From assembly GCA_023251095.1 (NCBI GenBank), contig JAHEZL010000002.1, forward strand, positions 186,001-250,000: a stretch of DNA of 64,000 nucleotides. The letters are read 5' to 3'. The notes beneath the pieces are model-generated. The model saw nothing but the letters and a program-made list of their open reading frames with translations. It did no database searches and had not been told where the DNA came from. The stretch is from Flavobacteriales bacterium (GTDB lineage: Bacteria > Bacteroidota > Bacteroidia > Flavobacteriales_C > GCA-002722245). Numbering within the stretch: the stretch's first letter is position 1; each line of letters starts with the position of its first letter. Made by a program: the position numbers and the translations under genes. Below, piece after piece: positions 1 to 64,000 of this stretch.

Positions 1-1313
1 CAGATTCCACCCATAGTGTAATGCACCGCAGGGTAAATCATCATTGGCATTTCGTAAGGATCTTCTCCTGTAATTTGTTTGTACATGTCGAAGAGGTTAC
101 CGTATTTCTCTTTCACCACTTCTTTACCTAAAGCATGTAATTGCTCTTCAGTAGGATTTTGAATTCCTTTTACCAAAGCTTCTTGCTTACCGTATTTGTA
201 TTTCATGTTGGAAGCGAAGTCGAGGTAAACCGCTTCTCCTGTTTTGTTGATGCCAAAACCGGCATCACATCTTTCTTTTGCAGCACGTGACGCAACGTCG
301 CGTGGTACTAAGTTTCCAAACGCAGGATATCTTCTTTCCAAATAATAATCTCTGTCGTCTTCAGCGATATCGATGGCTTTTTTCTTGCCTTCGCGAATCG
401 CTATGCAATCTTCTTTTTTCTTAGGCACCCAGATTCTTCCGTCGTTACGAAGTGACTCACTCATCAAGGTTAATTTCGATTGGTGATCTCCTGAAACAGG
501 AATACAGGTCGGGTGAATTTGTGTGTAGCAAGGGTTTCCGAAGAAAGCTCCTTTTTTATGTGCCTTCCATGCAGCTGTAACGTTGGATCCCATTGCATTG
601 GTAGACAAGTAGAAAACATTACCGTAACCACCTGTACAAAGAAGTACAGCATGTCCGAAATGTCTTTCTAATTCTCCGTTGATTAAATTTCTTGCGATGA
701 TACCACGTGCTTTACCATCGATAGTCACTACTTCCAGCATTTCGTGGCGTGCGAACAACTCCACATTGCCTAAACCAACCTGACGTTGCAAAGCGCTATA
801 AGCACCTAATAGCAATTGTTGTCCGGTTTGTCCTGCAGCGTAAAAAGTACGTTGTACCTGAGTTCCACCGAAAGAACGGTTGCTCAGCATACCTCCGTAT
901 TCGCGCGCCAATGGCACACCTTGTGCAACACATTGGTCGATGATGCTGCCACTCACTTCCGCCAAACGGTGAACGTTGGCTTCGCGAGCACGGTAGTCGC
1001 CACCTTTAATTGTATCGTAAAACAAACGGTAAACAGAGTCACCGTCGTTTTGATAATTTTTTGCAGCATTGATTCCACCTTGCGCAGCGATAGAGTGCGC
1101 ACGACGAGGAGAATCCTGAAAGCAAAATACTTTTACTTTATAGCCCATTTCCGCCAATGAAGCAGCAGCAGCAGCACCGGCCAAACCTGAACCTACCACT
1201 ACAATTTCCAAAGAGCGTTTGTTGGCAGGGTTTACCAGAGGAATGGTAGATTTATACTTCTCCCATTTTTTGTCCAAGGGACCTTCCGGAATTTTAGAAT
1301 CTAATTTTGACAT
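1..1313 (-). CDS. sdhA: Succinate dehydrogenase/fumarate reductase flavoprotein subunit, 3' end missing
   Basis: Catalytic FAD subunit of complex II, which oxidises succinate to fumarate (or the reverse) at the inner face of the cytoplasmic membrane. The gene runs off the left edge, so only about the first 437 residues are present out of the roughly 640-670 usual for this family. Visible: the dinucleotide-binding GSGLAG at residues 41-46, the HSIAAQGG motif whose His carries the covalent flavin, and the conserved HYTMGG near the edge. The reading frame is unbroken to base 1. It lies 31 bases downstream of sdhC on the same strand, the usual order sdhC-sdhA-sdhB, so sdhB is expected just outside the window. 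ATG at 1311-1313 fits family N-termini. Confidence 0.96.
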
Positions 1314-1344
1314 ATCTTATTATCTAATGTTCAGTATATAAATC

Positions 1345-2010
1345 TTAATCAATAAAGCCTAAGTGAAAGGCAATCGGCATTGCAGCGAAAAGCAAAGGAA
1401 CGATGATGGCAAACCAAAATCCTGCTGCTTTAATCATTGGTGTATATTTTTTGTGGTTCAATCCCAAAGATTGAAAAGCCGATTGGAAGCCATGCATTAA
1501 GTGGTAAGAAAGAGAAATGATACCCACTAAGTAAATCGCAACGAAATACCATTCAGCAAAAACGATTTTCATTTTTTCAAACGAGTTATGCTCTTCACCT
1601 GAAAACACCGCTTGTTTTGTAGGTATCCAGAAGTTTGCCATGTGCACAACCAAGAACAATAAAAGCAAAGAACCTAAAATCCCCATAGAGCGGGAATACC
1701 ATTTACTGCTATCATTGGAAGGAGGAACAGCATATTTTACCGGACGCGCCTTATTGTTTTGTATGGTAAGAATTAAGGATTGTACCATATGCAGTACAAG
1801 TCCAAAGAACAATCCTACTTCCATTATTCTTATAATAATGTTATGTGCCATGAAATTTGCTGCTGTATTAAAAGTTGCGCCGTGGTCAGGGACAAACACC
1901 AAAGAGTTGATTGTCACGTGAATTACCAGGAAGGAAATTAAAAACAAGCCTGTCAATGCCATTACATATTTCTTGGCTATTGACGACGTAAATAATTCTG
2001 AATTGCTCAT
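1345..2010 (-). CDS. sdhC: Succinate dehydrogenase cytochrome b558 subunit
   Basis: Membrane anchor of complex II; holds heme b and passes electrons from the SdhA/SdhB head to quinone. The 221-residue protein has five hydrophobic helices with His residues in the expected places (LVIHVTIN, LVLHMVQS, LVVHMANF, LSYHLMHG), typical of the single-subunit b558 type of Bacteroidota and epsilonproteobacteria. The open frame continues upstream to 2085, but those 25 extra codons run over a perfect promoter box (2042-2049). ATG at 2008-2010 (MSNSELFTSSIAKK) was therefore chosen. First gene of the sdhCA operon. Confidence 0.95.
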   Translation of the reverse strand: MSNSELFTSSIAKKYVMALTGLFLISFLVIHVTINSLVFVPDHGATFNTAANFMAHNIIIRIMEVGLFFGLVLHMVQSLILTIQNNKARPVKYAVPPSNDSSKWYSRSMGILGSLLLLFLVVHMANFWIPTKQAVFSGEEHNSFEKMKIVFAEWYFVAIYLVGIISLSYHLMHGFQSAFQSLGLNHKKYTPMIKAAGFWFAIIVPLLFAAMPIAFHLGFID

Positions 2011-2041
2011 TTGTAGATTTTTTAGTCCGTTTTTCGAGAGC

Positions 2042-2049
2042 CAAATATA
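2042..2049 (-). promoter_or_regulatory. sdhC promoter -7 box
   Basis: Reads TATATTTG on the minus strand, a perfect match to the Bacteroidota -7 consensus TAnnTTTG. It sits 31 bases upstream of the sdhC ATG. No good TTTG is seen at the -33 position. Confidence 0.5.
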
Positions 2050-2132
2050 AGATAACTTTAAAAAAAAACATACGTTCAAGACCACATTTACGGGTTATCT
2101 TAATTATTTAGACACTTTCTTTTTTGTAAAAC

Positions 2133-3428
2133 ATGAACCAACGATACGCCACCATTGATCCTTCGCTCTTTATCAGCAACCGAAAAAGATTTGTAGCAGA
2201 AATGAAACAGAAGGCGATTGCTATTTTTCATTCCAATGACGAAATGCCCCGCAATGGTGATTGCAACTACCCTTTCCGGCAAAACTCCGATTTTTTCTAT
2301 TTAACTGGAATTGATCAGGAACAAAGTGTTTTAATGTTGTTTCCCCAAAGTCCCGATCCGAAATTCAAAGAAGTTTTGTTTGTAAGAGAAACCGATGAGC
2401 ACACAAAAGTGTGGGAAGGAGAAAAATATACCAAGGAGGAAGCAAGAAAAGTATCGGGTATTCAAACGGTTTACTGGACTAAAGAATACGAGACTTTAAT
2501 GCAATGGCTTTCTGAAGAATGCAACTTTGTTTATTTAAACAACAATGAAAACGACAGGGCAAAAAACGAAGTGATTTCCCGTGATGCCCGATTGACGCCT
2601 CAAACCAAAAAGTTATTTCCCGGCAAACGCTTTGAACGTTCGGCACCTATAATGATAGCGCTTCGTGAAATTAAAAGCAAAACTGAAATTGAAATCATTA
2701 AAGAAGCCTGCTCCATCACCGAAAAAGCATTTCGCCGCACCTTACAATTTATTAAACCCGGTGTTTGGGAATATGAAATTGAAGCTGAAATTTCTCATGA
2801 ATTTACCATCAACCGTTCTAACGGACATGCTTATTCGCCTATCATTGCTGCAGGAAAAAATGCGTGTGTGCTGCACTATGTGAACAACAATCAACAGTGC
2901 AAAAAAGGCGATTTGATCCTGATGGATTTTGGTGCTGAGTATGCCAATTATGCTTCTGATTTAACGCGGACAGTGCCGGTGAGCGGCAAGTTTTCAAAAC
3001 GACAAAAAGCGGTTTACAATGGAGTGCTCAATGTTTTAAAAGAGTCGAGAAAACTGCTTGCAGCAGGAAATAATTTCTCCGATTACAATAAGCAAGTGCG
3101 CGCCATCATTGAAAAAGAATTAGTGGATCTCGGTTTGATCACTACAGCAGAAATTCGCAAACAGGATCCGCAAAATCCGGTTTTCCGAAAATATTTTATG
3201 CACGGCATTTCACATTTCATGGGCCTGGATGTTCATGATCTGGGGGATCGCAACAATAAATTTCAGGCGGGAATGATTTTCACTTGTGAGCCGGGGATCT
3301 ACATTCCTAAAGAGGGTATTGGTATCCGTTTGGAAAATGATATTCTCATTACTTCAAAAGGGCCGCAGGATTTAATGAAGAATATTCCGATTGAAATAGA
3401 TGAGATTGAGGAATTGATGAACGAATAA
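2133..3428 (+). CDS. pepP: Xaa-Pro aminopeptidase (aminopeptidase P), M24B family
   Basis: Dimetal peptidase that removes an N-terminal residue preceding proline. The 431-residue protein has the AMP_N domain in the first ~130 residues and a creatinase/aminopeptidase fold after that. All five metal ligands of the M24 family can be placed: Asp in LMDFGAEY, Asp in SDLTRT, His in GISHFMGLDVHD, Glu in CEPGIY and Glu in RLENDI. No signal peptide, so cytosolic. Transcribed divergently from sdhC; it ends at a strong hairpin shared with the converging yraN gene. Confidence 0.95.
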   Translation: MNQRYATIDPSLFISNRKRFVAEMKQKAIAIFHSNDEMPRNGDCNYPFRQNSDFFYLTGIDQEQSVLMLFPQSPDPKFKEVLFVRETDEHTKVWEGEKYTKEEARKVSGIQTVYWTKEYETLMQWLSEECNFVYLNNNENDRAKNEVISRDARLTPQTKKLFPGKRFERSAPIMIALREIKSKTEIEIIKEACSITEKAFRRTLQFIKPGVWEYEIEAEISHEFTINRSNGHAYSPIIAAGKNACVLHYVNNNQQCKKGDLILMDFGAEYANYASDLTRTVPVSGKFSKRQKAVYNGVLNVLKESRKLLAAGNNFSDYNKQVRAIIEKELVDLGLITTAEIRKQDPQNPVFRKYFMHGISHFMGLDVHDLGDRNNKFQAGMIFTCEPGIYIPKEGIGIRLENDILITSKGPQDLMKNIPIEIDEIEELMNE

Positions 3429-3498
3429 TTTTTCCCACAGATTTCACAGATTTACGCAGAACCACATCTGTGTAAATCTGTGAAATCTGTGGGAAAAA
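3429..3498. terminator. Perfect 27-bp hairpin, bidirectional terminator
   Basis: Arms 3429-3455 and 3472-3498 are exact reverse complements with a 16-base loop; A/T runs at both ends give a U-tract in either direction. It fills the whole gap between the converging stop codons of pepP and yraN. Each arm holds the repeated word CACAGATTT, a phrase I recall from intergenic hairpins in many Gram-negative genomes. Confidence 0.85.
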
Positions 3499-3499
3499 A

Positions 3500-3862
3500 T
3501 CACCAAGCATCCGTAAACGCATCTTCAATATGATTGACCCTCACTTCCTCCGTATTCAAAATAATTGAAATAATATCAAAGCGTACTTCTTCTTCCAGTT
3601 GATGTCTATTGATAAAAATTTGTGCGCCGTTGATGAGTTGCTGTTCTTTGCCTTTATCCACCGCTTCTTCAGGCTCACCAAAGAAATCCGTACTCCGTGT
3701 TTTTACTTCAATGAAAACAATGCGCTCGTCTTTTTCGGCAATTAAATCCACTTCAATTTTGCCGTAGCGCCAGTTTTTTTCGTGAATGATATATCCTTTG
3801 TTAAGGAGGTATTGCAAAGCAATGCGTTCGCCTTGTTTGCCGAGGTCGAAATGTTGTGCCAT
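3500..3862 (-). CDS. YraN / UPF0102 family endonuclease-like protein
   Basis: 120-residue protein of the UPF0102 family, a small fold related to restriction endonucleases and Holliday-junction resolvases; cellular role not established. Visible: GKQGERIALQYL near the N-terminus, the KIEVDLIAEKD segment with its acidic residues, and the VFIEVKTR motif, which together make the PD-(D/E)XK-like core. Full family length. It is 30 bases downstream of the VWA-domain gene on the same strand and its stop codon touches the 27-bp hairpin. Confidence 0.92.
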   Translation of the reverse strand: MAQHFDLGKQGERIALQYLLNKGYIIHEKNWRYGKIEVDLIAEKDERIVFIEVKTRSTDFFGEPEEAVDKGKEQQLINGAQIFINRHQLEEEVRFDIISIILNTEEVRVNHIEDAFTDAW

Positions 3863-3892
3863 TGTAAATTGTTTAATTAAGCTGCTGCTAAA

Positions 3893-5014
3893 CTAATCCA
3901 ATATTTCGTGAAAATTATCGGTTTGCGCATTGAAAATTTCCATGAGCACAATGTAAAAGGAGCGTTTGATGATGGGGCGGTATTCCTGATAATATTCGCG
4001 GGTTAATATTTTATTTCTTTGCGCTACAATGGCTGTGATTTCCTGCAGATAAAGCCGTTCTTCCTTCTTAATATTGACAAAACGAAAGATGTCTTTGAAG
4101 CTCATTTTCTGATATTCGAGAGGCAGTGTTTTTTTATCCAGAGCAGTGCTGTCGAGTTTCCCATTCACAATACTTAAATCCACTAAATCCCAGTCTTTAT
4201 TGACACCGATATAGTTATCCGAAATTTTATACATTAATCTGAACTCCAAACAAATCGGTCCGGTTTCCCTTGCGTAGTCATCCATTCCCATATACTTTGC
4301 AAATTTCTTCTCCCCGTCTTCACCATAAGCAATAAAGGTAGAATTGAATTTATCGTTCACTTCGGCAATGAAATTACTATTAGAGGATTTAATGTCTTTT
4401 TCCCATGGGAGGGCTACAGCAGGATCAATTACCGTTGAAATGCCATTGCACAATTTTGCTAGTTTTTGCCATTGAATAATTTCCCTTTCGCTTTGATAGG
4501 TTTGGTAATAAATGGTGTTGACTATAATTCCTTTTTTCGTTGAAAGCTTAATCAGTTCCGCCATATCCTCATTGCCTGTTAAAGCGCCATTGCCAATCAT
4601 AACAATGGTTTTGTAGGTGTCGGGGTCTTTGCTCCAGCTGAGTTGAGTCATGCAGGTGAGTGCCGCCTTTTCGGGATAATTTTCTTTTGCATTTACTAAA
4701 ACCTGCGTAGCATACAATTCCTGTTGAATGAAATTGATGTTTTTACTTAAGTCGGAGACTTGTTTAATGTAATCGTTTTCTTTTCCGTAGCCCGGTTTTC
4801 CGTACAATACCAAACCTACATATACATCGGGCTGAGGCTGGTACGAGGTAAGGTAATACATGATGTACCACATGTTGGTACGCATGGCTTCCAGTAAACC
4901 ATCGGTGCTTGCACTAAGATCAACACAAAATGCAATCTCCATGCGTTTGTGTGTTGCCGCTGGCATTGTATTCAAATTAAAAATTAATACGAAGAGTATT
5001 AATGCTTTTTTCAT
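3893..5014 (-). CDS. Secreted von Willebrand factor A domain protein
   Basis: 373 residues with a short N-terminal signal peptide (MKKALILFVLIFNLN) and a VWA domain straight after it. The MIDAS metal site DxSxS is present as DLSAS, followed by TVIDPAV-type core strands up to about residue 200. The C-terminal ~170 residues match no family I can name. VWA proteins of this type usually bind proteins through the MIDAS metal; partner and role here are unknown. It probably shares a transcript with yraN and is divergent from the gene at 5117. Confidence 0.75.
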   Translation of the reverse strand: MKKALILFVLIFNLNTMPAATHKRMEIAFCVDLSASTDGLLEAMRTNMWYIMYYLTSYQPQPDVYVGLVLYGKPGYGKENDYIKQVSDLSKNINFIQQELYATQVLVNAKENYPEKAALTCMTQLSWSKDPDTYKTIVMIGNGALTGNEDMAELIKLSTKKGIIVNTIYYQTYQSEREIIQWQKLAKLCNGISTVIDPAVALPWEKDIKSSNSNFIAEVNDKFNSTFIAYGEDGEKKFAKYMGMDDYARETGPICLEFRLMYKISDNYIGVNKDWDLVDLSIVNGKLDSTALDKKTLPLEYQKMSFKDIFRFVNIKKEERLYLQEITAIVAQRNKILTREYYQEYRPIIKRSFYIVLMEIFNAQTDNFHEILD

Positions 5015-5116
5015 CCCGGTTCTTCTAGAAAATTGACGAATAAGTTATCAGCCTTTACCAAAAACCTTTTCATCAATGTACCAATATCTGTATTTTTATC
5101 CAATAGATATAAAATT

Positions 5117-5461
5117 ATGGATGACAAATTACAAGAGGAGTGGGCAAAAGTTGAAAAGATGGTGGAAGAAAAATTCGGTGAAGACATAGATGTTCGCGGA
5201 ATTCTTTTTTTAATCGGTGTTCAGGAGTTAGGGAAAGGCTATAAAAAATTTACCAAGGATCAGAAGCTGGAGGTCATTCATATTGCCATTTGCAAACTGC
5301 TCAGTCAGTTCAACTATTATGAATACATGGGCGTGGATGAAGATGGCTGGCCACATTATAAGGAAACCAAAAAATTGCCTTTGCTTAAACCGGGTGAACA
5401 ATTAAAAGTGATGAAATCCGCAATTGTAGAATACTTTAAAGAAAGCGGAGAATTGGTATAG
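5117..5461 (+). CDS. Conserved Bacteroidota protein of unknown function
   Basis: 114-residue soluble, acidic-basic mixed helical protein. I recognise the pattern IGVQELGKGYKKF...HIAICKLL...YYEYMGVDEDGWPHY as an uncharacterised protein kept across Bacteroidota; no function is known to me. A longer frame starts at 5033, but the first 28 codons look unlike protein (mixed hydrophobic, no family match) and overlap the upstream region of the divergent VWA gene, so ATG at 5117 is preferred. It ends two bases from the converging lipoprotein gene. Confidence 0.8.
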   Translation: MDDKLQEEWAKVEKMVEEKFGEDIDVRGILFLIGVQELGKGYKKFTKDQKLEVIHIAICKLLSQFNYYEYMGVDEDGWPHYKETKKLPLLKPGEQLKVMKSAIVEYFKESGELV

Positions 5462-5462
5462 C

Positions 5463-5831
5463 TTACTTAAGCTTGATTGTTACTGATACAGTTTGCCCGA
5501 CTTCAGTAGCAATAACACCCGAACCTGTTTGAGATCCTGCAGTTACCAAAACACTTGGTGTTGCAGGCAAAGCCAAACAAAAACTTGCGGTTCCTGAACT
5601 ACCGGAAGTAAGGGTTATTTCGGAAACCTGACCCCCGTTACAAGGATAAAATCCGGCAGGAGGAGTTACATATATTTTAATTGTTGCACCAACTATAGGA
5701 TCACCTGTTGCCAGATCAACGCATTTGATTTCTCCTGTACAATTAGTATTGTGAGGACAGCCAGTAAATAATAAAGCTATAGCAATAAAAAAGCTAGAGA
5801 TAGAGAGTACCTTACTGATTCGAAACTTCAT
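5463..5831 (-). CDS. Small lipoprotein with Ig-like/carboxypeptidase-regulatory-like fold
   Basis: 122 residues. The N-terminus MKFRISKV plus hydrophobic stretch ending LLFTGC is a lipoprotein signal, with Cys as the lipidated residue. The mature part is Gly/Thr/Val-rich with a carboxypeptidase-regulatory-like pattern (VDLATGDPIVGATIKI), suggesting one beta-sandwich domain. Four further Cys lie in the mature part. An alternative start at 5861 would add ten residues before the signal peptide and is less likely. Function unknown. Confidence 0.65.
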   Translation of the reverse strand: MKFRISKVLSISSFFIAIALLFTGCPHNTNCTGEIKCVDLATGDPIVGATIKIYVTPPAGFYPCNGGQVSEITLTSGSSGTASFCLALPATPSVLVTAGSQTGSGVIATEVGQTVSVTIKLK

Positions 5832-5913
5832 TATAATTGAATATTTATTTACCTTCGCCACCTAAATATAGTCAACCCTTGTGTAAAAACAAATATATAA
5901 ATAATCTCCTGAT

Positions 5914-6729
5914 ATGAAAAAATCGCTTTTTATTGGAATTGTCCTTTTTGTAGTGCTTGGTATTTGTTCGTTTGCTTTTTTTAAAAGCAGCGAAAAAAAT
6001 GTGTATTCTATAGAAACTCCTTATGGAACTATTAAAATTAGATTATACGATGAAACACCTATGCATCGTGATAATTTTGCAACACTGGTGGAAGAAAAAA
6101 AATACAATGGTACTTTTTTTGACCATATTGTTAAAGGATATATGATTCAAGGCGGAGAGATGGACCCTATGGCCGCTCAAACCGGACAACAACGAACCCT
6201 TCCTAATGAAATAGCGCCTAATATATATGCTAAAAAAGGAGTTTTAGTAGCTGCTGCAACCGGCCGTCAGGGCGAAGCACCCGCAACTTCTTATTGTCAG
6301 TTTTATATTGTTACAGGTAAAGTATATACCGAACCTCAGTTGTTGGAACTGGAAGGCCAGATGGCTATGTATGAGAAGAAAATGACCAGACAACAGTATT
6401 TCTGGAAAATCATGGAAGAGCCGAAAAATGCAGAGTTAAAAGCAAAGTTTCTGGATTTAAGAAACCGACAAGTGGAAGACAGCGCTATCGCTATTCAAAA
6501 CGAAATTTTGAAACAAGTGGATGCTGTTATTGTTTATGCTCCGGATAAAAAATTTACTGCCGAGCAAACAAAAATTTATACCACAGTGGGTGGTGTTCCT
6601 GAGCTGGATGGCGGTTATACCATATTTGGTGAAGTGATTGAAGGAATGGATATCGTTGAAAAAATCGCTGCGGAAGAAGCAGATGAACAAGGAAAACCAC
6701 TGAAAGAAATTCCGCTCACTATTAAATAA
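5914..6729 (+). CDS. Cyclophilin-type peptidyl-prolyl cis-trans isomerase, membrane-anchored or exported
   Basis: Catalyses proline isomerisation in folding proteins. 271 residues: an N-terminal hydrophobic segment (residues 4-24, signal anchor or signal peptide), then a cyclophilin domain (YSIETPYGTIKIRLYDE, GTFFDHIVKGYMIQGGE, YCQFYIVTG, LDGGYTIFGEVIEGMDIVE). The domain is split by an insertion of roughly 90 charged residues (about 135-225) rich in Lys/Glu/Gln; such inserts are common in periplasmic Bacteroidota cyclophilins. Probably acts in the cell envelope. Followed by pheS after a 9-base gap. Confidence 0.9.
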   Translation: MKKSLFIGIVLFVVLGICSFAFFKSSEKNVYSIETPYGTIKIRLYDETPMHRDNFATLVEEKKYNGTFFDHIVKGYMIQGGEMDPMAAQTGQQRTLPNEIAPNIYAKKGVLVAAATGRQGEAPATSYCQFYIVTGKVYTEPQLLELEGQMAMYEKKMTRQQYFWKIMEEPKNAELKAKFLDLRNRQVEDSAIAIQNEILKQVDAVIVYAPDKKFTAEQTKIYTTVGGVPELDGGYTIFGEVIEGMDIVEKIAAEEADEQGKPLKEIPLTIK

Positions 6730-6738
6730 CAATTGTCC

Positions 6739-7755
6739 ATGAGGGAAAAAATTGCAGCCCTGCTTCAGGAAGTAGAGCAGTTTCCAATACAAAATAAAGA
6801 AGAGCTGGAAGCTTTCCGCATTCGCTTTTTAGGGACTAAAAACATTTTGAAAGATTTGTTTTCAGGCTTGAAAGACGTTGCGCCGGAAGATAAAAAAGCA
6901 GTGGGTGGACTCATCAACGACCTGAAAAATAAGGCTCAGGAGAAGTTTGATGCCTTCAATGAAAAGAATGAATCAACAGAAAGCACTGATTTAGGAATTG
7001 ATTTTTCCCGTCCGGGTGAAGAAAAAAAATTAGGCTCCATTCATCCTCTAAGTTTAGTGACGGCTGAAATCATTGATATATTCAAACGCATTGGTTTCAT
7101 TGTAGCTGATGGCCCTGAAATAGAAGACGATTGGCACAATTTCACAGCATTAAATACTCCTGAAGAACACCCTGCGCGCGACATGCAGGACACTTTTTTC
7201 ATTCAGCAAAATCCCGATGTGTTGTTGCGTACACAAACTTCTTCCGTACAAATTCGCTACATGGAAAAGCAGAAACCACCGATTCGTGTGTTGACGCCCG
7301 GAAGAGTTTACCGCAATGAAGCCATATCAGCACGTGCGCATTGCTTCTTCCACCAGATTGAAGGATTGTATGTAGCAGAAAAAGTTTCATTTGCCGATTT
7401 AAAACAAACGCTCGATTTCTTCGCCAAAGAATTGTTTGGTGAGTCTGCTAAAATAAGAATGCGCCCGTCATTTTTCCCTTTCACTGAGCCATCTGCTGAG
7501 GTAGATGTATCCTGCAGCTTGTGCGGAGGAAAAGGTTGTAATGTGTGTAAATATGCAGGCTGGCTGGAGATTTTAGGTTGCGGAATGGTGGATCCAAATG
7601 TTTTAAAAAACTGCGGAATTGACCCTGAAAAATATACCGGTTTCGCTTTTGGAATGGGTGTGGAGCGCATCGCTCAGCTCAAATACCGAGTGAAAGACCT
7701 CCGCTTATATTCTGAAAATGATGTGAGGTTTTTGGAGCAGTTTAAAACGGTTTAA
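6739..7755 (+). CDS. pheS: Phenylalanine-tRNA ligase alpha subunit
   Basis: Alpha chain of the alpha2beta2 enzyme that charges tRNA-Phe; pheT is not in the window, which is usual for Bacteroidota. 338 residues with the N-terminal coiled coil (1-90), then the class II core: motif 1 around GPEIEDDWHNF, motif 2 in VLTPGRVYRNEAISARAHCFFHQIEG, motif 3 in GFAFGMGVERIAQLKY. A Cys-rich stretch (CSLCGGKGCNVC) is normal for this branch. ATG at 6739 was chosen over a TTG two codons upstream. Confidence 0.97.
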   Translation: MREKIAALLQEVEQFPIQNKEELEAFRIRFLGTKNILKDLFSGLKDVAPEDKKAVGGLINDLKNKAQEKFDAFNEKNESTESTDLGIDFSRPGEEKKLGSIHPLSLVTAEIIDIFKRIGFIVADGPEIEDDWHNFTALNTPEEHPARDMQDTFFIQQNPDVLLRTQTSSVQIRYMEKQKPPIRVLTPGRVYRNEAISARAHCFFHQIEGLYVAEKVSFADLKQTLDFFAKELFGESAKIRMRPSFFPFTEPSAEVDVSCSLCGGKGCNVCKYAGWLEILGCGMVDPNVLKNCGIDPEKYTGFAFGMGVERIAQLKYRVKDLRLYSENDVRFLEQFKTV

Positions 7756-7787
7756 TTCACTCGGCATTTCTTGAGCATTCCCCGCGC

Positions 7788-7830
7788 CCGTCATTGCGAA
7801 AATTTTTGTACTCAAAAATTGAAGCAATCC
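7788..7830 (+). repeat. Left copy of a 43-bp inverted repeat (REP-like)
   Basis: Matches the reverse complement of 8795-8837 at 42 of 43 bases. Contains the words CGTCATTGCG and GAAGCAATCC, which I recall from palindromic intergenic repeats in many bacteria. Also contains its own small hairpin (AATTTTTGTACTCAAAAATT). The two copies bracket the GldM-N-like gene exactly. Confidence 0.8.
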
Positions 7831-7834
7831 TATT

Positions 7835-8752
7835 TTAATAATTTTCGAGATTCATTCCTTCAGGCATTTTGAAATAAAACTCTGTTCCTTTGTATTTTTT
7901 GCCTTTGATTCGGTAAGGATATTTCTGACGGAAATCGAAATAGAGGATATCGCTTCCTTTCGCCGAAAATCCGGTATACATCTTCCCTTTGATAAAGAGA
8001 ACGACCAGAATATCTTGCTTTTTCATCACACAGCTATCCTGAAAAATCATGTTCGATAAAGCATTCTGGAAATCAATCATTTGCTCATCACTCAATTCAT
8101 GAATTCCTGATGAATTGGTAATCATAATGCTTTCAATTTCTCCAACGACAATAAGGTCTTTAAATTGAAGTTCTTCAACTCCCGGATTTATCATATCGGC
8201 TAATCTGTCCACGGTTTCTGCTTCTACATTTCTGATGTAAGTTTGTAATAAAGTTAAGTTGGCCATAGTAGCGGCTAAAGGGAGATGCTCTACCAAAATA
8301 GAGACCCAACCATAATTTTCTCCACTCATAGTATCATTAGTTGCCAGCATTGTTGAAAAACGAGAATTCAAGGCAGTAGAATCTGGAAAAACACTAAGCA
8401 TGAAGGTTCTGTATTCGTCCATCTTTTGCTTTAATTCCTTTCCTCTTGCTCCATCATTTTCAATAATAAAATACTTTGCTGCAATATCTTGATTGTCTCT
8501 TGCCAGTGGCATCTTATGTGCATCGAAACCTCCATCGCGGTCAATTAAAATATTTTTATGGTTTTGAATTATATTATAGAGGCTGTCGGCTTTTCCTCTA
8601 ATAGTTTGTGCGATTTCTTGTATTTTTTTAGCAGTATCAAACCGGGCTCCTACACTATCTATTTTTAAATTTATTTTATCCGGAGTTTTTGCAGATAAGT
8701 GGTTGTAGGAAATCAAGAAAACACAGCAAATAAGCGAAATAAAAAACTTCAT
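7835..8752 (-). CDS. Secreted protein resembling the GldM N-terminal domain
   Basis: 305 residues with a signal peptide (MKFFISLICCVFLISYNHLSA). The body matches the layout of the first periplasmic domain of GldM, the T9SS motor/stator protein: helix KADSLYNIIQNHKNIL, then GG...M..AxDN..IAAKYFI, then GKELKQKMDEYRTFML, then LPLAATMANLTLLQTYIRNVEAETV, which is the GldM-type long helix. It lacks GldM's N-terminal membrane helix that meets GldL, and lacks the later GldM domains. The last ~100 residues are unassigned. It stands alone, not in a gldKLMN operon. Might bind T9SS parts or be a diverged relic; the similarity is by eye. Confidence 0.6.
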   Translation of the reverse strand: MKFFISLICCVFLISYNHLSAKTPDKINLKIDSVGARFDTAKKIQEIAQTIRGKADSLYNIIQNHKNILIDRDGGFDAHKMPLARDNQDIAAKYFIIENDGARGKELKQKMDEYRTFMLSVFPDSTALNSRFSTMLATNDTMSGENYGWVSILVEHLPLAATMANLTLLQTYIRNVEAETVDRLADMINPGVEELQFKDLIVVGEIESIMITNSSGIHELSDEQMIDFQNALSNMIFQDSCVMKKQDILVVLFIKGKMYTGFSAKGSDILYFDFRQKYPYRIKGKKYKGTEFYFKMPEGMNLENY

Positions 8753-8794
8753 AAGATATTTTGTTTAGGCTTTGCTAAAGTAAAAAAGATGATG

Positions 8795-8837
8795 GGATTG
8801 CTTCAATTTTTGAGTACAAAAATTCTCGCAATGACGG
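8795..8837 (-). repeat. Right copy of the 43-bp inverted repeat
   Basis: Reverse complement of 7788-7830 with one mismatch. It lies 43 bases upstream of the GldM-N-like start codon and 26 bases past the end of the M42 peptidase gene. Together the two copies could pair as a giant stem around the gene or mark an insertion of the repeat at both ends. Confidence 0.8.
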
Positions 8838-8862
8838 AGGGTGTGGAGTTGAGCGAAAAAAA

Positions 8863-9909
8863 CTAAGCTAATTTCCAATTATAAGAATCCATCTCCCTCA
8901 CACAAGCCGCCAATAAATCAATAGCGCCCTGAATGTCTTTTGTATTGCACATTTCAATCACCTGATGAATGTGACGTGTTGGAATGGAAATGGCTCCTGC
9001 GATGGATCCTCCGGCGTTCATGCGTTGGATACCGGCAGTATCTGTTCCGCCACCGGTAAGCACTTCCGGCTGCCATTTGATTTTATTTTTGTCGGCAGTT
9101 TTTTTCATGAACCTCACCATGCGCTGATCGCAGATGGTGGAAGAATCCATGATTTTAATGGCAACACCGTGACCGAGAGAAGTTATTTTTTCATGTTCGG
9201 GTGCCCCCGGCAAATCGTAAGCGATGGTAGTATCCAAACCAATTCCGAAATCAGGATTGATTTCCAAAGCGGATACACTTGCACCACGAATTCCAACTTC
9301 CTCTTGTACTGTGAATACGGCATTGAGCGTGTATGGAAGTTTTTTGCCTTTGAGTTTTTTCAGCGTTTCAATTAAAATAAAAACAGAAACGCGATTATCT
9401 AAAGATTTAGCGTTGACGCAATCTCCCATTTGAATCAGTTCGCGCTGACGGGTTACAGTATTTCCAACCTCCACTAACTTTTCTACTTCTTTGTAAGGCA
9501 AGCCGAGATCGATATAAAAATCAGTGATTTTAGCTGGATGATTTCTTTCTTCCGGCGACATAACGTGAATAGGTTTTGAACCCATAACACCAATTAAATC
9601 TTTTTTTCCGTGAACGATAACACGCTGTGCCGTCAGTGTTTTAGGATCAAAACCGCCAAGCGGATGAAATTTTAAAAAACCATTTTTATCGATGTGTGTC
9701 ACCATGAAACCAATTTCGTCCATGTGTGCCGCTACCATGATTTGCTTGTTTTGCTGACCTTTTACAATCGCGTTGACATTGCCCATGTTGTCCATGCGGA
9801 TTTCATCAACGAGAGGTTTAATCTCCCGTAAAACAATAGCACGCACACGCTCTTCAAATCCGGGAGCGCCGGCTACTTCAGATATTTCTTTGAGGAGGGC
9901 AATGTTCAT
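8863..9909 (-). CDS. M42 family metallopeptidase (glutamyl/deblocking aminopeptidase type)
   Basis: Cytosolic di-zinc aminopeptidase that forms a tetrahedral particle in studied relatives and trims short peptides. 348 residues. Ligands and catalytic residues are visible: His in VAAHMDEIGF, Asp in SLDNRVSV, the catalytic EE in VQEEVGIRGA, Asp in IGLDTTIAYD and His in PTRHIHQV. GGTDTAG also fits. Starts one base from the pyruvate kinase stop codon, so the two are read as one transcript from the pyk promoter. Confidence 0.93.
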   Translation of the reverse strand: MNIALLKEISEVAGAPGFEERVRAIVLREIKPLVDEIRMDNMGNVNAIVKGQQNKQIMVAAHMDEIGFMVTHIDKNGFLKFHPLGGFDPKTLTAQRVIVHGKKDLIGVMGSKPIHVMSPEERNHPAKITDFYIDLGLPYKEVEKLVEVGNTVTRQRELIQMGDCVNAKSLDNRVSVFILIETLKKLKGKKLPYTLNAVFTVQEEVGIRGASVSALEINPDFGIGLDTTIAYDLPGAPEHEKITSLGHGVAIKIMDSSTICDQRMVRFMKKTADKNKIKWQPEVLTGGGTDTAGIQRMNAGGSIAGAISIPTRHIHQVIEMCNTKDIQGAIDLLAACVREMDSYNWKLA

Positions 9910-9910
9910 C

Positions 9911-11335
9911 TTAGCAAACCTGACTTAACTTAATTGTATTTGTTTTTCCTTTGGTGTGGATAGGCATTGAAGCAACGTTGATGTAGAAATCCCCTTGTTT
10001 CAATAAATCTTTTCCTTTCAGGAATTCTTCTAAATCGTTGATGGTACTATCTGTACTTTCGAATTTATCGTAGTAAAATCCTTTAACACCCCATATCAAG
10101 CTCACCATTGCCAAGATTTCCTTGTTGCTGGTAAATACATAGATGTAGGCTTTCGGACGGTGACTGGCTAGTTTAAAAGCAGTGTATCCTGAGTGTGTCA
10201 TGGTGATGATAGCCTTAGCATTAACACGGTCAGACAATCGAACACCGCTAATACACACCTGATCCGATACAAAGCGCTCTTCGCGGTGAACAGGAACCAT
10301 TTTGTGGTTGTAAATATCGTCGTATTCTTCTACTTTCTTAACGATGTTGGCCATAGTCTCAATTACCAAATCAGGATGTCTTCCAACAGAAGTTTCACCG
10401 CTCAGCATCACTGCATCGGCGCCATCCATAACTGCATTGGCAACGTCGTTCACTTCCGCACGAGAAGGAGTAACGCCGTCGATCATACTTTCCATCATTT
10501 GTGTTGCAACGATGATAGGTTTAGAAGCCATCTGACATTTTTTGATCATCATTTTTTGCAACAAAGGAACGTCCTGATAAGGAACCTCAATTCCAAGGTC
10601 ACCACGTGCTACCATGATAGCATCAGTGGCTTCAATGATTTCATCGATATCGGTAATTGCTTCAGGTTTTTCAATTTTAGCGATGATGCGGGCATTGCTG
10701 CCTTTGCTTTCTATTATTTTACGCAATTCATGAATATCGTTGGCGTTGCGCACAAAGGATAAGGCTACCCATTCTACATTTTGCGACAAAGCAAAATCCA
10801 AATCTCTTTTGTCTTTTTCTGATAAAGAAGGCAAAGAAACTTTAGTATAGGGAAGGTTTACACCTTTTTTCGATTTCAGTTTTCCACCGAATAAAACTTC
10901 TACAACCACTTCATCTTTACGATTGGTAGAAACAACTTTAACAGTGATTTTACCATCGTCGATTAATATTTTTTCTCCAACGTTAACGTCCTGAGGGAAG
11001 GTAGCGTAAGTCATGAAAACTTTGCTTGCAGTACCAATACATTCAGTGGTGCTGATGGTTATTAAATCACCTGCTTTAACATCAGCGCCATCATTTTCCA
11101 TAACACCGATACGCAATTTCGGACCTTGTAAATCGGCCAGAATAGCGATGTGTGTATTCAATTCTTTTGCAACGCCACGAATGGTTTTAATGTGTTCGCC
11201 ATGAAAAGCATGGTCACCGTGTGAAAAATTCATTCGGCATACATCAACGCCTTTTTCAATCATTTTGGTAAGCATTTCCTTGCTGGAACACGCCGGCCCC
11301 ATCGTCGCTACAATTTTTGTTCTTTTTAAATTCAT
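9911..11335 (-). CDS. pyk: Pyruvate kinase
   Basis: Last step of glycolysis: phosphoenolpyruvate + ADP to pyruvate + ATP. 474 residues, normal length. Visible: substrate-binding KIVATMGPA and CRMNFSHGDH at the N-terminus, the catalytic Lys in IIAKIEKPEAI, metal ligands in AIMVARGDLGIEVP, and MMESMIDGVTPSRAEVNDVANAVMDGADAVMLSGETSVG-type core (given here in part). ATG at 11335 follows an 88-base leader after a good promoter. Confidence 0.97.
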   Translation of the reverse strand: MNLKRTKIVATMGPACSSKEMLTKMIEKGVDVCRMNFSHGDHAFHGEHIKTIRGVAKELNTHIAILADLQGPKLRIGVMENDGADVKAGDLITISTTECIGTASKVFMTYATFPQDVNVGEKILIDDGKITVKVVSTNRKDEVVVEVLFGGKLKSKKGVNLPYTKVSLPSLSEKDKRDLDFALSQNVEWVALSFVRNANDIHELRKIIESKGSNARIIAKIEKPEAITDIDEIIEATDAIMVARGDLGIEVPYQDVPLLQKMMIKKCQMASKPIIVATQMMESMIDGVTPSRAEVNDVANAVMDGADAVMLSGETSVGRHPDLVIETMANIVKKVEEYDDIYNHKMVPVHREERFVSDQVCISGVRLSDRVNAKAIITMTHSGYTAFKLASHRPKAYIYVFTSNKEILAMVSLIWGVKGFYYDKFESTDSTINDLEEFLKGKDLLKQGDFYINVASMPIHTKGKTNTIKLSQVC

Positions 11336-11427
11336 CTCTTTATATTTTTCATTAATAGGGTATACTCTACATTTAGGGAGAAAGAAATATTTTTTTGGCT
11401 ATTCCTTTTTCACTTTTTTGAAGAAAC

Positions 11428-11458
11428 CAAATATAAGTATTTAGTTCAAGGGATCAAT
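11428..11458 (-). promoter_or_regulatory. pyk promoter
   Basis: On the minus strand ATTG (11455-11458), 19 bases, then a perfect TATATTTG (11428-11435). This fits the Bacteroidota TTTG/TAnnTTTG pattern with correct spacing. The start of transcription would be near 11424, leaving a leader of about 88 bases in which no clear riboswitch is seen. Confidence 0.6.
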
Positions 11459-11494
11459 GAGTTTTTTGATGAATTGCTAACCGCCCTCCGTGAA

Positions 11495-11914
11495 TTAAAA
11501 AAGAAGATTATTCCCAGATTTTAAAGTGCTGGGATCAACGCTGAAAGCCGTTAAAACACTGGACATTTTTTTTATTCGCTCAATTAAAATTTCCAATTCA
11601 TCTTCGTCAATCGGTCCGCGGATTTGAAGGAAGTAATCGATTTGCTTCATTTCGGGAATTAAAATTCCGGCATCACCGCGATTGGAAAGTATGAAATAGG
11701 AAGTATGATTTTCTTCGTCTTCAAAAGAGAAAAGAGAAAATTTACTTTTGTTTTTCGATTTGTCGACGATGAGTTCAAAATCTTCATTGCGTTTGAACTC
11801 AATGCCCATATGCTGACTCAGCGCCCAGATAAAACGGTAATCTTTCAAATGGCAGGAAATCCCTGCCAGCAGGAAATCGTATTCGGGTTCGAAGTCGAGG
11901 GTTAATTTTGCCAT
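11495..11914 (-). CDS. IPExxxVDY family protein
   Basis: 139-residue member of a Bacteroidota-only family named for a conserved motif, here IPEMKQIDY. Function unknown. It overlaps the 3' end of rnc by 13 bases on the same strand, a placement next to RNase III that I recall in other Bacteroidota; this hints at a role tied to RNA processing or simply tight transcription linkage. Soluble, with mixed alpha/beta pattern and no membrane segments. Last gene of the acpP-fabF-rnc transcript. Confidence 0.85.
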   Translation of the reverse strand: MAKLTLDFEPEYDFLLAGISCHLKDYRFIWALSQHMGIEFKRNEDFELIVDKSKNKSKFSLFSFEDEENHTSYFILSNRGDAGILIPEMKQIDYFLQIRGPIDEDELEILIERIKKMSSVLTAFSVDPSTLKSGNNLLF

Positions 11915-12636
11915 TTCTCAATAAATCCTGATAAAAATAGCTTTTTTGCGCATTCCTGTTCTGCTTCTTTTTTCGATTTCGCTGTTGCTTCTTCTTTCAA
12001 TTCATCCTGAACAAAGAGGCCGATGCGGAAAAGGCGTTGGTGTTCTTCATTGGTTTCCTCCAGTACTTTGAAGAAAGTTTTTATTTTATTTTTTTGCGAC
12101 CACTCGATGAGTTTGCTTTTGTAATTCTCGTCGGCATTGAGGATTTCATCAATGTTGTAGTAAGGAATTAAAATTTTATTGATGATGAATTTACGTGAAA
12201 CCGCCAGTCCTTTGTCTACATAAATGGCACCTATCAATGCTTCCAGTGCATTGCCGCCGATAGAAACAGGAAAAGGATCCTGTCCGAGCTTCACCTTTAT
12301 CAAATCTTTTATTCCCATTGATTCAGCAATGGAGTTGAGCGTTTTTCTGCTCACCATAGCCGATTTTATTTTGGTGAGTGTTCCTTCATGATCATTGGGA
12401 AATTTTTCATACAAAAATTCAGAAATGACCAAACTCAATACGGAGTCGCCCAAAAATTCCAGTCGCTCATTGTATTGTCCGGGTTTAGAGCCGCTGCCCA
12501 AAGAAGAGCGATGCGTAAATGCAGTTTTGTAAGGGGAAATATCAGAAGGAAAAAACCCGGTTAATTTCTTTAACCGGGTCAAAAATATTTTGTCTTTAGA
12601 AAAATAAACGCCGATTTTTCTAAGCAGCGCCACCAA
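11902..12636 (-). CDS. rnc: Ribonuclease III
   Basis: Cuts double-stranded RNA; processes rRNA precursors and structured mRNAs. 244 residues: an RNase III domain with TAFTHRS and the signature ERLEFLGDSVLSLV carrying the catalytic acidic residues, then a double-stranded RNA-binding domain from about residue 168 (YKSKLIEWSQKN ... AKSKKEAEQECAKKL). Follows fabF after two bases. The acpP-fabF-rnc order is widely conserved in bacteria. Confidence 0.96.
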   Translation of the reverse strand: MVALLRKIGVYFSKDKIFLTRLKKLTGFFPSDISPYKTAFTHRSSLGSGSKPGQYNERLEFLGDSVLSLVISEFLYEKFPNDHEGTLTKIKSAMVSRKTLNSIAESMGIKDLIKVKLGQDPFPVSIGGNALEALIGAIYVDKGLAVSRKFIINKILIPYYNIDEILNADENYKSKLIEWSQKNKIKTFFKVLEETNEEHQRLFRIGLFVQDELKEEATAKSKKEAEQECAKKLFLSGFIEKWQN

Positions 12637-12638
12637 TA

Positions 12639-13892
12639 TTAAGCTTCAAAAGCTTTGAAGATTATACTTGCATTGTGACCACCAAATCCGAAAGTATTGG
12701 TTAATGCAGCTTTCACTTTTCTCTCTTGTGCTTTATTGAAAGTCAGATTCAGTTTATTGTCCAACTCCGGATCATCTGTAAAGTGATTGATGGTTGGAGG
12801 GATAATTCCATGCACAATTGCCAATACACAAGCCAATCCTTCAATAGCACCGGCAGCACCTAACAAGTGACCGGTCATTGATTTAGTAGAACTGATGTTG
12901 ACTTTATAAGCATGCTCACCGAATACTTTTTGAATTGCCTTTGTTTCAGCTAAATCTCCAAGCGGAGTAGAAGTACCGTGAACGTTAATATAATCAATGT
13001 CTTGAGGAGTCATGTAAGCATCTTCCAAAGCCATTCTCATTACATTCATTGCGCCCAATCCTTCAGGATGTGGAGCAGTGATGTGATGCGCATCGGCAGA
13101 TAAACCTCCACCTACAACCTCCGCATAGATAGTAGCGCCTCTTGCTTTGGCGTGTTCGTATTCTTCCAGAACCATTGCTCCTGCACCTTCTCCCAATACA
13201 AAACCTTCACGGTCTTTATCAAAAGGACGGGAAGCAGTTTGCGGAGAATCATTTCTGGTAGATAAAGCTTGCAAAGCATTGAAACCTCCTACACCGGCAG
13301 CATTTACTGCAGCTTCAGAACCACCAGATACAATGATGTCAGCTTTACCCAAACGGATATAGTTGAAAGCATCAATGATAGCGTGGGTAGAAGAAGCACA
13401 GGCTGAAACGGTAGCGAAGTTCGGACCTCTCAATCCGAATTTCATAGAGATATGACCTGCAGCGATATCGGCAATCATTTTTGGAATAAAGAAAGGATTG
13501 AAACGAGGCGTTCCGTCTCCTTTGGCGAAGGCCTCTACTTCCTGTTGGAAAGTTTCGAGTCCGCCGATTCCTGATCCCCAAATAACTCCGGCGCGGTCGC
13601 GATTGATTTTTTCCAAATCAAATCCCGAATGCAGTATAGCCTCAGTGGCACATACCACAGCAAATTGCGCATAGCGGTCGATTTTTCTTCCTTCTTTGCG
13701 GTCGAAATGGTCTTCGACATTAAAATTTTTGACTTCGCAGGCGAAACGCGTTTTAAACTTCGAGGCATCAAAACGTGTGATTGGAGCAGCTCCGCTCACG
13801 CCGTTTTTTAATCCTTCCCAGTAGGAAGAGACATTGTTGCCAAGAGGTGTCAACGCGCCAAGGCCCGTAACAACAACTCTTTTAAGCTCCAT
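12639..13892 (-). CDS. fabF: Beta-ketoacyl-ACP synthase II
   Basis: Condenses malonyl-ACP with acyl-ACP to lengthen fatty acids in type II synthesis. 417 residues with the catalytic triad C165 (VSACASS), H305 (NVHGTSTP) and H342 (MTGHLLGAAG). Full length. Lies 15 bases downstream of acpP, its protein partner. Confidence 0.97.
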   Translation of the reverse strand: MELKRVVVTGLGALTPLGNNVSSYWEGLKNGVSGAAPITRFDASKFKTRFACEVKNFNVEDHFDRKEGRKIDRYAQFAVVCATEAILHSGFDLEKINRDRAGVIWGSGIGGLETFQQEVEAFAKGDGTPRFNPFFIPKMIADIAAGHISMKFGLRGPNFATVSACASSTHAIIDAFNYIRLGKADIIVSGGSEAAVNAAGVGGFNALQALSTRNDSPQTASRPFDKDREGFVLGEGAGAMVLEEYEHAKARGATIYAEVVGGGLSADAHHITAPHPEGLGAMNVMRMALEDAYMTPQDIDYINVHGTSTPLGDLAETKAIQKVFGEHAYKVNISSTKSMTGHLLGAAGAIEGLACVLAIVHGIIPPTINHFTDDPELDNKLNLTFNKAQERKVKAALTNTFGFGGHNASIIFKAFEA

Positions 13893-13907
13893 TATAGTAG
13901 GTGTGAA

Positions 13908-14144
13908 TTACTTCGCGTTACTTTCAATGTATGAAATCGCTTCACCAACGGTGCTGATTTTTTCGGCTTGATCGTCAGGAATAGCGATGTTGAATTCTTT
14001 TTCAAATTCCATGATCAATTCTACGGTATCCAATGAATCCGCTCCTAAATCATTTGTGAAGCTAGCTTCAGTTGTTACTTCGCTTTCGTCAACTCCTAAT
14101 TTATCAACGATGATGGCTTTTACTCTTGATGCGATATCAGACAT
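13908..14144 (-). CDS. acpP: Acyl carrier protein
   Basis: 78-residue acidic helical protein that carries growing fatty acyl chains on 4'-phosphopantetheine. The attachment Ser is S37 in [10 protein letters not shown]. First gene of the acpP-fabF-rnc transcript, with a likely promoter in the 120-bp gap shared with divergent purN. Confidence 0.97.
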
Positions 14145-14172
14145 GTTCTCAGTTTTAAGTTAAACAAGATTA

Positions 14173-14204
14173 CAAAGAAAACAATTTCTCTGAAAACAAT
14201 CAAA
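14173..14204 (-). promoter_or_regulatory. Probable acpP promoter
   Basis: On the minus strand TTTG (14201-14204), 20 bases, then TTTCTTTG (14173-14180), one mismatch from TAnnTTTG. Predicted leader about 25 bases. Confidence 0.4.
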
Positions 14205-14264
14205 GGTTTGTCTTTTTTATTGATTAAAAATTAATTGCACCTTTGTACAAAAGTCAGGAAAGGT

Positions 14265-14825
14265 ATGAATATCGCAGTTTTCGCGTCGGGATCGGGCAGC
14301 AATGCACAAAAAATATTTGAGCATTTTGAGCAGCATCCTACGGTAAAAGTGGCTTTATTGGTCTGCAACAAACCCGAAGCGTACGTAATTGAGCGGGCAA
14401 AAAAGTTTGGAATACCTGTTTTGATAATTGATAAATCCTCTTTTTCCGACGAGCATTTTTTACTTCCTGCATTAAAGCAACACAACATCGAGTTCATTGT
14501 ATTGGCCGGATTTTTATGGCTGATTCCCGCTTATCTGATAAAAGCCTATCCCGATAAGATGGTGAATATTCATCCTGCGTTATTGCCTAAATACGGAGGC
14601 AAAGGAATGCATGGAATGCACGTACATAAGGCAGTACACGAGAATAAAGAAGCGGAATCAGGCATCACTGTTCACTATGTGAACGAAGTATATGATTCGG
14701 GAAAAATTGTTTTTCAGGCCACCTGTAAAGTAGAAGGCTTGCATCCTGATGACATTGCGAAAGAAGTTTTGAAACTGGAGCACCGTCATTTCCCTCAAGT
14801 AATAGAAAAAATACTCTGCTCATGA
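14265..14825 (+). CDS. purN: Phosphoribosylglycinamide formyltransferase
   Basis: Third step of purine synthesis: transfers formyl from 10-formyl-tetrahydrofolate to GAR. 186 residues. Active-site residues N101 and H103 (in NIHPALLPKYGGKGMHG) and D144 (YDSGKI) are all present at positions matching the family. The start at 14265 (MNIAVFASGSGSN) gives the classic N-terminus; ten codons upstream from a TTG are open but not homologous. A CACCTTTG box at 14238-14245 is a possible promoter. The last four bases overlap rnhA. Confidence 0.95.
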   Translation: MNIAVFASGSGSNAQKIFEHFEQHPTVKVALLVCNKPEAYVIERAKKFGIPVLIIDKSSFSDEHFLLPALKQHNIEFIVLAGFLWLIPAYLIKAYPDKMVNIHPALLPKYGGKGMHGMHVHKAVHENKEAESGITVHYVNEVYDSGKIVFQATCKVEGLHPDDIAKEVLKLEHRHFPQVIEKILCS

Positions 14826-15298
14826 GTAAAGTAACTATTTATACAGATGGCGCTGCCAAAGGAAATCCGGGAAGAGGAGGCTATGGTGTGGTGATGATGG
14901 CCGGCCAGCACCGCAAAGAAATTTCGGAAGGATTTACTTTAACCACCAATAACCGGATGGAACTTTTGAGTGTGATAGTGGCCTTGGAGGCATTGACAAA
15001 ACCGGGTTGTGAGGTAACGATTTATTCCGATTCGAAATATGTGGTGGATTCTGTAGAAAAGAAATGGGTTTTCGGTTGGCAGAAGAAAGGTTTTTCGGGC
15101 AAAAAAAATGTGGATTTATGGAAGCGTTTTTTATTGATTTTCCCAAAGCACAAAGTAAATTTTGTTTGGGTGAAAGGTCATGCCGGTAACCCTATGAATG
15201 AGCGTTGTGATGAGTTGGCGGTTGCTGCTGCGGAGGGAAGGAATTTAAAAGCCGATGTGGGTTATGAAAGCACTAAAGACGATGCTAGTTTGCTTTAA
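14822..15298 (+). CDS. rnhA: Ribonuclease HI
   Basis: Degrades RNA in RNA-DNA hybrids. 158 residues. The catalytic acids D9 (YTDGAAKGNPG), E47 (NNRMELLS), D70 (YSDSKYVVD) and a final Asp in GNPMNERCDELA are present. Translationally coupled to purN (ATGA overlap). Its last 14 coding bases overlap tail-to-tail with the converging M1 aminopeptidase gene. Confidence 0.95.
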   Translation: MSKVTIYTDGAAKGNPGRGGYGVVMMAGQHRKEISEGFTLTTNNRMELLSVIVALEALTKPGCEVTIYSDSKYVVDSVEKKWVFGWQKKGFSGKKNVDLWKRFLLIFPKHKVNFVWVKGHAGNPMNERCDELAVAAAEGRNLKADVGYESTKDDASLL

Positions 15299-17969
15299 TC
15301 AGGCCCGCTGCTTTATACTCTTCCAGTAATTCTTTATTTTTTTCTGCGGCAATTGCTTTCGCAATTTTATCATCGATTTTTACGATTTCTTTTTTCAGCC
15401 TGTCCAGTTTATCCTGCATTTGCTGAGCGTCCAATGATTTTTTCGCTACGTTTTTGTTATCGGTTAAATCCTGTTCGAGATCTTTTATTCTTTTGTCGTA
15501 ACGGACTTTTAATTTGTTCATTCCCATTACCGCTTCCTTTCTTACAATTTTATCTTCATCATTTGTGGCAATATTGTAGAGAGAATCGAGTCCGGCAAAA
15601 AATATTGTTTCAGATTGTTTGGTGAGATAATCTGCAAAAAAGCCAACCATTTCGGCCTGATCATCTTTTTCAAAATGAGGAATGGTGTTGGTGAAGTAAG
15701 AATAATATTTCTCGTCTTTTTGATCAGCGTAAATCTCGGCAATGGTAACGGTAATCGACTCTGCAATAGGATATTCTTTTGTTTTAATGATGGCCAGAGC
15801 AGCATCTTTTTGTTTTTCTTTTTGAAGCAGATAGTAGCCTTTGAGGGTAGAGGCCACTACAAGATTGGAAGAATCATTCAAGGTTTTTTTGAAAACCGGT
15901 TCCGCTTCTTCAAAAGTATAATTGGCGCGAATTTGTTTGATGGCCAGTGAACGCACATAAGACTTAGGATCTTTGGTGGCCATTTTAAAAATAACATCCA
16001 TCAGTTCTCCCTTGAGAGTGTCATTTAAATCCAGTTCTGCAAGAGCATAATATCTGTTGGCCCAGAAGGGATCATTTAAGGCCTGAATGAGCACGTCATT
16101 TTTTAATGTAGTGCTGTTTTTTTCTTCTATGATATAAGCCAGGGCATCGTATCTGTCGATTAAATTTTTTCCTTTAGCGTACTGAAAAGCCCATTCTTCG
16201 GGCGTTTTATGTTCAATTTTTTCGCACAACAAAATTTTGTCGGCATCGGTGCTCACCCATTCCGGTTTTCCGTCGGCAGGGAGTTTAAAGGTTTGTGATT
16301 TTTTTTCCAGCCATACTCTGTGGCGTTTAGGCTTTGCGCCCGAATAAATATCAATATCAACCGGCAAGCGGAAAACAGGAGAAATTTCAAAGTCTTGTTT
16401 TTGCTGAATAGTTACTGAAACAGAATCGGATGCAACATCATAAGCATAAGAAATATCCAATACAGGATGGCCTTTAGAGAGGAACCACTGATTGAAAAAC
16501 CAGTTGAGATCTTCGCCTGTAATTTTTTCAAAAGACATGCGCAGATTGTGTATTTCAGCCGATTGAAATTTATTGTTGACCAGATAATCCTGGAGGGCTG
16601 CAAAAAAGGCATCGTCGCCAATGTAGTTTCTCAGCATGTGTAACACACAGCCGCCTTTGTTGTAGCTGTGTCCGTCGAACATATCGTCGATGCTTTTATA
16701 ATCGTAGCGAATTAGATCTTCCTTTTTTTCGCGGGACTCCATGATATAGCCCTCCATGTCTTTCACAAAATGGTAATCGGCAGCTTCGCGTCCGTACTTA
16801 TGATCTATCCATAAATATTCGCTGTAATTCGCAAAAGATTCATTCAGCGGGAGATTGGCCCATGATTCACAAGTAACTAAATCTCCAAACCAATGGTGAA
16901 AAAGTTCATGTGAAATATGATCTTCATGATCCATATCCAGCAATTCTTTTTTGGAGCGCATTACATATTCGGCGTGTAAAACGGCAGTAGTATTTTCCAT
17001 GGCGCCGGCTACAAAGTCACGAACAATCATTTGAGAATATTTTGCCCAGGGATAAGGCACGCCTAATTTTTTTGAGAAGAACTGAATCATTTCTGGAGTA
17101 TTGCCAAACACGGCCATTACATCAGCAGAATCTTTGTGTTCAACATAATAAGTCATTGGCAGATCCCCGGAATGATCTTTTTTAACAAAGAAGTCGCCCG
17201 CGGCAATCATCACCAAATAAGGAGAATGCTGAAGTTCCTGTTTCCAGTAGTCGGTACGGGTGCCGTCGCCATTTAAGGTAGAATACTGGAGTGTGCCGTT
17301 GGAAAGCGTTACAAATTTTTCATCCACGGTAAAGAAAATCTCTTCCGTCATTTTTTCATTGGTAGCTTCTATGGTTGGAAACCAGCAGGAATTGGATTCG
17401 GGTTCTCCCTGCGACCACATTTCCTTTGGTTTATAGAGATTTTTACTGTCGGCATTGATAAAATACAAACCTTTCTGATCTTCTTTTTCAATGATCTTTT
17501 TTTCCAGCAGTTTCTCCGGTTGCGCAACGTATTCAATGTAAATTTTGTAAGTCTGAGTTCTTTTGTATTCCTTATCCAGTTGGATGCTGAGTGCTTTATC
17601 GTTGTATTTGTAAACCAATTTCTTTTTAGCGCCTGAGGAATCAATCAAAGAAACTTCTTTAATGAGCATTCCTTTGGCGTCCAGTTCCACTTGTTTTACA
17701 GGATAAAAATAGGGTTTTATACTAAGGGTGGCTTTGCCGTATAATTCACGTTTGGTCCAATCCAAGCTTACTTCTAAACGCGTGTGCAGCAAATCATTTT
17801 TTCGGGTTTTGCTGGCGTGATAAACTTTTGGGGTTTCTTCGCTGTTTATTGAAACGTTAGAAACGGCAATATTTTTTTTATCTTTTTTAAATAAATGGCA
17901 GGAGGATAAGCTTAATAACAGGGCTAAAGAAATTGACCCAAAGGTTTTTGTGTATCTCACGAGCAACAT
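15285..17969 (-). CDS. M1 family metallo-aminopeptidase lipoprotein
   Basis: Zinc aminopeptidase on the cell envelope. 894 residues: lipoprotein signal ending LLSLSSC, a beta-rich N-domain (to ~220), the catalytic domain with substrate-binding GAMEN (in VAGAMENTTAV) and the zinc site H354-E355-x-x-H358 plus E377 eighteen residues on. Then a long helical C-terminal region (~590-894) with HEAT-like repeats, ending in a Lys/Glu-rich coiled coil. Likely digests peptides for nutrition. A perfect TATGTTTG box ends six bases before its ATG. Confidence 0.93.
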   Translation of the reverse strand: MLLVRYTKTFGSISLALLLSLSSCHLFKKDKKNIAVSNVSINSEETPKVYHASKTRKNDLLHTRLEVSLDWTKRELYGKATLSIKPYFYPVKQVELDAKGMLIKEVSLIDSSGAKKKLVYKYNDKALSIQLDKEYKRTQTYKIYIEYVAQPEKLLEKKIIEKEDQKGLYFINADSKNLYKPKEMWSQGEPESNSCWFPTIEATNEKMTEEIFFTVDEKFVTLSNGTLQYSTLNGDGTRTDYWKQELQHSPYLVMIAAGDFFVKKDHSGDLPMTYYVEHKDSADVMAVFGNTPEMIQFFSKKLGVPYPWAKYSQMIVRDFVAGAMENTTAVLHAEYVMRSKKELLDMDHEDHISHELFHHWFGDLVTCESWANLPLNESFANYSEYLWIDHKYGREAADYHFVKDMEGYIMESREKKEDLIRYDYKSIDDMFDGHSYNKGGCVLHMLRNYIGDDAFFAALQDYLVNNKFQSAEIHNLRMSFEKITGEDLNWFFNQWFLSKGHPVLDISYAYDVASDSVSVTIQQKQDFEISPVFRLPVDIDIYSGAKPKRHRVWLEKKSQTFKLPADGKPEWVSTDADKILLCEKIEHKTPEEWAFQYAKGKNLIDRYDALAYIIEEKNSTTLKNDVLIQALNDPFWANRYYALAELDLNDTLKGELMDVIFKMATKDPKSYVRSLAIKQIRANYTFEEAEPVFKKTLNDSSNLVVASTLKGYYLLQKEKQKDAALAIIKTKEYPIAESITVTIAEIYADQKDEKYYSYFTNTIPHFEKDDQAEMVGFFADYLTKQSETIFFAGLDSLYNIATNDEDKIVRKEAVMGMNKLKVRYDKRIKDLEQDLTDNKNVAKKSLDAQQMQDKLDRLKKEIVKIDDKIAKAIAAEKNKELLEEYKAAGLIKAN

Positions 17970-17975
17970 TTGTTA

Positions 17976-17983
17976 CAAACATA
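17976..17983 (-). promoter_or_regulatory. -7 box of the M1 aminopeptidase gene
   Basis: TATGTTTG on the minus strand, exact TAnnTTTG, followed by six bases and then the ATG. This close placement implies almost no 5' leader. Confidence 0.45.
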
Positions 17984-17992
17984 AAGAATAGC

Positions 17993-18023
17993 TTTCTGAA
18001 ATAAAATAAATCATGTAGGTTTG
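17993..18023 (+). promoter_or_regulatory. Promoter of the biotin carboxyl carrier gene
   Basis: TTTC (17993-17996), 19 bases, then a perfect TAGGTTTG (18016-18023), followed by only four bases before ATG 18028. With the usual start point about four bases past the box the mRNA would begin at or next to the start codon. Confidence 0.55.
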
Positions 18024-18027
18024 TCTT

Positions 18028-18501
18028 ATGCTGCAAATAAAGGTAAACAACAAAAATTTTTCTGTGGCTCCGGATAGTGTTTCGGCTTTTCAAATAGAGG
18101 AGCTTGGAGACGGTCGGTTTTTAATGAGAAGGGGAGATAAGGTGATGGAGATATTTTTACTGTCGGCCGCTGAAGACGGAAAAGAACTGGAAGTACAAAT
18201 CGGTCAGAGTTATTTCAAATCAGAGGTTCAAACCGAGTTTGACCAGTTGTTGGGCACGATGGGTTTTAAAAGCGGAGATTCAAAAAAATTAAAAGAATTG
18301 AAATCCCCGATGCCCGGAAAAATTATTTCTGTTTTGGTGCAGGATGGAGCTGAGGTGAAAGCAGGAGACCCTTTGTTGTTGCTGGAGGCCATGAAAATGG
18401 AAAATGTATTGCAGAGTTCAATCGATGGAAAAGTAGAGAAAGTGTTGGTAGAAAAAGGAGCATCGGTAAATAAAAATGATCTATTAATTAAGTTTGTTTA
18501 A
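18028..18501 (+). CDS. Biotin/lipoyl carrier protein (acyl-CoA carboxylase biotin carrier type)
   Basis: 157-residue carrier subunit. The last ~70 residues form a biotinyl domain with PMPGKI, and the biotin Lys is K123 in EAMKMEN. The N-terminal ~85 residues resemble the short linker domains of propionyl/methylmalonyl-CoA carboxylase carrier chains. The carboxylase and carboxyltransferase subunits are not in the window, so the exact substrate is open. A 9-base gap and the same strand link it to the following lipoprotein. Confidence 0.9.
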   Translation: MLQIKVNNKNFSVAPDSVSAFQIEELGDGRFLMRRGDKVMEIFLLSAAEDGKELEVQIGQSYFKSEVQTEFDQLLGTMGFKSGDSKKLKELKSPMPGKIISVLVQDGAEVKAGDPLLLLEAMKMENVLQSSIDGKVEKVLVEKGASVNKNDLLIKFV

Positions 18502-18512
18502 AACAGAGATGT

Positions 18513-19346
18513 ATGTATAAATATTTGATTGTGTTGTCGGTTTTTGCACTTTTCGGATGTGCTTCGGATGAAGAAGCAGCTTCTGAAAAAGAAGTTGAAA
18601 AAGCAGAAATTGATTCGGAGTTTGGCGAGAAAAAGTTGCTCACCCTGCAAAAGAATGGAATTACTTTAACGGAGTTCACCGATTATCCGGTATATAAAGA
18701 TGCGGCTTTAAGTTTGGTGAGTCCGAAAGGGAAGGCCCGATTGGGTAAAAACGATTTTGAGTTTGACGTGAAAAATTTCCCTTTGGGAGTGGGTACTGTA
18801 GAGCAGGAAAAAACCAAATTAAAAGCGCAGAGTGAAGGTCAGCATATTAAATTTATTTATAGCGGACATTTACCTAAAATCACCAATACAACTATGCTAG
18901 AGGAAGATCTTTCGGCAGGAGAGAATTATATTTTCGCTGTGCTGTCACGTTCTTATAATTTATCGGTTCATGCTGCTAAAGAAGGATATTTAATGTCGAA
19001 AATATCTATTTATGAAAACAAATCTAAAATTGAAAAAGCTACCGGAATTCATCTTGTTCCAATAAGTCCGGTTGGCCAATACGAATATGAAGTCAGTAAA
19101 AAGATTTTACTGGATTTTTATTTGGTGAATACACAGCTGAAAGAAAACGGAAATTATGTTTTGGTAACCATTGACGATACTGAATTTATGATTAAAAAAT
19201 GGGTGCCTTTTACTATAGAGGGCCTTTCTGCAGGGATGCATTCGGTATCATTTAAATTAATGGATGTTAACAATCATCTTATTTCGGGACCTTTCAATGA
19301 TATTGGTAAAATAGAATTTACCTTGAAGGCCAACGATATTTACTAA
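18513..19346 (+). CDS. Lipoprotein of unknown function
   Basis: 277 residues with a lipoprotein signal (YLIVLSVFALFGC). A short acidic linker of Glu/Ala follows (EEAASEKEVEKAE), then a beta-rich domain including LSLVSPKGKARLG and a C-terminal stretch SAGMHSVSFKLMD that resembles Ig-like strands. I do not recognise a named family. Probably cotranscribed with the biotin carrier gene, 11 bases upstream. Confidence 0.7.
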   Translation: MYKYLIVLSVFALFGCASDEEAASEKEVEKAEIDSEFGEKKLLTLQKNGITLTEFTDYPVYKDAALSLVSPKGKARLGKNDFEFDVKNFPLGVGTVEQEKTKLKAQSEGQHIKFIYSGHLPKITNTTMLEEDLSAGENYIFAVLSRSYNLSVHAAKEGYLMSKISIYENKSKIEKATGIHLVPISPVGQYEYEVSKKILLDFYLVNTQLKENGNYVLVTIDDTEFMIKKWVPFTIEGLSAGMHSVSFKLMDVNNHLISGPFNDIGKIEFTLKANDIY

Positions 19347-19494
19347 TATTCACATATTAGGTCCCTTCGGCCAATTCAGAAACATTTAAATCGAATTTAT
19401 TTTTTCCTTTTATTCTGCAATTGTTACTGAATACAGGGTATTTCCATTCAGGTAATAAATCACCAATTGAAAAATGGAAGAGCTGAAAACAAAG

Positions 19495-19518
19495 CAAGCC
19501 GCTATTTCTAGCGGCTTG
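19495..19518 (-). terminator. Terminator of tRNA-Asn
   Basis: Perfect stem AAGCCGCT / AGCGGCTT (19496-19517) with a 6-base loop, flanked by one more C-G pair, and followed on the minus strand by a T-rich run (GCTTTGTTTTC). It starts ten bases after the tRNA 3' end. Confidence 0.75.
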
Positions 19519-19527
19519 TTCTCTCTG

Positions 19528-19601
19528 CTCTCCCTCTTGGACTTGAACCAAGGACCCTCTGATTAACAGTCAGATGCTCTAACCAGCTGAGCTAAGGAAG
19601 A
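19528..19601 (-). tRNA. tRNA-Asn (anticodon GTT)
   Basis: 74 bases. Acceptor TCTTCCT pairs with AGGGAGA (one G-T wobble), discriminator G. D arm GCTC...GAGC, anticodon stem TCTGA/TCAGA with loop CTGTTAA giving GTT, and T arm CTTGG-TTCAAGT-CCAAG. CCA is not encoded. Read on the minus strand, alone between two plus-strand protein genes. Confidence 0.95.
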
Positions 19602-19655
19602 ATATAATTCCCAAAAAGGGAGTGCAATTATAGCGCAAAGTTTGGAATTATGCAA

Positions 19656-19663
19656 TATATTTG
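19656..19663 (+). promoter_or_regulatory. -7 box of the PfkB kinase gene
   Basis: Exact TATATTTG, 26 bases upstream of the ATG. A TTTG at 19641-19644 is too close (11 bases) to be the partner, so only the -7 element is supported. Confidence 0.45.
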
Positions 19664-19689
19664 ACGCTCACATAAAAAAAAGTTAATTC

Positions 19690-20619
19690 ATGAGCTTAGT
19701 AATCGTAGGAACAGTTGCATTTGATGCTATTGAAACACCGTTTGGAAAAACTGATAAAATTGTTGGCGGATCGGCCACTTATGTAGGGCTATCGGCTTCC
19801 AAGCTTGGACAAAAACCAAAATTAATTGCTGTAGTTGGAGATGATTTTCCGCAATCGGCGATTGATATGCTGAAAAAAAATAATTTTAATCTGGAGGGTC
19901 TTGAAATCAAAAAAGGAGAAAAAACTTTCTTCTGGTCGGGAAAATATCATTTTGATATGAACTCCCGTGATACTTTGGTGACTGAATTGAATGTGTTGGC
20001 GGGATTTGATCCTGAAATGCCTGAGTCTTATCAGGATTGTGAATACCTGATGCTGGGAAATCTGGCTCCGGTAATTCAGCAAAAAGTAATTAAGAGTTTG
20101 AAAAAACGTCCGAAGTTAATCGTAATGGATACCATGAATTTCTGGATGGACATCGCTATGGATGAATTGAAAAAAACCATCGCTTTGGTAGACGTGGTAA
20201 CGGTAAACGACGAAGAAGCTCGTCAGTTAACAGGAGAATATTCTTTGGTGAACGCGGCTCAAAAAATATTAACGATGGGACCTAAATTCCTTATCATTAA
20301 AAAAGGAGAACACGGCGCTTTGTTGTTCGATAAAGAAAAAATGTTTTTCGCTCCCGCACTTCCTTTGGCAGATGTAGTTGATCCTACAGGTGCAGGTGAT
20401 ACTTTCGCAGGAGGTTTCATCGGATACATTGCAAAAACAGGAGATATATCTTTCGATAATTTCAAAAGAGCGGTCATTCAGGGTTCTGCTTTGGCCTCTT
20501 TCTGTGTTCAGGATTTCGGAACAAAAAGAATGGAAACTTTAACTTCTACAGAAGTACGCGACAGAGTGGATCAGTTTGTTGGCCTTACCCGCTTTGAGTT
20601 GGAGGCAGTTGAATATTAA
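19690..20619 (+). CDS. PfkB/ribokinase family sugar kinase
   Basis: 309-residue cytosolic kinase of the ribokinase superfamily. Visible: N-terminal IVGGSATYVGLSASKLG (sugar-binding Gly motif), TVNDEEARQLTGE in the middle and the ATP/anion-hole signature DPTGAGDTFAGGF with the catalytic Asp. Sugar not predictable from sequence; adenosine/ribokinase-like is the nearest class. The gene at 20635 follows after 15 bases. Confidence 0.92.
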   Translation: MSLVIVGTVAFDAIETPFGKTDKIVGGSATYVGLSASKLGQKPKLIAVVGDDFPQSAIDMLKKNNFNLEGLEIKKGEKTFFWSGKYHFDMNSRDTLVTELNVLAGFDPEMPESYQDCEYLMLGNLAPVIQQKVIKSLKKRPKLIVMDTMNFWMDIAMDELKKTIALVDVVTVNDEEARQLTGEYSLVNAAQKILTMGPKFLIIKKGEHGALLFDKEKMFFAPALPLADVVDPTGAGDTFAGGFIGYIAKTGDISFDNFKRAVIQGSALASFCVQDFGTKRMETLTSTEVRDRVDQFVGLTRFELEAVEY

Positions 20620-20634
20620 TTAAAAATTAGAAAT

Positions 20635-21147
20635 ATGCTTCGTCGGATTTTTGTATTGGCTTTTTTATTGGTGAGCGTTCAATTTGTGTTCGCTCAGGAT
20701 TTTGAAGTTCCTAAAGGATATAAGTTTAAAAAGAAGGACGATTATATCCGTTATGAAAAAGAAATCATCAGCTGCATCAACTGGTTGGAAACAACTCCTT
20801 TTGATCTCGACGATAAAAAAAGAAAAAAAGCGGCCCAGTTTTTATTGGATTGGCTGAACGGTAATCCGAAAATTAAAAAGTTTGAACCCAGCGCAAACAT
20901 GCAGGTGTTCAACAATAAAAATCCCGAATTGCTGATTATTTTCATGGGAGGCTGGGCGAAATTTTGTTTGGAGCATCCCGAGCAGGCCGATGATAAATTG
21001 CAAACCAATATGGCCGGAATAATCAGTGTTATCAAAGTATATAAGCTGAGCAAAGGCAACGGACTAAAAAAAGATAAAGACCTTGAAACCCTTGTTAAAA
21101 TGTGGGAAAAAGGAGAGCTGGAAGATTGGGTGAAGAAAAATAAATAA
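20635..21147 (+). CDS. Exported Bacteroidota protein of unknown function
   Basis: 170 residues with a clear signal peptide (MLRRIFVLAFLLVSVQFVFA-Q). The rest is soluble, Lys-rich and helical. The layout (FEVPKGYKFKKKDDYIRYEK, NWLETTPFD, KNPELLIIFMGGWAKF, KVYKLSKGNGLKKDK) matches an uncharacterised protein kept in many Bacteroidota. Ends at a strong terminator; likely cotranscribed with the PfkB kinase. Confidence 0.8.
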   Translation: MLRRIFVLAFLLVSVQFVFAQDFEVPKGYKFKKKDDYIRYEKEIISCINWLETTPFDLDDKKRKKAAQFLLDWLNGNPKIKKFEPSANMQVFNNKNPELLIIFMGGWAKFCLEHPEQADDKLQTNMAGIISVIKVYKLSKGNGLKKDKDLETLVKMWEKGELEDWVKKNK

Positions 21148-21153
21148 CTCTTT

Positions 21154-21182
21154 AAAAACCGGAATATTTTTCCGGTTTTTTT
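21154..21182 (+). terminator. Rho-independent terminator
   Basis: Stem AAAAACCGGAA / TTCCGGTTTTT with a short loop, followed by TTATTTT. It closes the PfkB kinase and exported-protein transcript. Confidence 0.85.
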
Positions 21183-21200
21183 ATTTTCTCATTTTGTACT

Positions 21201-22184
21201 ATGATCCGAATTGAACTAACAGAACAGCTATTAGAACTCCGCTTCACCTGGAAAATTTCCAGAAATGCTTCTGATTTTAAAAAGAATTTTTTCATCAAAA
21301 TTTCCGACGGTGAGTTGGAGGCTCTGGGGGAAACTGCACCCAATGTGCGCTATGGAGAAAGTGCCGAACAAATTTTAGCACAGTTTTCAGAGTTGATGAT
21401 TAAAGGATTGCATGAAGTTTCCAATCACGGAGAACTCATGAATTTGTTTGAAAAAGTAAAAACGGTGAACTCTCTTCGTTTTGGAATTGAATCGGCTTTC
21501 ATCAATTATTGGTGTAAAAAAGAGGGCATTACAGTGCAAGACTATTTAGGAATAGCGCCTGCCAAAGAAATTTTCACCGCTTTCACCATGCCCATTATGC
21601 CCATTGGTGAAATGTGCAGTTTTTATGAGGAAAGAGAATTGCAACGCTTTAAATACCTGAAGCTAAAAATCAATGCGGAAAATGGTGAAGAGGCATTGAA
21701 AGAAATTTCACAGGTGGCGCATCAGCAAATCATGATTGATGGCAATGAAGCTTTTTCCAATGCTGATGCGGTTTTAAAGTATATTGATTTTTTAAAAGAT
21801 TACCCTGTGCTTTTTTTAGAACAACCTCTGCCTGCTAAAAATGTAGACGATTACAAATACCTTAAACCCAAAAGCAAAGTGCTTTTAATGGGTGATGAAT
21901 CCATTACCGATGCTCCGGATATGGACGCCATTGCTCAGCAATTTCATGGCGTAAACATGAAATTGCAAAAGGCCGGAGGCTACGTTAACGGCTTGCGTAT
22001 TTTGAATGAAGCCCGCAAAAGAAAATTAAAAACAATGATAGGTTGTATGGTGGAAACCTCTGTGGGCATTGGCTCTGCAATGAAGTTGTGCGGCGGAGTG
22101 GATTTCATTGACCTCGATGGCTTTTTAATTTTAAAAGAAGATCCTTTCCATTTCATTGAGGAAAAACAAGGAGAATTGAAATAA
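21201..22184 (+). CDS. Dipeptide epimerase, enolase superfamily (L-Ala-D/L-Glu epimerase type)
   Basis: 327 residues with the muconate-lactonizing subgroup layout. The catalytic Lys pair is KLKIN, metal ligands are Asp in MIDGNEAF, Glu in FLEQPLP and Asp in MGDESI, and the second Lys is in VNMKLQKAGG. The C-terminal DLDGFLIL loop fits dipeptide epimerases, which racemise the Glu of murein peptides for recycling. Substrate inferred from subgroup only. Sits 18 bases after a terminator, with TCATTTTG (21189-21196) four bases before the ATG. Confidence 0.88.
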   Translation: MIRIELTEQLLELRFTWKISRNASDFKKNFFIKISDGELEALGETAPNVRYGESAEQILAQFSELMIKGLHEVSNHGELMNLFEKVKTVNSLRFGIESAFINYWCKKEGITVQDYLGIAPAKEIFTAFTMPIMPIGEMCSFYEERELQRFKYLKLKINAENGEEALKEISQVAHQQIMIDGNEAFSNADAVLKYIDFLKDYPVLFLEQPLPAKNVDDYKYLKPKSKVLLMGDESITDAPDMDAIAQQFHGVNMKLQKAGGYVNGLRILNEARKRKLKTMIGCMVETSVGIGSAMKLCGGVDFIDLDGFLILKEDPFHFIEEKQGELK

Positions 22185-22338
22185 TTTCCTTCCGGCAGTA
22201 ACTTTTCCTTTTTTATCGGATCATACAGATATGATTTGCATAAAAGGGATGAACACACCTTAATTTTTTAATTATAAAAATCGTTTTTCATTTGTACCTT
22301 TCCAACACTTTCTAAAGGAACAAATTTTAAACGGCACC

Positions 22339-22827
22339 TTGAATAACGAACGATATAACGCATTGGTAAAGGAACATACAGGGGGACTGTATAAGTTTCT
22401 TTATAAATCAATACGGGATAAAGATGTGGTGAAGGATTTGTTGCAGGATTCTTTTTTGAAATTATGGGAGCACAAAGAAAACATTCAGGAAGGGAAAGAA
22501 AAATCATGGCTTTTCACTACTGCTTATCACTTTATGCTGAAGTATCTTGAAAAAGATAAAAAGAATGTACGTTCGGATGAACCCATTCATGTGGCGGTAA
22601 AACCGAATAATGAATTTGAAACACAGGAATTAATTGATTTGCTTTTATTAAAACTCCCGCCGCTGCAAAAGTCGATTTTATTGTTGCGCGACATGGAGGG
22701 CTACGATTACAAGGAAATAGGTGAAATATTAAATTTAAACGAATCACAAGTTAAAGTGTACCTGTTCAGGGCGCGCCAAAAAGTACGCGAAGAACTGAAA
22801 GCATTGAATATTGATTTGGATTTATGA
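22339..22827 (+). CDS. ECF RNA polymerase sigma factor
   Basis: 162-residue sigma-70 family protein with only regions 2 and 4, as in ECF sigmas. Region 2: HTGGLYKFLYKSIRDKDVVKDLLQDSFLKLWEH; region 4 helix-turn-helix: LPPLQKSILLLRDMEGYDYKEIGEILNLNESQVKVYLFRARQKV (shown here in parts only as positions ~112-155). The start is a TTG at 22339, since no ATG lies before region 2. Its stop overlaps the next gene (ATGATGA), the anti-sigma factor. Directs transcription of an unknown regulon. Confidence 0.9.
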   Translation: MNNERYNALVKEHTGGLYKFLYKSIRDKDVVKDLLQDSFLKLWEHKENIQEGKEKSWLFTTAYHFMLKYLEKDKKNVRSDEPIHVAVKPNNEFETQELIDLLLLKLPPLQKSILLLRDMEGYDYKEIGEILNLNESQVKVYLFRARQKVREELKALNIDLDL

Positions 22828-23492
22828 TGAAGGAACTCAACCATATTAATTTTGACGAATGGCTTTTCTCTTATTTTGAAGGGACATTAAATGCTGAAGA
22901 AAAACAGCGTTTTGTGGATTTTGTAAATGCCAATCCTTCATTGAAAGAGAGCATGGATTTAATGGATGTTTCTTTTGTATCAGCTGTTAATGTTGAAGTT
23001 CCAAAGGGATTGGAAAAACAATTCATGAAAGTTAAGTGGTATGCAAAACCATGGTCGAAAGGGTTAATGCTTACCGCCGGAGTAGGGATAGTCGTTGCCG
23101 CTATAGTGCTGTTCCAACAAAAAGAAAAATCACCCTTGGTTCCGAAATCGCAGAACAATACTATTGAAAACTCTGCCGGCATTTCCGATACTTCTTCTAC
23201 TTTGTATTTTGAAAAAGCAGGAGAAAGTAAGCACAATAAATCGTTTCAGCGACCGCATCAGTTTTTTATGGATAAGCATGAAAGTGCGCCTGCCCCTGAT
23301 CAAACAGAAGAAAAAATTAAAAAAGATTCCGACCTTACGGTTATTGCAACACCGGAAACTAAAATTGAAAATGTAAAAAGTGTTGTTCCTGTTTCTGCTA
23401 CGGTCGACAAGAAAAATGAAACGAAGGAAGGTCTTCCGAAAAAGAAAAAAAGCAAAGCAGATCAGGAGATTTTAGATTCGCAGTTGCAATAA
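22824..23492 (+). CDS. Putative anti-sigma factor, single-pass membrane protein
   Basis: 222 residues. The N-terminal ~70 residues look like a cytoplasmic sigma-binding helical domain (FDEWLFSYFEGTLNAEEKQRFVDFV), with no zinc-binding His/Cys motif. One membrane helix follows at about 74-92 (GLMLTAGVGIVVAAIVLF), and the periplasmic tail is Lys/Glu-rich and low in complexity. Four-base overlap with the sigma gene is the usual arrangement for an ECF/anti-sigma pair. Assigned from position and layout, not from a named domain. Confidence 0.75.
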   Translation: MMKELNHINFDEWLFSYFEGTLNAEEKQRFVDFVNANPSLKESMDLMDVSFVSAVNVEVPKGLEKQFMKVKWYAKPWSKGLMLTAGVGIVVAAIVLFQQKEKSPLVPKSQNNTIENSAGISDTSSTLYFEKAGESKHNKSFQRPHQFFMDKHESAPAPDQTEEKIKKDSDLTVIATPETKIENVKSVVPVSATVDKKNETKEGLPKKKKSKADQEILDSQLQ

Positions 23493-23495
23493 TAT

Positions 23496-24410
23496 ATGGA
23501 GAGAAAAGCAGGATATATTTTACTTCTTTTTTCTTTTATTTCATTTACTGTCCATAGTCAGTATTATCAACCTTTTTCACAGGGACAATCTTTACCGCTG
23601 TATCAAAATCCATCTTTTGCCGGCACTTTAGTTTATCCGAGATTTACTATTGGCGGTGTAATGAATTCCTCTGATGAAAGTGCTTTCACGGTGTTGGGTG
23701 TTTCCAGGTTTTATTGTTCTTTCGATCAATATCTTCCTGCAATTAAAAGCGGAGTAGGAATCATGTACACGTCTAATCCTGATATTTATACTCCTTTAAA
23801 AACGCAAAGAGTGCAGGGTGAAATTTCCTGCTCACCGAAAATTAAATTGAAAAATAAATTTACTTTATCTCTCGGGGCTTCTATTGGTATTTCAAGTGTT
23901 TTAGCCGATTCCGATACTTTAAATGCGTATTCAAATCATAGTTATTCAGCTTCTCCTTTTTTGTGTTATTCAGGAGGAGCTATTTTGCATTCTCCTACTT
24001 TTTATGTTGGATATTCTTTGCGAAGATTTCCAAGTTTGAAAACAGAATACCTCAGCTACAATCCATTAAAATATGATTTGATTCAGAGATCTAAATTTGT
24101 TTCAACCGCTCAGCTCGGCTATGTTTTCAGAAAAAAGAAAAGTGATAAAATAACTTTTTCTCCTGCTTTGCTGTTGCAGTTTTATCATATGGACAATGGG
24201 TTTATTCAAACGCGCTATCAGGTAAATTTCAGTTTGAAACGCAATTTCTTTTTTTGGGGAGCGGGCTTTAGTTCAAATTCCAGTTTTATGACGATAGGAT
24301 TTCACGGTGAAAAAATACGTTTGGCTTATTCGGCATCATTGATTAATCAGGGAGGTAACCCTTTTGTAGTGGCGCAGGAAATGGTTTTTTCATATACGTT
24401 TATCAAATGA
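23496..24410 (+). CDS. PorP/SprF family outer-membrane protein
   Basis: 304 residues with a signal peptide (to about residue 21, FTVHS-Q) followed by QPLYQNPSFAG, the hallmark start of PorP/SprF proteins. The rest alternates beta strands as in a 14-strand barrel and ends in a terminal aromatic strand (VFSYTFIK). These proteins serve T9SS and pair with type B cargo such as SprB to hold it on the surface. Only three bases from the anti-sigma gene and four-base overlap with the next. No cargo gene is adjacent. Confidence 0.85.
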   Translation: MERKAGYILLLFSFISFTVHSQYYQPFSQGQSLPLYQNPSFAGTLVYPRFTIGGVMNSSDESAFTVLGVSRFYCSFDQYLPAIKSGVGIMYTSNPDIYTPLKTQRVQGEISCSPKIKLKNKFTLSLGASIGISSVLADSDTLNAYSNHSYSASPFLCYSGGAILHSPTFYVGYSLRRFPSLKTEYLSYNPLKYDLIQRSKFVSTAQLGYVFRKKKSDKITFSPALLLQFYHMDNGFIQTRYQVNFSLKRNFFFWGAGFSSNSSFMTIGFHGEKIRLAYSASLINQGGNPFVVAQEMVFSYTFIK

Positions 24411-24964
24411 ATGGGAGTAGTAAAATAGCGATCCTAATCATTTTATTCTTCACCTCGTGCAGTTCTTTTCACATTGCAAAAAAACGTTACAGCGATGGGT
24501 TTTACGTCGATTATTCTAAATCCGAAACAGTAAAAAACACAAGTAAAAAATCAAAACAAAAAACTGAAACAGATTCAACAAGTGAGGTGAACAATGCTGC
24601 AAAAGAAAGATCCGACAGCCTTGTAAATCCTGCAAAAGATTCAATACAGGAGAAAACACAAATGGCGGATACCATAAATACCACGGCAATTATTTCCCCC
24701 GACACTATACAAAAAATTGATGCTGTTGAAGTGATTCTTCTGGATAATGATAAGCAACAAATGATAGTTGACGAGGATGAGGACGATACATCAGAGCTTG
24801 AAAATTTATTGCTTTTCATTTTGTGCATCATTGCACCTCCTTTTGCTGTAGCTATTAAGTTTGGCGAAGATTCTAAAAAATTCCGCATCGCAATAGTATT
24901 AACTCTTTTAGGATGGATACCGGGAGTGTTTTATGCCTTTTTTCAAATTTCCGGCGACGAATAA
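24407..24964 (+). CDS. Lipoprotein with a C-terminal Pmp3/YqaE membrane domain
   Basis: 185 residues in three parts. A lipoprotein signal ends FFTSC. A Ser/Thr/Lys/Asp-rich low-complexity linker covers ~25-130. The last ~50 residues hold two membrane helices matching the Pmp3/YqaE family (LFILCIIAPPFAVAIKF then LTLLGWIPGVFYAFFQI). Pmp3 proteins are tiny stress-linked membrane proteins. Joined here to a lipoprotein anchor, the protein would be tied to the membrane twice. Overlaps PorP/SprF by four bases, so it is the last gene of the sigma operon. Confidence 0.85.
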   Translation: MNGSSKIAILIILFFTSCSSFHIAKKRYSDGFYVDYSKSETVKNTSKKSKQKTETDSTSEVNNAAKERSDSLVNPAKDSIQEKTQMADTINTTAIISPDTIQKIDAVEVILLDNDKQQMIVDEDEDDTSELENLLLFILCIIAPPFAVAIKFGEDSKKFRIAIVLTLLGWIPGVFYAFFQISGDE

Positions 24965-25025
24965 TTTCAGCAAAATAATTTCGGTAACACAACCTAATAA
25001 CAGTAATCGCGTCTGTTGATCACCA

Positions 25026-25033
25026 TAAATTTG
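25026..25033 (+). promoter_or_regulatory. -7 box upstream of the TonB receptor
   Basis: Exact TAAATTTG, 43 bases before the ATG at 25077. No TTTG is seen at the -33 position, which is often a sign of activator or alternative sigma control; the ECF sigma encoded just upstream is one candidate. Confidence 0.4.
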
Positions 25034-25076
25034 CTTGCCGTTGTAACAAATTGTTAATTGCAGGATCATACAGTCA

Positions 25077-27344
25077 ATGAAAATAATTTTAGTTAACTTT
25101 TTTCTTGTTTTTAGCTGCTCTCTTTTCAGTCAGAATTTCAGAGTCAGCGGTACCGTAACCGACGAAGAAAGCGGTGAGGTATTGTCATTTGCTTCAGTGT
25201 ATATTCCCGAAACCAATTTCAGCACCACTACCAATAATTACGGGTACTTCTCCTTGTCTTTACCTGTGGATACCTATAAGTTGAGCATAAGTGCTTTGGG
25301 CTATGTTACCAATGTGACGGATATCAATCCTTCGTCTGCTTCCAACCTTAAAATTTCATTGAGAAGAGAAGTGAAAAAAACAGCTGAAATTGTGATCAAA
25401 AGAAAAAAATCGCAGTTGGAGGAAATTCACAATTCCACGCAAATGAGTACCATAAAAATCCCGGTAAAGGACATTAAAAATATTCCTACCATAGGCGGAG
25501 AATCTGATTTAATAAAGGTTGTACAACTCCTTCCCGGTGTTCAAAGAGGTGGTGAGGGACAAACCGGAATGTTTGTGCGGGGCGGTGATGCCGATCAGAA
25601 TTTAATTATTCTGGATGAAGCAGTGGTGTACAATATCAGTCATCTTTTCGGATTTTTTTCGGTGTTTAATTCCGATGCCATTAAAGAACTTACTTTGATT
25701 AAAGGGGCTTTTCCGGGGAATTATGGAGGAAGGCTTTCATCGGTTTTGGATATCAGAATGAACGATGGTAACATGACTAAATTCACTGCCGCAGGAGGTG
25801 TTGGTTTATTGTCCTCCCGACTCACCATAGGAGGGCCCATTGTAAAAAATAAAGTTTCCTTCATGTTGTCGGGAAGAAGAACTTATATCGATCAGGTTTT
25901 TAAATTGGTGGGCATTCCTTTACCTTATTATTTCTACGATTTAAATGCAAAACTGAATTTTGTTTTAGGTAAAAAAGATCGTTTGTATTTCAGTTCTTAT
26001 CTGGGAAATGATATACTTTCCTTTAAGGATCAGCAAAGCGAGGGAATTGGTTTTGGATTTAAACTGGGAAATATCACCAATACTTTGCGCTGGAATCATA
26101 TTTTCGGCGACAGATTGTTTGCCAATACTTCTTTTATCAATACGCTTTTTGACTATGACATTACAGGAAAATTTGAAAGTAATTCCTTGTACATTTCTTC
26201 TAAAGTGAATGATTACGGAGTGAAAACAGATTTTAATTATTACCACTCTCCAAACTTTAACTACAAATTTGGTGCGCAGGCGATACAACACATCTTTCGT
26301 CCGAACATCATCAGCACCAACGGAGAGATTTCTGATTTTTTGAAAAGTAAACCGGCCAATAGTTTATATGCCCTGGAGTACGCGCTTTATGGAAATATGG
26401 ATTGGTCGCTGATGGATAAAAAAATGCAAATCACGGCTGCGCTCCGCCTCTCGGGCTGTGCGGTAAAAAATAAAATGTATATCGCTCCCGAACCACGATT
26501 AGCAATGAAATATTCCATCACAAAAAATGATATTGTAAAAGCAAGTTATGCGCGCATGAACCAGTACATGCATTTGGTTTCCAGCTCTACTGTTGCTTTG
26601 CCAACCGATTTGTGGTATCCTGTAACGGCGGGAATTAAACCACAAACATCCGATCAGATCGCTGTTGCCTATTCCCGCATGTTTTCAAAAATTGCCACCA
26701 ATATTTCCGTGGAAGGATATTATAAATGGATGAACAATCTGGTGGAATATAAGGAGGGCGCCAACCTGGTGCTGAATGATCAGTTTGAAAAAGAATTGTT
26801 GCAGGGCAAAGGAAATGCTTACGGTGTGGAGTTTTTGGTGAAACGTGATGAAGGCCGGATAAGTGGCTGGGTGGGTTATACCTTGTCGTGGGCCAATCGC
26901 TACTTTCCTGATTTGAACAACGGAAATCCTTATCCGGCAAAATACGACAGACGACACAATTTAAATGTGGTGGCCAATATAAAACTCACCGAAAGATGGA
27001 CTTTTTCTGCTGTGTTTGTTTATGCTTCAGGATCACGATTTACTCCTCAGATCGGCGCTTATACTGTTCCTAACGCCTCGTTTACCGGTGTTGAAATCAT
27101 TCCGGTGTTCACTAGTAAAAATGCAATATCAATGTCGGCTACTAACCGTCTCGATATTAATTTTGTGCGCAAATGCAAACCTTATAAGGGCTATAAAGGC
27201 GAATGGCATTTTGGCGCTTACAATGTTTACAACAGCAACACACCCTACAAAATTTATTTTCAAGCGGATGAAAAGGGAAGAAGATATATGGAAAAAGGTT
27301 TGTTCGGAATGATTCCTTCTATAGCCTATAACTTTGAATTTTAG
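25077..27344 (+). CDS. TonB-dependent outer-membrane receptor with carboxypeptidase-like N-domain
   Basis: 755 residues. A signal peptide leads to a carboxypeptidase-regulatory-like domain (~22-100, FRVSGTVTDEESGEVLSFASV), the plug (LPGVQRGGEGQTGMFVRGG, FPGNYGGRLSSVLDI) and a barrel ending in the terminal aromatic strand (IAYNFEF). Takes up an unknown ligand using proton-motive force. The paired DUF4249 lipoprotein follows after four bases, a standing arrangement in Bacteroidota. Confidence 0.92.
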   Translation: MKIILVNFFLVFSCSLFSQNFRVSGTVTDEESGEVLSFASVYIPETNFSTTTNNYGYFSLSLPVDTYKLSISALGYVTNVTDINPSSASNLKISLRREVKKTAEIVIKRKKSQLEEIHNSTQMSTIKIPVKDIKNIPTIGGESDLIKVVQLLPGVQRGGEGQTGMFVRGGDADQNLIILDEAVVYNISHLFGFFSVFNSDAIKELTLIKGAFPGNYGGRLSSVLDIRMNDGNMTKFTAAGGVGLLSSRLTIGGPIVKNKVSFMLSGRRTYIDQVFKLVGIPLPYYFYDLNAKLNFVLGKKDRLYFSSYLGNDILSFKDQQSEGIGFGFKLGNITNTLRWNHIFGDRLFANTSFINTLFDYDITGKFESNSLYISSKVNDYGVKTDFNYYHSPNFNYKFGAQAIQHIFRPNIISTNGEISDFLKSKPANSLYALEYALYGNMDWSLMDKKMQITAALRLSGCAVKNKMYIAPEPRLAMKYSITKNDIVKASYARMNQYMHLVSSSTVALPTDLWYPVTAGIKPQTSDQIAVAYSRMFSKIATNISVEGYYKWMNNLVEYKEGANLVLNDQFEKELLQGKGNAYGVEFLVKRDEGRISGWVGYTLSWANRYFPDLNNGNPYPAKYDRRHNLNVVANIKLTERWTFSAVFVYASGSRFTPQIGAYTVPNASFTGVEIIPVFTSKNAISMSATNRLDINFVRKCKPYKGYKGEWHFGAYNVYNSNTPYKIYFQADEKGRRYMEKGLFGMIPSIAYNFEF

Positions 27345-27348
27345 AATT

Positions 27349-28221
27349 ATGAAAATTATAGTATTTCTCTTTTCCTTATTGATTTTGCAGGGTTGTTTGC
27401 CCGACGACAAGCAAATTTTTATTCCTGCTCATGAACCTAAACTGGTGGTGTTCACTCAGGTAATTCCCAACTCAGTAATGATTGTTGCGTTGGCAAAAAG
27501 TTTTTCTATTCTCGATTCGGGTTATACTGCTTCTGATGGCGGTAGTGGCAATGCCGACAGCACTTTACTGGCGAATTTATTGGTGGAGGATGCTACTGTT
27601 GTTATTTCCTATCAGGGCAAAACCGATACACTCATCAATATGGGGAAAGGAATTTACGTTAGCTTAACTATTCCGCAGGTGGTGGATGAGAACTATGAAC
27701 TTTCGGTAGTGGATCATAAATCCAAATTACAAATCACAGCTTCTGAAAGAATGTTGCCGCAGGTGAATTTAAACGACGCTTCTTTCAGCAAACAAACAAA
27801 CGGAACTTTTAAGTTGAATTATAGTTTTGAAGATCCTGCCGGCAGCAACTGGTACATGATGAATGTTTATCAGGTGGATTCTACTAAGCTGGATACCTCT
27901 CAGTTTCAGGTGCAAAATCTTTTTGGTAACGGTAGCAATCAGCTGGCGCAAACTTTGTTTTTTTCCGATCAGGGTTTTTCCGATAAAAACGCAGCGGGAT
28001 CTTTAGCCGTTGATATTGATACAAGTATTACAAAGGATTTCATTGTGACCCTGTCGAATATCAGTCCGCAATACTATAGCTATTTAGACAAGCGCAATAA
28101 AAGTCAGAATATCTTCACCGAAATTTTTAAAGAGGCCATTAATTATCCCACCAATGTGAAAGGTGGTTACGGCTTTTTTTTAACGCATCACCCTTCTATA
28201 AAATACATTCATCTTCCCTGA
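27349..28221 (+). CDS. DUF4249 lipoprotein, TonB receptor partner
   Basis: 290 residues with a lipoprotein signal (FLFSLLILQGC). A DUF4249-type body follows: LVVFTQVIPNS, LLVEDATVVISYQG, GIYVSLTIPQVVDENYELSV, VNLNDASF, NWYMMNVYQV. Presumed surface lipoprotein that works with the receptor next to it. ATG at 27349 chosen over an in-frame start five codons earlier that would spoil the signal peptide. Confidence 0.85.
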   Translation: MKIIVFLFSLLILQGCLPDDKQIFIPAHEPKLVVFTQVIPNSVMIVALAKSFSILDSGYTASDGGSGNADSTLLANLLVEDATVVISYQGKTDTLINMGKGIYVSLTIPQVVDENYELSVVDHKSKLQITASERMLPQVNLNDASFSKQTNGTFKLNYSFEDPAGSNWYMMNVYQVDSTKLDTSQFQVQNLFGNGSNQLAQTLFFSDQGFSDKNAAGSLAVDIDTSITKDFIVTLSNISPQYYSYLDKRNKSQNIFTEIFKEAINYPTNVKGGYGFFLTHHPSIKYIHLP

Positions 28222-28273
28222 TCATCAGAGTATCGTGAAAATGTAGTAATTTTCTTTTTTGAAATTATTCCAG

Positions 28274-29002
28274 ATGCAAACGAAATCGGATTTTAAAGCT
28301 TCCTACGACAAACAATACCAGGATTCAATTATTGAATGGCGCCAGGCCGGAGCCAATTATAAAGCAAAAAATGTGGTGGAATTAACTGCACATTTAAAAG
28401 CTAAAAAAGTTTTAGAAGTAGGTTGTGGCGAAGGAAGTATTTTGCAATTATTGTCCGACTGGAATTTTTGTGATGAATTGTTTGCCGTTGATATTTCGGA
28501 AAGTGGTGTGGCGCAAACACAGAAAAAAAATATCAAAAAATTAGTAGAGGTAAAAGTTTTCGACGGTTATAAATTGCCTTATCCCGATGGTCATTTTGAT
28601 TTGGCGTATTGTTCTCATGTTATTGAACATGTGGAGTATCCGCGACAAATCATCAGAGAAATACAAAGGGTTTCCAAACATCAGTTTTATGAGGTGCCGA
28701 TTGATTTTTCGTTTTATGTCGACAAAAAAATAAAGCATTTTCTGGCTTACGGCCACATCAATATTTTTACACCGGCCTTGTTTCGTTATCTGCTGTTGTC
28801 GGAAGGACACAAGGTTTTGAAAGACAAATGCGGATTGTATCCCGATGAGGTGAACCGGCATCTATTTAAAAACAACAAAGGAGGATACATTAAATACAAA
28901 TTAAAAACCGCAGTGCTTCGCGCTTTCCCTTATTTAATGGGAATTAAACCCAGCTATTATTCAGTGCTGGTAGATGGAAGTGGTGATGCAAAGATTTTTT
29001 AA
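28274..29002 (+). CDS. Class I SAM-dependent methyltransferase
   Basis: 242 residues with motif I VLEVGCGEGSILQL, motif II acid in FAVDISESGV and motif IV-like DLAYCSHVIEHVE. Looks like the methyltransferases of lipid or polysaccharide pathways (Methyltransf_11 type). Substrate unknown. The ATG at 28274 fits better than a TTG five codons upstream. Ends at the start of the 55-bp inverted repeat. Confidence 0.85.
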   Translation: MQTKSDFKASYDKQYQDSIIEWRQAGANYKAKNVVELTAHLKAKKVLEVGCGEGSILQLLSDWNFCDELFAVDISESGVAQTQKKNIKKLVEVKVFDGYKLPYPDGHFDLAYCSHVIEHVEYPRQIIREIQRVSKHQFYEVPIDFSFYVDKKIKHFLAYGHINIFTPALFRYLLLSEGHKVLKDKCGLYPDEVNRHLFKNNKGGYIKYKLKTAVLRAFPYLMGIKPSYYSVLVDGSGDAKIF

Positions 29003-29158
29003 AATCCCTCTGCCTGCGCACAGAATTCCTCCGCACCTCCCTTTTTCAAAGGGAGAAGTGCGCTCTCATCCATACTTAAATAATGGTTTTCAGGGCATGG
29101 GCCTCTCCCTTTGAAAAAGGGAGGTGCGGAGGAATTCTGTGCGCAGGCAGAGGGATTT
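29002..29158. repeat. Perfect 55-bp inverted repeat with 47-base spacer
   Basis: Arms 29002-29056 and 29104-29158 are exact reverse complements. Each arm carries its own small palindrome (CTCCCTTTTTCAAAGGGAG). Lies between converging genes and begins on the last base of the methyltransferase stop codon. As RNA it would be a very strong hairpin, so it can end transcripts from both sides; as DNA it looks like a mobile palindromic repeat. Confidence 0.9.
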
Positions 29159-29162
29159 ATTA

Positions 29163-31982
29163 CTACAACTTCGAAATAAACTCCGTTATTGAATTTTCAT
29201 CCTTAATTCCCAACTTATCTTTCAAGCGGTATTTTCTTTTCTCAACGCCACTGATGGAAATGTTTAGCAAATCAGCAATTTCCTTATTCGATTTACCCAT
29301 GCGTATGTGAGAACACATCAACATTGTGGATTCATTCATTTTTGGATCCAGTTGTTTCAGTTTCTGAAAAAAGTTGTCGTTGGTTTTATCAAAGTGCATT
29401 TGAAATTTTTCCCAGTTTTCCGTCTCTTTATCTTCTACTCCGATAGAGCGGATGAGAGTTTTAAGTTCGTTGGAATTTTTATCGTCTACTATATTTTTCG
29501 ACAATTGACTCAAATTGCTTTTCAAAAAAGTAAGGAATTGTTTTTTCTGAGTATAGTTCAAAGCGAGGAAAGCCATCTCGTCGTTTTTGCGTTGCAGCTC
29601 CATTTCCAGCAACTCGGTTTTATGTACTGCTTCCTTGTTTTGTAATTCCCGTGTTTTCTCCTGCTCCAGTTTTTTTCGTTGTGTATTGAAGCGGAAGCGA
29701 ACCACGCGAATGAGAATGAAAGTAATGGCGATGATCAACAGGAGATAAACAACATAAGCAAATTTCGAGCGGAACCAGGGAGGTGAAATGGTGAAAGTCA
29801 TTGTTCCGGCCGGACTCAGCGTTCCGTTCATTTCCGCCCATACTTTAAAAGTGTATTCTCCTTCGGGTAAGTTGGTGAATTCTTTGAAAGGGTTTTGCGA
29901 TAAATCTTTCCAGGTGATTTTTTTGTCTTTGGCACTCAATTCCGTGTGATAAAACACGTTGCTGTAGGTTCCATAAACAGGGATAGAAAAGTAAAATGCC
30001 AGGTTGTTGTATTTGTAGTTCAAGGCCATCGGGATATTATATCCCATTGACAGTACGGAGTCTTCCGGCAGGTTTAACAATTTTACGCTGCGGATCAAAC
30101 ATTTTGGCAGCGGTGTAGTGCTTTGAGGATGATAAATGGCAAAGCCTTGCTGGGAAGCGATCATATAGGAGTCTTCGCCCAGTTTCCCTACATATTCAGC
30201 ACTTCCCACCAATTTGTCTTTTAAGTTATTGGGGGAATGAGCGCCTACTATGTATTTCCCGTTGCTCAATTCAATGAAAACCGGACGCTCGTTTTGAATG
30301 AGATAAAGGGTTTGGTATTCTCCCTCTACTGCCCGCAGTCGGGTGGTAGATACTTTGATATCGCTGAAAGCCGGGTCTTTGATCAGAGCGTCTTTGTCGT
30401 CCAGATAATAAATTCCTCCTTCTGAGGACACTTTCAATTGATTGCCTACTTTGACGATGTCATTGAAATAGTCGGGAGTGAAATGGTATTTACTACAATA
30501 ATTTTCAACGGAAACAGCGTTTTTCAAATTTTTATCCAGTTCAATCCTGAACAATCCCGAAATTCCCTGAACCAACCAGAGGATTCCTTTATTGTCGAAT
30601 TCAAACATTCTGGCGGATTCCTTAAATCCGGAAATGGCATTTTTAAAAACCCAGTGTCCTTTTCGGAAAGCATAAATGCGGAGATCTTCATAAGTTCCGC
30701 ATATTAACAGCGTATCAATGTTGGGAATTCTTTTGAAAGTCCAGGCGCTTAAACCTGTTCCATCCGATATTCTTTTGGCCTTCCCATTGGTGATTTCATA
30801 AAATTCGTGTTCATCGGAACAAAGAATTACTCCTTTCAGAATTTTGACGTTGTTGGCCAGTAAGCCCACATTTTCTGCTTTAATAAAAGGTTTATTTTGA
30901 CTAGCCGACCAGTGGGGAGAATAATACAAACCCTGTGAGCTGCCTAAGTAAAGCGTGTCATTGTATAAAAGACTGGAGTAACCCATGCCTTCAAAATCCT
31001 GTAATTCATTAATGAATTCAAAAGAAGAACTCAGCTTCACCACCGCAATTCCATTGTTTAGCGGAGCCCATAAATCACCTTTTGAATCAAGATATAAGTT
31101 CCTGATATAGTTGCTTTTAAGTCCGCTCTTCTTATTGAAGCTTCTTAATATATTGCCATTCTCATTACAAATCAATATCCCCGATTCTTCCGTTCCAACA
31201 GCAAAAAGCTTGTTCCCAATGGCTACTGCTGAAGTAATAATGGTTTTTTCAGGAACACCATTGCGGGACAAAGGTGTTTTGCTTACTGCGCCGTGCTGTA
31301 CTTTAACAATTCCTCCCTTTTCAAATAAAGTATAATCTGATTCCCCATTCTTAAAGAAAGCGCAAAACACTTGATTATCAATATTTTGATGAGTAGGGAT
31401 TTTTACAAAAGCACCATCCACAATTTTCCCTAAACCCCTCATGCTTTCATATACCAGCAGCTCATTGCCGACCAGGCCGAGATAGGAAAACTGGGCCGGA
31501 TTGGATTTTTCATCCATGGCCGGATGAATAACGGTTACCGTTTTTCCATTGTAAACATAAATTGCTTCATAGGAAGAGAAATAAACATCTCCTTTATAAA
31601 AAGCGACGTGATAAATCACGCCTATTTTTTTATTTGATTCGATGATTTTGTTTTTGAGGGAAATAAATTTTGTTATTCCAACCTTGTCTTTTTCCAGGTA
31701 ACCTATGTCCCCAAAGGATCCCAGGAATATTTTACCTTCTTTGTCTTTAGCAAAACAACTCGGACTCTGACCGTTACTTACAGGTATGCGTCTCCAGTTG
31801 ATGCCGTCAAATTCCAATACCGAATAAGCATTGGCGATGTACATGATTCCAACAGAATCCTCTGTAGCTGAGTAGTTTATGGAGTGGCCAACGTAATCGT
31901 CAGTCGTGTAATTAAAAATTTCAGGTTGCGTTGCCTTAAGGACAAAAGGGAGAAATAATAAAAGTGCAAGTAGTTTTTTCAT
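29163..31982 (-). CDS. Membrane one-component regulator: beta-propeller sensor, triple-Tyr domain, LuxR-type HTH
   Basis: 939 residues. A signal peptide is followed by a two-component-regulator-propeller sensor (~20-640). A triple-tyrosine (Y_Y_Y) domain lies at ~650-735, one membrane helix at ~741-764, then a coiled coil (~765-810) and a LuxR-like helix-turn-helix at the end (~880-925, GKSNKEIADLLNISISGVEKRKYRLKDKLG). It has no kinase or receiver domain, so the sensor and DNA-binding parts sit on one chain across the inner membrane. Such proteins are known in Bacteroidota; ligand and targets unknown. Confidence 0.9.
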   Translation of the reverse strand: MKKLLALLLFLPFVLKATQPEIFNYTTDDYVGHSINYSATEDSVGIMYIANAYSVLEFDGINWRRIPVSNGQSPSCFAKDKEGKIFLGSFGDIGYLEKDKVGITKFISLKNKIIESNKKIGVIYHVAFYKGDVYFSSYEAIYVYNGKTVTVIHPAMDEKSNPAQFSYLGLVGNELLVYESMRGLGKIVDGAFVKIPTHQNIDNQVFCAFFKNGESDYTLFEKGGIVKVQHGAVSKTPLSRNGVPEKTIITSAVAIGNKLFAVGTEESGILICNENGNILRSFNKKSGLKSNYIRNLYLDSKGDLWAPLNNGIAVVKLSSSFEFINELQDFEGMGYSSLLYNDTLYLGSSQGLYYSPHWSASQNKPFIKAENVGLLANNVKILKGVILCSDEHEFYEITNGKAKRISDGTGLSAWTFKRIPNIDTLLICGTYEDLRIYAFRKGHWVFKNAISGFKESARMFEFDNKGILWLVQGISGLFRIELDKNLKNAVSVENYCSKYHFTPDYFNDIVKVGNQLKVSSEGGIYYLDDKDALIKDPAFSDIKVSTTRLRAVEGEYQTLYLIQNERPVFIELSNGKYIVGAHSPNNLKDKLVGSAEYVGKLGEDSYMIASQQGFAIYHPQSTTPLPKCLIRSVKLLNLPEDSVLSMGYNIPMALNYKYNNLAFYFSIPVYGTYSNVFYHTELSAKDKKITWKDLSQNPFKEFTNLPEGEYTFKVWAEMNGTLSPAGTMTFTISPPWFRSKFAYVVYLLLIIAITFILIRVVRFRFNTQRKKLEQEKTRELQNKEAVHKTELLEMELQRKNDEMAFLALNYTQKKQFLTFLKSNLSQLSKNIVDDKNSNELKTLIRSIGVEDKETENWEKFQMHFDKTNDNFFQKLKQLDPKMNESTMLMCSHIRMGKSNKEIADLLNISISGVEKRKYRLKDKLGIKDENSITEFISKL

Positions 31983-32163
31983 GAAAAATCTTCTTTTCTC
32001 GACTAAAAATAGAAAAAATATTCCACATAAATAATCTTGTCTTTAATTAAATATATGAAAATCAATTATTTACGTTAAACTGTCTTGGTATTGTCCGGTT
32101 ATAATTTTAAAAGCGTCCAGTGTATGTCAAGCCCATTTTCGTGCATCACCTTCCCTTATAGTA

Positions 32164-32171
32164 TATCTTTG
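32164..32171 (+). promoter_or_regulatory. -7 box of the AraC leader or a small RNA
   Basis: Exact TATCTTTG. A TTTC at 32137-32140 lies 23 bases upstream and may serve as the -33 element. Transcription would begin near 32175, 206 bases before the AraC ATG. Confidence 0.45.
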
Positions 32172-32199
32172 GTGTAAGAAAAGTAGATTGAATCCCCAA

Positions 32200-32240
32200 T
32201 AAAAACAGATGGCAGCACCCCAATGCTCCATCTGTTTTTA
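32200..32240 (+). terminator. Terminator-like hairpin 1 in the AraC leader
   Basis: 13-bp perfect stem (AAAAACAGATGG / CCATCTGTTTTT plus one T-A pair). The loop contains a further AGCA/TGCT pairing. With the promoter at 32164 it would give a small RNA of about 65 bases. Reads as a terminator in both directions. Confidence 0.65.
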
Positions 32241-32316
32241 AAAAGAGAAGAAAGAAGTTCTGAAGTTGATTAGGAGATTCAAATTTTTGGTTCGTTATAT
32301 TATAGGGGTATAGTAT

Positions 32317-32367
32317 ATGTTAGGTTTAGAAAAGAGGTTGTACGCACAACCTCTTTTCTTATTTTAG
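32317..32367 (+). CDS. Possible 16-residue leader peptide
   Basis: ATG to TAG, MLGLEKRLYAQPLFLF. It spans the whole second hairpin and stops 13 bases before the AraC start codon. A ribosome on this ORF would melt the hairpin, as in attenuation. ORFs this short arise by chance, so this is offered only because of its exact fit to the hairpin. Confidence 0.2.
   Translation: MLGLEKRLYAQPLFLF
32328..32359 (+). terminator. Terminator-like hairpin 2 just before the AraC gene
   Basis: 14-bp perfect stem AGAAAAGAGGTTGT / ACAACCTCTTTTCT with a 4-base loop, followed by TATTTT. It ends 21 bases before the AraC ATG, leaving no room for a separate promoter after it. Confidence 0.65.
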
Positions 32368-32380
32368 TGGAAATCATTCT

Positions 32381-33466
32381 ATGAGAAAAGTTTCTTTTAA
32401 AAGAATATCCCTTGCCATAATAGGTCTTTCCGTCCTGTTATCACTCATCTTGTTTTTCTTTAGAACCAGTGAAAAGAAATTATTTCCGGGCAATCCCGAT
32501 TTCAAAGTAAAATCTTACGATGATGCATTGGATGGCGGAAACACAAAAGTTCATTTTACGGTGGATACCTTAAAATATGCCCGCTTCGATTATGAGTTGG
32601 GGGATAAAATTCAATATCCTTATGCGGGGATGGATGTAGAGCCAATAAAGGAGACCGACTACTTTGACATCAGTTCTTATGAAAAAATAGTGCTTTCCCT
32701 CTCGGCCGAAAATTCTAAAATGATCCCTATCAACATCCGGGTGTATTGCGAAGGCTTTTCAAAATTGAATCAGCCCAACAGTTATATGAGTTATATCTAT
32801 AACATTGAAGATTCCCCGATCAACAACACTTATGAAGTTCCTATTGAAAAATTTATGGTGCCTGAATGGTGGTACAGCGATAACGGATTAGAGAACGGAA
32901 CCAAGCTCAAAGCTTCTTTTTCTAAAGTGCAATCCATCAATATTGAACAAGGGGCGGTTATAAAACCTCATACTAAGGATAAAATTACGGTGTATGAAAT
33001 TTCTCTCAGGAAATCGAATTATTGGTATTTATATGTATTGATTTTTGGAGTGTTAATTGGTTCAGCACTTTTGATTTACGATTATTCCCAGCGCAAGAAG
33101 ACAGTGTTTGTGCCTTATCAGTCGACCCCTGAAATTGTAGCTTCCGGAGATCTTTTGGAAAAGAAAATTCTGGAATATATTTCTTCCAATTATTCCAATC
33201 CCGAATTAGGATTAAGTCTCATTAATCAGGAAACGGGCGTGCCCGAAATCCGCATTTCAGCGATTATTAAAAACAAATACAATCTGTCGTTTAAGCAATA
33301 TCTTAATAATATCAGAATGACTGAGGCAAAGCGCTTGTTGAAAGAGAGCAATTCCAGTATTTCTGAAATCGCTTATTCAGTAGGCTACAGCAATGTTTCT
33401 CATTTCAACAGAGTATTTAAAACAGAGAATGGCATATCACCGGGTGATTACAGAAAGGCCGAATAA
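32381..33466 (+). CDS. Membrane-anchored AraC-family transcription regulator
   Basis: 361 residues. Membrane helix 1 at ~9-27 is followed by a periplasmic domain of ~180 residues with a beta-sandwich (carbohydrate-binding-like) pattern. Membrane helix 2 lies at ~213-232 (YWYLYVLIFGVLIGSALLIY). The C-terminal AraC HTH (~265-358) ends with ISEIAYSVGYSNVSHFNRVFK and GISPGDYRK. A one-component sensor that would carry an outside signal straight to DNA. Next to an adhesin gene with which it converges, two bases apart. Confidence 0.9.
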   Translation: MRKVSFKRISLAIIGLSVLLSLILFFFRTSEKKLFPGNPDFKVKSYDDALDGGNTKVHFTVDTLKYARFDYELGDKIQYPYAGMDVEPIKETDYFDISSYEKIVLSLSAENSKMIPINIRVYCEGFSKLNQPNSYMSYIYNIEDSPINNTYEVPIEKFMVPEWWYSDNGLENGTKLKASFSKVQSINIEQGAVIKPHTKDKITVYEISLRKSNYWYLYVLIFGVLIGSALLIYDYSQRKKTVFVPYQSTPEIVASGDLLEKKILEYISSNYSNPELGLSLINQETGVPEIRISAIIKNKYNLSFKQYLNNIRMTEAKRLLKESNSSISEIAYSVGYSNVSHFNRVFKTENGISPGDYRKAE

Positions 33467-33468
33467 AA

Positions 33469-35289
33469 TCAATGCAGCACAGTAACGCTTCCTACTTTTT
33501 CTTTTTTCTTATCTTCTGTCCAATAGATTTTCCAAACATATACATCCACCTGCACAGGTTTTCCTTTGTAAGTCCCGTCCCAACCCTCAGTGATATCAAA
33601 ACTTTCGTGAATCAGTTCTCCCCATCTGTTGAAAATCAGCAGATGAAAATCTTTTATGTTGATTCCTTCGGCATAAAACACATCGTTGTTTCCGTCTTTA
33701 TTTAAGGGCGTAAAAGCGTTGGGAACAAAGAGGGTATAAGGGCACCATTCATTTATTACAACAGTATCTTTGATACTGCAGGTTCCGTTGATCAGGGTTA
33801 AAGTATAAGTTCCTTCATGTGTAACGATAGTGGCCGACGTTGAATCACCATTGTCCCAAAGATAATGTTGTGCTCCGTTGCCCGCATCAAGTGTGATGGA
33901 ACGGATATCATCAAAACAAACAACGCTGTCGGTAAATAAATTGGAAAAGGGAAAAGGAGACACAGTAATTAAAACGGTGTCGTAAACCGGACAATTGGAA
34001 TCATAATAAGCTTTCAGTCGGATTTCAGAAGTGGTATTTACAACAATGGATGGTGTGGTTTCCGCTGTCGACCATAATAATTTTCCGCCGGTAAAATCAG
34101 AGTTAATCGTTGCCGATTGTCCTTGGCAAAGTCCGATATCCGGCCCCAGATCTATTACAGGTTTAGGAATGACGGTTAAAATTACTGAGTCTTTTGATTT
34201 GCAATTATTAGTGTCGGTGACCACAACACTATACGTTCCTGAGCTTGATTTTGAAATGCTTTGCGAACTTTCTCCCGATGACCAGAGATAGGAATCTCCC
34301 GGATTTCCTGCATCAAAAGTAAGTGCCGGACTTCCTTCACAAATGGATTGATCCAAACCTAAATTAACGGAGGGTTTATTGTTCACGGCAATATTTACCG
34401 TATCCTTCCAGGTTTCAAAACAATGACCGGTGATGTCCACAATGTACTGAGTATTTGCGCCCGGATAAAATATCGGATTGGGAGAAGAGGCTGAATTCAT
34501 TCCTGTTGTAGGCTGCCAGCTGTAAGTAAGATCTCCGCTTAAATCAATTTGAACGCTGTCGCCTGCGCAAAGAGCGGCATCCATTTTTTTGGAGTGTGTG
34601 AAATGAAATCCGCGCACACTCTGTTCATTGGTTGACCCACCGGTGGAGGCGGTAAATCCGTAATACACCATGTTGTTGCCTCCGAAAACAGAAGCAATGA
34701 TGTCATTGTTGTAAGTCAATCTTAAAGTACAGTCGAAATATACTTCCATGGTATGTGTGGCCGCATCCCATTTCACGCGGGCTTTATGCCATTGTCCGTT
34801 TTCAATATCAACGTTACTGACATTCGCCTGAATGGGTCCGGCCAAAAGCGTGGCAGGCAAACTATGATCGGCAATTCCATTTTTTTCAATGGCAATATGA
34901 TCATAAACGGGATCAAGATAATCGGTGTTTTGGTAAGTGTCGTATTCCACAATTAACGAAGGAGTGATACCCGTAGCACCCAATCCGCCACCCGCTCCGC
35001 CGGCATTGGTGCCTTGTCGCTGCAGAGTGAAAGTGATGCCGTCGGCACCGTCATCATGATTGCCGAAATAGCATTCGAAAAATATATCGAATGAATTGTT
35101 GAGGTCGATTTTATTCACATTCCAAACGCTTCCGTTTTGCCATTGAATATCTTGGGTGAGTCGGTAGGTTGTTGGATTTGTTTGTAAAGCTTTCCCCACC
35201 AGAGAATATTGAGCTCTGAGCGAAGAAAAGAAAAGGAAAAAAAATATAATCACTAAAAGGCAAAAGCCCGATGGTTTTGGTTTAAACAT
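33469..35289 (-). CDS. T9SS-secreted L-type lectin adhesin (606 residues)
   Basis: Signal peptide (to residue 26, LRA-Q), then a legume-type lectin domain (~27-235) with DDGADGITFTLQRQG, EYDTYQN and DHIAIEKNG. Several Ig/PKD-like Cys-containing repeats follow (SICEGSPALTFDAG, DIGLCQGQSATINS). A type B sorting domain ends the protein (NAFTPLNKDGNNDVF, FNRWGELIHES, WDGTYKGKPVQVDVYVWKI). The type B tail targets the protein through T9SS to the surface, where the lectin fold probably binds sugar. The N-terminal half is a close paralog of the protein at 47629-50628. Confidence 0.9.
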   Translation of the reverse strand: MFKPKPSGFCLLVIIFFFLFFSSLRAQYSLVGKALQTNPTTYRLTQDIQWQNGSVWNVNKIDLNNSFDIFFECYFGNHDDGADGITFTLQRQGTNAGGAGGGLGATGITPSLIVEYDTYQNTDYLDPVYDHIAIEKNGIADHSLPATLLAGPIQANVSNVDIENGQWHKARVKWDAATHTMEVYFDCTLRLTYNNDIIASVFGGNNMVYYGFTASTGGSTNEQSVRGFHFTHSKKMDAALCAGDSVQIDLSGDLTYSWQPTTGMNSASSPNPIFYPGANTQYIVDITGHCFETWKDTVNIAVNNKPSVNLGLDQSICEGSPALTFDAGNPGDSYLWSSGESSQSISKSSSGTYSVVVTDTNNCKSKDSVILTVIPKPVIDLGPDIGLCQGQSATINSDFTGGKLLWSTAETTPSIVVNTTSEIRLKAYYDSNCPVYDTVLITVSPFPFSNLFTDSVVCFDDIRSITLDAGNGAQHYLWDNGDSTSATIVTHEGTYTLTLINGTCSIKDTVVINEWCPYTLFVPNAFTPLNKDGNNDVFYAEGINIKDFHLLIFNRWGELIHESFDITEGWDGTYKGKPVQVDVYVWKIYWTEDKKKEKVGSVTVLH

Positions 35290-35510
35290 ATATTACAAAA
35301 GTTTTACCCCCAAGTAAAAAATTGAATTCACTCCAAAGTAGAGAGGAATTCTTCTAAAACCAAGGAAAAATGAAAATAAAAATTTTGTAACTATTTGATA
35401 TATAGATTATTACATTGAAATGGATTTGCATTTACACAGCAAAAAGCCATTTTATAAAGGATTGATAAATAGTGTTTTGTGATTTTTTTTTCGCGCTTTG
35501 TTTTGCGCTT
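35290..35510 (-). promoter_or_regulatory. Upstream module shared with the second lectin adhesin
   Basis: Aligns in order with 50629-50857. Shared blocks, read on the plus strand: ACAAAAGTTTTACCCCC, AAGGAAAAA, TTGATATATA (35395-35404), ATTTGCATTTAC-CAGCAAAAAGC (from 35424) and CGCGCTT near 35490-35510. Distances to the start codon differ by only three bases. TTTTACCCCCAAGTAAAA (35302-35319) is a short hairpin 13 bases upstream of the gene. No exact -7 box found. The last bases overlap the glycosyltransferase stop. Confidence 0.75.
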
Positions 35511-36273
35511 AAGATGCAATGGATTTCTTCTTTTGTAAAAGAGATAATTTGTGGTATTTCAGGTAAGTGGCATAGGCGGAAATTCGCGCAATGGTAAAAC
35601 CGGTATAGCCGTCTAAAAAACCGAGCTTCATAAAATAATCGCGGATAAATTTTACAAGCGGACTGAAAATCAGTTTGTGCCATTTTGCTTTCGCTCCTTT
35701 TGAATACAACTCATTTGCGGCAATGGAAGTGAAGTTTTCTAATTGCTGATAATGTTGTTCACGGTTGTAATAGCTGTAGTGCAGACAATCACCGGGTAAA
35801 TGCAAAATATTTTGAGGCGGATTGGAAATTAATTCTTCATGCAGATGTCCTTGCCATTGTGTTGTTTTCCGATTGAAAAAACGTACTTTTTTATCGGGAT
35901 ACCATCCTCCGTGTTTCACCCATTTTCCACAATAATTGGTAAGGCGATTGAAAGACGCTGTTTGAAATGCATTTTCTGTTTTCAACTTCCCAAGAGACGC
36001 TTTCAATTCATCTGTAAGGGCTTCATCTGCGTCTAGCGATAAAATCCAGTCGTGTTTCGCCTGCTCATTCCCGAAATTTTTTGAACGGGAATATCCTTCC
36101 CAGGCATGGGAAATAAAATTCACTTTAAATTTGGTGCATATTTCCGCTGTTTGATCACTTGAAAAAGAATCTACAACAACAATATCATCGGCAATTCCTT
36201 CCAGTGAACGCAAACAACGTTCAATGTTTTTTTCTTCGTTGAAGGTGATTATAACTGCAGAAATTTTTGTCAT
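35509..36273 (-). CDS. Family 2 glycosyltransferase (LPS core type)
   Basis: 254 residues with a GT-A fold: SAVIITFNEEKNIERCL at the N-terminus, the metal-binding DxD as LDADEAL, then NFGNEQAKHDWILS. Resembles WaaE/KdtX-type glucosyltransferases acting on lipopolysaccharide core. C-terminal membrane-associated helices (FSPLVKFIRDYFMKLGFLDG) are typical. Overlaps the M28 peptidase gene by four bases. Sugar and acceptor not predictable. Confidence 0.88.
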   Translation of the reverse strand: MTKISAVIITFNEEKNIERCLRSLEGIADDIVVVDSFSSDQTAEICTKFKVNFISHAWEGYSRSKNFGNEQAKHDWILSLDADEALTDELKASLGKLKTENAFQTASFNRLTNYCGKWVKHGGWYPDKKVRFFNRKTTQWQGHLHEELISNPPQNILHLPGDCLHYSYYNREQHYQQLENFTSIAANELYSKGAKAKWHKLIFSPLVKFIRDYFMKLGFLDGYTGFTIARISAYATYLKYHKLSLLQKKKSIAS

Positions 36274-37538
36274 TGCTCCAATAAAATAAAATCACGAATC
36301 AATTGAAAACAGTCTTTGTAATTCACTAAAGGTAAATTTTTATTGTTGTCGTTAATGTCGTGGTAGGCCGTACTTTTGCCCCTGCTGTAAATAAAAATTG
36401 CTTTTACACCTTTGTTGTAAAAAGGATAATGATCACTGTTGGCGGCCTCTCCGCGCTTTTGAATATTGGGCAGATATTTTTTTTCTTCATTGATTTTTGT
36501 GAGCAACGCGAATTCTTTTTCAAAAGGTTTTCCATTTACTACCGTTATGCCATCTCCGGCATCGCCAATGATATCAATGTTGATTTGAATTTTTATTTGT
36601 TTCAATGGAAAAGCTGGATGTAAAACATAATAGGAAGAACCCAAAAGTCCGATTTCTTCCCCCGAAAAAGCAATAAATACAACGGAACATTTCGGTGGAT
36701 GTTCCCCAAAATATTTCGCGAAATTAAGCAGCATGGATGTGCCGCTAGCATTGTCGTTGGCGCCCGGAAAATAAGTGTTGGCGCCCATCTTACCCAAATG
36801 ATCATAGTGTGCGCTGATGACAATAAAAGAATCCGGCTGTTCTTTCCCAGGAATAAAACCGATTACATTTTGCGATTCAATTTTATAGAGGTGTTCGGCT
36901 TTGATGTTCAAACTTATTTTTTTTGCTTTAGAATCCATTTTGTCACGCGGAATCTCAATTACAGCGTAATCGAATTGTTTTTGTGAAACAGTCCAGGTGA
37001 GCTTACTGTCTTTAATCATCACGATGCCCATGGCTTTAAACGGATTGAAAACCATTTGCTGCATCAGCTCTTTTTGTTCTTTATCCTCGATGTCTTGCGC
37101 ATCTACTACTATGAAGCATTTCGAATAATTTCCTTTGGCAAATTTTTCGAGTTTCTTTTTATCGCTCACTATTTTTTTAGTGAGCCATATCAGTTTGTAA
37201 CTCCCATTAACGCTAGCTGATTGCGCATCTACCAAATAATCTTTTCCCGGAATTAATAATTTTTTATCAATGCGTACTTCCATCTCCGCAGGGAAAATAG
37301 TGGGAGAAAGTTTAAAATTTTGAAACCACGAATCAGAGAATTTTTTCAATCCTGCTTTTTCAAATTCACCGGCAATAAATTTTGCTGCTTTAACATGCCC
37401 GCTGTCCACATAACCTCTTCCGGAAAATTCATTGGAAGTTAATTTTTCAATTACGGAACGGGTGTAAGCGCTGTCCTGAGCACTCGCGGAGGAGGCGAGA
37501 AAAAACGAAAAAACAAAAAAGAAAATGATTCTATACAT
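36270..37538 (-). CDS. Secreted M28 family metallopeptidase
   Basis: 422 residues with a signal peptide (FFLASSASA-Q). Di-zinc site visible: His and Asp in SAHYDHLG and GANDNASGTS, the EE pair in FSGEEIGLLGSS, Asp in NIDIIGD and the last His in TAYHDIND. A PA-like insert lies between ~100 and 200. Aminopeptidase of the envelope or outside. Middle gene of a three-gene transcript (37531-38133 gene, M28, glycosyltransferase) with overlaps at each join. Confidence 0.9.
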   Translation of the reverse strand: MYRIIFFFVFSFFLASSASAQDSAYTRSVIEKLTSNEFSGRGYVDSGHVKAAKFIAGEFEKAGLKKFSDSWFQNFKLSPTIFPAEMEVRIDKKLLIPGKDYLVDAQSASVNGSYKLIWLTKKIVSDKKKLEKFAKGNYSKCFIVVDAQDIEDKEQKELMQQMVFNPFKAMGIVMIKDSKLTWTVSQKQFDYAVIEIPRDKMDSKAKKISLNIKAEHLYKIESQNVIGFIPGKEQPDSFIVISAHYDHLGKMGANTYFPGANDNASGTSMLLNFAKYFGEHPPKCSVVFIAFSGEEIGLLGSSYYVLHPAFPLKQIKIQINIDIIGDAGDGITVVNGKPFEKEFALLTKINEEKKYLPNIQKRGEAANSDHYPFYNKGVKAIFIYSRGKSTAYHDINDNNKNLPLVNYKDCFQLIRDFILLEQ

Positions 37539-38133
37539 ATCTTCTTTCCACTAATTCTACAAATTCGGAAAGTGCCGTAGAACCTTCTTTCCAGCTGTGT
37601 TTGTTTTGTAAATCCGATTTTAAAAAACCTAAAGCTTCTTCTTTGTTTTGAAAAGTATTGAGTTTATTTAATGCTTCGTTGAAAGCAAAACTATCTCCTT
37701 TAAATAATTCTTTAGTGAAGAGAATTTTTTGATTGATGTTCACTGCTTTTACCAAATCGGCAATTGGTGATTTTCTGAATTTTCCGGCCAGGGTAGTATC
37801 TGTTCCCGATTCGTGTTTTTCGGAAATTGTAGCTGCTCTTTGCATTGGTTTTTCAAAGGTTTTTTGAACAACAATTTCAGGAGTAATGACAGGCTCTTCT
37901 ATTTTTTTTGATTCAATAATTGGTTCAGGTTGTACTTTTCGGATTTGTTTTAATTCTTCTTCCGCTTCCTGCAATTGTATCTCAAAATTCTTTACAAGAT
38001 GTTCAGTCGTTTTTATTTCACTGGCCAGTACAGTAATTTTTTGCGCAAGGCTGATGACCTCATCGTAACTCCCTGCACTATTTAATTTCCCGAGTAAATC
38101 GGATAGTTCCTGCTTCTTATTTTTTATCTCCAT
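37531..38133 (-). CDS. Coiled-coil protein conserved in Bacteroidota, function unknown
   Basis: 200 residues. N-terminal coiled coil (~1-65), a Pro/Glu/Lys/Ile-rich linker (~68-95) and a compact C-terminal domain (~115-200) with KSPIADLVKAVNINQKILF, LFKGDSFAFNEALNKLN and WKEGSTALSEFVELVERRY. The C-terminal block is a pattern I have seen in unnamed Bacteroidota proteins. No signal peptide or membrane segment. First gene of the transcript with the M28 peptidase, 8-base overlap. Divergent from tdk. Confidence 0.8.
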   Translation of the reverse strand: MEIKNKKQELSDLLGKLNSAGSYDEVISLAQKITVLASEIKTTEHLVKNFEIQLQEAEEELKQIRKVQPEPIIESKKIEEPVITPEIVVQKTFEKPMQRAATISEKHESGTDTTLAGKFRKSPIADLVKAVNINQKILFTKELFKGDSFAFNEALNKLNTFQNKEEALGFLKSDLQNKHSWKEGSTALSEFVELVERRYV

Positions 38134-38185
38134 AACTTTAATTAGTTTCGTAAGAGGTGTACAAAGACAAATTATTTCTTTACAA

Positions 38186-38758
38186 ATGTCCGAAAATCAT
38201 TTCAATAACGCGCCATCACACAACGGTATTGTAGAAGTAATATGCGGATCCATGTTTTCAGGAAAAACCGAAGAGTTAATCCGCCGTGTTAACCGCGTTG
38301 TTCTCGCAAAAAAAACAGTAAAAATTTTTAAACCTGCTTTGGAAACCCGCTATTCTGTTAGCGAAGTGGTATCTCATAATAAAACTTCGGTTCCGGCTGT
38401 TGTGGTGAATGATGCAAAAGAAATATTGTCGCACATTGCGTCCGCAGAAGTGGTAGCTATTGATGAAGCTCAGTTTTTTGATACTCAGCTGATCTCGGTT
38501 TGCAAACAACTGGCGGCGAAAAATATCAGGGTAATTGTTGCGGGATTGGATATGGATTATAAAGGAGAGCCTTTCGGACCGATGCCGCAAATGCTTGCCA
38601 TTGCTGATCAGATAACAAAACTTCATGCCATTTGCATTGAGTGTGGTAATCTGGCTAACTTTACGCACCGCATCAACTCCGAAGAAGAATTGATTGTGTT
38701 GGGTGAAAAAGATAAATACACTGCATTGTGCAGAGTGTGTTACAACAACAAAAAGTAG
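38186..38758 (+). CDS. tdk: Thymidine kinase
   Basis: Salvages thymidine to dTMP. 190 residues, type II fold. P-loop GSMFSGKT at 21-28, Walker B VVAIDEAQFFD with the catalytic Glu, and the lasso-loop zinc Cys pairs CIECGN and CRVCYN. Followed by murF-alr after three bases. Confidence 0.96.
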   Translation: MSENHFNNAPSHNGIVEVICGSMFSGKTEELIRRVNRVVLAKKTVKIFKPALETRYSVSEVVSHNKTSVPAVVVNDAKEILSHIASAEVVAIDEAQFFDTQLISVCKQLAAKNIRVIVAGLDMDYKGEPFGPMPQMLAIADQITKLHAICIECGNLANFTHRINSEEELIVLGEKDKYTALCRVCYNNKK

Positions 38759-38761
38759 TAA

Positions 38762-41251
38762 ATGCCGCATCGCAAATACAACATCAGGGATATTCAAAAA
38801 ATTGTAGGAGGCAATATCATTGCCTTTGATGATGATTTTACTATTGAAAATTTATTGATCGACAGTCGCAAAATGACGCAGCCCGATAATTCGGTTTTCT
38901 TTGCTATTAAAGGAGATCGTCACGACGGGCATTTGTTTTTAAATGAAGTTTACATCAGCGGAGTGCGCAATTTCATTGTTTCCAATGACATCGATATTAG
39001 CGCTTTTCCGAATTCAAATATTTTAAAAGTGAACGATGCTGTTGAAGCGTTGCAAACATTAACAGCCTATCACCGCAAACAATTTACATTTCCGGTGATT
39101 GGTATCACCGGAAGCAATGGAAAAACAATTGTTAAGGAATGGTTGTACCAGTTGCTGCGAAAATCGAAACGCATCGTGCGCAGTCCGAAAAGCTACAACT
39201 CACAAATAGGCGTTCCTTTGTCGGTGTGGTTGTGTGAGGAGGATTACGAGTTAGGTATTTTTGAAGCCGGAATTTCACATGCCGGAGAAATGTCGGCATT
39301 AAAAAAAATGATAGAACCAACCATTGGAATTTTCACGAACGTGGGTCAGGCCCACGACGAAAATTTTGATGACTGGGATGATAAAGTAGAAGAAAAAATA
39401 AAACTCTTTTACTCCTGTGAAGTGCTGATTTATTGCAAGGATTATAAGGCCATTCACAAAACGGTACAGGAAAATGCTATTGTAAAAAATATTCCCGCTT
39501 TCACGTGGTCGCGCACTTCGCGCGCCAATCTGCAAATCGGAAAAATTCAAAAACAGGACGGCTACAGCACCATTCAGGCGGTGTATGAAAATAATTTTGC
39601 GTCGCTTCAAATTCCTTTTTCCGATGAAGCATCTATTGAAAATGCCATTCATTGCTGGACTACCCTGTTGTACATGGGCTTTGAGCAAAGTGTAATCGCC
39701 GAGAGAATGTTGTTACTTGCGCCGGTGGCTATGCGTTTGGAGCTCAATGCAGGCATTAACAATTGCACCATTATCAACGATACTTACAATTCCGATTTAG
39801 GATCTTTGTCGATTGCCCTGGATTTTATTCATCAGCAAAAACACCACGGCAAAAAAACGGTTATCCTGTCGGATATTTTACAAAGCGGACAAGAGGGAAA
39901 AGAGCTGTACGACCATGTTGCAACGCTTTTGAAAGAAAAAAATATTTCACATGTCATCGGTATCGGTACTGCTATTTCCGAACAGAAAGATTCTTTTGTT
40001 CCCATAAAATCTGATTTTTTTCCTGATACGGCGGCCTTTCTAAAGAATTTTGATCCTTCGCATTTTCAAAACGAAACCATCCTGCTCAAAGGAGCACGTG
40101 CTTTCGGTTTCGAACAAATCAGTAAAATATTTCAGCAAAAAATTCATGAAACTATTGTTGAAGTGAATTTGAATGCGCTCATTCACAACCTCAATTATTT
40201 CCGTTCCAAACTAGAGCCTACTACCAAGGTAATGGCCATGGTGAAAGCACTTTCCTATGGCAGCGGAAGTTTTGAAATTGCACAAATTTTAGAGTTTCAC
40301 CGCATTGGATATTTGGGTGTGGCCTACATTGACGAAGGTGTGGAATTGCGAAAAGCGGGAATCAACGTGCCTATCATGATCATGAATCCGCAGTTGCAGG
40401 GCTATGATACCATGATTCATTATCATCTCGAGCCGGAGATATACAGTTTTCGCACTTTAGTTGCTTTTGAAGCTGCAGTAAATCGCAATTTAAAAGAAGG
40501 CGATGCGCCTTATCCTATCCACATTAAACTGGATACAGGAATGCACCGTTTGGGCTTTGAAGACCAGGATCTCAATGAACTGATCATCAAAATAAAAAAC
40601 AATAAAAAATTAAAAGTACAATCGATATTTTCTCATCTTTCTTCCAGCGATGATTTAAAGGAAAGTGCTTTTACACGCGGACAAATAGATGCTTTTCAAA
40701 AGATGAGCGACAAAATAATGGCGCGCCTGAATTATTCCATTCTTCGTCACATTTTAAATTCTTCGGGAATTTTCAATTATCCGCAGGGACAGTTTGAGAT
40801 GGTGCGTTTGGGTATCGGACTCTATGGAGTGGCTTCTGATCCGGGTTATCAGGACAAGCTGATTCCGGTGAGTACTGTGAAAACCACTATTTCTCAAATC
40901 AAAAAAATTCCAGTCGGCGACAGCATCGGATACAACCGCAAAGAAATTGCAAAACAGGAAATGATTATCGCTACGGTGCCTATCGGTTATGCCGACGGGC
41001 TCAGCAGAAAACTTAGCAACCGCAAAGGAAAAATGGTGGTGCACGGAAAACTCGCGCCTATCGTTGGCAATGTTTGCATGGACATGACCATGATCGATAT
41101 CACTGATATTCCCGCCGAAGAAGGCGATGAGGTAATTGTTTTCGGTGAAGGATATCCTGTTACGGAATACGCGAAGGATATGGGAACTATTCCTTATGAA
41201 GCGTTGACGAGTATTGCGGGAAGAGTGAAGAGGGTTTATTTTCAGGAGTAA
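38762..41251 (+). CDS. Bifunctional MurF ligase / alanine racemase
   Basis: 829 residues with two fused enzymes for the D-Ala branch of murein. MurF half (~1-450): ligase P-loop GITGSNGKT at 114-122, joining D-Ala-D-Ala to UDP-MurNAc-tripeptide. Alanine racemase half (~460-829): PLP Lys K495 in MVKALSYGSG, RLGIGLYGV, and MDMTMIDI near the second active-site Tyr. The fusion is a known Bacteroidota form: it makes the D-Ala and also uses its dipeptide product. Full length on both sides. Confidence 0.95.
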   Translation: MPHRKYNIRDIQKIVGGNIIAFDDDFTIENLLIDSRKMTQPDNSVFFAIKGDRHDGHLFLNEVYISGVRNFIVSNDIDISAFPNSNILKVNDAVEALQTLTAYHRKQFTFPVIGITGSNGKTIVKEWLYQLLRKSKRIVRSPKSYNSQIGVPLSVWLCEEDYELGIFEAGISHAGEMSALKKMIEPTIGIFTNVGQAHDENFDDWDDKVEEKIKLFYSCEVLIYCKDYKAIHKTVQENAIVKNIPAFTWSRTSRANLQIGKIQKQDGYSTIQAVYENNFASLQIPFSDEASIENAIHCWTTLLYMGFEQSVIAERMLLLAPVAMRLELNAGINNCTIINDTYNSDLGSLSIALDFIHQQKHHGKKTVILSDILQSGQEGKELYDHVATLLKEKNISHVIGIGTAISEQKDSFVPIKSDFFPDTAAFLKNFDPSHFQNETILLKGARAFGFEQISKIFQQKIHETIVEVNLNALIHNLNYFRSKLEPTTKVMAMVKALSYGSGSFEIAQILEFHRIGYLGVAYIDEGVELRKAGINVPIMIMNPQLQGYDTMIHYHLEPEIYSFRTLVAFEAAVNRNLKEGDAPYPIHIKLDTGMHRLGFEDQDLNELIIKIKNNKKLKVQSIFSHLSSSDDLKESAFTRGQIDAFQKMSDKIMARLNYSILRHILNSSGIFNYPQGQFEMVRLGIGLYGVASDPGYQDKLIPVSTVKTTISQIKKIPVGDSIGYNRKEIAKQEMIIATVPIGYADGLSRKLSNRKGKMVVHGKLAPIVGNVCMDMTMIDITDIPAEEGDEVIVFGEGYPVTEYAKDMGTIPYEALTSIAGRVKRVYFQE

Positions 41252-41345
41252 ACAATTCCATCTAAATTTTAATACTCTAGGTAGAGAATTATGGAATAGC
41301 TGTGATTGGTTTTCTGTTTGTCAGAAAAAAGAAAATTAAAGAGAA

Positions 41346-41507
41346 TTACCCCTTCTGTTTTTTGATTTTCGGTAACCCAACTGTTTTTAGCATTTCATTG
41401 GCCTTATCTACCTTATCCTGAAATAAAGGCATCTTTTTAAATTTCGACAAAGATGGGTCAATTCGCACAATTGGCACCTTCTTCTTATTTAAATCGTTGA
41501 TATTCAT
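41346..41507 (-). CDS. Small 53-residue protein paired with the DUF6934 gene
   Basis: Begins MNINDLNKKKVPIVRIDP and ends KIKKQKG; very basic (about a quarter Lys). No signal peptide or membrane segment. The start lies ten bases after the DUF6934 stop on the same strand, so the two are one transcript. Below the size most gene finders report. Codon use is ordinary for the window. Function unknown; a small basic partner of this size is typical of toxin-antitoxin-like pairs. Confidence 0.55.
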   Translation of the reverse strand: MNINDLNKKKVPIVRIDPSLSKFKKMPLFQDKVDKANEMLKTVGLPKIKKQKG

Positions 41508-41517
41508 ATAAGTAAAT

Positions 41518-41964
41518 TTAATTCTTTTTTCGTTTAACTAAAAATGCTTCGTAAACTATTTCTTTCTGAAAGGGTTCCCAAACATTCTTCCTTAAACCAT
41601 AAACTTCAAAATCTTTCTTGATTTCTTTGAAATGCTTAGTAATTCCCATTCTGTATAATCTTGTTCGTGCTGTTGTGCTCCCTGTAGCATAAATCCAGCA
41701 TTTAGGATGCTTTTCTGTAAAAGCATATACTGTTGAGACAACCGTTACCAGTACCTTTTCGCTATCACCATTATTAGAGACAATTTTATCATTAATCTCT
41801 CCTGTTTTGGTGTCTTTATCTCCAAAAGCCAGATTATATAGGTCTTTTAGATTTGTTTCACTGAATTTTATGAGTTTTGGAATCTCTCCTTTTGGCCCAT
41901 CACTAATAAATTCAAAAACCATTAAAGACTTCTCAGCCGTAAGTTCGTAACGAGGCAATTTCAT
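41518..41964 (-). CDS. DUF6934 family protein
   Basis: 148 residues. Matches the family I recall as DUF6934: VFEFISDGPKGEIPKLIKF, YNLAFGDKD, NDKIVSNNGDSEKVLVTVVSTV, and ATGSTTARTRLYRMGI. Function not known. The start at 41964 (MKLPRYELTAEKS) is preferred; the frame stays open to 42375, but that extension is antisense to hemA and is Ser/Cys/Arg-rich nonsense. A 14-bp palindrome (42007-42020) 43 bases upstream may be its operator. The pair sits between murF-alr and hemA, a likely insertion. Confidence 0.8.
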   Translation of the reverse strand: MKLPRYELTAEKSLMVFEFISDGPKGEIPKLIKFSETNLKDLYNLAFGDKDTKTGEINDKIVSNNGDSEKVLVTVVSTVYAFTEKHPKCWIYATGSTTARTRLYRMGITKHFKEIKKDFEVYGLRKNVWEPFQKEIVYEAFLVKRKKN

Positions 41965-42006
41965 GTAAGTAATTTTGTTTAATTGGCGCAGTAAAAGTAA
42001 TAATTC

Positions 42007-42020
42007 CTGATATATATCAG
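42007..42020. promoter_or_regulatory. 14-bp perfect palindrome, possible operator
   Basis: CTGATATATATCAG, located between divergent DUF6934 and hemA. A second small dyad CCACAA-TGG-TTGTGG follows at 42052-42066. Self-regulation through such a site is usual for toxin-antitoxin-like pairs; here it is inferred only. Confidence 0.45.
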
Positions 42021-42100
42021 CTCCCCGTTTGACAATTGTATGACAGAGCCTCCACAATGGTTGTGGATATTTGCTAGAGAATAATAGCTCTGCAAGGGAA

Positions 42101-43324
42101 TTGAAAGAACTTAAAATCATAGCATTCACGCACAAAACCACTGATATTGAAAACATCGGATATCTGCATTTGGATGATGCGCAACGCGAAGAGCGACTCA
42201 TACAACTCAAAGTCAACAGTGGTGTTGACGAGTTGATGTACCTTTCTACCTGTAATCGTGTGGAGTTTATTTTTGTGAGTGAAGAAGAATTTACTCCTGC
42301 TTTCCGATCCAAATTTTTCCTGTCTTTCAATCCTTCCGTTGATGTACAATGGATGGAAAAAAATGCAGAATTCAATGAAGGAGAAGATGCTGTTCATCAT
42401 TTGATGCGACTCGCTTCATCCCTGGATTCACTCGTGATTGGCGAAAGAGAGATCATCACGCAAGTGAGATCTGCTTATGAAGAATCGTTGAAATTCGGAT
42501 TGACAGGTGATTTATTGCGCATCGCGATTAAGCATACGATTGAGTCGGCAAAAGAAATTTATACCCATACCGATATTGCTAAAAACCCTGTTTCCATAGT
42601 GTCTCTGGCCTATCGTACTTTGAGAGAATTCAATTTGAAAAATGATGCCCGCTTCATTTTAATCGGTGCCGGCGAAACAAATACAACGATGGCCAAGTTT
42701 TTAAAAAAACATGGCTTTCAAAATTTTTCGGTTTACAACCGCACACTTTCCAAAGCACAAAAACTGGCTAGGCAATTGCAAGGTGAGGCTTTTTCATTGG
42801 AGGATCTTCATCAAAGAACAGAAGGCTTTGATGTGTTGATTACCTGCACCGGATCAGAAGAGCCGATAGTGAATACCGAGCTGTATGAAAAATTATTGGC
42901 GGGAGAAAAAAGTAAGAAAATTATTATCGATCTGGCTTTGCCCAACGACATTGAAAAATCAATTCCGAAAAATTTTGCCGTGCATTACATCAACATTGAA
43001 GGCTTGAAGGAAAAGGCGGATGAGAATATGAAAAAGCGTGAAAATGAATTGAGTGTTTGTCACGAAATTTTAGATAAACAATGGGCAGCTTTTCAGGAAG
43101 TATATCATGAGCGTCAGGTAATCAAGGCAATGCAGGGCGTTCCTCAAAAAGTAAAAGAAATCCGTCAGCATGCCATCGACAATGTTTTTGCGAAAGAGAT
43201 GGAGGGATTGGATGAGAATGCAAAAGAAGTTTTGGATAAAGTGCTGGCCTATATGGAGAAAAAATACATCAGTGGCCCGATGATCATGGCCAAAGAAATT
43301 CTGTTGAACAAAAGCCAATCGTAG
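42101..43324 (+). CDS. hemA: Glutamyl-tRNA reductase
   Basis: First committed step of C5-pathway heme synthesis: glutamyl-tRNA to glutamate-1-semialdehyde, with NADPH. 407 residues: catalytic C51 in YLSTCNRVEF, IGEREIITQVRSAYE, the NADPH-binding ILIGAGETNT-like stretch and a long C-terminal dimerisation helix. The start is a TTG at 42101 (MKELKIIAFTHKTTD). It puts the Cys at the family's usual ~50, AGGGAA lies just before it, and a GATATTTG box (42066-42073) would fall inside the longer frame from 42071. Confidence 0.92.
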   Translation: MKELKIIAFTHKTTDIENIGYLHLDDAQREERLIQLKVNSGVDELMYLSTCNRVEFIFVSEEEFTPAFRSKFFLSFNPSVDVQWMEKNAEFNEGEDAVHHLMRLASSLDSLVIGEREIITQVRSAYEESLKFGLTGDLLRIAIKHTIESAKEIYTHTDIAKNPVSIVSLAYRTLREFNLKNDARFILIGAGETNTTMAKFLKKHGFQNFSVYNRTLSKAQKLARQLQGEAFSLEDLHQRTEGFDVLITCTGSEEPIVNTELYEKLLAGEKSKKIIIDLALPNDIEKSIPKNFAVHYINIEGLKEKADENMKKRENELSVCHEILDKQWAAFQEVYHERQVIKAMQGVPQKVKEIRQHAIDNVFAKEMEGLDENAKEVLDKVLAYMEKKYISGPMIMAKEILLNKSQS

Positions 43325-43353
43325 CTGGCTTCTTTTTTTAGTGAAAATATCCC

Positions 43354-44913
43354 ATGAACAATCCTGAAAAACTCATTATTATCGGCACCCGCGGAAGCGA
43401 ATTGGCTTTGTGGCAGGCTTACCATGTGAAGGCACAGTTGGAAGGCCTGGGAAAAAAAGTAGAAATCAAAATCATTAAAACCAGTGGCGACCAGATTCAA
43501 AATTTAAGTTTTGATAAAATGGAAGGCAAAGGTTTTTTCACCAAAGAAATTGAAGCCGAGCTTCTGGCCGGAACCATTGATTTAGCAGTGCATTCCCACA
43601 AAGATTTAGAAACCGATCAGCCCGAAGGACTCAAAGTTGCCTGTGTTTCCGAGCGCGAAGATCCTGCAGATATTTTATTGATTTTACCGGATCATTTCGA
43701 TCCTTCTCAAAATTTATCTCTTAAAGCAGGAACCATAGTGGGTACTTCATCAGCCCGTCGCAAAGCTCAGCTGATGGCTTTTCGCCATGATGTTCAGATA
43801 AAAGATCTGAGAGGAAATGTGCCTACGCGTATTCAAAAATTAAGAGAAGGACAGTATGGAGCCATTGTATTGGCTGCTGCAGGAGTGAAGCGTTTGAATA
43901 TAGATTTGTCGGAATTTAAAGTTGTTCGTCCCGATCCGCGTGAATTCATTGCTGCTCCGGCGCAAGGAGTTTTGGGATTACAGATTCGTGAAAGCGATGT
44001 GGAGCTGGATAAAATATTACAAGCTTTAAACAATCCTGCCGCTACAAAAGAAATTGCTGTTGAACGCAGAGTGTTGAATCAGTTTGAAGGCGGTTGTCAA
44101 TTGCCTTTGGGTGTACATTGTATCAACGACAATGGAACATATAAAGCCTGGGCAGCGCTGGGCAATGAAAGTGGCGTACAGAGGGTATATGCGGAAAATA
44201 CCAACAGCGAAATTCTGGCCGATGAAATTTTAAGATTACTGCAATTAGATATGCCTGAGCTGACTGTTTTTATCAGCAAAAAAATTACTGCCGGCAGTTT
44301 ATTCAATCTCCGTTTTTTAGGAGAAAATATTAAAATAATCAGCGCGTCGCTGATTGATGTTAAAGGGATAGAATTTATAGCGATACCAAAAAGCGACTGG
44401 ATATTTTTTACCAGCAGGAATTCCGCAAAATATTTTTTTAAACAGAATCCTGATACAGGCGGCAGAAAAATTGCCTGTGTTGGAAGCGGCACTTACCAGG
44501 AGGTTGCAAAACATAGTTCCCGGATTGATTACGTAGGCAATGATGTGGACATAAAAAAAGTGGGAGAAGAGTTCGCGGATTTAGTGGGCGAGGAGACGGT
44601 ATTGTTTCCCATCTCCAGTATCAGCAAAAGAACAGTTCAGCAGTTTTTCAAAAACCCTGCGCAAGTGATTGATTTCATTACTTATGAAACCACAGAGAAA
44701 AAGGATTTTGAAATAGAACCTTGCGATGTGTTGGTGTTCACGAGCCCGTCGAGTGTTCGTGCTTACCTCAATAAATATCCAATTAAAGAAAACCAAAAAG
44801 TAGTGGCTATGGGCCCAACAACAGGAAAAGAACTGGAGTTGTTTGGAGTTAAAAACTACAGGCTTCCTAAAATTACGGGAGAGCTGGGATTGGTAGATGA
44901 GGTGCTGAATTAA
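43354..44913 (+). CDS. Fused porphobilinogen deaminase / uroporphyrinogen-III synthase
   Basis: 519 residues joining two successive heme steps. HemC half (~1-300): GTRGSELALWQA, HSHKDLET, GTSSARRKAQL, DLRGNVPTRIQKL and the dipyrromethane Cys C248 in FEGGCQLPLG; polymerises four porphobilinogens. HemD half (~305-519): weak but recognisable, with IFFTSRNSAKYF, VLVFTSPSSVRAYL and VVAMGPTTGKEL; closes the linear tetrapyrrole. Follows hemA by 29 bases. hemB and later genes are not in the window. Confidence 0.93.
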   Translation: MNNPEKLIIIGTRGSELALWQAYHVKAQLEGLGKKVEIKIIKTSGDQIQNLSFDKMEGKGFFTKEIEAELLAGTIDLAVHSHKDLETDQPEGLKVACVSEREDPADILLILPDHFDPSQNLSLKAGTIVGTSSARRKAQLMAFRHDVQIKDLRGNVPTRIQKLREGQYGAIVLAAAGVKRLNIDLSEFKVVRPDPREFIAAPAQGVLGLQIRESDVELDKILQALNNPAATKEIAVERRVLNQFEGGCQLPLGVHCINDNGTYKAWAALGNESGVQRVYAENTNSEILADEILRLLQLDMPELTVFISKKITAGSLFNLRFLGENIKIISASLIDVKGIEFIAIPKSDWIFFTSRNSAKYFFKQNPDTGGRKIACVGSGTYQEVAKHSSRIDYVGNDVDIKKVGEEFADLVGEETVLFPISSISKRTVQQFFKNPAQVIDFITYETTEKKDFEIEPCDVLVFTSPSSVRAYLNKYPIKENQKVVAMGPTTGKELELFGVKNYRLPKITGELGLVDEVLN

Positions 44914-45446
44914 ATCCCTAATATTTTTGCGTTCACTTTAAATAGTGAATAAATATCAATGGTGTAATCAGAATAAGTTTCTTCGTCTGTTACGGCTTTT
45001 ATCCGAACAGATATTTTATCCTTTTTGATAAAGTCTTTTAAATCATCGCCCGTTACATTAAGGCTCAGCGTGCTTCCCACATTATCAGAAACATTATTGT
45101 CCCAGGCGATTTCTTTTTCGCTCAGCCCGTCGGCTTTTATATAAAGTTCTACTGATTTTAAAAAGGTGAGATCCACGCCGGAAGGGGAAGTTACCGTGAT
45201 GGTCATTTTTGTTAAATGGACTTCCTGAATTTTATCGGTTTGTGTATTGTTGTTTGCAAAAGTGCTTTGGGAATTGGTGGTTGTTTCGGGAGAGGTTAAA
45301 TCCAAAGGCAGTCCGATGGTGTTGGAAGCAGGCAAAACAATAGAGGAGTGGTAGTCCATATTGAATTCTGTCAACTTATCCAGTTTTTTACATCCGCCAA
45401 AAAAGATTGCAACGGCCAGCGTGGAAATATAAAAGAGAGGTTTCAT
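44910..45446 (-). CDS. Lipoprotein of unknown function
   Basis: 178 residues, lipoprotein signal (YISTLAVAIFFGGC). The mature part is beta-rich, and TVTSPSGVDLTFLKSVELYI hints at a single beta-sandwich domain like those in Bacteroidota lipoproteins with unknown roles. Converges on hemCD with a four-base overlap of the 3' ends. Confidence 0.65.
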   Translation of the reverse strand: MKPLFYISTLAVAIFFGGCKKLDKLTEFNMDYHSSIVLPASNTIGLPLDLTSPETTTNSQSTFANNNTQTDKIQEVHLTKMTITVTSPSGVDLTFLKSVELYIKADGLSEKEIAWDNNVSDNVGSTLSLNVTGDDLKDFIKKDKISVRIKAVTDEETYSDYTIDIYSLFKVNAKILGI

Positions 45447-45493
45447 AATAGGGTTTTTTATAAGGAATCCATTAAAAATCTGTGCCAGTTAAA

Positions 45494-45531
45494 TAAAAAA
45501 ATCCCGGATGATTTCTCACCCGGGATTTTTT
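45494..45531 (-). terminator. Terminator after DAHP synthase
   Basis: Stem AAAAAATCCCGG / CCGGGATTTTTT, 13-base loop, T-run on the minus strand. Lies 22 bases past the DAHP synthase stop. Confidence 0.8.
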
Positions 45532-45552
45532 AATCAACCTTATTTTAAAACC

Positions 45553-46656
45553 CTATTTAGCGGTAACTTCAGGTTTGTCGTTCATCACTAAGTTTTGTCT
45601 TCTGATGGATTCTTTGTGTAACAACTCCAGAGTTTTTTTCAGGAATTCTTCGCTCAAGCCCATTGCTTTTCCTAAAGCAACGCGTTTGTTTACGATTTCT
45701 TCCCATCTGCCAACTTGTAAAATCGTTACTCCGTTTTGTTTTTTGTACTCACCAATTTGCTGAGTCACGTTCATACGGGTAGCGATAGAGTGGAAAATTT
45801 CATCATCCAATCTGTCGATCTCGCCTCTCAATGCTTCCAGTTTATTTCCGAATTCCGGGTTATCAGAATTTGGTTTACGGAAAGTTAAAGCGCTGTACAA
45901 TTCATTCAAACGATCAGGAGTAACCTGTTGTTTGGCGTCGCTCCATGCAACAGAAGGAGTAACGTGAGATTCAATCATCAATCCCGCCATGTCTAAGTCT
46001 AATGCCTTTTGAGCAACATAAGGAATCAATTCACGTGTTCCTGCGATGTGTGAAGGATCACAAATGATATCGAGATTAGGATATTGTGTTTTCAATTCAA
46101 TAGCCATTTCCCAAAGCGGAGCATTTCTGAAAGGTGTTTTTTCGTAAGAAGAAAAACCTCTGTGAATAGCGGCAATACGATCGATTCCTGCACCGGCCAA
46201 TCTTTCCATGGCACCCACCCATAAAGCTAAATCAGGGTTGATTGGATTTTTCACCATTACAGGAATGTTCACCCCTTTTAAAGCATCAGCAATTTCTTGT
46301 ACAGAGAAAGGATTCACGGTAGTACGTGCTCCAATCCATAAAATATCAACACCGTGTTTCAAAGCCAGTTCAACGTGTTCAGCGGTTGCAACTTCAGTGG
46401 TCAATAATAAACCGGTTTCCTTTTTTACTTGCGCCATCCATTCCAAACCTACTTCACCTATTCCTTCGAACAATCCCGGACGAGTACGTGGTTTCCATAT
46501 ACCGGCTCTAAAGACTTGCGCTTTTCCTGCTTTTGCAATTTCTCTACCTGTTGTCAGCACTTGCTCTTCTGTTTCAGCACTGCAAGGACCTGCAATGAGT
46601 AAAGGTGTTTTTAAACCTAAACCCCAGTCCTTAATTTGTTTCATGTTCTTAATCAT
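45553..46656 (-). CDS. Bifunctional DAHP synthase / chorismate mutase
   Basis: 367 residues joining the first shikimate step (PEP + erythrose-4-phosphate) with the branch toward Phe/Tyr. DAHP synthase part (~1-270): IAGPCSAET, FRAGIWKPRTRPG, IWIGARTT-type strand, MVKNPINPD, CDPSHIAGTR. AroQ-type chorismate mutase (~275-355): LEALRGEIDRLDDEIFHSIATRM, IGEYKKQNG, then VGRWEEIV. This order is the known Bacteroidota form. ATG at 46656 chosen; an internal ATG at 46644 is also possible. Confidence 0.95.
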   Translation of the reverse strand: MIKNMKQIKDWGLGLKTPLLIAGPCSAETEEQVLTTGREIAKAGKAQVFRAGIWKPRTRPGLFEGIGEVGLEWMAQVKKETGLLLTTEVATAEHVELALKHGVDILWIGARTTVNPFSVQEIADALKGVNIPVMVKNPINPDLALWVGAMERLAGAGIDRIAAIHRGFSSYEKTPFRNAPLWEMAIELKTQYPNLDIICDPSHIAGTRELIPYVAQKALDLDMAGLMIESHVTPSVAWSDAKQQVTPDRLNELYSALTFRKPNSDNPEFGNKLEALRGEIDRLDDEIFHSIATRMNVTQQIGEYKKQNGVTILQVGRWEEIVNKRVALGKAMGLSEEFLKKTLELLHKESIRRQNLVMNDKPEVTAK

Positions 46657-46676
46657 GGTATAAATATATTAGAAGA

Positions 46677-46708
46677 CAAATATCAGAAGAATATTTATTC
46701 AAACCAAA
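46677..46708 (-). promoter_or_regulatory. Promoter of DAHP synthase-chorismate mutase
   Basis: TTTG (46705-46708), 20 bases, then GATATTTG (46677-46684), one mismatch from TAnnTTTG, on the minus strand. Ends 20 bases before the ATG. No leader peptide or attenuator visible. Confidence 0.5.
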
Positions 46709-46733
46709 TAAAATTTTAAAATTTCTTTGCAGG

Positions 46734-47447
46734 CTAGTCTATTTCAGAATTATATTTCGACTTCCTCACTATTTCCTTCCCTGCGATGACCACTACCATT
46801 TCCCCTCTAAAACTGTTTTCAGTCATTGAATTCAGGACTTCTGTGACGGTCCCTCGTTTGATTTCTTCAAATTTCTTAGATAGCTCTCTGCAAAATGATA
46901 TTTGGCGATTCTCCCCAAAAAACTCTTTTATTTCGTTTAGGCACTTTTCAATACGGTGTGGAGACTCATATAACACTATGGTTTCGGGCAATTCGGCTAA
47001 ATATTTGAGTCGGGTTTGGCGTCCTTTTTTATGCGGTAAAAATCCTTCGAAGTAAAATTTGTCGCAAGGTAAACCCGAAGTTACCAATGCAGGAACAAAG
47101 GCCGTTGCGCCCGGTAAACACTCTACTTCAATGCCATTGGCGATACATTCGCGTACCAATAAAAAACCCGGATCGGAGATGCCCGGCGTACCTGCATCCG
47201 ATACCAAAGCTGCGGTTTTACCGGCTTGTAGCTCGCTCACTACTTTTTGTAAAACAACATGTTCGTTGTTGAGATGAAAAGGGTACATCTTCTTTTCAAT
47301 TTCAAAATGGTGGAGTAAGTTTCCGCTGGTGCGGGTGTCTTCAGCCATGATGAAATCTACTTCTTTCAATATTTCTAAAGCACGAAGTGTGATGTCTTTT
47401 AAATTCCCGATGGGAGTGGGGACTATGATGAGTTTACCGTTATTCAT
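46734..47447 (-). CDS. rsmI: 16S rRNA 2'-O-methyltransferase (C1402)
   Basis: Methylates the ribose of C1402 in 16S rRNA. 237 residues: N-terminal LIIVPTPIGNLKDIT, MAEDTRTSG, VSDAGTPGISDPG and LPGATAFVPALVTSGLP are the family signatures of this tetrapyrrole-methylase fold. Full family length. A perfect -7 box lies only four bases from its ATG. Confidence 0.96.
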   Translation of the reverse strand: MNNGKLIIVPTPIGNLKDITLRALEILKEVDFIMAEDTRTSGNLLHHFEIEKKMYPFHLNNEHVVLQKVVSELQAGKTAALVSDAGTPGISDPGFLLVRECIANGIEVECLPGATAFVPALVTSGLPCDKFYFEGFLPHKKGRQTRLKYLAELPETIVLYESPHRIEKCLNEIKEFFGENRQISFCRELSKKFEEIKRGTVTEVLNSMTENSFRGEMVVVIAGKEIVRKSKYNSEID

Positions 47448-47451
47448 TAAT

Positions 47452-47485
47452 CAAAGATATGCGTCTTCTTTTAAAAAGAAGCAAA
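47452..47485 (-). promoter_or_regulatory. rsmI promoter, probably leaderless
   Basis: TTTG (47482-47485), 22 bases, then TATCTTTG (47452-47459) on the minus strand, then ATTA and the ATG. The start of transcription should fall on or next to the start codon. Confidence 0.55.
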
Positions 47486-47487
47486 TC

Positions 47488-47586
47488 GATACTTTTTGTC
47501 TTGAAACAAAAAGTATCCAAAAAATTCAAGAGCCAAGAGATGCTGCCATCGCACGAAAAACCTTGCGCACGCCCGCCTCTTGGCTC
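47488..47586. repeat. Two hairpins in the rsmI-adhesin intergenic region
   Basis: A 12-bp perfect stem (GATACTTTTTGT / ACAAAAAGTATC, 47488-47517) is followed by a wider inverted repeat GAGCCAAGAG / CTCTTGGCTC (47530-47539 and 47577-47586). The first word is one I recall as repetitive between genes in Bacteroidota. Also serves as a possible terminator for the adhesin gene ending at 47629. Confidence 0.55.
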
Positions 47587-47628
47587 GGGCCTTCGCACGA
47601 AGTTAGTTCCCCGCTATCTGAAGTCCGC

Positions 47629-50628
47629 TTATAACAAAGTCATATATCCCGGCACTTCGTAGTTTCTTCCGGCGGAGGTGCTGTATTTCACGATATAATA
47701 GTAAGTGCCGGGAGAAGAAGGCACTCCGTTGTATCGGCCATCCCAGTATGGTAAAGTGTTGACTTCGGTGTAATAAAGTAAGATTCCCCATCTGTCATAA
47801 ACCGAAAAACTAATGACGCGAATGTTCGCTGCTATTTTTTGAAAATTAGAATCATCAATATTTTTTGCCTGAAATCTGTCGTTTTTTCCATCGCCGTTTG
47901 GTGTGATAACATTTGGCCAATCCAATACAAAGTCGCTGCAATAAGGAGTAATTTCAATAGTATCTGTGATGGAACACTGATTGGAATCGGTGATTTGTAC
48001 CCAGTAAGATCCGGGATGAGTGATCACGATGGAATCGATATTGTTTTCCAGAGTGCTCCAGTGTAATTGTTTGTTGCCGTTGTATTTTGCAGTGATGCTT
48101 GCTTTGTCGTAATCATTATCACAAATGGTAAAATCATTTCCTAAATCAACAAGAGGTGAAGAAAATATTTGCACAAAAACAGAATCGCTTCCTTTGCAGC
48201 CGATACCATCACTTACCGTTACTTTGTATTTTCCTGTTGCACTTGCCGTAAGTGTTGCAGATGTTGCAGAATTTGGTGTCCACAGGTAATTTAACAGCGC
48301 AGAAGTTTTAGGATTTAACACCACATTCTGTCCCTGACACATTGAAGTATCATTGCCCAAATCAGGATTTGGAATAGCGTTTAAAGTTAATGTAGCATCA
48401 TCCGAAGCACGGCAACCAAAAACATCAGTAACGGTTATGGTGTATTTTCCGGCAAGGGAAGCTGTTGTGCTTTGAGCGTTTCCGCTTCCTAAATTGCTCC
48501 AGGCATAACTTGCAAATCCGGGTCCCGCGTTAAAAGTGCTGCTTGTGCCGGTACAAATAGCTTTATCGGCAACAGCTATTACCGGCAAAGCATTTACGGT
48601 AATATCATCTGTGGCAGTATTGGCGCAGCCGATTCCATCGGTATAAGTATAAGTGATAGTATGCACTCCGGCTGTTGTCAATGAAGGATTGTAGTTGCTT
48701 CCGCTTACTCCTGCACCTGCAAAAATTCCTCCTGCAGGGTTCACAACAGTGATGGATTGCGCTGCTTCATTGATACACATCTGATCATCTGTCAAAGCGA
48801 ACGTAACTACGGGAACATCATTTACCGTCATATCGTCTGTAATGCTGTTGTGACAGCCTTTTCCATCGGTATAATCATAGGTAATAGTATGTGCTCCGAT
48901 ACTTGTTAAAGAAGGATTGAAATTATTTCCGCTTACTCCTGCACCTGAAAAAGTACCGCCTGTAGGATTCACAGCAGCGATTGCCTGAGCTGCTCCGTTA
49001 ATACACGATTGATCATTGGCAAGATTAAAAGTTAAAACAGGCAAAGCATTTACGGTCATATCATCTGTTGCCGTATTTGTACAACTTTTTCCATCGGTAT
49101 AAGAATAAGTAATGGTGTGTGTTCCTGCTGTTGTTAAAGAAGGATCATAATTATTTCCGTTGACACCCGCACCGGAGAAAGCACCACCTGTAGGATTTGC
49201 GCTCGTGATGATTTGTGCCGCTTCATCAATACACATCTGATCATCGGAGAGTGAGAAAATTAAAACAGGCAAAGCATTTACCGTCATATCATCGGTTGCG
49301 GTATTTTTACAGGAATTTCCATCGGTGTAAGTATAAGTAATGGTATGTGCTCCGGCTGTTGTTAATGAAGGATTGTAATTATTTCCACTCACGCCTGCGC
49401 CAGAAAAAGTACCGCCTGCGGGATTCACAACAGTAATTGCTTGTGCCGCCTCGTTGATACACATCTCATCATCGGCTAAAGCAAAAGCCACAACAGGTAA
49501 GGTATTCACTGTTAAAACTCCTGTGGCGGAAGCTTTACAGCCATTTCCATCGGTAACCTGAACAGTGTAATTTCCGGGATTTGTTCCCGTGGTGGTGCGA
49601 GCTGTGCCTGTTCCATTGGCCGTCCATTTGTATGCACTATATCCTGCACCTCCGTCGAAAGTTGCCGCCGGATCTCCCAAACAAATGGCATGATTGGCCA
49701 CTGATGGTGTGGGTAAAGAATTTACGGTGATGTTAATAGTATCGTTCCAGCTCAAGTAACAATTGGAAACTGTTGAAATGTATTGTCTGGACACCGACGG
49801 ATAGAGAAAAGGTTTGGGTGAACTGGTTGAGCTGATATCAATGGCCGGTGTCCAATTGTAACTTGGATCGCCCGTCAGATCCACCTGAATGGTATCTCCT
49901 TTACAAATGGCAGTATCCATTTTTTGTACGCTTCCGAAATGGAATCCACGAATACTTTGTTCATTGGTAGCTCCTCCTGTTGCTGCGGTAAATCCGTAAT
50001 ACACCATGGGATTTCCTGAAAAAATAGTTGAAACGATATCGTTGGTAAACGACAAGCGCAATACACAGTCGAAGTAAACTGATATGGTTTTGCTGGGGGC
50101 ATCCCATCTTACTCTTGTGTTGTGCCAGGTGCCGTCTTCAACGTCGGCAACGGTTGCACTTGTTTGCACCGGACCGGCAAGGTAATAGGCTGCTGCGCTG
50201 TGATCGGCTACTCCGTTTTTTTCAATGGCGATATGGTCGAAGACAGGATCAAGATAATCCACATTTTGATAAGTATCATATTCCACAATCAAAGAAGGAG
50301 TAATTCCGCTTGCGCCTAATCCGCCGCCGGGTCCGCCGGCATTGGTTCCTTGTCGCTGCAGCGTGAAGCTCATTCCATCCGCACCATCATCATGAGTACC
50401 GAAATGCATTTCAAAGAATAAGTCGAAAGATTGATTCAAATCAATTTGAGTAGTGTTCCAAACGCTACCGTTTTGCCACATGGAATCCTGGGTAATTCTA
50501 TAAGTTGTAGGATTTATTTTTACAGCATTCCCCACCAATGAATATTGAGCGTAAGAGGAAGAGCATAAAAGCTCAAGAAGTAAAGCGAGCACAAAAATAT
50601 TTGCGCTATTGATTTTTTTTGATTTCAT
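47629..50628 (-). CDS. T9SS-secreted L-type lectin adhesin with 4 internal repeats (999 residues)
   Basis: Signal peptide (to ~28, SSYA-Q), legume-type lectin domain (~29-240, with DDGADGMSFTLQRQG, EYDTYQN, DHIAIEKNG). An Ig-like domain follows, then four 76-residue repeats beginning LPV and each with MC/SC and a TATDDMTVNA-like end. More Ig/PKD-like domains and a type B T9SS sorting domain end the protein (DWPNVITPNGDGKNDRF, YDRWGILLYYTE, WDGRYNGVPSSPGTYYY). Surface adhesin, lectin end outward. A close N-terminal paralog of the protein at 33469. Confidence 0.9.
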   Translation of the reverse strand: MKSKKINSANIFVLALLLELLCSSSYAQYSLVGNAVKINPTTYRITQDSMWQNGSVWNTTQIDLNQSFDLFFEMHFGTHDDGADGMSFTLQRQGTNAGGPGGGLGASGITPSLIVEYDTYQNVDYLDPVFDHIAIEKNGVADHSAAAYYLAGPVQTSATVADVEDGTWHNTRVRWDAPSKTISVYFDCVLRLSFTNDIVSTIFSGNPMVYYGFTAATGGATNEQSIRGFHFGSVQKMDTAICKGDTIQVDLTGDPSYNWTPAIDISSTSSPKPFLYPSVSRQYISTVSNCYLSWNDTINITVNSLPTPSVANHAICLGDPAATFDGGAGYSAYKWTANGTGTARTTTGTNPGNYTVQVTDGNGCKASATGVLTVNTLPVVAFALADDEMCINEAAQAITVVNPAGGTFSGAGVSGNNYNPSLTTAGAHTITYTYTDGNSCKNTATDDMTVNALPVLIFSLSDDQMCIDEAAQIITSANPTGGAFSGAGVNGNNYDPSLTTAGTHTITYSYTDGKSCTNTATDDMTVNALPVLTFNLANDQSCINGAAQAIAAVNPTGGTFSGAGVSGNNFNPSLTSIGAHTITYDYTDGKGCHNSITDDMTVNDVPVVTFALTDDQMCINEAAQSITVVNPAGGIFAGAGVSGSNYNPSLTTAGVHTITYTYTDGIGCANTATDDITVNALPVIAVADKAICTGTSSTFNAGPGFASYAWSNLGSGNAQSTTASLAGKYTITVTDVFGCRASDDATLTLNAIPNPDLGNDTSMCQGQNVVLNPKTSALLNYLWTPNSATSATLTASATGKYKVTVSDGIGCKGSDSVFVQIFSSPLVDLGNDFTICDNDYDKASITAKYNGNKQLHWSTLENNIDSIVITHPGSYWVQITDSNQCSITDTIEITPYCSDFVLDWPNVITPNGDGKNDRFQAKNIDDSNFQKIAANIRVISFSVYDRWGILLYYTEVNTLPYWDGRYNGVPSSPGTYYYIVKYSTSAGRNYEVPGYMTLL
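48589..49500 (-). repeat. 4 x 228-bp tandem coding repeat
   Basis: Exactly four units of 76 codons with no insertions, bounded at 49500 (first LPV) and 48589. Each unit carries NPxGGxFxGAGVxGxNxxPSL and HTITYxYTDGxxC. Ig-like beta-sandwich expected, with one Cys pair per unit. Confidence 0.9.
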
Positions 50629-50931
50629 ATTTTACAAAAGTTTTACCCCCCGGTAAAGACTAGAGAAACGAAGATAGACGCTAAATGAAGTAATAGCAAG
50701 GAAAAACGAAAATATAAATGACTTAAGTTATTGATATATAAGTAGTTACAAATACATGAATTTGCATTTACGCAGCAAAAAGCAATTTTTATAATACATT
50801 GATATAGATGTGTTTAAGATTTTTATTGCGCTTTAAAACAGGATTTATTTCGCGCTTAAAAAACAATAGCACGATCAGATGAATCCCGTAGTTGTTTTTT
50901 TTTATTAAGTCTGGAGATTGCCTTATATGAA
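50629..50931 (-). promoter_or_regulatory. Upstream module of the second lectin adhesin
   Basis: Bases 50629-50857 align with 35290-35510. TTTTACCCCCCGGTAAAG lies at 50641-50658, TTGATATATA at 50731-50740, ATTTGCATTTACGCAGC from 50760 and CGCGCTT at 50851-50857. Offsets from the start codon are 13, 103 and 132 bases, against 13, 106 and 135 in the other copy. The remaining 74 bases to the next stop codon show nothing. Confidence 0.75.
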
Positions 50932-53900
50932 TTATTCCATCAGCGTTAAGAAGCTGGCGATTTCATAATTTTTGCCTGCTGAATTCTGGTATCTGATGAC
51001 AAAATAGTAGGTTCCTGATGCAGCAGGCAATCCATTGAATTTACCATCCCAATTCGGTAATACATTTTCTTCTGAATAAAACATGAAGCGTCCCCATCTG
51101 TCATAAACACCAAAGCTGATGATGCGCACATTGGCCACTACTTTCGGGAAGTTGGAATCATCAACGCCTTTTGGTTTGAAAACATCATTAATGCCATCAC
51201 CGTTTGGCGTAATTACATCAGGCCAGTCGAGAATAAAATCATCGCAATGGATGGTCACGGCAATACTATCAGAGATGGAACATTGGTTAGAATCCGTTAC
51301 TTGTACCCAATAAGATTCAGGTGCTGTAATCACAATAGATGTAAGATCCGCTTGTCCGGTGCTCCACAACAATTGTTTGGTTCCGCTATATTGAGCTGTT
51401 AAAGTTACTTTGTCGTAATCATTGTTGCAGATGGTTACATCATTTCCTAAATCAACAGAAGGTAAAGCATGCACCTGAACAAAAATGGTGTCGTTTCTTG
51501 AGCAGCCGATGTTATCGCTTACTGTTACGATGTACTGCCCTGTTGTATTCACCGAAATAGTTGCTGTTTGAGCGGCATTCGACCATAAATAATTCAGCAG
51601 AATATTGGTTCCCGGATCAAGCGTCACAGCTTGTCCCTGACACATAAAAGTATCTACTCCTAATTTTGGTGAAGGGAAAGTATTTACTGTTAAAAATGCA
51701 TTGTCGGTAGCGGTACAGCCGAGTCCGTTGGTCACGGTAATGGTATAAGTTCCTTGTGTTGCCGCCGGAGTAGTTCGCAGTCCGCCTGTTCCCAATCCTG
51801 TCCAGGTATAAGTTGTAAATCCGGCTCCTGCATCAAAAGTAGTACTGCTTCCATCACAAACCGCTTTATCATTCACCGTCACTGAAATCGGGTCAATGGT
51901 AAGGGTAGCAGCAGATGAATTGGTTGATGGACAAATTCCCGATTTTACGATTGCCCGGTATTTTGTAGTAAGAGTAATGTTGTTGTAAGCTTGGGAAGCG
52001 GTGAGATTTACAATAGGAGTTGAGGTTGTGAAATTATCTGTTGAACTTTCCCAACCTGTTATACTTCCTGTATTTCCCGCAAGTGTTAAAGTACCTGAGT
52101 TAGCACCTGAACAAACCGTTGCATCTGCAGTAACAGTTCCCCCAACAGAAACAGGGTTAATGGTAATAGTTGCTGCAGAAGAATTATCTGAAGCACAAGT
52201 TCCTGATTTCACTATCGCTCGGTATTTGGTAGTAGCCACAATGTTGGTGTAAGTTTGAGAACTTGTTGTATTTACAATAGGAGTAGTGCTTACAAAATTA
52301 TCTATTGAGCTTTCCCAACCTGTTACCAATCCTGTATTTCCTGCAAGTGATACCGTTCCCGAGTTGGCACCTGAACACACCGTAGCATCAGCAGTTACAA
52401 CACCTCCAACAGAAACAGGATCAACGGTAATTGTTGCTGCGGAAGAATTGGTACCTACACAAACCCCTGATTTTACAAGGGCTCTGTATTTCGTTGTTGT
52501 GCTGATATTGTTGTAAAGCAAAGAATCCGTGAGATTTACTATTGGTGTTGACGTTCCAAAATTATTAACAGAACTTTCCCAGCCTGTGATAATTCCTGTA
52601 TATCCTGCCAGGAATAGCTTTCCTGAATTGCTGCCTGAACATACCGTTGCATTGGCACTTACCGTTCCTCCTCGCGAAACAGGATCAACTGTTACGGTTG
52701 CGCTGGTGGAATTGGCAGAAGCGCAGGTTCCCGATTTAACCACCGCCCTGTATTTTGTAGTTGTTGCGATGTTTGTGTAAGTAAGAGAAGTCGTCAAATT
52801 TACAATAGGAGTAGCGCTCACAAAATTATCTGTTGAGCTTTCCCAACCTGTTACACTTCCTGTGTTTCCTGCAAGTGTTAAAGTTCCTGCATTGGCACCT
52901 GAACATACAGTAATATCGGCAGTAACAGCACCTCCAACAGAAACAGGATCAACTGTGATTGTTGCAGCAGAGGAATTGGCAGAAGCACAGGTTCCCGATT
53001 GCACGATTGCTCTGTATTTAGTAGTAGCAATGATGTTGGTATAACTTTGTGATGTAGTAACATTTACAATCGGAGTAGTGCTTACAAAATTATCTGTTGA
53101 ACTTTCCCAGCCTATTACCAATCCTGTATTTCCTGCAAGTGTAAGCGTTCCTGAGTTAGATCCCGAACAAACCGTTGCGTTTTGTGCTACAGTTCCACCT
53201 ACCGAAACAGGATCAACTGTAATTGTTGCGCTTGTCGAATTGGCAGAAGCACAGCTTCCTGATTTCACCACCGCTCTATATTTGGTAGTGGTAGTAATGT
53301 TCGTATAAGTTAAAGAAGTAGTCACATTTACAATCGGAGTAGTACTCACAAAATTATCCGTTGAACTTTCCCAACCTGTTACAGATCCTGTATTTCCGGC
53401 AAGATTTAATGTTCCGGTGTTCGCTCCTGAACAAACCGTTGCATCAGCAGTAACCCCTCCTCCGGCAGAAACCGGATCAACGCTAATCGTTGCGCTTGTA
53501 GAATTGGCGGAAGCACAAGTTCCTGATTTCACTACCGCTCTGTATTTGGTAGTAGCAACAATGTTAGTATAAGATTGTGATGCGGTAAGATTTACAATCG
53601 GAGTAGTACTCACAAAATTATCCGTTGAGCTTTCCCAACCTGTTATAGTTCCTGTGTTCCCGGCAAGCGTCAACGTTCCTGAATTAGCTCCTGAACACAC
53701 CGTAGCGTCAGCAGTAACTGTTCCGCCCACAGAAACCGGATCAACAGTAATTGTTGCAGCGTTTGAATTATCTGAAGCACAAGTTCCTGATTTTACAACT
53801 GCTCTGTATTTAGTGGTTGTGGTGATATTTAAATAAGCTTGAGTGGTGGTAACATTGGCAATATCCACTGGAGTCACGAAATTATCAGTAGAGCTTTGCC

Positions 53901-55836
53901 ATTTCACAATGCTGCCGGTATGACCTGCGAGAGTTAAGTTAGCGCCGTTTGTTCCCGAACACACTGTGGCATCGGCCGTAACAGCTCCGGCCACTGTAGC
54001 AGCATCTACAGTAATAGTGGCAGCAGCAGAATTAGCAGCAGCACAAGTTCCTGATTTTATTACTGCTCTGTATTTCGTGGTTGTTGTAATATTCAAATAA
54101 ATCTGAGTGGTAGTAACGTTCGCAATATCAACAGGCGTAACAAAATTATCAATAGAACTTTGCCATTTTACAATACTTCCTGTATGTCCCGCCAATGTTA
54201 AAGTTGCGCCATTGGAGCCTGAACACACCGTAGCATCAGCCGTCACAGAACCCGCTACTGTTGCAGCATCCACAGTAATAGTAGCAGCGGCAGAATTAAC
54301 AGCTGCGCAGGCGCCGTCTTGAATTACCGCTCTATATTTGGTGCTAGCCACAATATTGGTATAGGTTTGCGAAGTAGTAACATTGACAATATCCACGGGA
54401 GTTACGAAATTATCCACAGAGCTTTGCCATTTCACGATACTTCCGTTATGGCCCGCCAGAGTGAGTGTTCCCGAGTTTGAGCCCGAACATACCGTAGCGT
54501 CAGCTGTTACTGTTCCTCCAACAGAATTACAGGCAAATTCAAAAGCGCCTATTTCTTGATTCACGGCGGTTCTTATTATGGCCGGACTTCTGCGCACGTC
54601 ATCGGTAACAGTAACATCGCTCACCGCCGAACTTGTTGCAGGAGAACCTACTTGTAAATCAAGATTTATCAAACTGGTGAAAAGAGGATCACCTTCTTTA
54701 CTGGCAGCATCTTTACCAAGAACCGGTTTCCAGTCGGCAAGCGCATTGTAAGTAGTAGCAAACCTTCTGGCAATCTGTCCGCCCGGATAATAGTATAAAT
54801 TGTAATCTAAGGTTGAGGGATCATTTGCCATATCTAATAAATTGATGCAGTAATTTCCCGCACCTCCTCTGGTGTACAAAATGTTGTTTTGAATGGTCCA
54901 GTTGGAACAAGCTCCATAAATACAATCCCGATCTGTTAACAGGGAATTGAATTTAAAAGTATTGGAGGGATGAATACCAATCCCACTATTGTCGCACCAC
55001 ATTCCATAATCACAGTTCCATACGTAATTATTAACCCAGGTATTATTTACTCCTTCTTCCTGAATATCCAGTCCGTGACTTGCGCCGCTGATTCTGTTGC
55101 TGCTTATCACGTTATTGTCGGATAAAAAAGCAGTAGCAAAGGCATTTCCTTCGATGAAAATCCCCATACTGTTTCCTCCGAATTTACCGGCAGTAACCGT
55201 ATTGCCGTCATAAACGCAATTAGAACTATTGTAAGCTAAAATCCCATTTGCAGGAGAGAGGATGGTACAACTCAAAACGCTACAAAAATCGGAATGATTA
55301 ACAGAAACAGCTGTTGCAGCATTGGTACAGTTTGTTTCGATATAACAGGTGTTCAGAATAATATTGGAAGAAGGGGAGTTGATGGAAAAAGTAGTTTGAT
55401 TTACATCGGTGGTTTCTATATACAAATCCTTGAAAGTGATATAGCTGTTACCTGCGCCGCTGATGTATGCTCCCTGCATTGCGCCTGAGAAAATGTTTTG
55501 AGTCAGAAGCATTCCTGCGCCCTGAATGATTAAAGGATGACCTGAACTTCCTCCGTCGGCATTGCTGTTGAACAACCATTGTTCATTGTACAGTCCGGCA
55601 TCAATGTATACAATATCGTCGGGACCTAATACTTTGGTGTTGATGATGTGAGTAAGTGTTGCACAAGGTGATGCAGCGCTGGTTCCGGAGTTCCCGTCAT
55701 TCCCCGCCGCCGAACAGTAAATATCACTTCCCGTAAGTACATCGTTAATGTAATATGTGTTTGCTGCAAATGAACTTGTGCTCATGACAAGCGCAAGCGC
55801 AACAAAACACAATTGTTTTTTAAGAGCTTTCCCCAT
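50932..55836 (-). CDS. Giant T9SS-secreted beta-helix protein with 10 internal repeats (1634 residues)
   Basis: Signal peptide (MGKALKKQLCFVALALVM...SSFA), a right-handed parallel beta-helix (~25-435; SAAGNDGNSGTSAASPCATL, many short NxIxxN rungs), then ten 88-residue repeats. After them come Ig-like domains and a type B T9SS sorting domain (DWPDVITPNGDGINDVF, YDRWGRFMFYSEE, WDGKFNGLPAASGTYYF). The beta-helix may bind or cut polysaccharide. The frame is open to 55935, but a 33-residue run before the signal peptide is unlikely, so ATG at 55836 is used. Confidence 0.88.
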   Translation of the reverse strand: MGKALKKQLCFVALALVMSTSSFAANTYYINDVLTGSDIYCSAAGNDGNSGTSAASPCATLTHIINTKVLGPDDIVYIDAGLYNEQWLFNSNADGGSSGHPLIIQGAGMLLTQNIFSGAMQGAYISGAGNSYITFKDLYIETTDVNQTTFSINSPSSNIILNTCYIETNCTNAATAVSVNHSDFCSVLSCTILSPANGILAYNSSNCVYDGNTVTAGKFGGNSMGIFIEGNAFATAFLSDNNVISSNRISGASHGLDIQEEGVNNTWVNNYVWNCDYGMWCDNSGIGIHPSNTFKFNSLLTDRDCIYGACSNWTIQNNILYTRGGAGNYCINLLDMANDPSTLDYNLYYYPGGQIARRFATTYNALADWKPVLGKDAASKEGDPLFTSLINLDLQVGSPATSSAVSDVTVTDDVRRSPAIIRTAVNQEIGAFEFACNSVGGTVTADATVCSGSNSGTLTLAGHNGSIVKWQSSVDNFVTPVDIVNVTTSQTYTNIVASTKYRAVIQDGACAAVNSAAATITVDAATVAGSVTADATVCSGSNGATLTLAGHTGSIVKWQSSIDNFVTPVDIANVTTTQIYLNITTTTKYRAVIKSGTCAAANSAAATITVDAATVAGAVTADATVCSGTNGANLTLAGHTGSIVKWQSSTDNFVTPVDIANVTTTQAYLNITTTTKYRAVVKSGTCASDNSNAATITVDPVSVGGTVTADATVCSGANSGTLTLAGNTGTITGWESSTDNFVSTTPIVNLTASQSYTNIVATTKYRAVVKSGTCASANSTSATISVDPVSAGGGVTADATVCSGANTGTLNLAGNTGSVTGWESSTDNFVSTTPIVNVTTSLTYTNITTTTKYRAVVKSGSCASANSTSATITVDPVSVGGTVAQNATVCSGSNSGTLTLAGNTGLVIGWESSTDNFVSTTPIVNVTTSQSYTNIIATTKYRAIVQSGTCASANSSAATITVDPVSVGGAVTADITVCSGANAGTLTLAGNTGSVTGWESSTDNFVSATPIVNLTTSLTYTNIATTTKYRAVVKSGTCASANSTSATVTVDPVSRGGTVSANATVCSGSNSGKLFLAGYTGIITGWESSVNNFGTSTPIVNLTDSLLYNNISTTTKYRALVKSGVCVGTNSSAATITVDPVSVGGVVTADATVCSGANSGTVSLAGNTGLVTGWESSIDNFVSTTPIVNTTSSQTYTNIVATTKYRAIVKSGTCASDNSSAATITINPVSVGGTVTADATVCSGANSGTLTLAGNTGSITGWESSTDNFTTSTPIVNLTASQAYNNITLTTKYRAIVKSGICPSTNSSAATLTIDPISVTVNDKAVCDGSSTTFDAGAGFTTYTWTGLGTGGLRTTPAATQGTYTITVTNGLGCTATDNAFLTVNTFPSPKLGVDTFMCQGQAVTLDPGTNILLNYLWSNAAQTATISVNTTGQYIVTVSDNIGCSRNDTIFVQVHALPSVDLGNDVTICNNDYDKVTLTAQYSGTKQLLWSTGQADLTSIVITAPESYWVQVTDSNQCSISDSIAVTIHCDDFILDWPDVITPNGDGINDVFKPKGVDDSNFPKVVANVRIISFGVYDRWGRFMFYSEENVLPNWDGKFNGLPAASGTYYFVIRYQNSAGKNYEIASFLTLME
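51883..54522 (-). repeat. 10 x 264-bp tandem coding repeat
   Basis: Exactly ten units of 88 codons with no insertions or deletions. Each starts VGGTVTADATVCSG (or close) and ends ATITVDPVS. Two Cys per unit (VCSG and SGTC). Units 1-3 form one subtype (SIVKWQSS...VTPVDIAN) and units 4-10 another (TGWESSTDNFVSTTPIVN), which points to separate rounds of duplication. Confidence 0.95.
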
Positions 55837-56218
55837 TTTATTTCCTGTACAAAAGTGCGCGCTGAAACTGTCTCTAACAGAATTCATCGCAGTAGATTGA
55901 GCGTGCAATTTATATTTTAAATGGGCTGTGCGCAAGTAAAAACTAATTAAATTTTACGTAAAAAATTGATATACAAATGATTAAAATATTTCTTTTTACA
56001 CTTAGAAAACAATTTTAAAAGTTTAAAAAGGCCGCTATTGGCGATTTTTACGAATATTGGTCGCGCTGAATTATAACACTTCAGCAACAACTTATAGTTT
56101 GAAAACAGATTTTTGTTTCACTAAATGTTAATTTCCGAAATTGGAGGGGACTTGTAGAGACGGAAGATTTTCCGTCTCAGTGAAATAGGAACATTATAAG
56201 ACGCAAAATTTTGCGTCT
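55837..56218. other. 382-base region upstream of the giant beta-helix gene
   Basis: Holds TTTTACGTAAAA (55952-55963), TTGATATACAAATG (from 55966) and CGCGCTG near 56063-56069, which resemble the blocks of the two lectin-adhesin upstream modules but with different spacing. It ends with the palindromic element at 56154. No gene seen in the rest. Confidence 0.5.
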
Positions 56219-56223
56219 CTACA
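56154..56223. repeat. 70-bp palindromic element with terminal inverted repeats
   Basis: Ends TGTAGAGACG and CGTCTCTACA are exact inverted repeats. Inside are a stem GAGACGGAA/TTCCGTCTC (56157-56178) and a 20-bp perfect palindrome AGACGCAAAATTTTGCGTCT (56199-56218). It overlaps the last codons of the mscS gene, whose stop is within the right end. Resembles the TAGAGACGC...GCGTCTCTA repeats I recall from several phyla. Confidence 0.75.
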
Positions 56224-57298
56224 GCGCTTTATGAAAAACAGTTCTGGTTGGGAAAGCAAAATCAATTCCCTTTTCATTGAATTTTTTCAGAATGGTTAAA
56301 TTCATGTCAGTTAAGGCCGTCGGGATGTTTTTGTCTTTTCTGATAAAATAGACAAACTCAATATTTAAGGCGGAGTCAAGGAATTTATTGAAAGAGATAG
56401 CGAAATCTTTTTCGATGTTCTGACTGGCAGTAGCAATTTCTTTCAGGGTTGTTAAAGCTTCTTCCATTTTAGTAATGTCGGACGAATAGGTGAGTGCGAG
56501 ATTAACAACCACCTTTCTATTCGGTTCCGATGAAATATTTTCAATGCTGGTATTTGAAAAAACGGAATTCGGAATCGTTACTCTTCTGCCTTCCATCGTA
56601 CGCAAGCGCGTGCTGCGCAAACCAATTTCTTCAATGATACCATCGTGACCCGAAGCAATCACACGATCTTTAATTTTAAATGGTTTATCAGTAAAAATGG
56701 TAATTCCTCCAAAAAGGTTTTTTACGGAATCCTGTGCTGCCAAAGCGAAAGCCAAACCACCAATTCCTAAACCGGCGATTAAAGCCCCAACATCATAACC
56801 TGCATTGCTTAAACCGATAATGAAGGCTAAAACCCAAACGGTTGCTTTCAAAGCTTTGCGAACAATGGGCAAAATCTGATCATCCAAATCACTTTCCGAT
56901 TTCTCGGTGAGCGGAACAATGTATTCGTCAATGATGGCATCAATCAAGCGGGTGGAAGTCCAAACGATATTGATCACCGTAGCGATATAAAATACAACGG
57001 TAAAAAATTTGCCTAAACCATCGGGTAATTTCAATACATCCATCGACATCCAAACGCCAAACAATCCAATAGCAAAGGCAACAGGACCTTCCAGTTTTTC
57101 AATCAGTAAATCGTCCAGATTGGTTTTTGTGCGGGCTGTAAATCTTTTAACGATAGTGGATAAAAGCCAAAACATCACTTTAGCAATTAGTATCGATAAT
57201 AAAATCCCCGATATGGCAACTACCCATTTAGCGATAGAATTTCCAAAATACATTTCCTGTAGGAAAGGAGGAAAAAGGCTTGCAATTTTTTCTAACAT
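56219..57298 (-). CDS. MscS-family mechanosensitive channel
   Basis: 359 residues. Four or so N-terminal membrane helices (~22-45, ~75-95, ~100-120, ~150-170), then the pore helix and conserved MscS beta-domain start: GGLAFALAAQDSVKNLFGG, FKIKDRV, GIIEEIGLRSTRLRT, VTIPNSVFSNTSIEN. Opens under membrane tension to release solutes. Follows the amidase gene after one base. The stop codon lies in a repeat element. Confidence 0.93.
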   Translation of the reverse strand: MLEKIASLFPPFLQEMYFGNSIAKWVVAISGILLSILIAKVMFWLLSTIVKRFTARTKTNLDDLLIEKLEGPVAFAIGLFGVWMSMDVLKLPDGLGKFFTVVFYIATVINIVWTSTRLIDAIIDEYIVPLTEKSESDLDDQILPIVRKALKATVWVLAFIIGLSNAGYDVGALIAGLGIGGLAFALAAQDSVKNLFGGITIFTDKPFKIKDRVIASGHDGIIEEIGLRSTRLRTMEGRRVTIPNSVFSNTSIENISSEPNRKVVVNLALTYSSDITKMEEALTTLKEIATASQNIEKDFAISFNKFLDSALNIEFVYFIRKDKNIPTALTDMNLTILKKFNEKGIDFAFPTRTVFHKAL

Positions 57299-57299
57299 A

Positions 57300-58181
57300 T
57301 TATTTATGATCTCTAAAACGTTTCAATAAATCTCCAAAGGCATCAATGCGGCGGTCGCGGAAGAAGGGCCATATGCGGCGCACTTTTTCTGATCTGGCCA
57401 TATCTAACTCAATGACAATATTTTCTTCTTTATCCGGGGAAGCCTGAACCAGTAATTCGGCTTGCGGACCGGCAACAAATGAATTTCCCCAAAACTGTAT
57501 GCCGTTGGTTACAGCAGATGGATCGCTTTCGTGTCCCACACGATTCACGGAAATAACGTGTAAGCCATTGGCCACTGCGTGTCCGCGTTGTACAGTAATC
57601 CATGCATTGAGCTGACGTTGTTTTTCTTCTTCTTTATCCGAAGATTCCCAACCGATGGCAGTTGGATAAATCAAAAGCTCGGCTCCTGCAAGGGCCATCA
57701 GTCGTGCTGCTTCAGGATACCATTGGTCCCAGCAAACCAGCACGCCCAGTTTCCCTACAGAAGTTTTTATCGGTTCAAATCCGAGATCTCCCGGCGTGAA
57801 ATAAAATTTTTCATAATAAGCAGGATCATCGGGAATGTGCATTTTGCGGTACTTTCCGGCGATGGAGCCATCTTTTTCAAAAACCACTGCAGTGTTGTGG
57901 TACAAACCTGCCGCGCGTTTTTCAAAGAGAGAGGTCACTAAAACAATTCCCAGTTCTTTGGCGAGTTTTCCATAGCGATCGGTAGACGGACCGGGAATAG
58001 TTTCTGCCAGATCAAATTGATTGGTATCCTCCGTTTGACAGAAGTACAAACCGTTGTGCAATTCCTGCAACACCACTAAAACAGCGCCTTTTGCAGCACA
58101 GTCGCGGATATTTTTTTCCAGCTTCGCAATGTTGGAAGAGATATCGGCTGAATTGGATTGTTGTATGAGTGCGATTTTCAT
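57300..58181 (-). CDS. Carbon-nitrogen hydrolase, N-carbamoylputrescine amidase type
   Basis: 293-residue nitrilase-superfamily protein. The catalytic triad is complete: E40 (LQELHN), K113 (YRKMHIPD) and C150 (VLVCWDQWYPEAAR). The DQWYPEAAR context is typical for AguB, which turns N-carbamoylputrescine into putrescine. The partner agmatine deiminase (aguA) is not next to it, so the assignment rests on sequence only. Cytosolic. Cotranscribed with mscS. Confidence 0.87.
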   Translation of the reverse strand: MKIALIQQSNSADISSNIAKLEKNIRDCAAKGAVLVVLQELHNGLYFCQTEDTNQFDLAETIPGPSTDRYGKLAKELGIVLVTSLFEKRAAGLYHNTAVVFEKDGSIAGKYRKMHIPDDPAYYEKFYFTPGDLGFEPIKTSVGKLGVLVCWDQWYPEAARLMALAGAELLIYPTAIGWESSDKEEEKQRQLNAWITVQRGHAVANGLHVISVNRVGHESDPSAVTNGIQFWGNSFVAGPQAELLVQASPDKEENIVIELDMARSEKVRRIWPFFRDRRIDAFGDLLKRFRDHK

Positions 58182-58228
58182 GTTGCGAAATTAAGAAAAA
58201 GGAGTGTTAAATAAAATGTGTGAAGTAG

Positions 58229-58332
58229 AGGGCGATAGGTCCTTCCTTCGTCAGGATGATATTACCTAACCACTCTTGAATTTTCACAATGGATGAGTAT
58301 GTCATCCTGACGAAGGAAGGACCTATCGCCCT
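58229..58332. repeat. Perfect 31-bp inverted repeat with 42-base spacer
   Basis: Arms 58229-58259 and 58302-58332 are exact reverse complements; the inner ends read TCAGGATGA / TCATCCTGA. It lies between the promoter side of the amidase gene and the end of the TolB-like gene. The word GTCATCCTGA is one I recall in dispersed bacterial repeats. Could also terminate the TolB-like gene. Confidence 0.85.
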
Positions 58333-58344
58333 GTATGCAAATTT

Positions 58345-61300
58345 CTAAAAATCGTAATTAATGGAAAAATAAAAAACATTGTCTTTTTTAAAATAACCAT
58401 CTTCAATGCCCCAGGCCCAATCGGCGCGGACGAAGTAGCCCCACAGCAAAGTGCGCAGTCCGAAGCCGTAGCCAGCAACCACCGGGTCACGCTGACTTTT
58501 CAAAGAAATAATTCCGGTGTAAGCCGGTCCGCCCAAAACAATTGTTTGGTTGTTGAGTGAGTTGCTTTCGGAAAAAGGAGAGAAGCCCGACCAGGCTGTG
58601 CCTGCGTCAAAGAAACCAATGACCTGAATGTTTTTAATGAAATCGGAAGACAACGGTTTGCTGTAAAAATGTTTTACGATGGGCCAGCGCAATTCAGCAT
58701 TCAAGACAGCAAAATTACTTCCGTTGCGCGCATTTTGTATGAAGCCGCGCATGTGACAGGCCAAAGTTTGAAAAGTATATTGTTCTCCGCTTCCGAGTTT
58801 CGATACCGGTTCGGGATTAAAACTAGGAGAGAGCCATCCGTCGATGCCTCCCAGATAATACAGCAAACGTTCACTTCCTCCCGAAACAGATCCGGCAAAT
58901 CTTCCCGCAAAAATTAAATTTTTGTAAAGAGAAACATAACGACGGTAATCGGCGCCGAGCACAAAAGTATTTTTACTGATTTGATTGAGTTGTTGGTAGT
59001 ATTCTCCAAAAGCCTTGAATTTACTGCCATAGCAAATATTGATATCTCTATCGCGCGTGGCATCCATCACATATTCGGCACGCAATACCGAGCGATAGGT
59101 GCGTGTTGCAGGGGTAGTTAAAGAAGTATATTCGGTGCTCAACGCTTCCAGATCATCATAACGCAATGAAGCTGAACCGGCCACTCTGCTTACAATACTA
59201 AAAGGGTAAGAAGCTCTGTAGGTGGCTTCGTAAATGATGCTGTTAAACAACGAATTGTCGTTGACAAAAGAATTGGCTTTTCTGTATAAAACATATTGAT
59301 GATCGAGCTGTTTTTTTCGGTTTTCAAAGCTCAGGAACATTTCATTGTTTCGTTCGGCAGAAATACGAAATCCGCCCACCACAAAATAATCTTCCAGCAA
59401 GTCGGTAGTACCGAATTTAATGAGTCCGCTCAACAATCCCGGATTAGGATAAGTGGCCCCTCCCGTATAATTCTGATACACCGGAGTGATGTAATTGTTG
59501 TTGTATTCCACCACGCCGTAATTGCCCTGAAAGGCAGGTTCGTAAATCCATTCTTTTGCCCGTTTTCCTGCAGGAATATTATTGTATTTTACAGAAGAAA
59601 AAGCCGGGCGTTTTTCAGGTTCAACCATCTTTTTTTCTTCTTTTATTTCCGGTTTTTTTTCTTCTTTATCGCTTTCAAAAACATAGTTGGTGATGTCGAT
59701 AAAATCGGGATCATTTTTAAATTGATTAATTTCTCTATCGTTGATTTTATAGCGATCGGTTTTTTTTGAATTGGCTGTGGTATCAATGTTTTCAGCCGGA
59801 CTTACTTTTTTATAATAAGTTCCTGTGAGCGATGAGGTTTTTCCTGTATGAATGTCTTTTTTAGGTATCAGCAGCAGATAATCTTTTCCTTCATATCTCA
59901 AAACCTCAGCTACCATTGGGGATTTAGCATTGGAGTAAATAAAATTAACGTTGCGTTTGTAATTGCTTGCAGGTGCGTTGTGTGCAAAATAACGGTAATG
60001 TGTGGTGGTGTCAATATGCGTGATGGCGCTGTCGAAACGGGCAATATAGCGATTGTTAATGCCGTTTTCATCTGATAGATAAATGATTTCGTTGTTGTTT
60101 AATTCCGACGGATACAACTCATCAGTAGAAGGAGTATTGGTGATTCTTTGCAAAATCTGATTTTCATAACGCTGTGTTTTTTTTGCGGCATAATTGTAAA
60201 CGAATAAATCGAAATGATCGCCATATACAGTATTGGCAGCTCCTGCAGCAGAAAGCGTGTCATTGTCGCGATTGGAAGAAAACACAATTTGTGAAGTGCC
60301 TTTTATGAATTGCGGATTGATATCGTCAAAAAAATCATTGGTAATGCTTTCCTGAAAATTGCTTTGCACATCGTAAACATAAATATCGGTTTTCCCCATG
60401 TAAGCTGCAGAAAACACCAGTTTTTTACCATCCGGAGAATATTCGGCATCCAGCAATTGTTCGAAATGAAAGATTTTATTTTTTATAAATTTTTTGTCTT
60501 TTACCACATAGAGCCACCATTGAATTTGTCCTTTGCTTTCAAAGAAAACCGACAGGATTTCTCCCGACGGATGCCACGTGAGGAGCGGATAATTGTAATC
60601 TACGGGTAAATCGAGCGGATAATTTTTTTTGAATAATCTTTTTGTTTTTTTCTCTTCGGCGTTGTACATCCACACTTTAATTTGTCCTGATTCATTAGTG
60701 GTGTAAGCAATATTTTTATTGTCGGGAGATGCTTTTAATTGCGAGTAAACTCTTCGTTTTTTGATTTTCAGAGGCAGCATAAATTGTTCTTCGGGAATAT
60801 TTTGCCCGATGGAATTTTCTGCAAACATTTTTGTTTGCGCTTCCCGCCAGTCGGCGAGTAAATTCTCTGTTGTTTTTCCTAAAATGAAAATAAAAGAATT
60901 GTCGACGCCATGCGCTACTTTCGTCATATTTAACAAGCGTGTAACATTGTCCCATCCGTAAGTATCAACAATATATTTCCATATGGAATGGCCTACCATT
61001 CGGGCTTCTTCGCCTGTCATGCGGTTGAAATTATCCAGCGTATTCTGATCCAGCGCATCTTTTAATTTATCGGCCAAAAGCGTGTTTTGATTTTCGGTGA
61101 GAAAGGAAACCAATCCGAGATAATACCAATCCGGCAATTCCCCTATGGTAGCGCTTTTTACCATGTCGGTGAGGTTTTCTCCGTAAATCAGCTTGTTGAT
61201 GATAATGCTGGTAATTCCGGCGCGCAATGTTTTCATGAGATTGACATGAGAACCATTGAAGTAAATAAACAATTTATTTCCCACCAGTCGGGAGATACCG

Positions 61301-61635
61301 CCCATATCCTGCCTGCTATCCGCCAAATTCCCCATATTGCTTTGCATGTAGCGGTAGTAGGAATTGTAAATCACAATCTCAAATTTGTTTTGAATGGGGT
61401 AATCAAAAAAAGTTTCCATTTCAGTGAGCACCGAGTTTGCTGCAATGGCAGTATAATCGGCCAGCTCCTTCCCTTCGGTATAAAAATAAAGATCAAATTT
61501 TGTGTAGCGGTAATACGACCACAGGAAGTCGTTGTACTGCACCCGGTTTTTGCCAAACTCCATTTGCGTCCCATTGTAAAACTGGGCCGAAACAGAAGCG
61601 GAAAAGAATAACAGTATGCCAAACAAAAATCTCAT
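58345..61635 (-). CDS. TolB-like beta-propeller fused to an outer-membrane barrel
   Basis: 1096 residues with a signal peptide (ILLFFSASVSA-Q). The N-terminal ~270 residues are helical and resemble gluzincin-like peptidase domains without a zinc HExxH. A TolB/PD40 propeller follows (~300-560, SPDGKKLVFSAA, GTSQIVFSSNRDNDT). A charged linker (~600-690, DKEEKKPEIKEEKK) leads to a C-terminal barrel with Omp85-like end strands (IGFFDAGTAWSG, GYGFGLRT, YFVRADWAWGIE, FYFSINYDF). Periplasmic sensor or scaffold with its own barrel; substrate unknown. Confidence 0.8.
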   Translation of the reverse strand: MRFLFGILLFFSASVSAQFYNGTQMEFGKNRVQYNDFLWSYYRYTKFDLYFYTEGKELADYTAIAANSVLTEMETFFDYPIQNKFEIVIYNSYYRYMQSNMGNLADSRQDMGGISRLVGNKLFIYFNGSHVNLMKTLRAGITSIIINKLIYGENLTDMVKSATIGELPDWYYLGLVSFLTENQNTLLADKLKDALDQNTLDNFNRMTGEEARMVGHSIWKYIVDTYGWDNVTRLLNMTKVAHGVDNSFIFILGKTTENLLADWREAQTKMFAENSIGQNIPEEQFMLPLKIKKRRVYSQLKASPDNKNIAYTTNESGQIKVWMYNAEEKKTKRLFKKNYPLDLPVDYNYPLLTWHPSGEILSVFFESKGQIQWWLYVVKDKKFIKNKIFHFEQLLDAEYSPDGKKLVFSAAYMGKTDIYVYDVQSNFQESITNDFFDDINPQFIKGTSQIVFSSNRDNDTLSAAGAANTVYGDHFDLFVYNYAAKKTQRYENQILQRITNTPSTDELYPSELNNNEIIYLSDENGINNRYIARFDSAITHIDTTTHYRYFAHNAPASNYKRNVNFIYSNAKSPMVAEVLRYEGKDYLLLIPKKDIHTGKTSSLTGTYYKKVSPAENIDTTANSKKTDRYKINDREINQFKNDPDFIDITNYVFESDKEEKKPEIKEEKKMVEPEKRPAFSSVKYNNIPAGKRAKEWIYEPAFQGNYGVVEYNNNYITPVYQNYTGGATYPNPGLLSGLIKFGTTDLLEDYFVVGGFRISAERNNEMFLSFENRKKQLDHQYVLYRKANSFVNDNSLFNSIIYEATYRASYPFSIVSRVAGSASLRYDDLEALSTEYTSLTTPATRTYRSVLRAEYVMDATRDRDINICYGSKFKAFGEYYQQLNQISKNTFVLGADYRRYVSLYKNLIFAGRFAGSVSGGSERLLYYLGGIDGWLSPSFNPEPVSKLGSGEQYTFQTLACHMRGFIQNARNGSNFAVLNAELRWPIVKHFYSKPLSSDFIKNIQVIGFFDAGTAWSGFSPFSESNSLNNQTIVLGGPAYTGIISLKSQRDPVVAGYGFGLRTLLWGYFVRADWAWGIEDGYFKKDNVFYFSINYDF

Positions 61636-61713
61636 TGTAACGAATATAGCAACTCTTTGCCTTTTTTGGCGTCTTCTGTTGCAGTGGAGGCTAATATTTT
61701 TTATATTAACAAA

Positions 61714-62598
61714 ATGGTTCGCGGGATTCTTTTAAACTTCTTTTTTTTGCTTGTATTGCTTTGGGGTTGCACGAAAGACCCCATTGTAGTGAAGGACAAT
61801 GAGGCACCACCCGATACTACGGTTGAAACAGTGGTGAAAGAAAATTACGTCAACAAATTGTACATTTCTTTGCTGGGAAGAAAAGCCACAACGGCTGAAT
61901 TTGATGCTGGATTAGCGCTCGTTACTCAAAATAATTTTTCCATTTCCGATCGCAACAACTTAATAGATATTGTTCAGGGGAAGTCGGAGTTTTACGACAA
62001 TGAGTTTAAAATTTCCTGTGCCAATTTACTCAATGAATCGGATACCAACGATGCCAGGATGTGGATCAATATTTTTGTGCAAAGTCAGAAATCCACCAAT
62101 GATCCCAATGCCATTTTCTATCAACAAATTGAAATTGATCGTCTCACACCTTTCATTCCTCTGGTAAATGATTTACGAAACGGAACCATCAATTTTATTG
62201 ATATGGATAAGTTGTCCGTCAACAACACCTTGTATGACCAGGTAAATATGGGGACCCATAATTTTGTGATTTCCATGTATCAGAATTTTTTATTCAGAGC
62301 TCCTACCGATACTGCTTTAGCTGATGGGGAACATATGATTGATTATGACGTTTCACAACATCCTTCTCCTTTTTTATTTTCTCAGGAAGGGCATTCTAAA
62401 AATGATTTTCTTTCTATTTTTTTCTCTTCCGATGAATATTTTGAAGGAAGGGTGAGGGCTCAGTTCAAACGTTTTTTATTCAGGGAACCGACTACCGAGG
62501 AAATGAGCGGACAAACCGTTTTGTACAAAACCAACAAAGATTTTAAAGCCTTACAAAAATACGTTTTATCAGGTGATGAATATGCGGGAATTAAATAA
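61714..62598 (+). CDS. Lipoprotein, first gene of the DUF1501 operon
   Basis: 294 residues with a lipoprotein signal (LNFFFLLVLLWGC). The motif NKLYISLLGRKATTAEFDAGL is like DUF4214/planctomycete-type repeats; a second similar stretch ends the protein (QFKRFLFREPTTEEMSGQTVL, LSGDEYAGIK). No enzyme motif. The start at 61714 is chosen over 61657, which would add 19 odd residues. It overlaps the next gene by 17 bases. Confidence 0.75.
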   Translation: MVRGILLNFFFLLVLLWGCTKDPIVVKDNEAPPDTTVETVVKENYVNKLYISLLGRKATTAEFDAGLALVTQNNFSISDRNNLIDIVQGKSEFYDNEFKISCANLLNESDTNDARMWINIFVQSQKSTNDPNAIFYQQIEIDRLTPFIPLVNDLRNGTINFIDMDKLSVNNTLYDQVNMGTHNFVISMYQNFLFRAPTDTALADGEHMIDYDVSQHPSPFLFSQEGHSKNDFLSIFFSSDEYFEGRVRAQFKRFLFREPTTEEMSGQTVLYKTNKDFKALQKYVLSGDEYAGIK

Positions 62599-63070
62599 AA
62601 TAACATTGCTGTTTCTTTTCTCTTTTGCGCTTTTTGCCTGCAAAAAAGAAGAGGATAAATATGTGTACGGCGTAAACACCGAAACCATCAGTGAGGCCGG
62701 AGTTAAAAAGCCTTACCTTAAAACGAACACAGAATTTATTTCCATTACTTACACCGATATTTTTGGCAATACTATTCCTACTTCACAGCTCAGTAAATTG
62801 CAAACGGGCTACCTTGCTTTTGGCGACAAAGGAATTTTAGAAGACAGGATCATTCGCAGTTTCCTCAATAAAAGCGGAAAACAATTGCCTGCTTCCATAG
62901 GCAGTGATAAAAAAGTATTTATCACCGATGCTTACAAAAAAGTATACAACAGATTGCCCAATGAATATGAAATTTTTTATCTGGAAAATCTGCTTTCTAC
63001 AGAATCCTCCATCACTGCAGAAATGTTTTATTATGCCTTGATGACGTCCAACGAATACCGACAATTTTAG
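62582..63070 (+). CDS. Small lipoprotein, second gene of the DUF1501 operon
   Basis: 162 residues with a lipoprotein signal (KITLLFLFSFALFAC). A C-terminal stretch AYKKVYNRLPNEYEIF ... LMTSNEYRQF recalls the end of the upstream lipoprotein (SGDEYAGIK), so the two may share a fold. Start chosen at 62582; in-frame starts at 62573 and 62576 add up to three residues. Four bases separate it from the DUF1501 gene. Confidence 0.72.
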   Translation: MRELNKITLLFLFSFALFACKKEEDKYVYGVNTETISEAGVKKPYLKTNTEFISITYTDIFGNTIPTSQLSKLQTGYLAFGDKGILEDRIIRSFLNKSGKQLPASIGSDKKVFITDAYKKVYNRLPNEYEIFYLENLLSTESSITAEMFYYALMTSNEYRQF

Positions 63071-63074
63071 TAGT

Positions 63075-64000
63075 ATGAAGAGAAGATCATTCTTAAAAAA
63101 AGCAGGAATAGCAACAGCAGGAGCTTTTGTGCTGCCGTACATTTTGCCGTCGGGACGCCTTTTTGCCGCTACAGGCACCAGAAAAGTAAATCACGTAGTG
63201 CTGGTGATGTTTGCCGGCGGATTGAGAAATATTGAAACGGTAAAACAAAATCAAAGTAATTTAATGTCGACGATGCTCAAGGACATCACGCCCTTCAGCA
63301 CTCAGGCAGGGATAGTTGATGTTCTTCCCGCTTCACCACTAGGGTCAAATCGTTTGCAACAGTATGGAACCCTGATGAAGGAATTCCGCTTTAAGCAAGG
63401 TCCAACCGGGCATTTTAACGGACACATCACTGCGCTCACCGGGCGATACAGCATGGCCGAAATTAATTTACGTACCAATCCCGAAGTGCCTACAGTTTTT
63501 GAATATTATCGCAAACACAATGATGATGCTTTAACCGGTACCGGACTCAATGCGTGGTGGATTTCCGATTCGCTCGGACCCTATCCTGCGCTCAATTACA
63601 GTTCTTATCCGGGCTACGGCGCTGCTTATGGCGCCAACTATATTCAGCCTTCATCATTAATTAGCTGGGATGGATATAATGCCATCGGAAATCCTAAAAC
63701 TTTTACTTCCGACGAAATGGTGCTGGTGAATAAAATCCGCGGATTTTGTGATGCCAATTTTGCCAATCAATATGCTGCGGAATCAGTAGGAGTAGTGAAT
63801 ACAGAAAGCGAAAGAGCTCAGCTGGATGCATTTTTGAAAGAGTTGTACCAGGGTGTTTCTTCACCGGGTTATACCGGCTGGGGCTTTGGCAGTGGAATGA
63901 CAAATGACCTCGTGAATATTTATTATTCTGAAAAAGTCATCCAGAAATTTCAACCCGAATTAACAGTACTGAACATGCAGGATGTAGATATCTGCCACAC
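63075..64000 (+). CDS. Tat-exported DUF1501 family protein, 3' end missing
   Basis: The first ~308 residues are present. Twin-arginine signal KRRSFLKKAGIATAGAFVLP, then the DUF1501 core, a branch of the alkaline-phosphatase/sulfatase fold: VLVMFAGGLRNIET, then FNGHITALTGRY. In known families the DUF1501 protein is encoded with DUF1800-type or similar partners; here the partners are the two lipoproteins. The frame is open to the window edge. Substrate unknown. Confidence 0.85.
   Translation, partial: MKRRSFLKKAGIATAGAFVLPYILPSGRLFAATGTRKVNHVVLVMFAGGLRNIETVKQNQSNLMSTMLKDITPFSTQAGIVDVLPASPLGSNRLQQYGTLMKEFRFKQGPTGHFNGHITALTGRYSMAEINLRTNPEVPTVFEYYRKHNDDALTGTGLNAWWISDSLGPYPALNYSSYPGYGAAYGANYIQPSSLISWDGYNAIGNPKTFTSDEMVLVNKIRGFCDANFANQYAAESVGVVNTESERAQLDAFLKELYQGVSSPGYTGWGFGSGMTNDLVNIYYSEKVIQKFQPELTVLNMQDVDICH

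Follow-up and report, generated by a model that had tools for sequence, protein, structure and literature searches.

A split ECF sigma/anti-sigma operon in a Flavobacteriales bacterium with a PorP/SprF barrel as its proposed outer-membrane sensor

To our knowledge, it is poorly understood how Bacteroidota adjust T9SS cargo production to their capacity for secretion. An operon that places a PorP/SprF-family barrel directly behind an ECF sigma factor and an anti-sigma factor raises the question of whether the barrel is a product of sigma control or a part of it. We analyzed such an operon in a stretch of 64,000 nucleotides (the window) from a Flavobacteriales bacterium (GCA_023251095.1, JAHEZL010000002.1, positions 186,001 to 250,000, forward strand). 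Four genes follow one another on the plus strand: an ECF sigma factor (22339 to 22827; 162 residues), an anti-sigma factor (22824 to 23492; 222 residues), the PorP/SprF-family outer-membrane barrel that we propose as the sensor half (23496 to 24410; 304 residues), and a lipoprotein (24407 to 24964; 185 residues). An earlier sequence-only reading had described these four open reading frames as overlapping or nearly touching. The spacing bears this out, with a 4-nt overlap, a 3-nt gap, and a second 4-nt overlap, and Pfam backs the sigma, PorP_SprF, and Pmp3 assignments.

The sigma gene begins with a TTG codon, conserved in all 10 homologues checked, and its product contains Pfam sigma-70 regions 2 and 4 (Sigma70_r4_2 at 63.7 bits). 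The best NCBIfam match, NF058625 (the PG0214/GFO_1088 sigma family), reaches 113.6 bits, under the cut-off of 130, and a match to TIGR02985 is also below cut-off. The barrel protein, which has its own signal peptide, matches PF11751 (PorP_SprF) at 50.8 bits against a gathering cut-off of 22.3, and TIGR03519 at 62.3 bits, under the cut-off of 90.55. The fourth product has a lipobox, FTSC, read from the sequence, and a C-terminal Pmp3 module (residues 134 to 181; 24806 to 24949, plus strand) with two hydrophobic helices (PF01679, 53.1 bits versus a cut-off of 22.9). The anti-sigma protein has no significant Pfam match.

Two paralogous operons in the same genome join the second and third genes into one. 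The C42 operon (L065, G000:C42:102500-109500; 2484 to 5681, minus strand) encodes an ECF sigma factor, a 556-residue fused anti-sigma/PorP barrel, and a second PorP; its sigma factor exceeds the NF058625 cut-off of 130, at 139.1. The C10 operon (L072, G000:C10:7000-12500; 1475 to 4622, minus strand) encodes an ECF sigma factor, a 642-residue fused anti-sigma/PorP barrel, and a small type B CTD protein. Both fused proteins consist of an anti-sigma domain, a membrane helix, a low-complexity linker, and a C-terminal PorP/SprF barrel in one polypeptide; in the window, the barrel has a gene of its own immediately after that of the anti-sigma factor. The modeled structure of one fused relative comprises three N-terminal helices, a helix at residues 72 to 98, a low-confidence stretch at 113 to 242, and the barrel.

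The window anti-sigma factor resembles the front half of these fusions. An HMM of fused N termini, built excluding the window's own genus, matches it at 48.8 bits (E=3e-14), whereas the best of 2000 shuffles reaches 15.2 bits; this agrees with the anti-sigma identity proposed earlier. Its N-terminal anti-sigma domain is homologous to the fused domain, which is helical in the model, and is predicted to partner with the sigma factor. A single inner-membrane helix predicted by hydropathy (residues 80 to 98; 23061 to 23117, plus strand) matches helix 72 to 98 of the model and is followed by a long disordered periplasmic tether. Compared with its counterpart in the sister species G003, the protein is about 65 to 90% identical in the N-domain and 15 to 35% identical across most of the tether, and its fast-evolving residues 99 to 210 correspond to the low-confidence stretch of the fused model. 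Conservation returns at the extreme C terminus, which reads LDxxLQ in the three sequences compared.

A search with the sigma factor returned 80 loci, most of them in Crocinitomicaceae and other Flavobacteriales. The gene after sigma is a fusion in 61 of the 80 and is split as in the window in 4, and many of the remaining loci are interrupted by contig ends. A further stand-alone PorP is present in 54 of the 61 fused loci. In a phylum-wide search with the anti-sigma N terminus, only the window genome among 395 sampled genomes had a fused form, so this form is not widespread across Bacteroidota. The genomes compared are mostly metagenome assembled. A motif that seemed to precede the barrel in the two fusions of this genome was not general (0/60). 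A second ECF lineage includes the fused C10 form as well as split sigma/anti-sigma/PorP operons in other families (L076 to L078), with anti-sigma homology that is clear for L078 (E=1.5e-10), marginal for L077, and not found for L076. These comparisons uphold the earlier view that the sigma/anti-sigma operon is linked to a PorP/SprF protein. Further, the fused relatives point to a sensing role for the barrel, as one half of a trans-envelope anti-sigma device, and not to output alone. Recurrence of fused and split forms in more than one lineage is a usual sign of cooperating parts, and its occurrence in more than one ECF lineage here implies that the two parts probably work together.

We also compared the window barrel with other PorP proteins. 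It is predicted to fold as a 14-strand barrel (pLDDT 80.6, pTM 0.79), and the nearest solved folds include FadL and OmpG. It matches the fused barrels at 5e-23 and the second PorPs at 4e-16. In a larger tree, its neighbors are split Sporocytophaga PorPs (99/96), on the fused-barrel side; an AU test rejects a clade in which these split PorPs fall together with the stand-alone second PorPs (p=0.0005). The window barrel therefore appears, by sequence, to group with the fused barrels rather than with ordinary shuttles, at a deciding fork that is weakly supported (69/89) and with the window PorP on a long branch.

The barrel could instead be an output inherited from another arrangement. A T9SS shuttle would then be made once a free-standing anti-sigma factor, sensing some other periplasmic cue, releases the sigma factor. 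The separate gene and signal peptide of the window PorP are compatible with such an output, as are the extra stand-alone PorPs made by most fused-type sigma operons, and orphan PorP/SprF shuttles serving unlinked cargo are known (PMC12618676). The separation of the window PorP from the second PorPs, its position with fused and split barrels, and the recurrence of both arrangements across ECF lineages argue against this explanation, which we consider unlikely, although it is the strongest competitor.

We therefore favor, with a probability of roughly 0.58, the reading that the window operon is a split envelope-spanning anti-sigma device with the PorP/SprF barrel as its outer-membrane sensor and with a sigma factor that serves its own operon and a neighboring receptor operon. 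The product of gene 2 would reach from an anti-sigma domain in the cytoplasm through one inner-membrane helix into a disordered tether in the periplasm, and the conserved C terminus of this tether would dock onto the outer-membrane barrel encoded by gene 3; in the one-piece relatives, one polypeptide carries both halves. Some event at the barrel, most likely the arrival or departure of a surface or T9SS ligand, would alter the anti-sigma factor and free the sigma factor. The targets of the freed sigma factor would be its own operon and the TonB receptor/DUF4249 operon, both read from GTAAC-N16-GATCWTAC promoters. The sequence-based parts of this explanation are the gene order, the homology of both halves to fused proteins, the predicted barrel fold, and a pair of promoters with its matching change in G003; from these we infer that the sigma and anti-sigma factors bind each other and that the tether docks, as well as the ligand and which way the switch works.

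The closest known system is Dma, defined as an N-terminal anti-sigma domain, a membrane helix, a disordered tether, and a C-terminal beta-barrel in one polypeptide, with an adjacent ECF21 sigma factor; its reported outputs are vesiculation and polysaccharide loci (PMC13088901). The window operon shares the one membrane helix, the long disordered tether, the link to an outer-membrane barrel, and the ECF sigma gene alongside, and its putative N-terminal anti-sigma domain would correspond to that of Dma, but its barrel is a separate gene, so it is Dma-like in its proposed action and not Dma by definition. The fused relatives fit the Dma architecture, but their barrel is PorP/SprF, a family that is not mentioned in PMC13088901. 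Compared with PorP/SprF shuttles (PMC12618676, PMC9143113), the window PorP belongs to the same Pfam family and has a predicted 14-strand barrel; unlike them, it has no adjacent CTD cargo gene, falls in the group of fused or sigma-linked barrels, and is a proposed sensor. Among the papers searched, none unites PorP/SprF proteins and anti-sigma factors as one device.

The predicted targets of the window sigma factor come from its putative promoters. A predicted ECF promoter, GTAAC-N15-GGATCATACAG, lies at 22198 to 22228 (plus strand), 141 nt before the sigma start, and a second copy lies at 25043 to 25073 (plus strand), just before a gene at 25077. That gene (25077 to 27344, plus strand) encodes a TonB-dependent receptor with a CarboxypepD_reg-like N-domain (Pfam), and its open reading frame overlaps that of a DUF4249 protein (27334 to 28221, plus strand; PF14054, 80.3 bits), a predicted cotranscribed target. 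These are the only two exact copies among the 704 kb of genome examined (regulons were sought by pattern matching and in retrieved stretches covering about a fifth of the genome), and 3.84 Mb of Markov sequence contain no copy. The corresponding sites of G003 both read GTAAC-N16-GATCTTAC, the same change in both copies. From this pair and its matching change, we predict that the window sigma factor directs transcription of its own operon and of the TonB receptor/DUF4249 operon. We had at one stage dismissed GGATCATACAG as chance, as G003 has no exact copy of the word; the fixed-spacing GTAAC box and the GATCTTAC pair overturned that dismissal. A conserved 20-nt block, CGTTTTTCATTTGTACCTTT (22282 to 22301, plus strand), lies between the promoter and the sigma gene and is kept in G003 and largely in G002; as a regulon motif, its matches were not above control.

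The shared promoter also bears on whether this is cell-surface signaling of the FecI/FecR/FecA type, with the adjacent TonB receptor as the receptor of the anti-sigma factor. As in Fec systems, sigma and anti-sigma genes stand beside a TonB receptor gene; the receptor operon carries the same predicted sigma promoter, and the C42 sigma operon likewise has a homologous receptor gene and a DUF4249 gene next to it. In contrast to Fec systems, the window has neither FecR in the anti-sigma factor nor an STN domain in the receptor (Pfam, E up to 1), and no receptor gene follows the PorP gene in G002. We regard a Fec-type mechanism as improbable. The window operon and the C42 operon each have a TonB receptor gene and a DUF4249-like gene at their flank (25077 to 28221 and L373:8354-11624, respectively), and because of these shared flanks, with receptors that are 39% identical, the two blocks look like diverged duplicates.

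The C42 paralogue has a promoter footprint of its own. C42-type sigma genes are preceded by TGTAAC-N15/16-TTGTTTTAG (motif B) in 61/61 fused loci and also in the split loci L159, L203, and L212. A whole-genome pattern search for exact motif B gave four matches, versus none for the control: the sigma promoter and three sites shortly upstream of giant CHU_C (type B CTD) genes. Allowing up to two mismatches on the sense strand, motif B precedes 13 of the 68 CTD genes whose starts were examined (3 exact, 6 with one mismatch, and 4 with two; for example, at G000:C6:99590, C27:28460, and C43:29612). On both strands of the other 704 kb, only the sigma promoter has at most one mismatch, and the two sites with two mismatches lie inside open reading frames. 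With a leave-one-out matrix, 16 genes score at least 14 bits, compared with about 0.2 expected from background (3 sites per 608 kb of strand). In loci of other species, most motif B sites away from the sigma gene precede PorP genes or genes for secreted proteins with T9SS-like tails, as judged by eye. Further copies stand before a 464-residue secreted protein in the Sporocytophaga split operons L203 and L212, at about 8330. The C42 sigma factor therefore appears, from these sites, to control a regulon of giant T9SS adhesins. Its region-4 helix is nearly identical to that of the window sigma factor and its region 2 is different, a pattern that would fit a common GTAAC box with different -10 boxes.

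The sequence-only reading had placed such adhesins under the window sigma factor. The window does hold three type B CTD genes with no PorP neighbor (33469 to 35289, 47629 to 50628, and 50932 to 55935), as it stated, but this is the background of the genome, in which 65 of 72 CTD matches have no same-strand PorP within 1 kb. No CTD gene was found within 9 kb of the window PorP. The notion of a single T9SS partner fails genome-wide, as there are 14 PorP/SprF genes, among which the window PorP scores lowest. SprA, the T9SS translocon, is present in the genome, and a Bacteroides control genome gave no PorP_SprF match. This genome does appear to place T9SS adhesins under sigma control, but the motif matches assign that control to the C42 paralogue and not to the window sigma factor. 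The earlier model, in which the three window adhesins respond to stress through the sigma pair and use the window PorP as their shuttle, gains from their type B CTDs and from the paralogous adhesin regulon but is highly improbable given the 13 further PorP genes, the general absence of PorP neighbors, and upstream regions of the three genes that contain neither the window sigma motif nor motif B; the adhesins are accordingly not among the predicted targets.

The split-device reading can be set within a broader and more tentative one, which we hold as a serious possibility with the odds somewhat against it: that T9SS shuttle barrels joined to anti-sigma factors read type B CTD traffic at the outer membrane and set the transcription of cargo adhesins and shuttles. 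Three lineages would coexist in this genome: C42, fused and with an extra shuttle (CTD-adhesin regulon); C10, fused and with its own small CTD protein; and the window, split (receptor regulon). In the C10 lineage, the gene after the sigma and fusion genes encodes a small type B CTD protein of about 211 to 218 residues in 8/8 genomes of two genera; in the window genome this protein matches TIGR04131 at 46.5 bits, above the cut-off of 35. Because the PorP/SprF family handles type B CTDs (PMC12618676; PMC9143113), this protein is a natural candidate ligand for the barrel. In Porphyromonas gingivalis, PorA-PorXY-SigP similarly links a CTD protein and an ECF sigma factor in T9SS control, through a two-component system, and the PorXY-SigP route controls T9SS structural genes (PMC7712824). 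Here, unlike in that route, the barrel would be joined or docked to the anti-sigma factor with no two-component step implied, and the targets would be cargo, shuttle, or receptor genes. If true, a cargo-shuttle barrel linked to an anti-sigma factor would let the secretion surface act directly on transcription and would extend the Dma class to T9SS biology, and the conserved promoter motif predicts a testable regulon of giant adhesins.

The fourth gene is less constant than the other three. The four-gene order, which the sequence-only reading had proposed to search for, is intact in the window and recurs in G003, but there the Pmp3 lipoprotein orthologue is interrupted by an in-frame stop (L032, G003:C24:13842-14372). 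The order is partial in G002, where sigma and anti-sigma/PorP pieces lie at contig ends and no lipoprotein follows; a close lipoprotein homologue lies elsewhere on the same contig. No close PorP orthologue was found in G001 or G004. The Pmp3 lipoprotein, although confirmed here by Pfam, is linked to the operon only in the window genome and G003 among the sampled genomes; it is at most an accessory of the operon and would be a recent addition to the device. Lipoproteins resembling it occur singly in many genomes (L033 to L060), several with a Pmp3-like tail; they have no sigma or PorP neighbor, and none accounts for the Pmp3 tail. On the minus strand of the window, at 29163 to 31982, a large regulator with two-component propeller repeats, a Y_Y_Y domain, and a LuxR-type end faces the DUF4249/methyltransferase side of the cluster.
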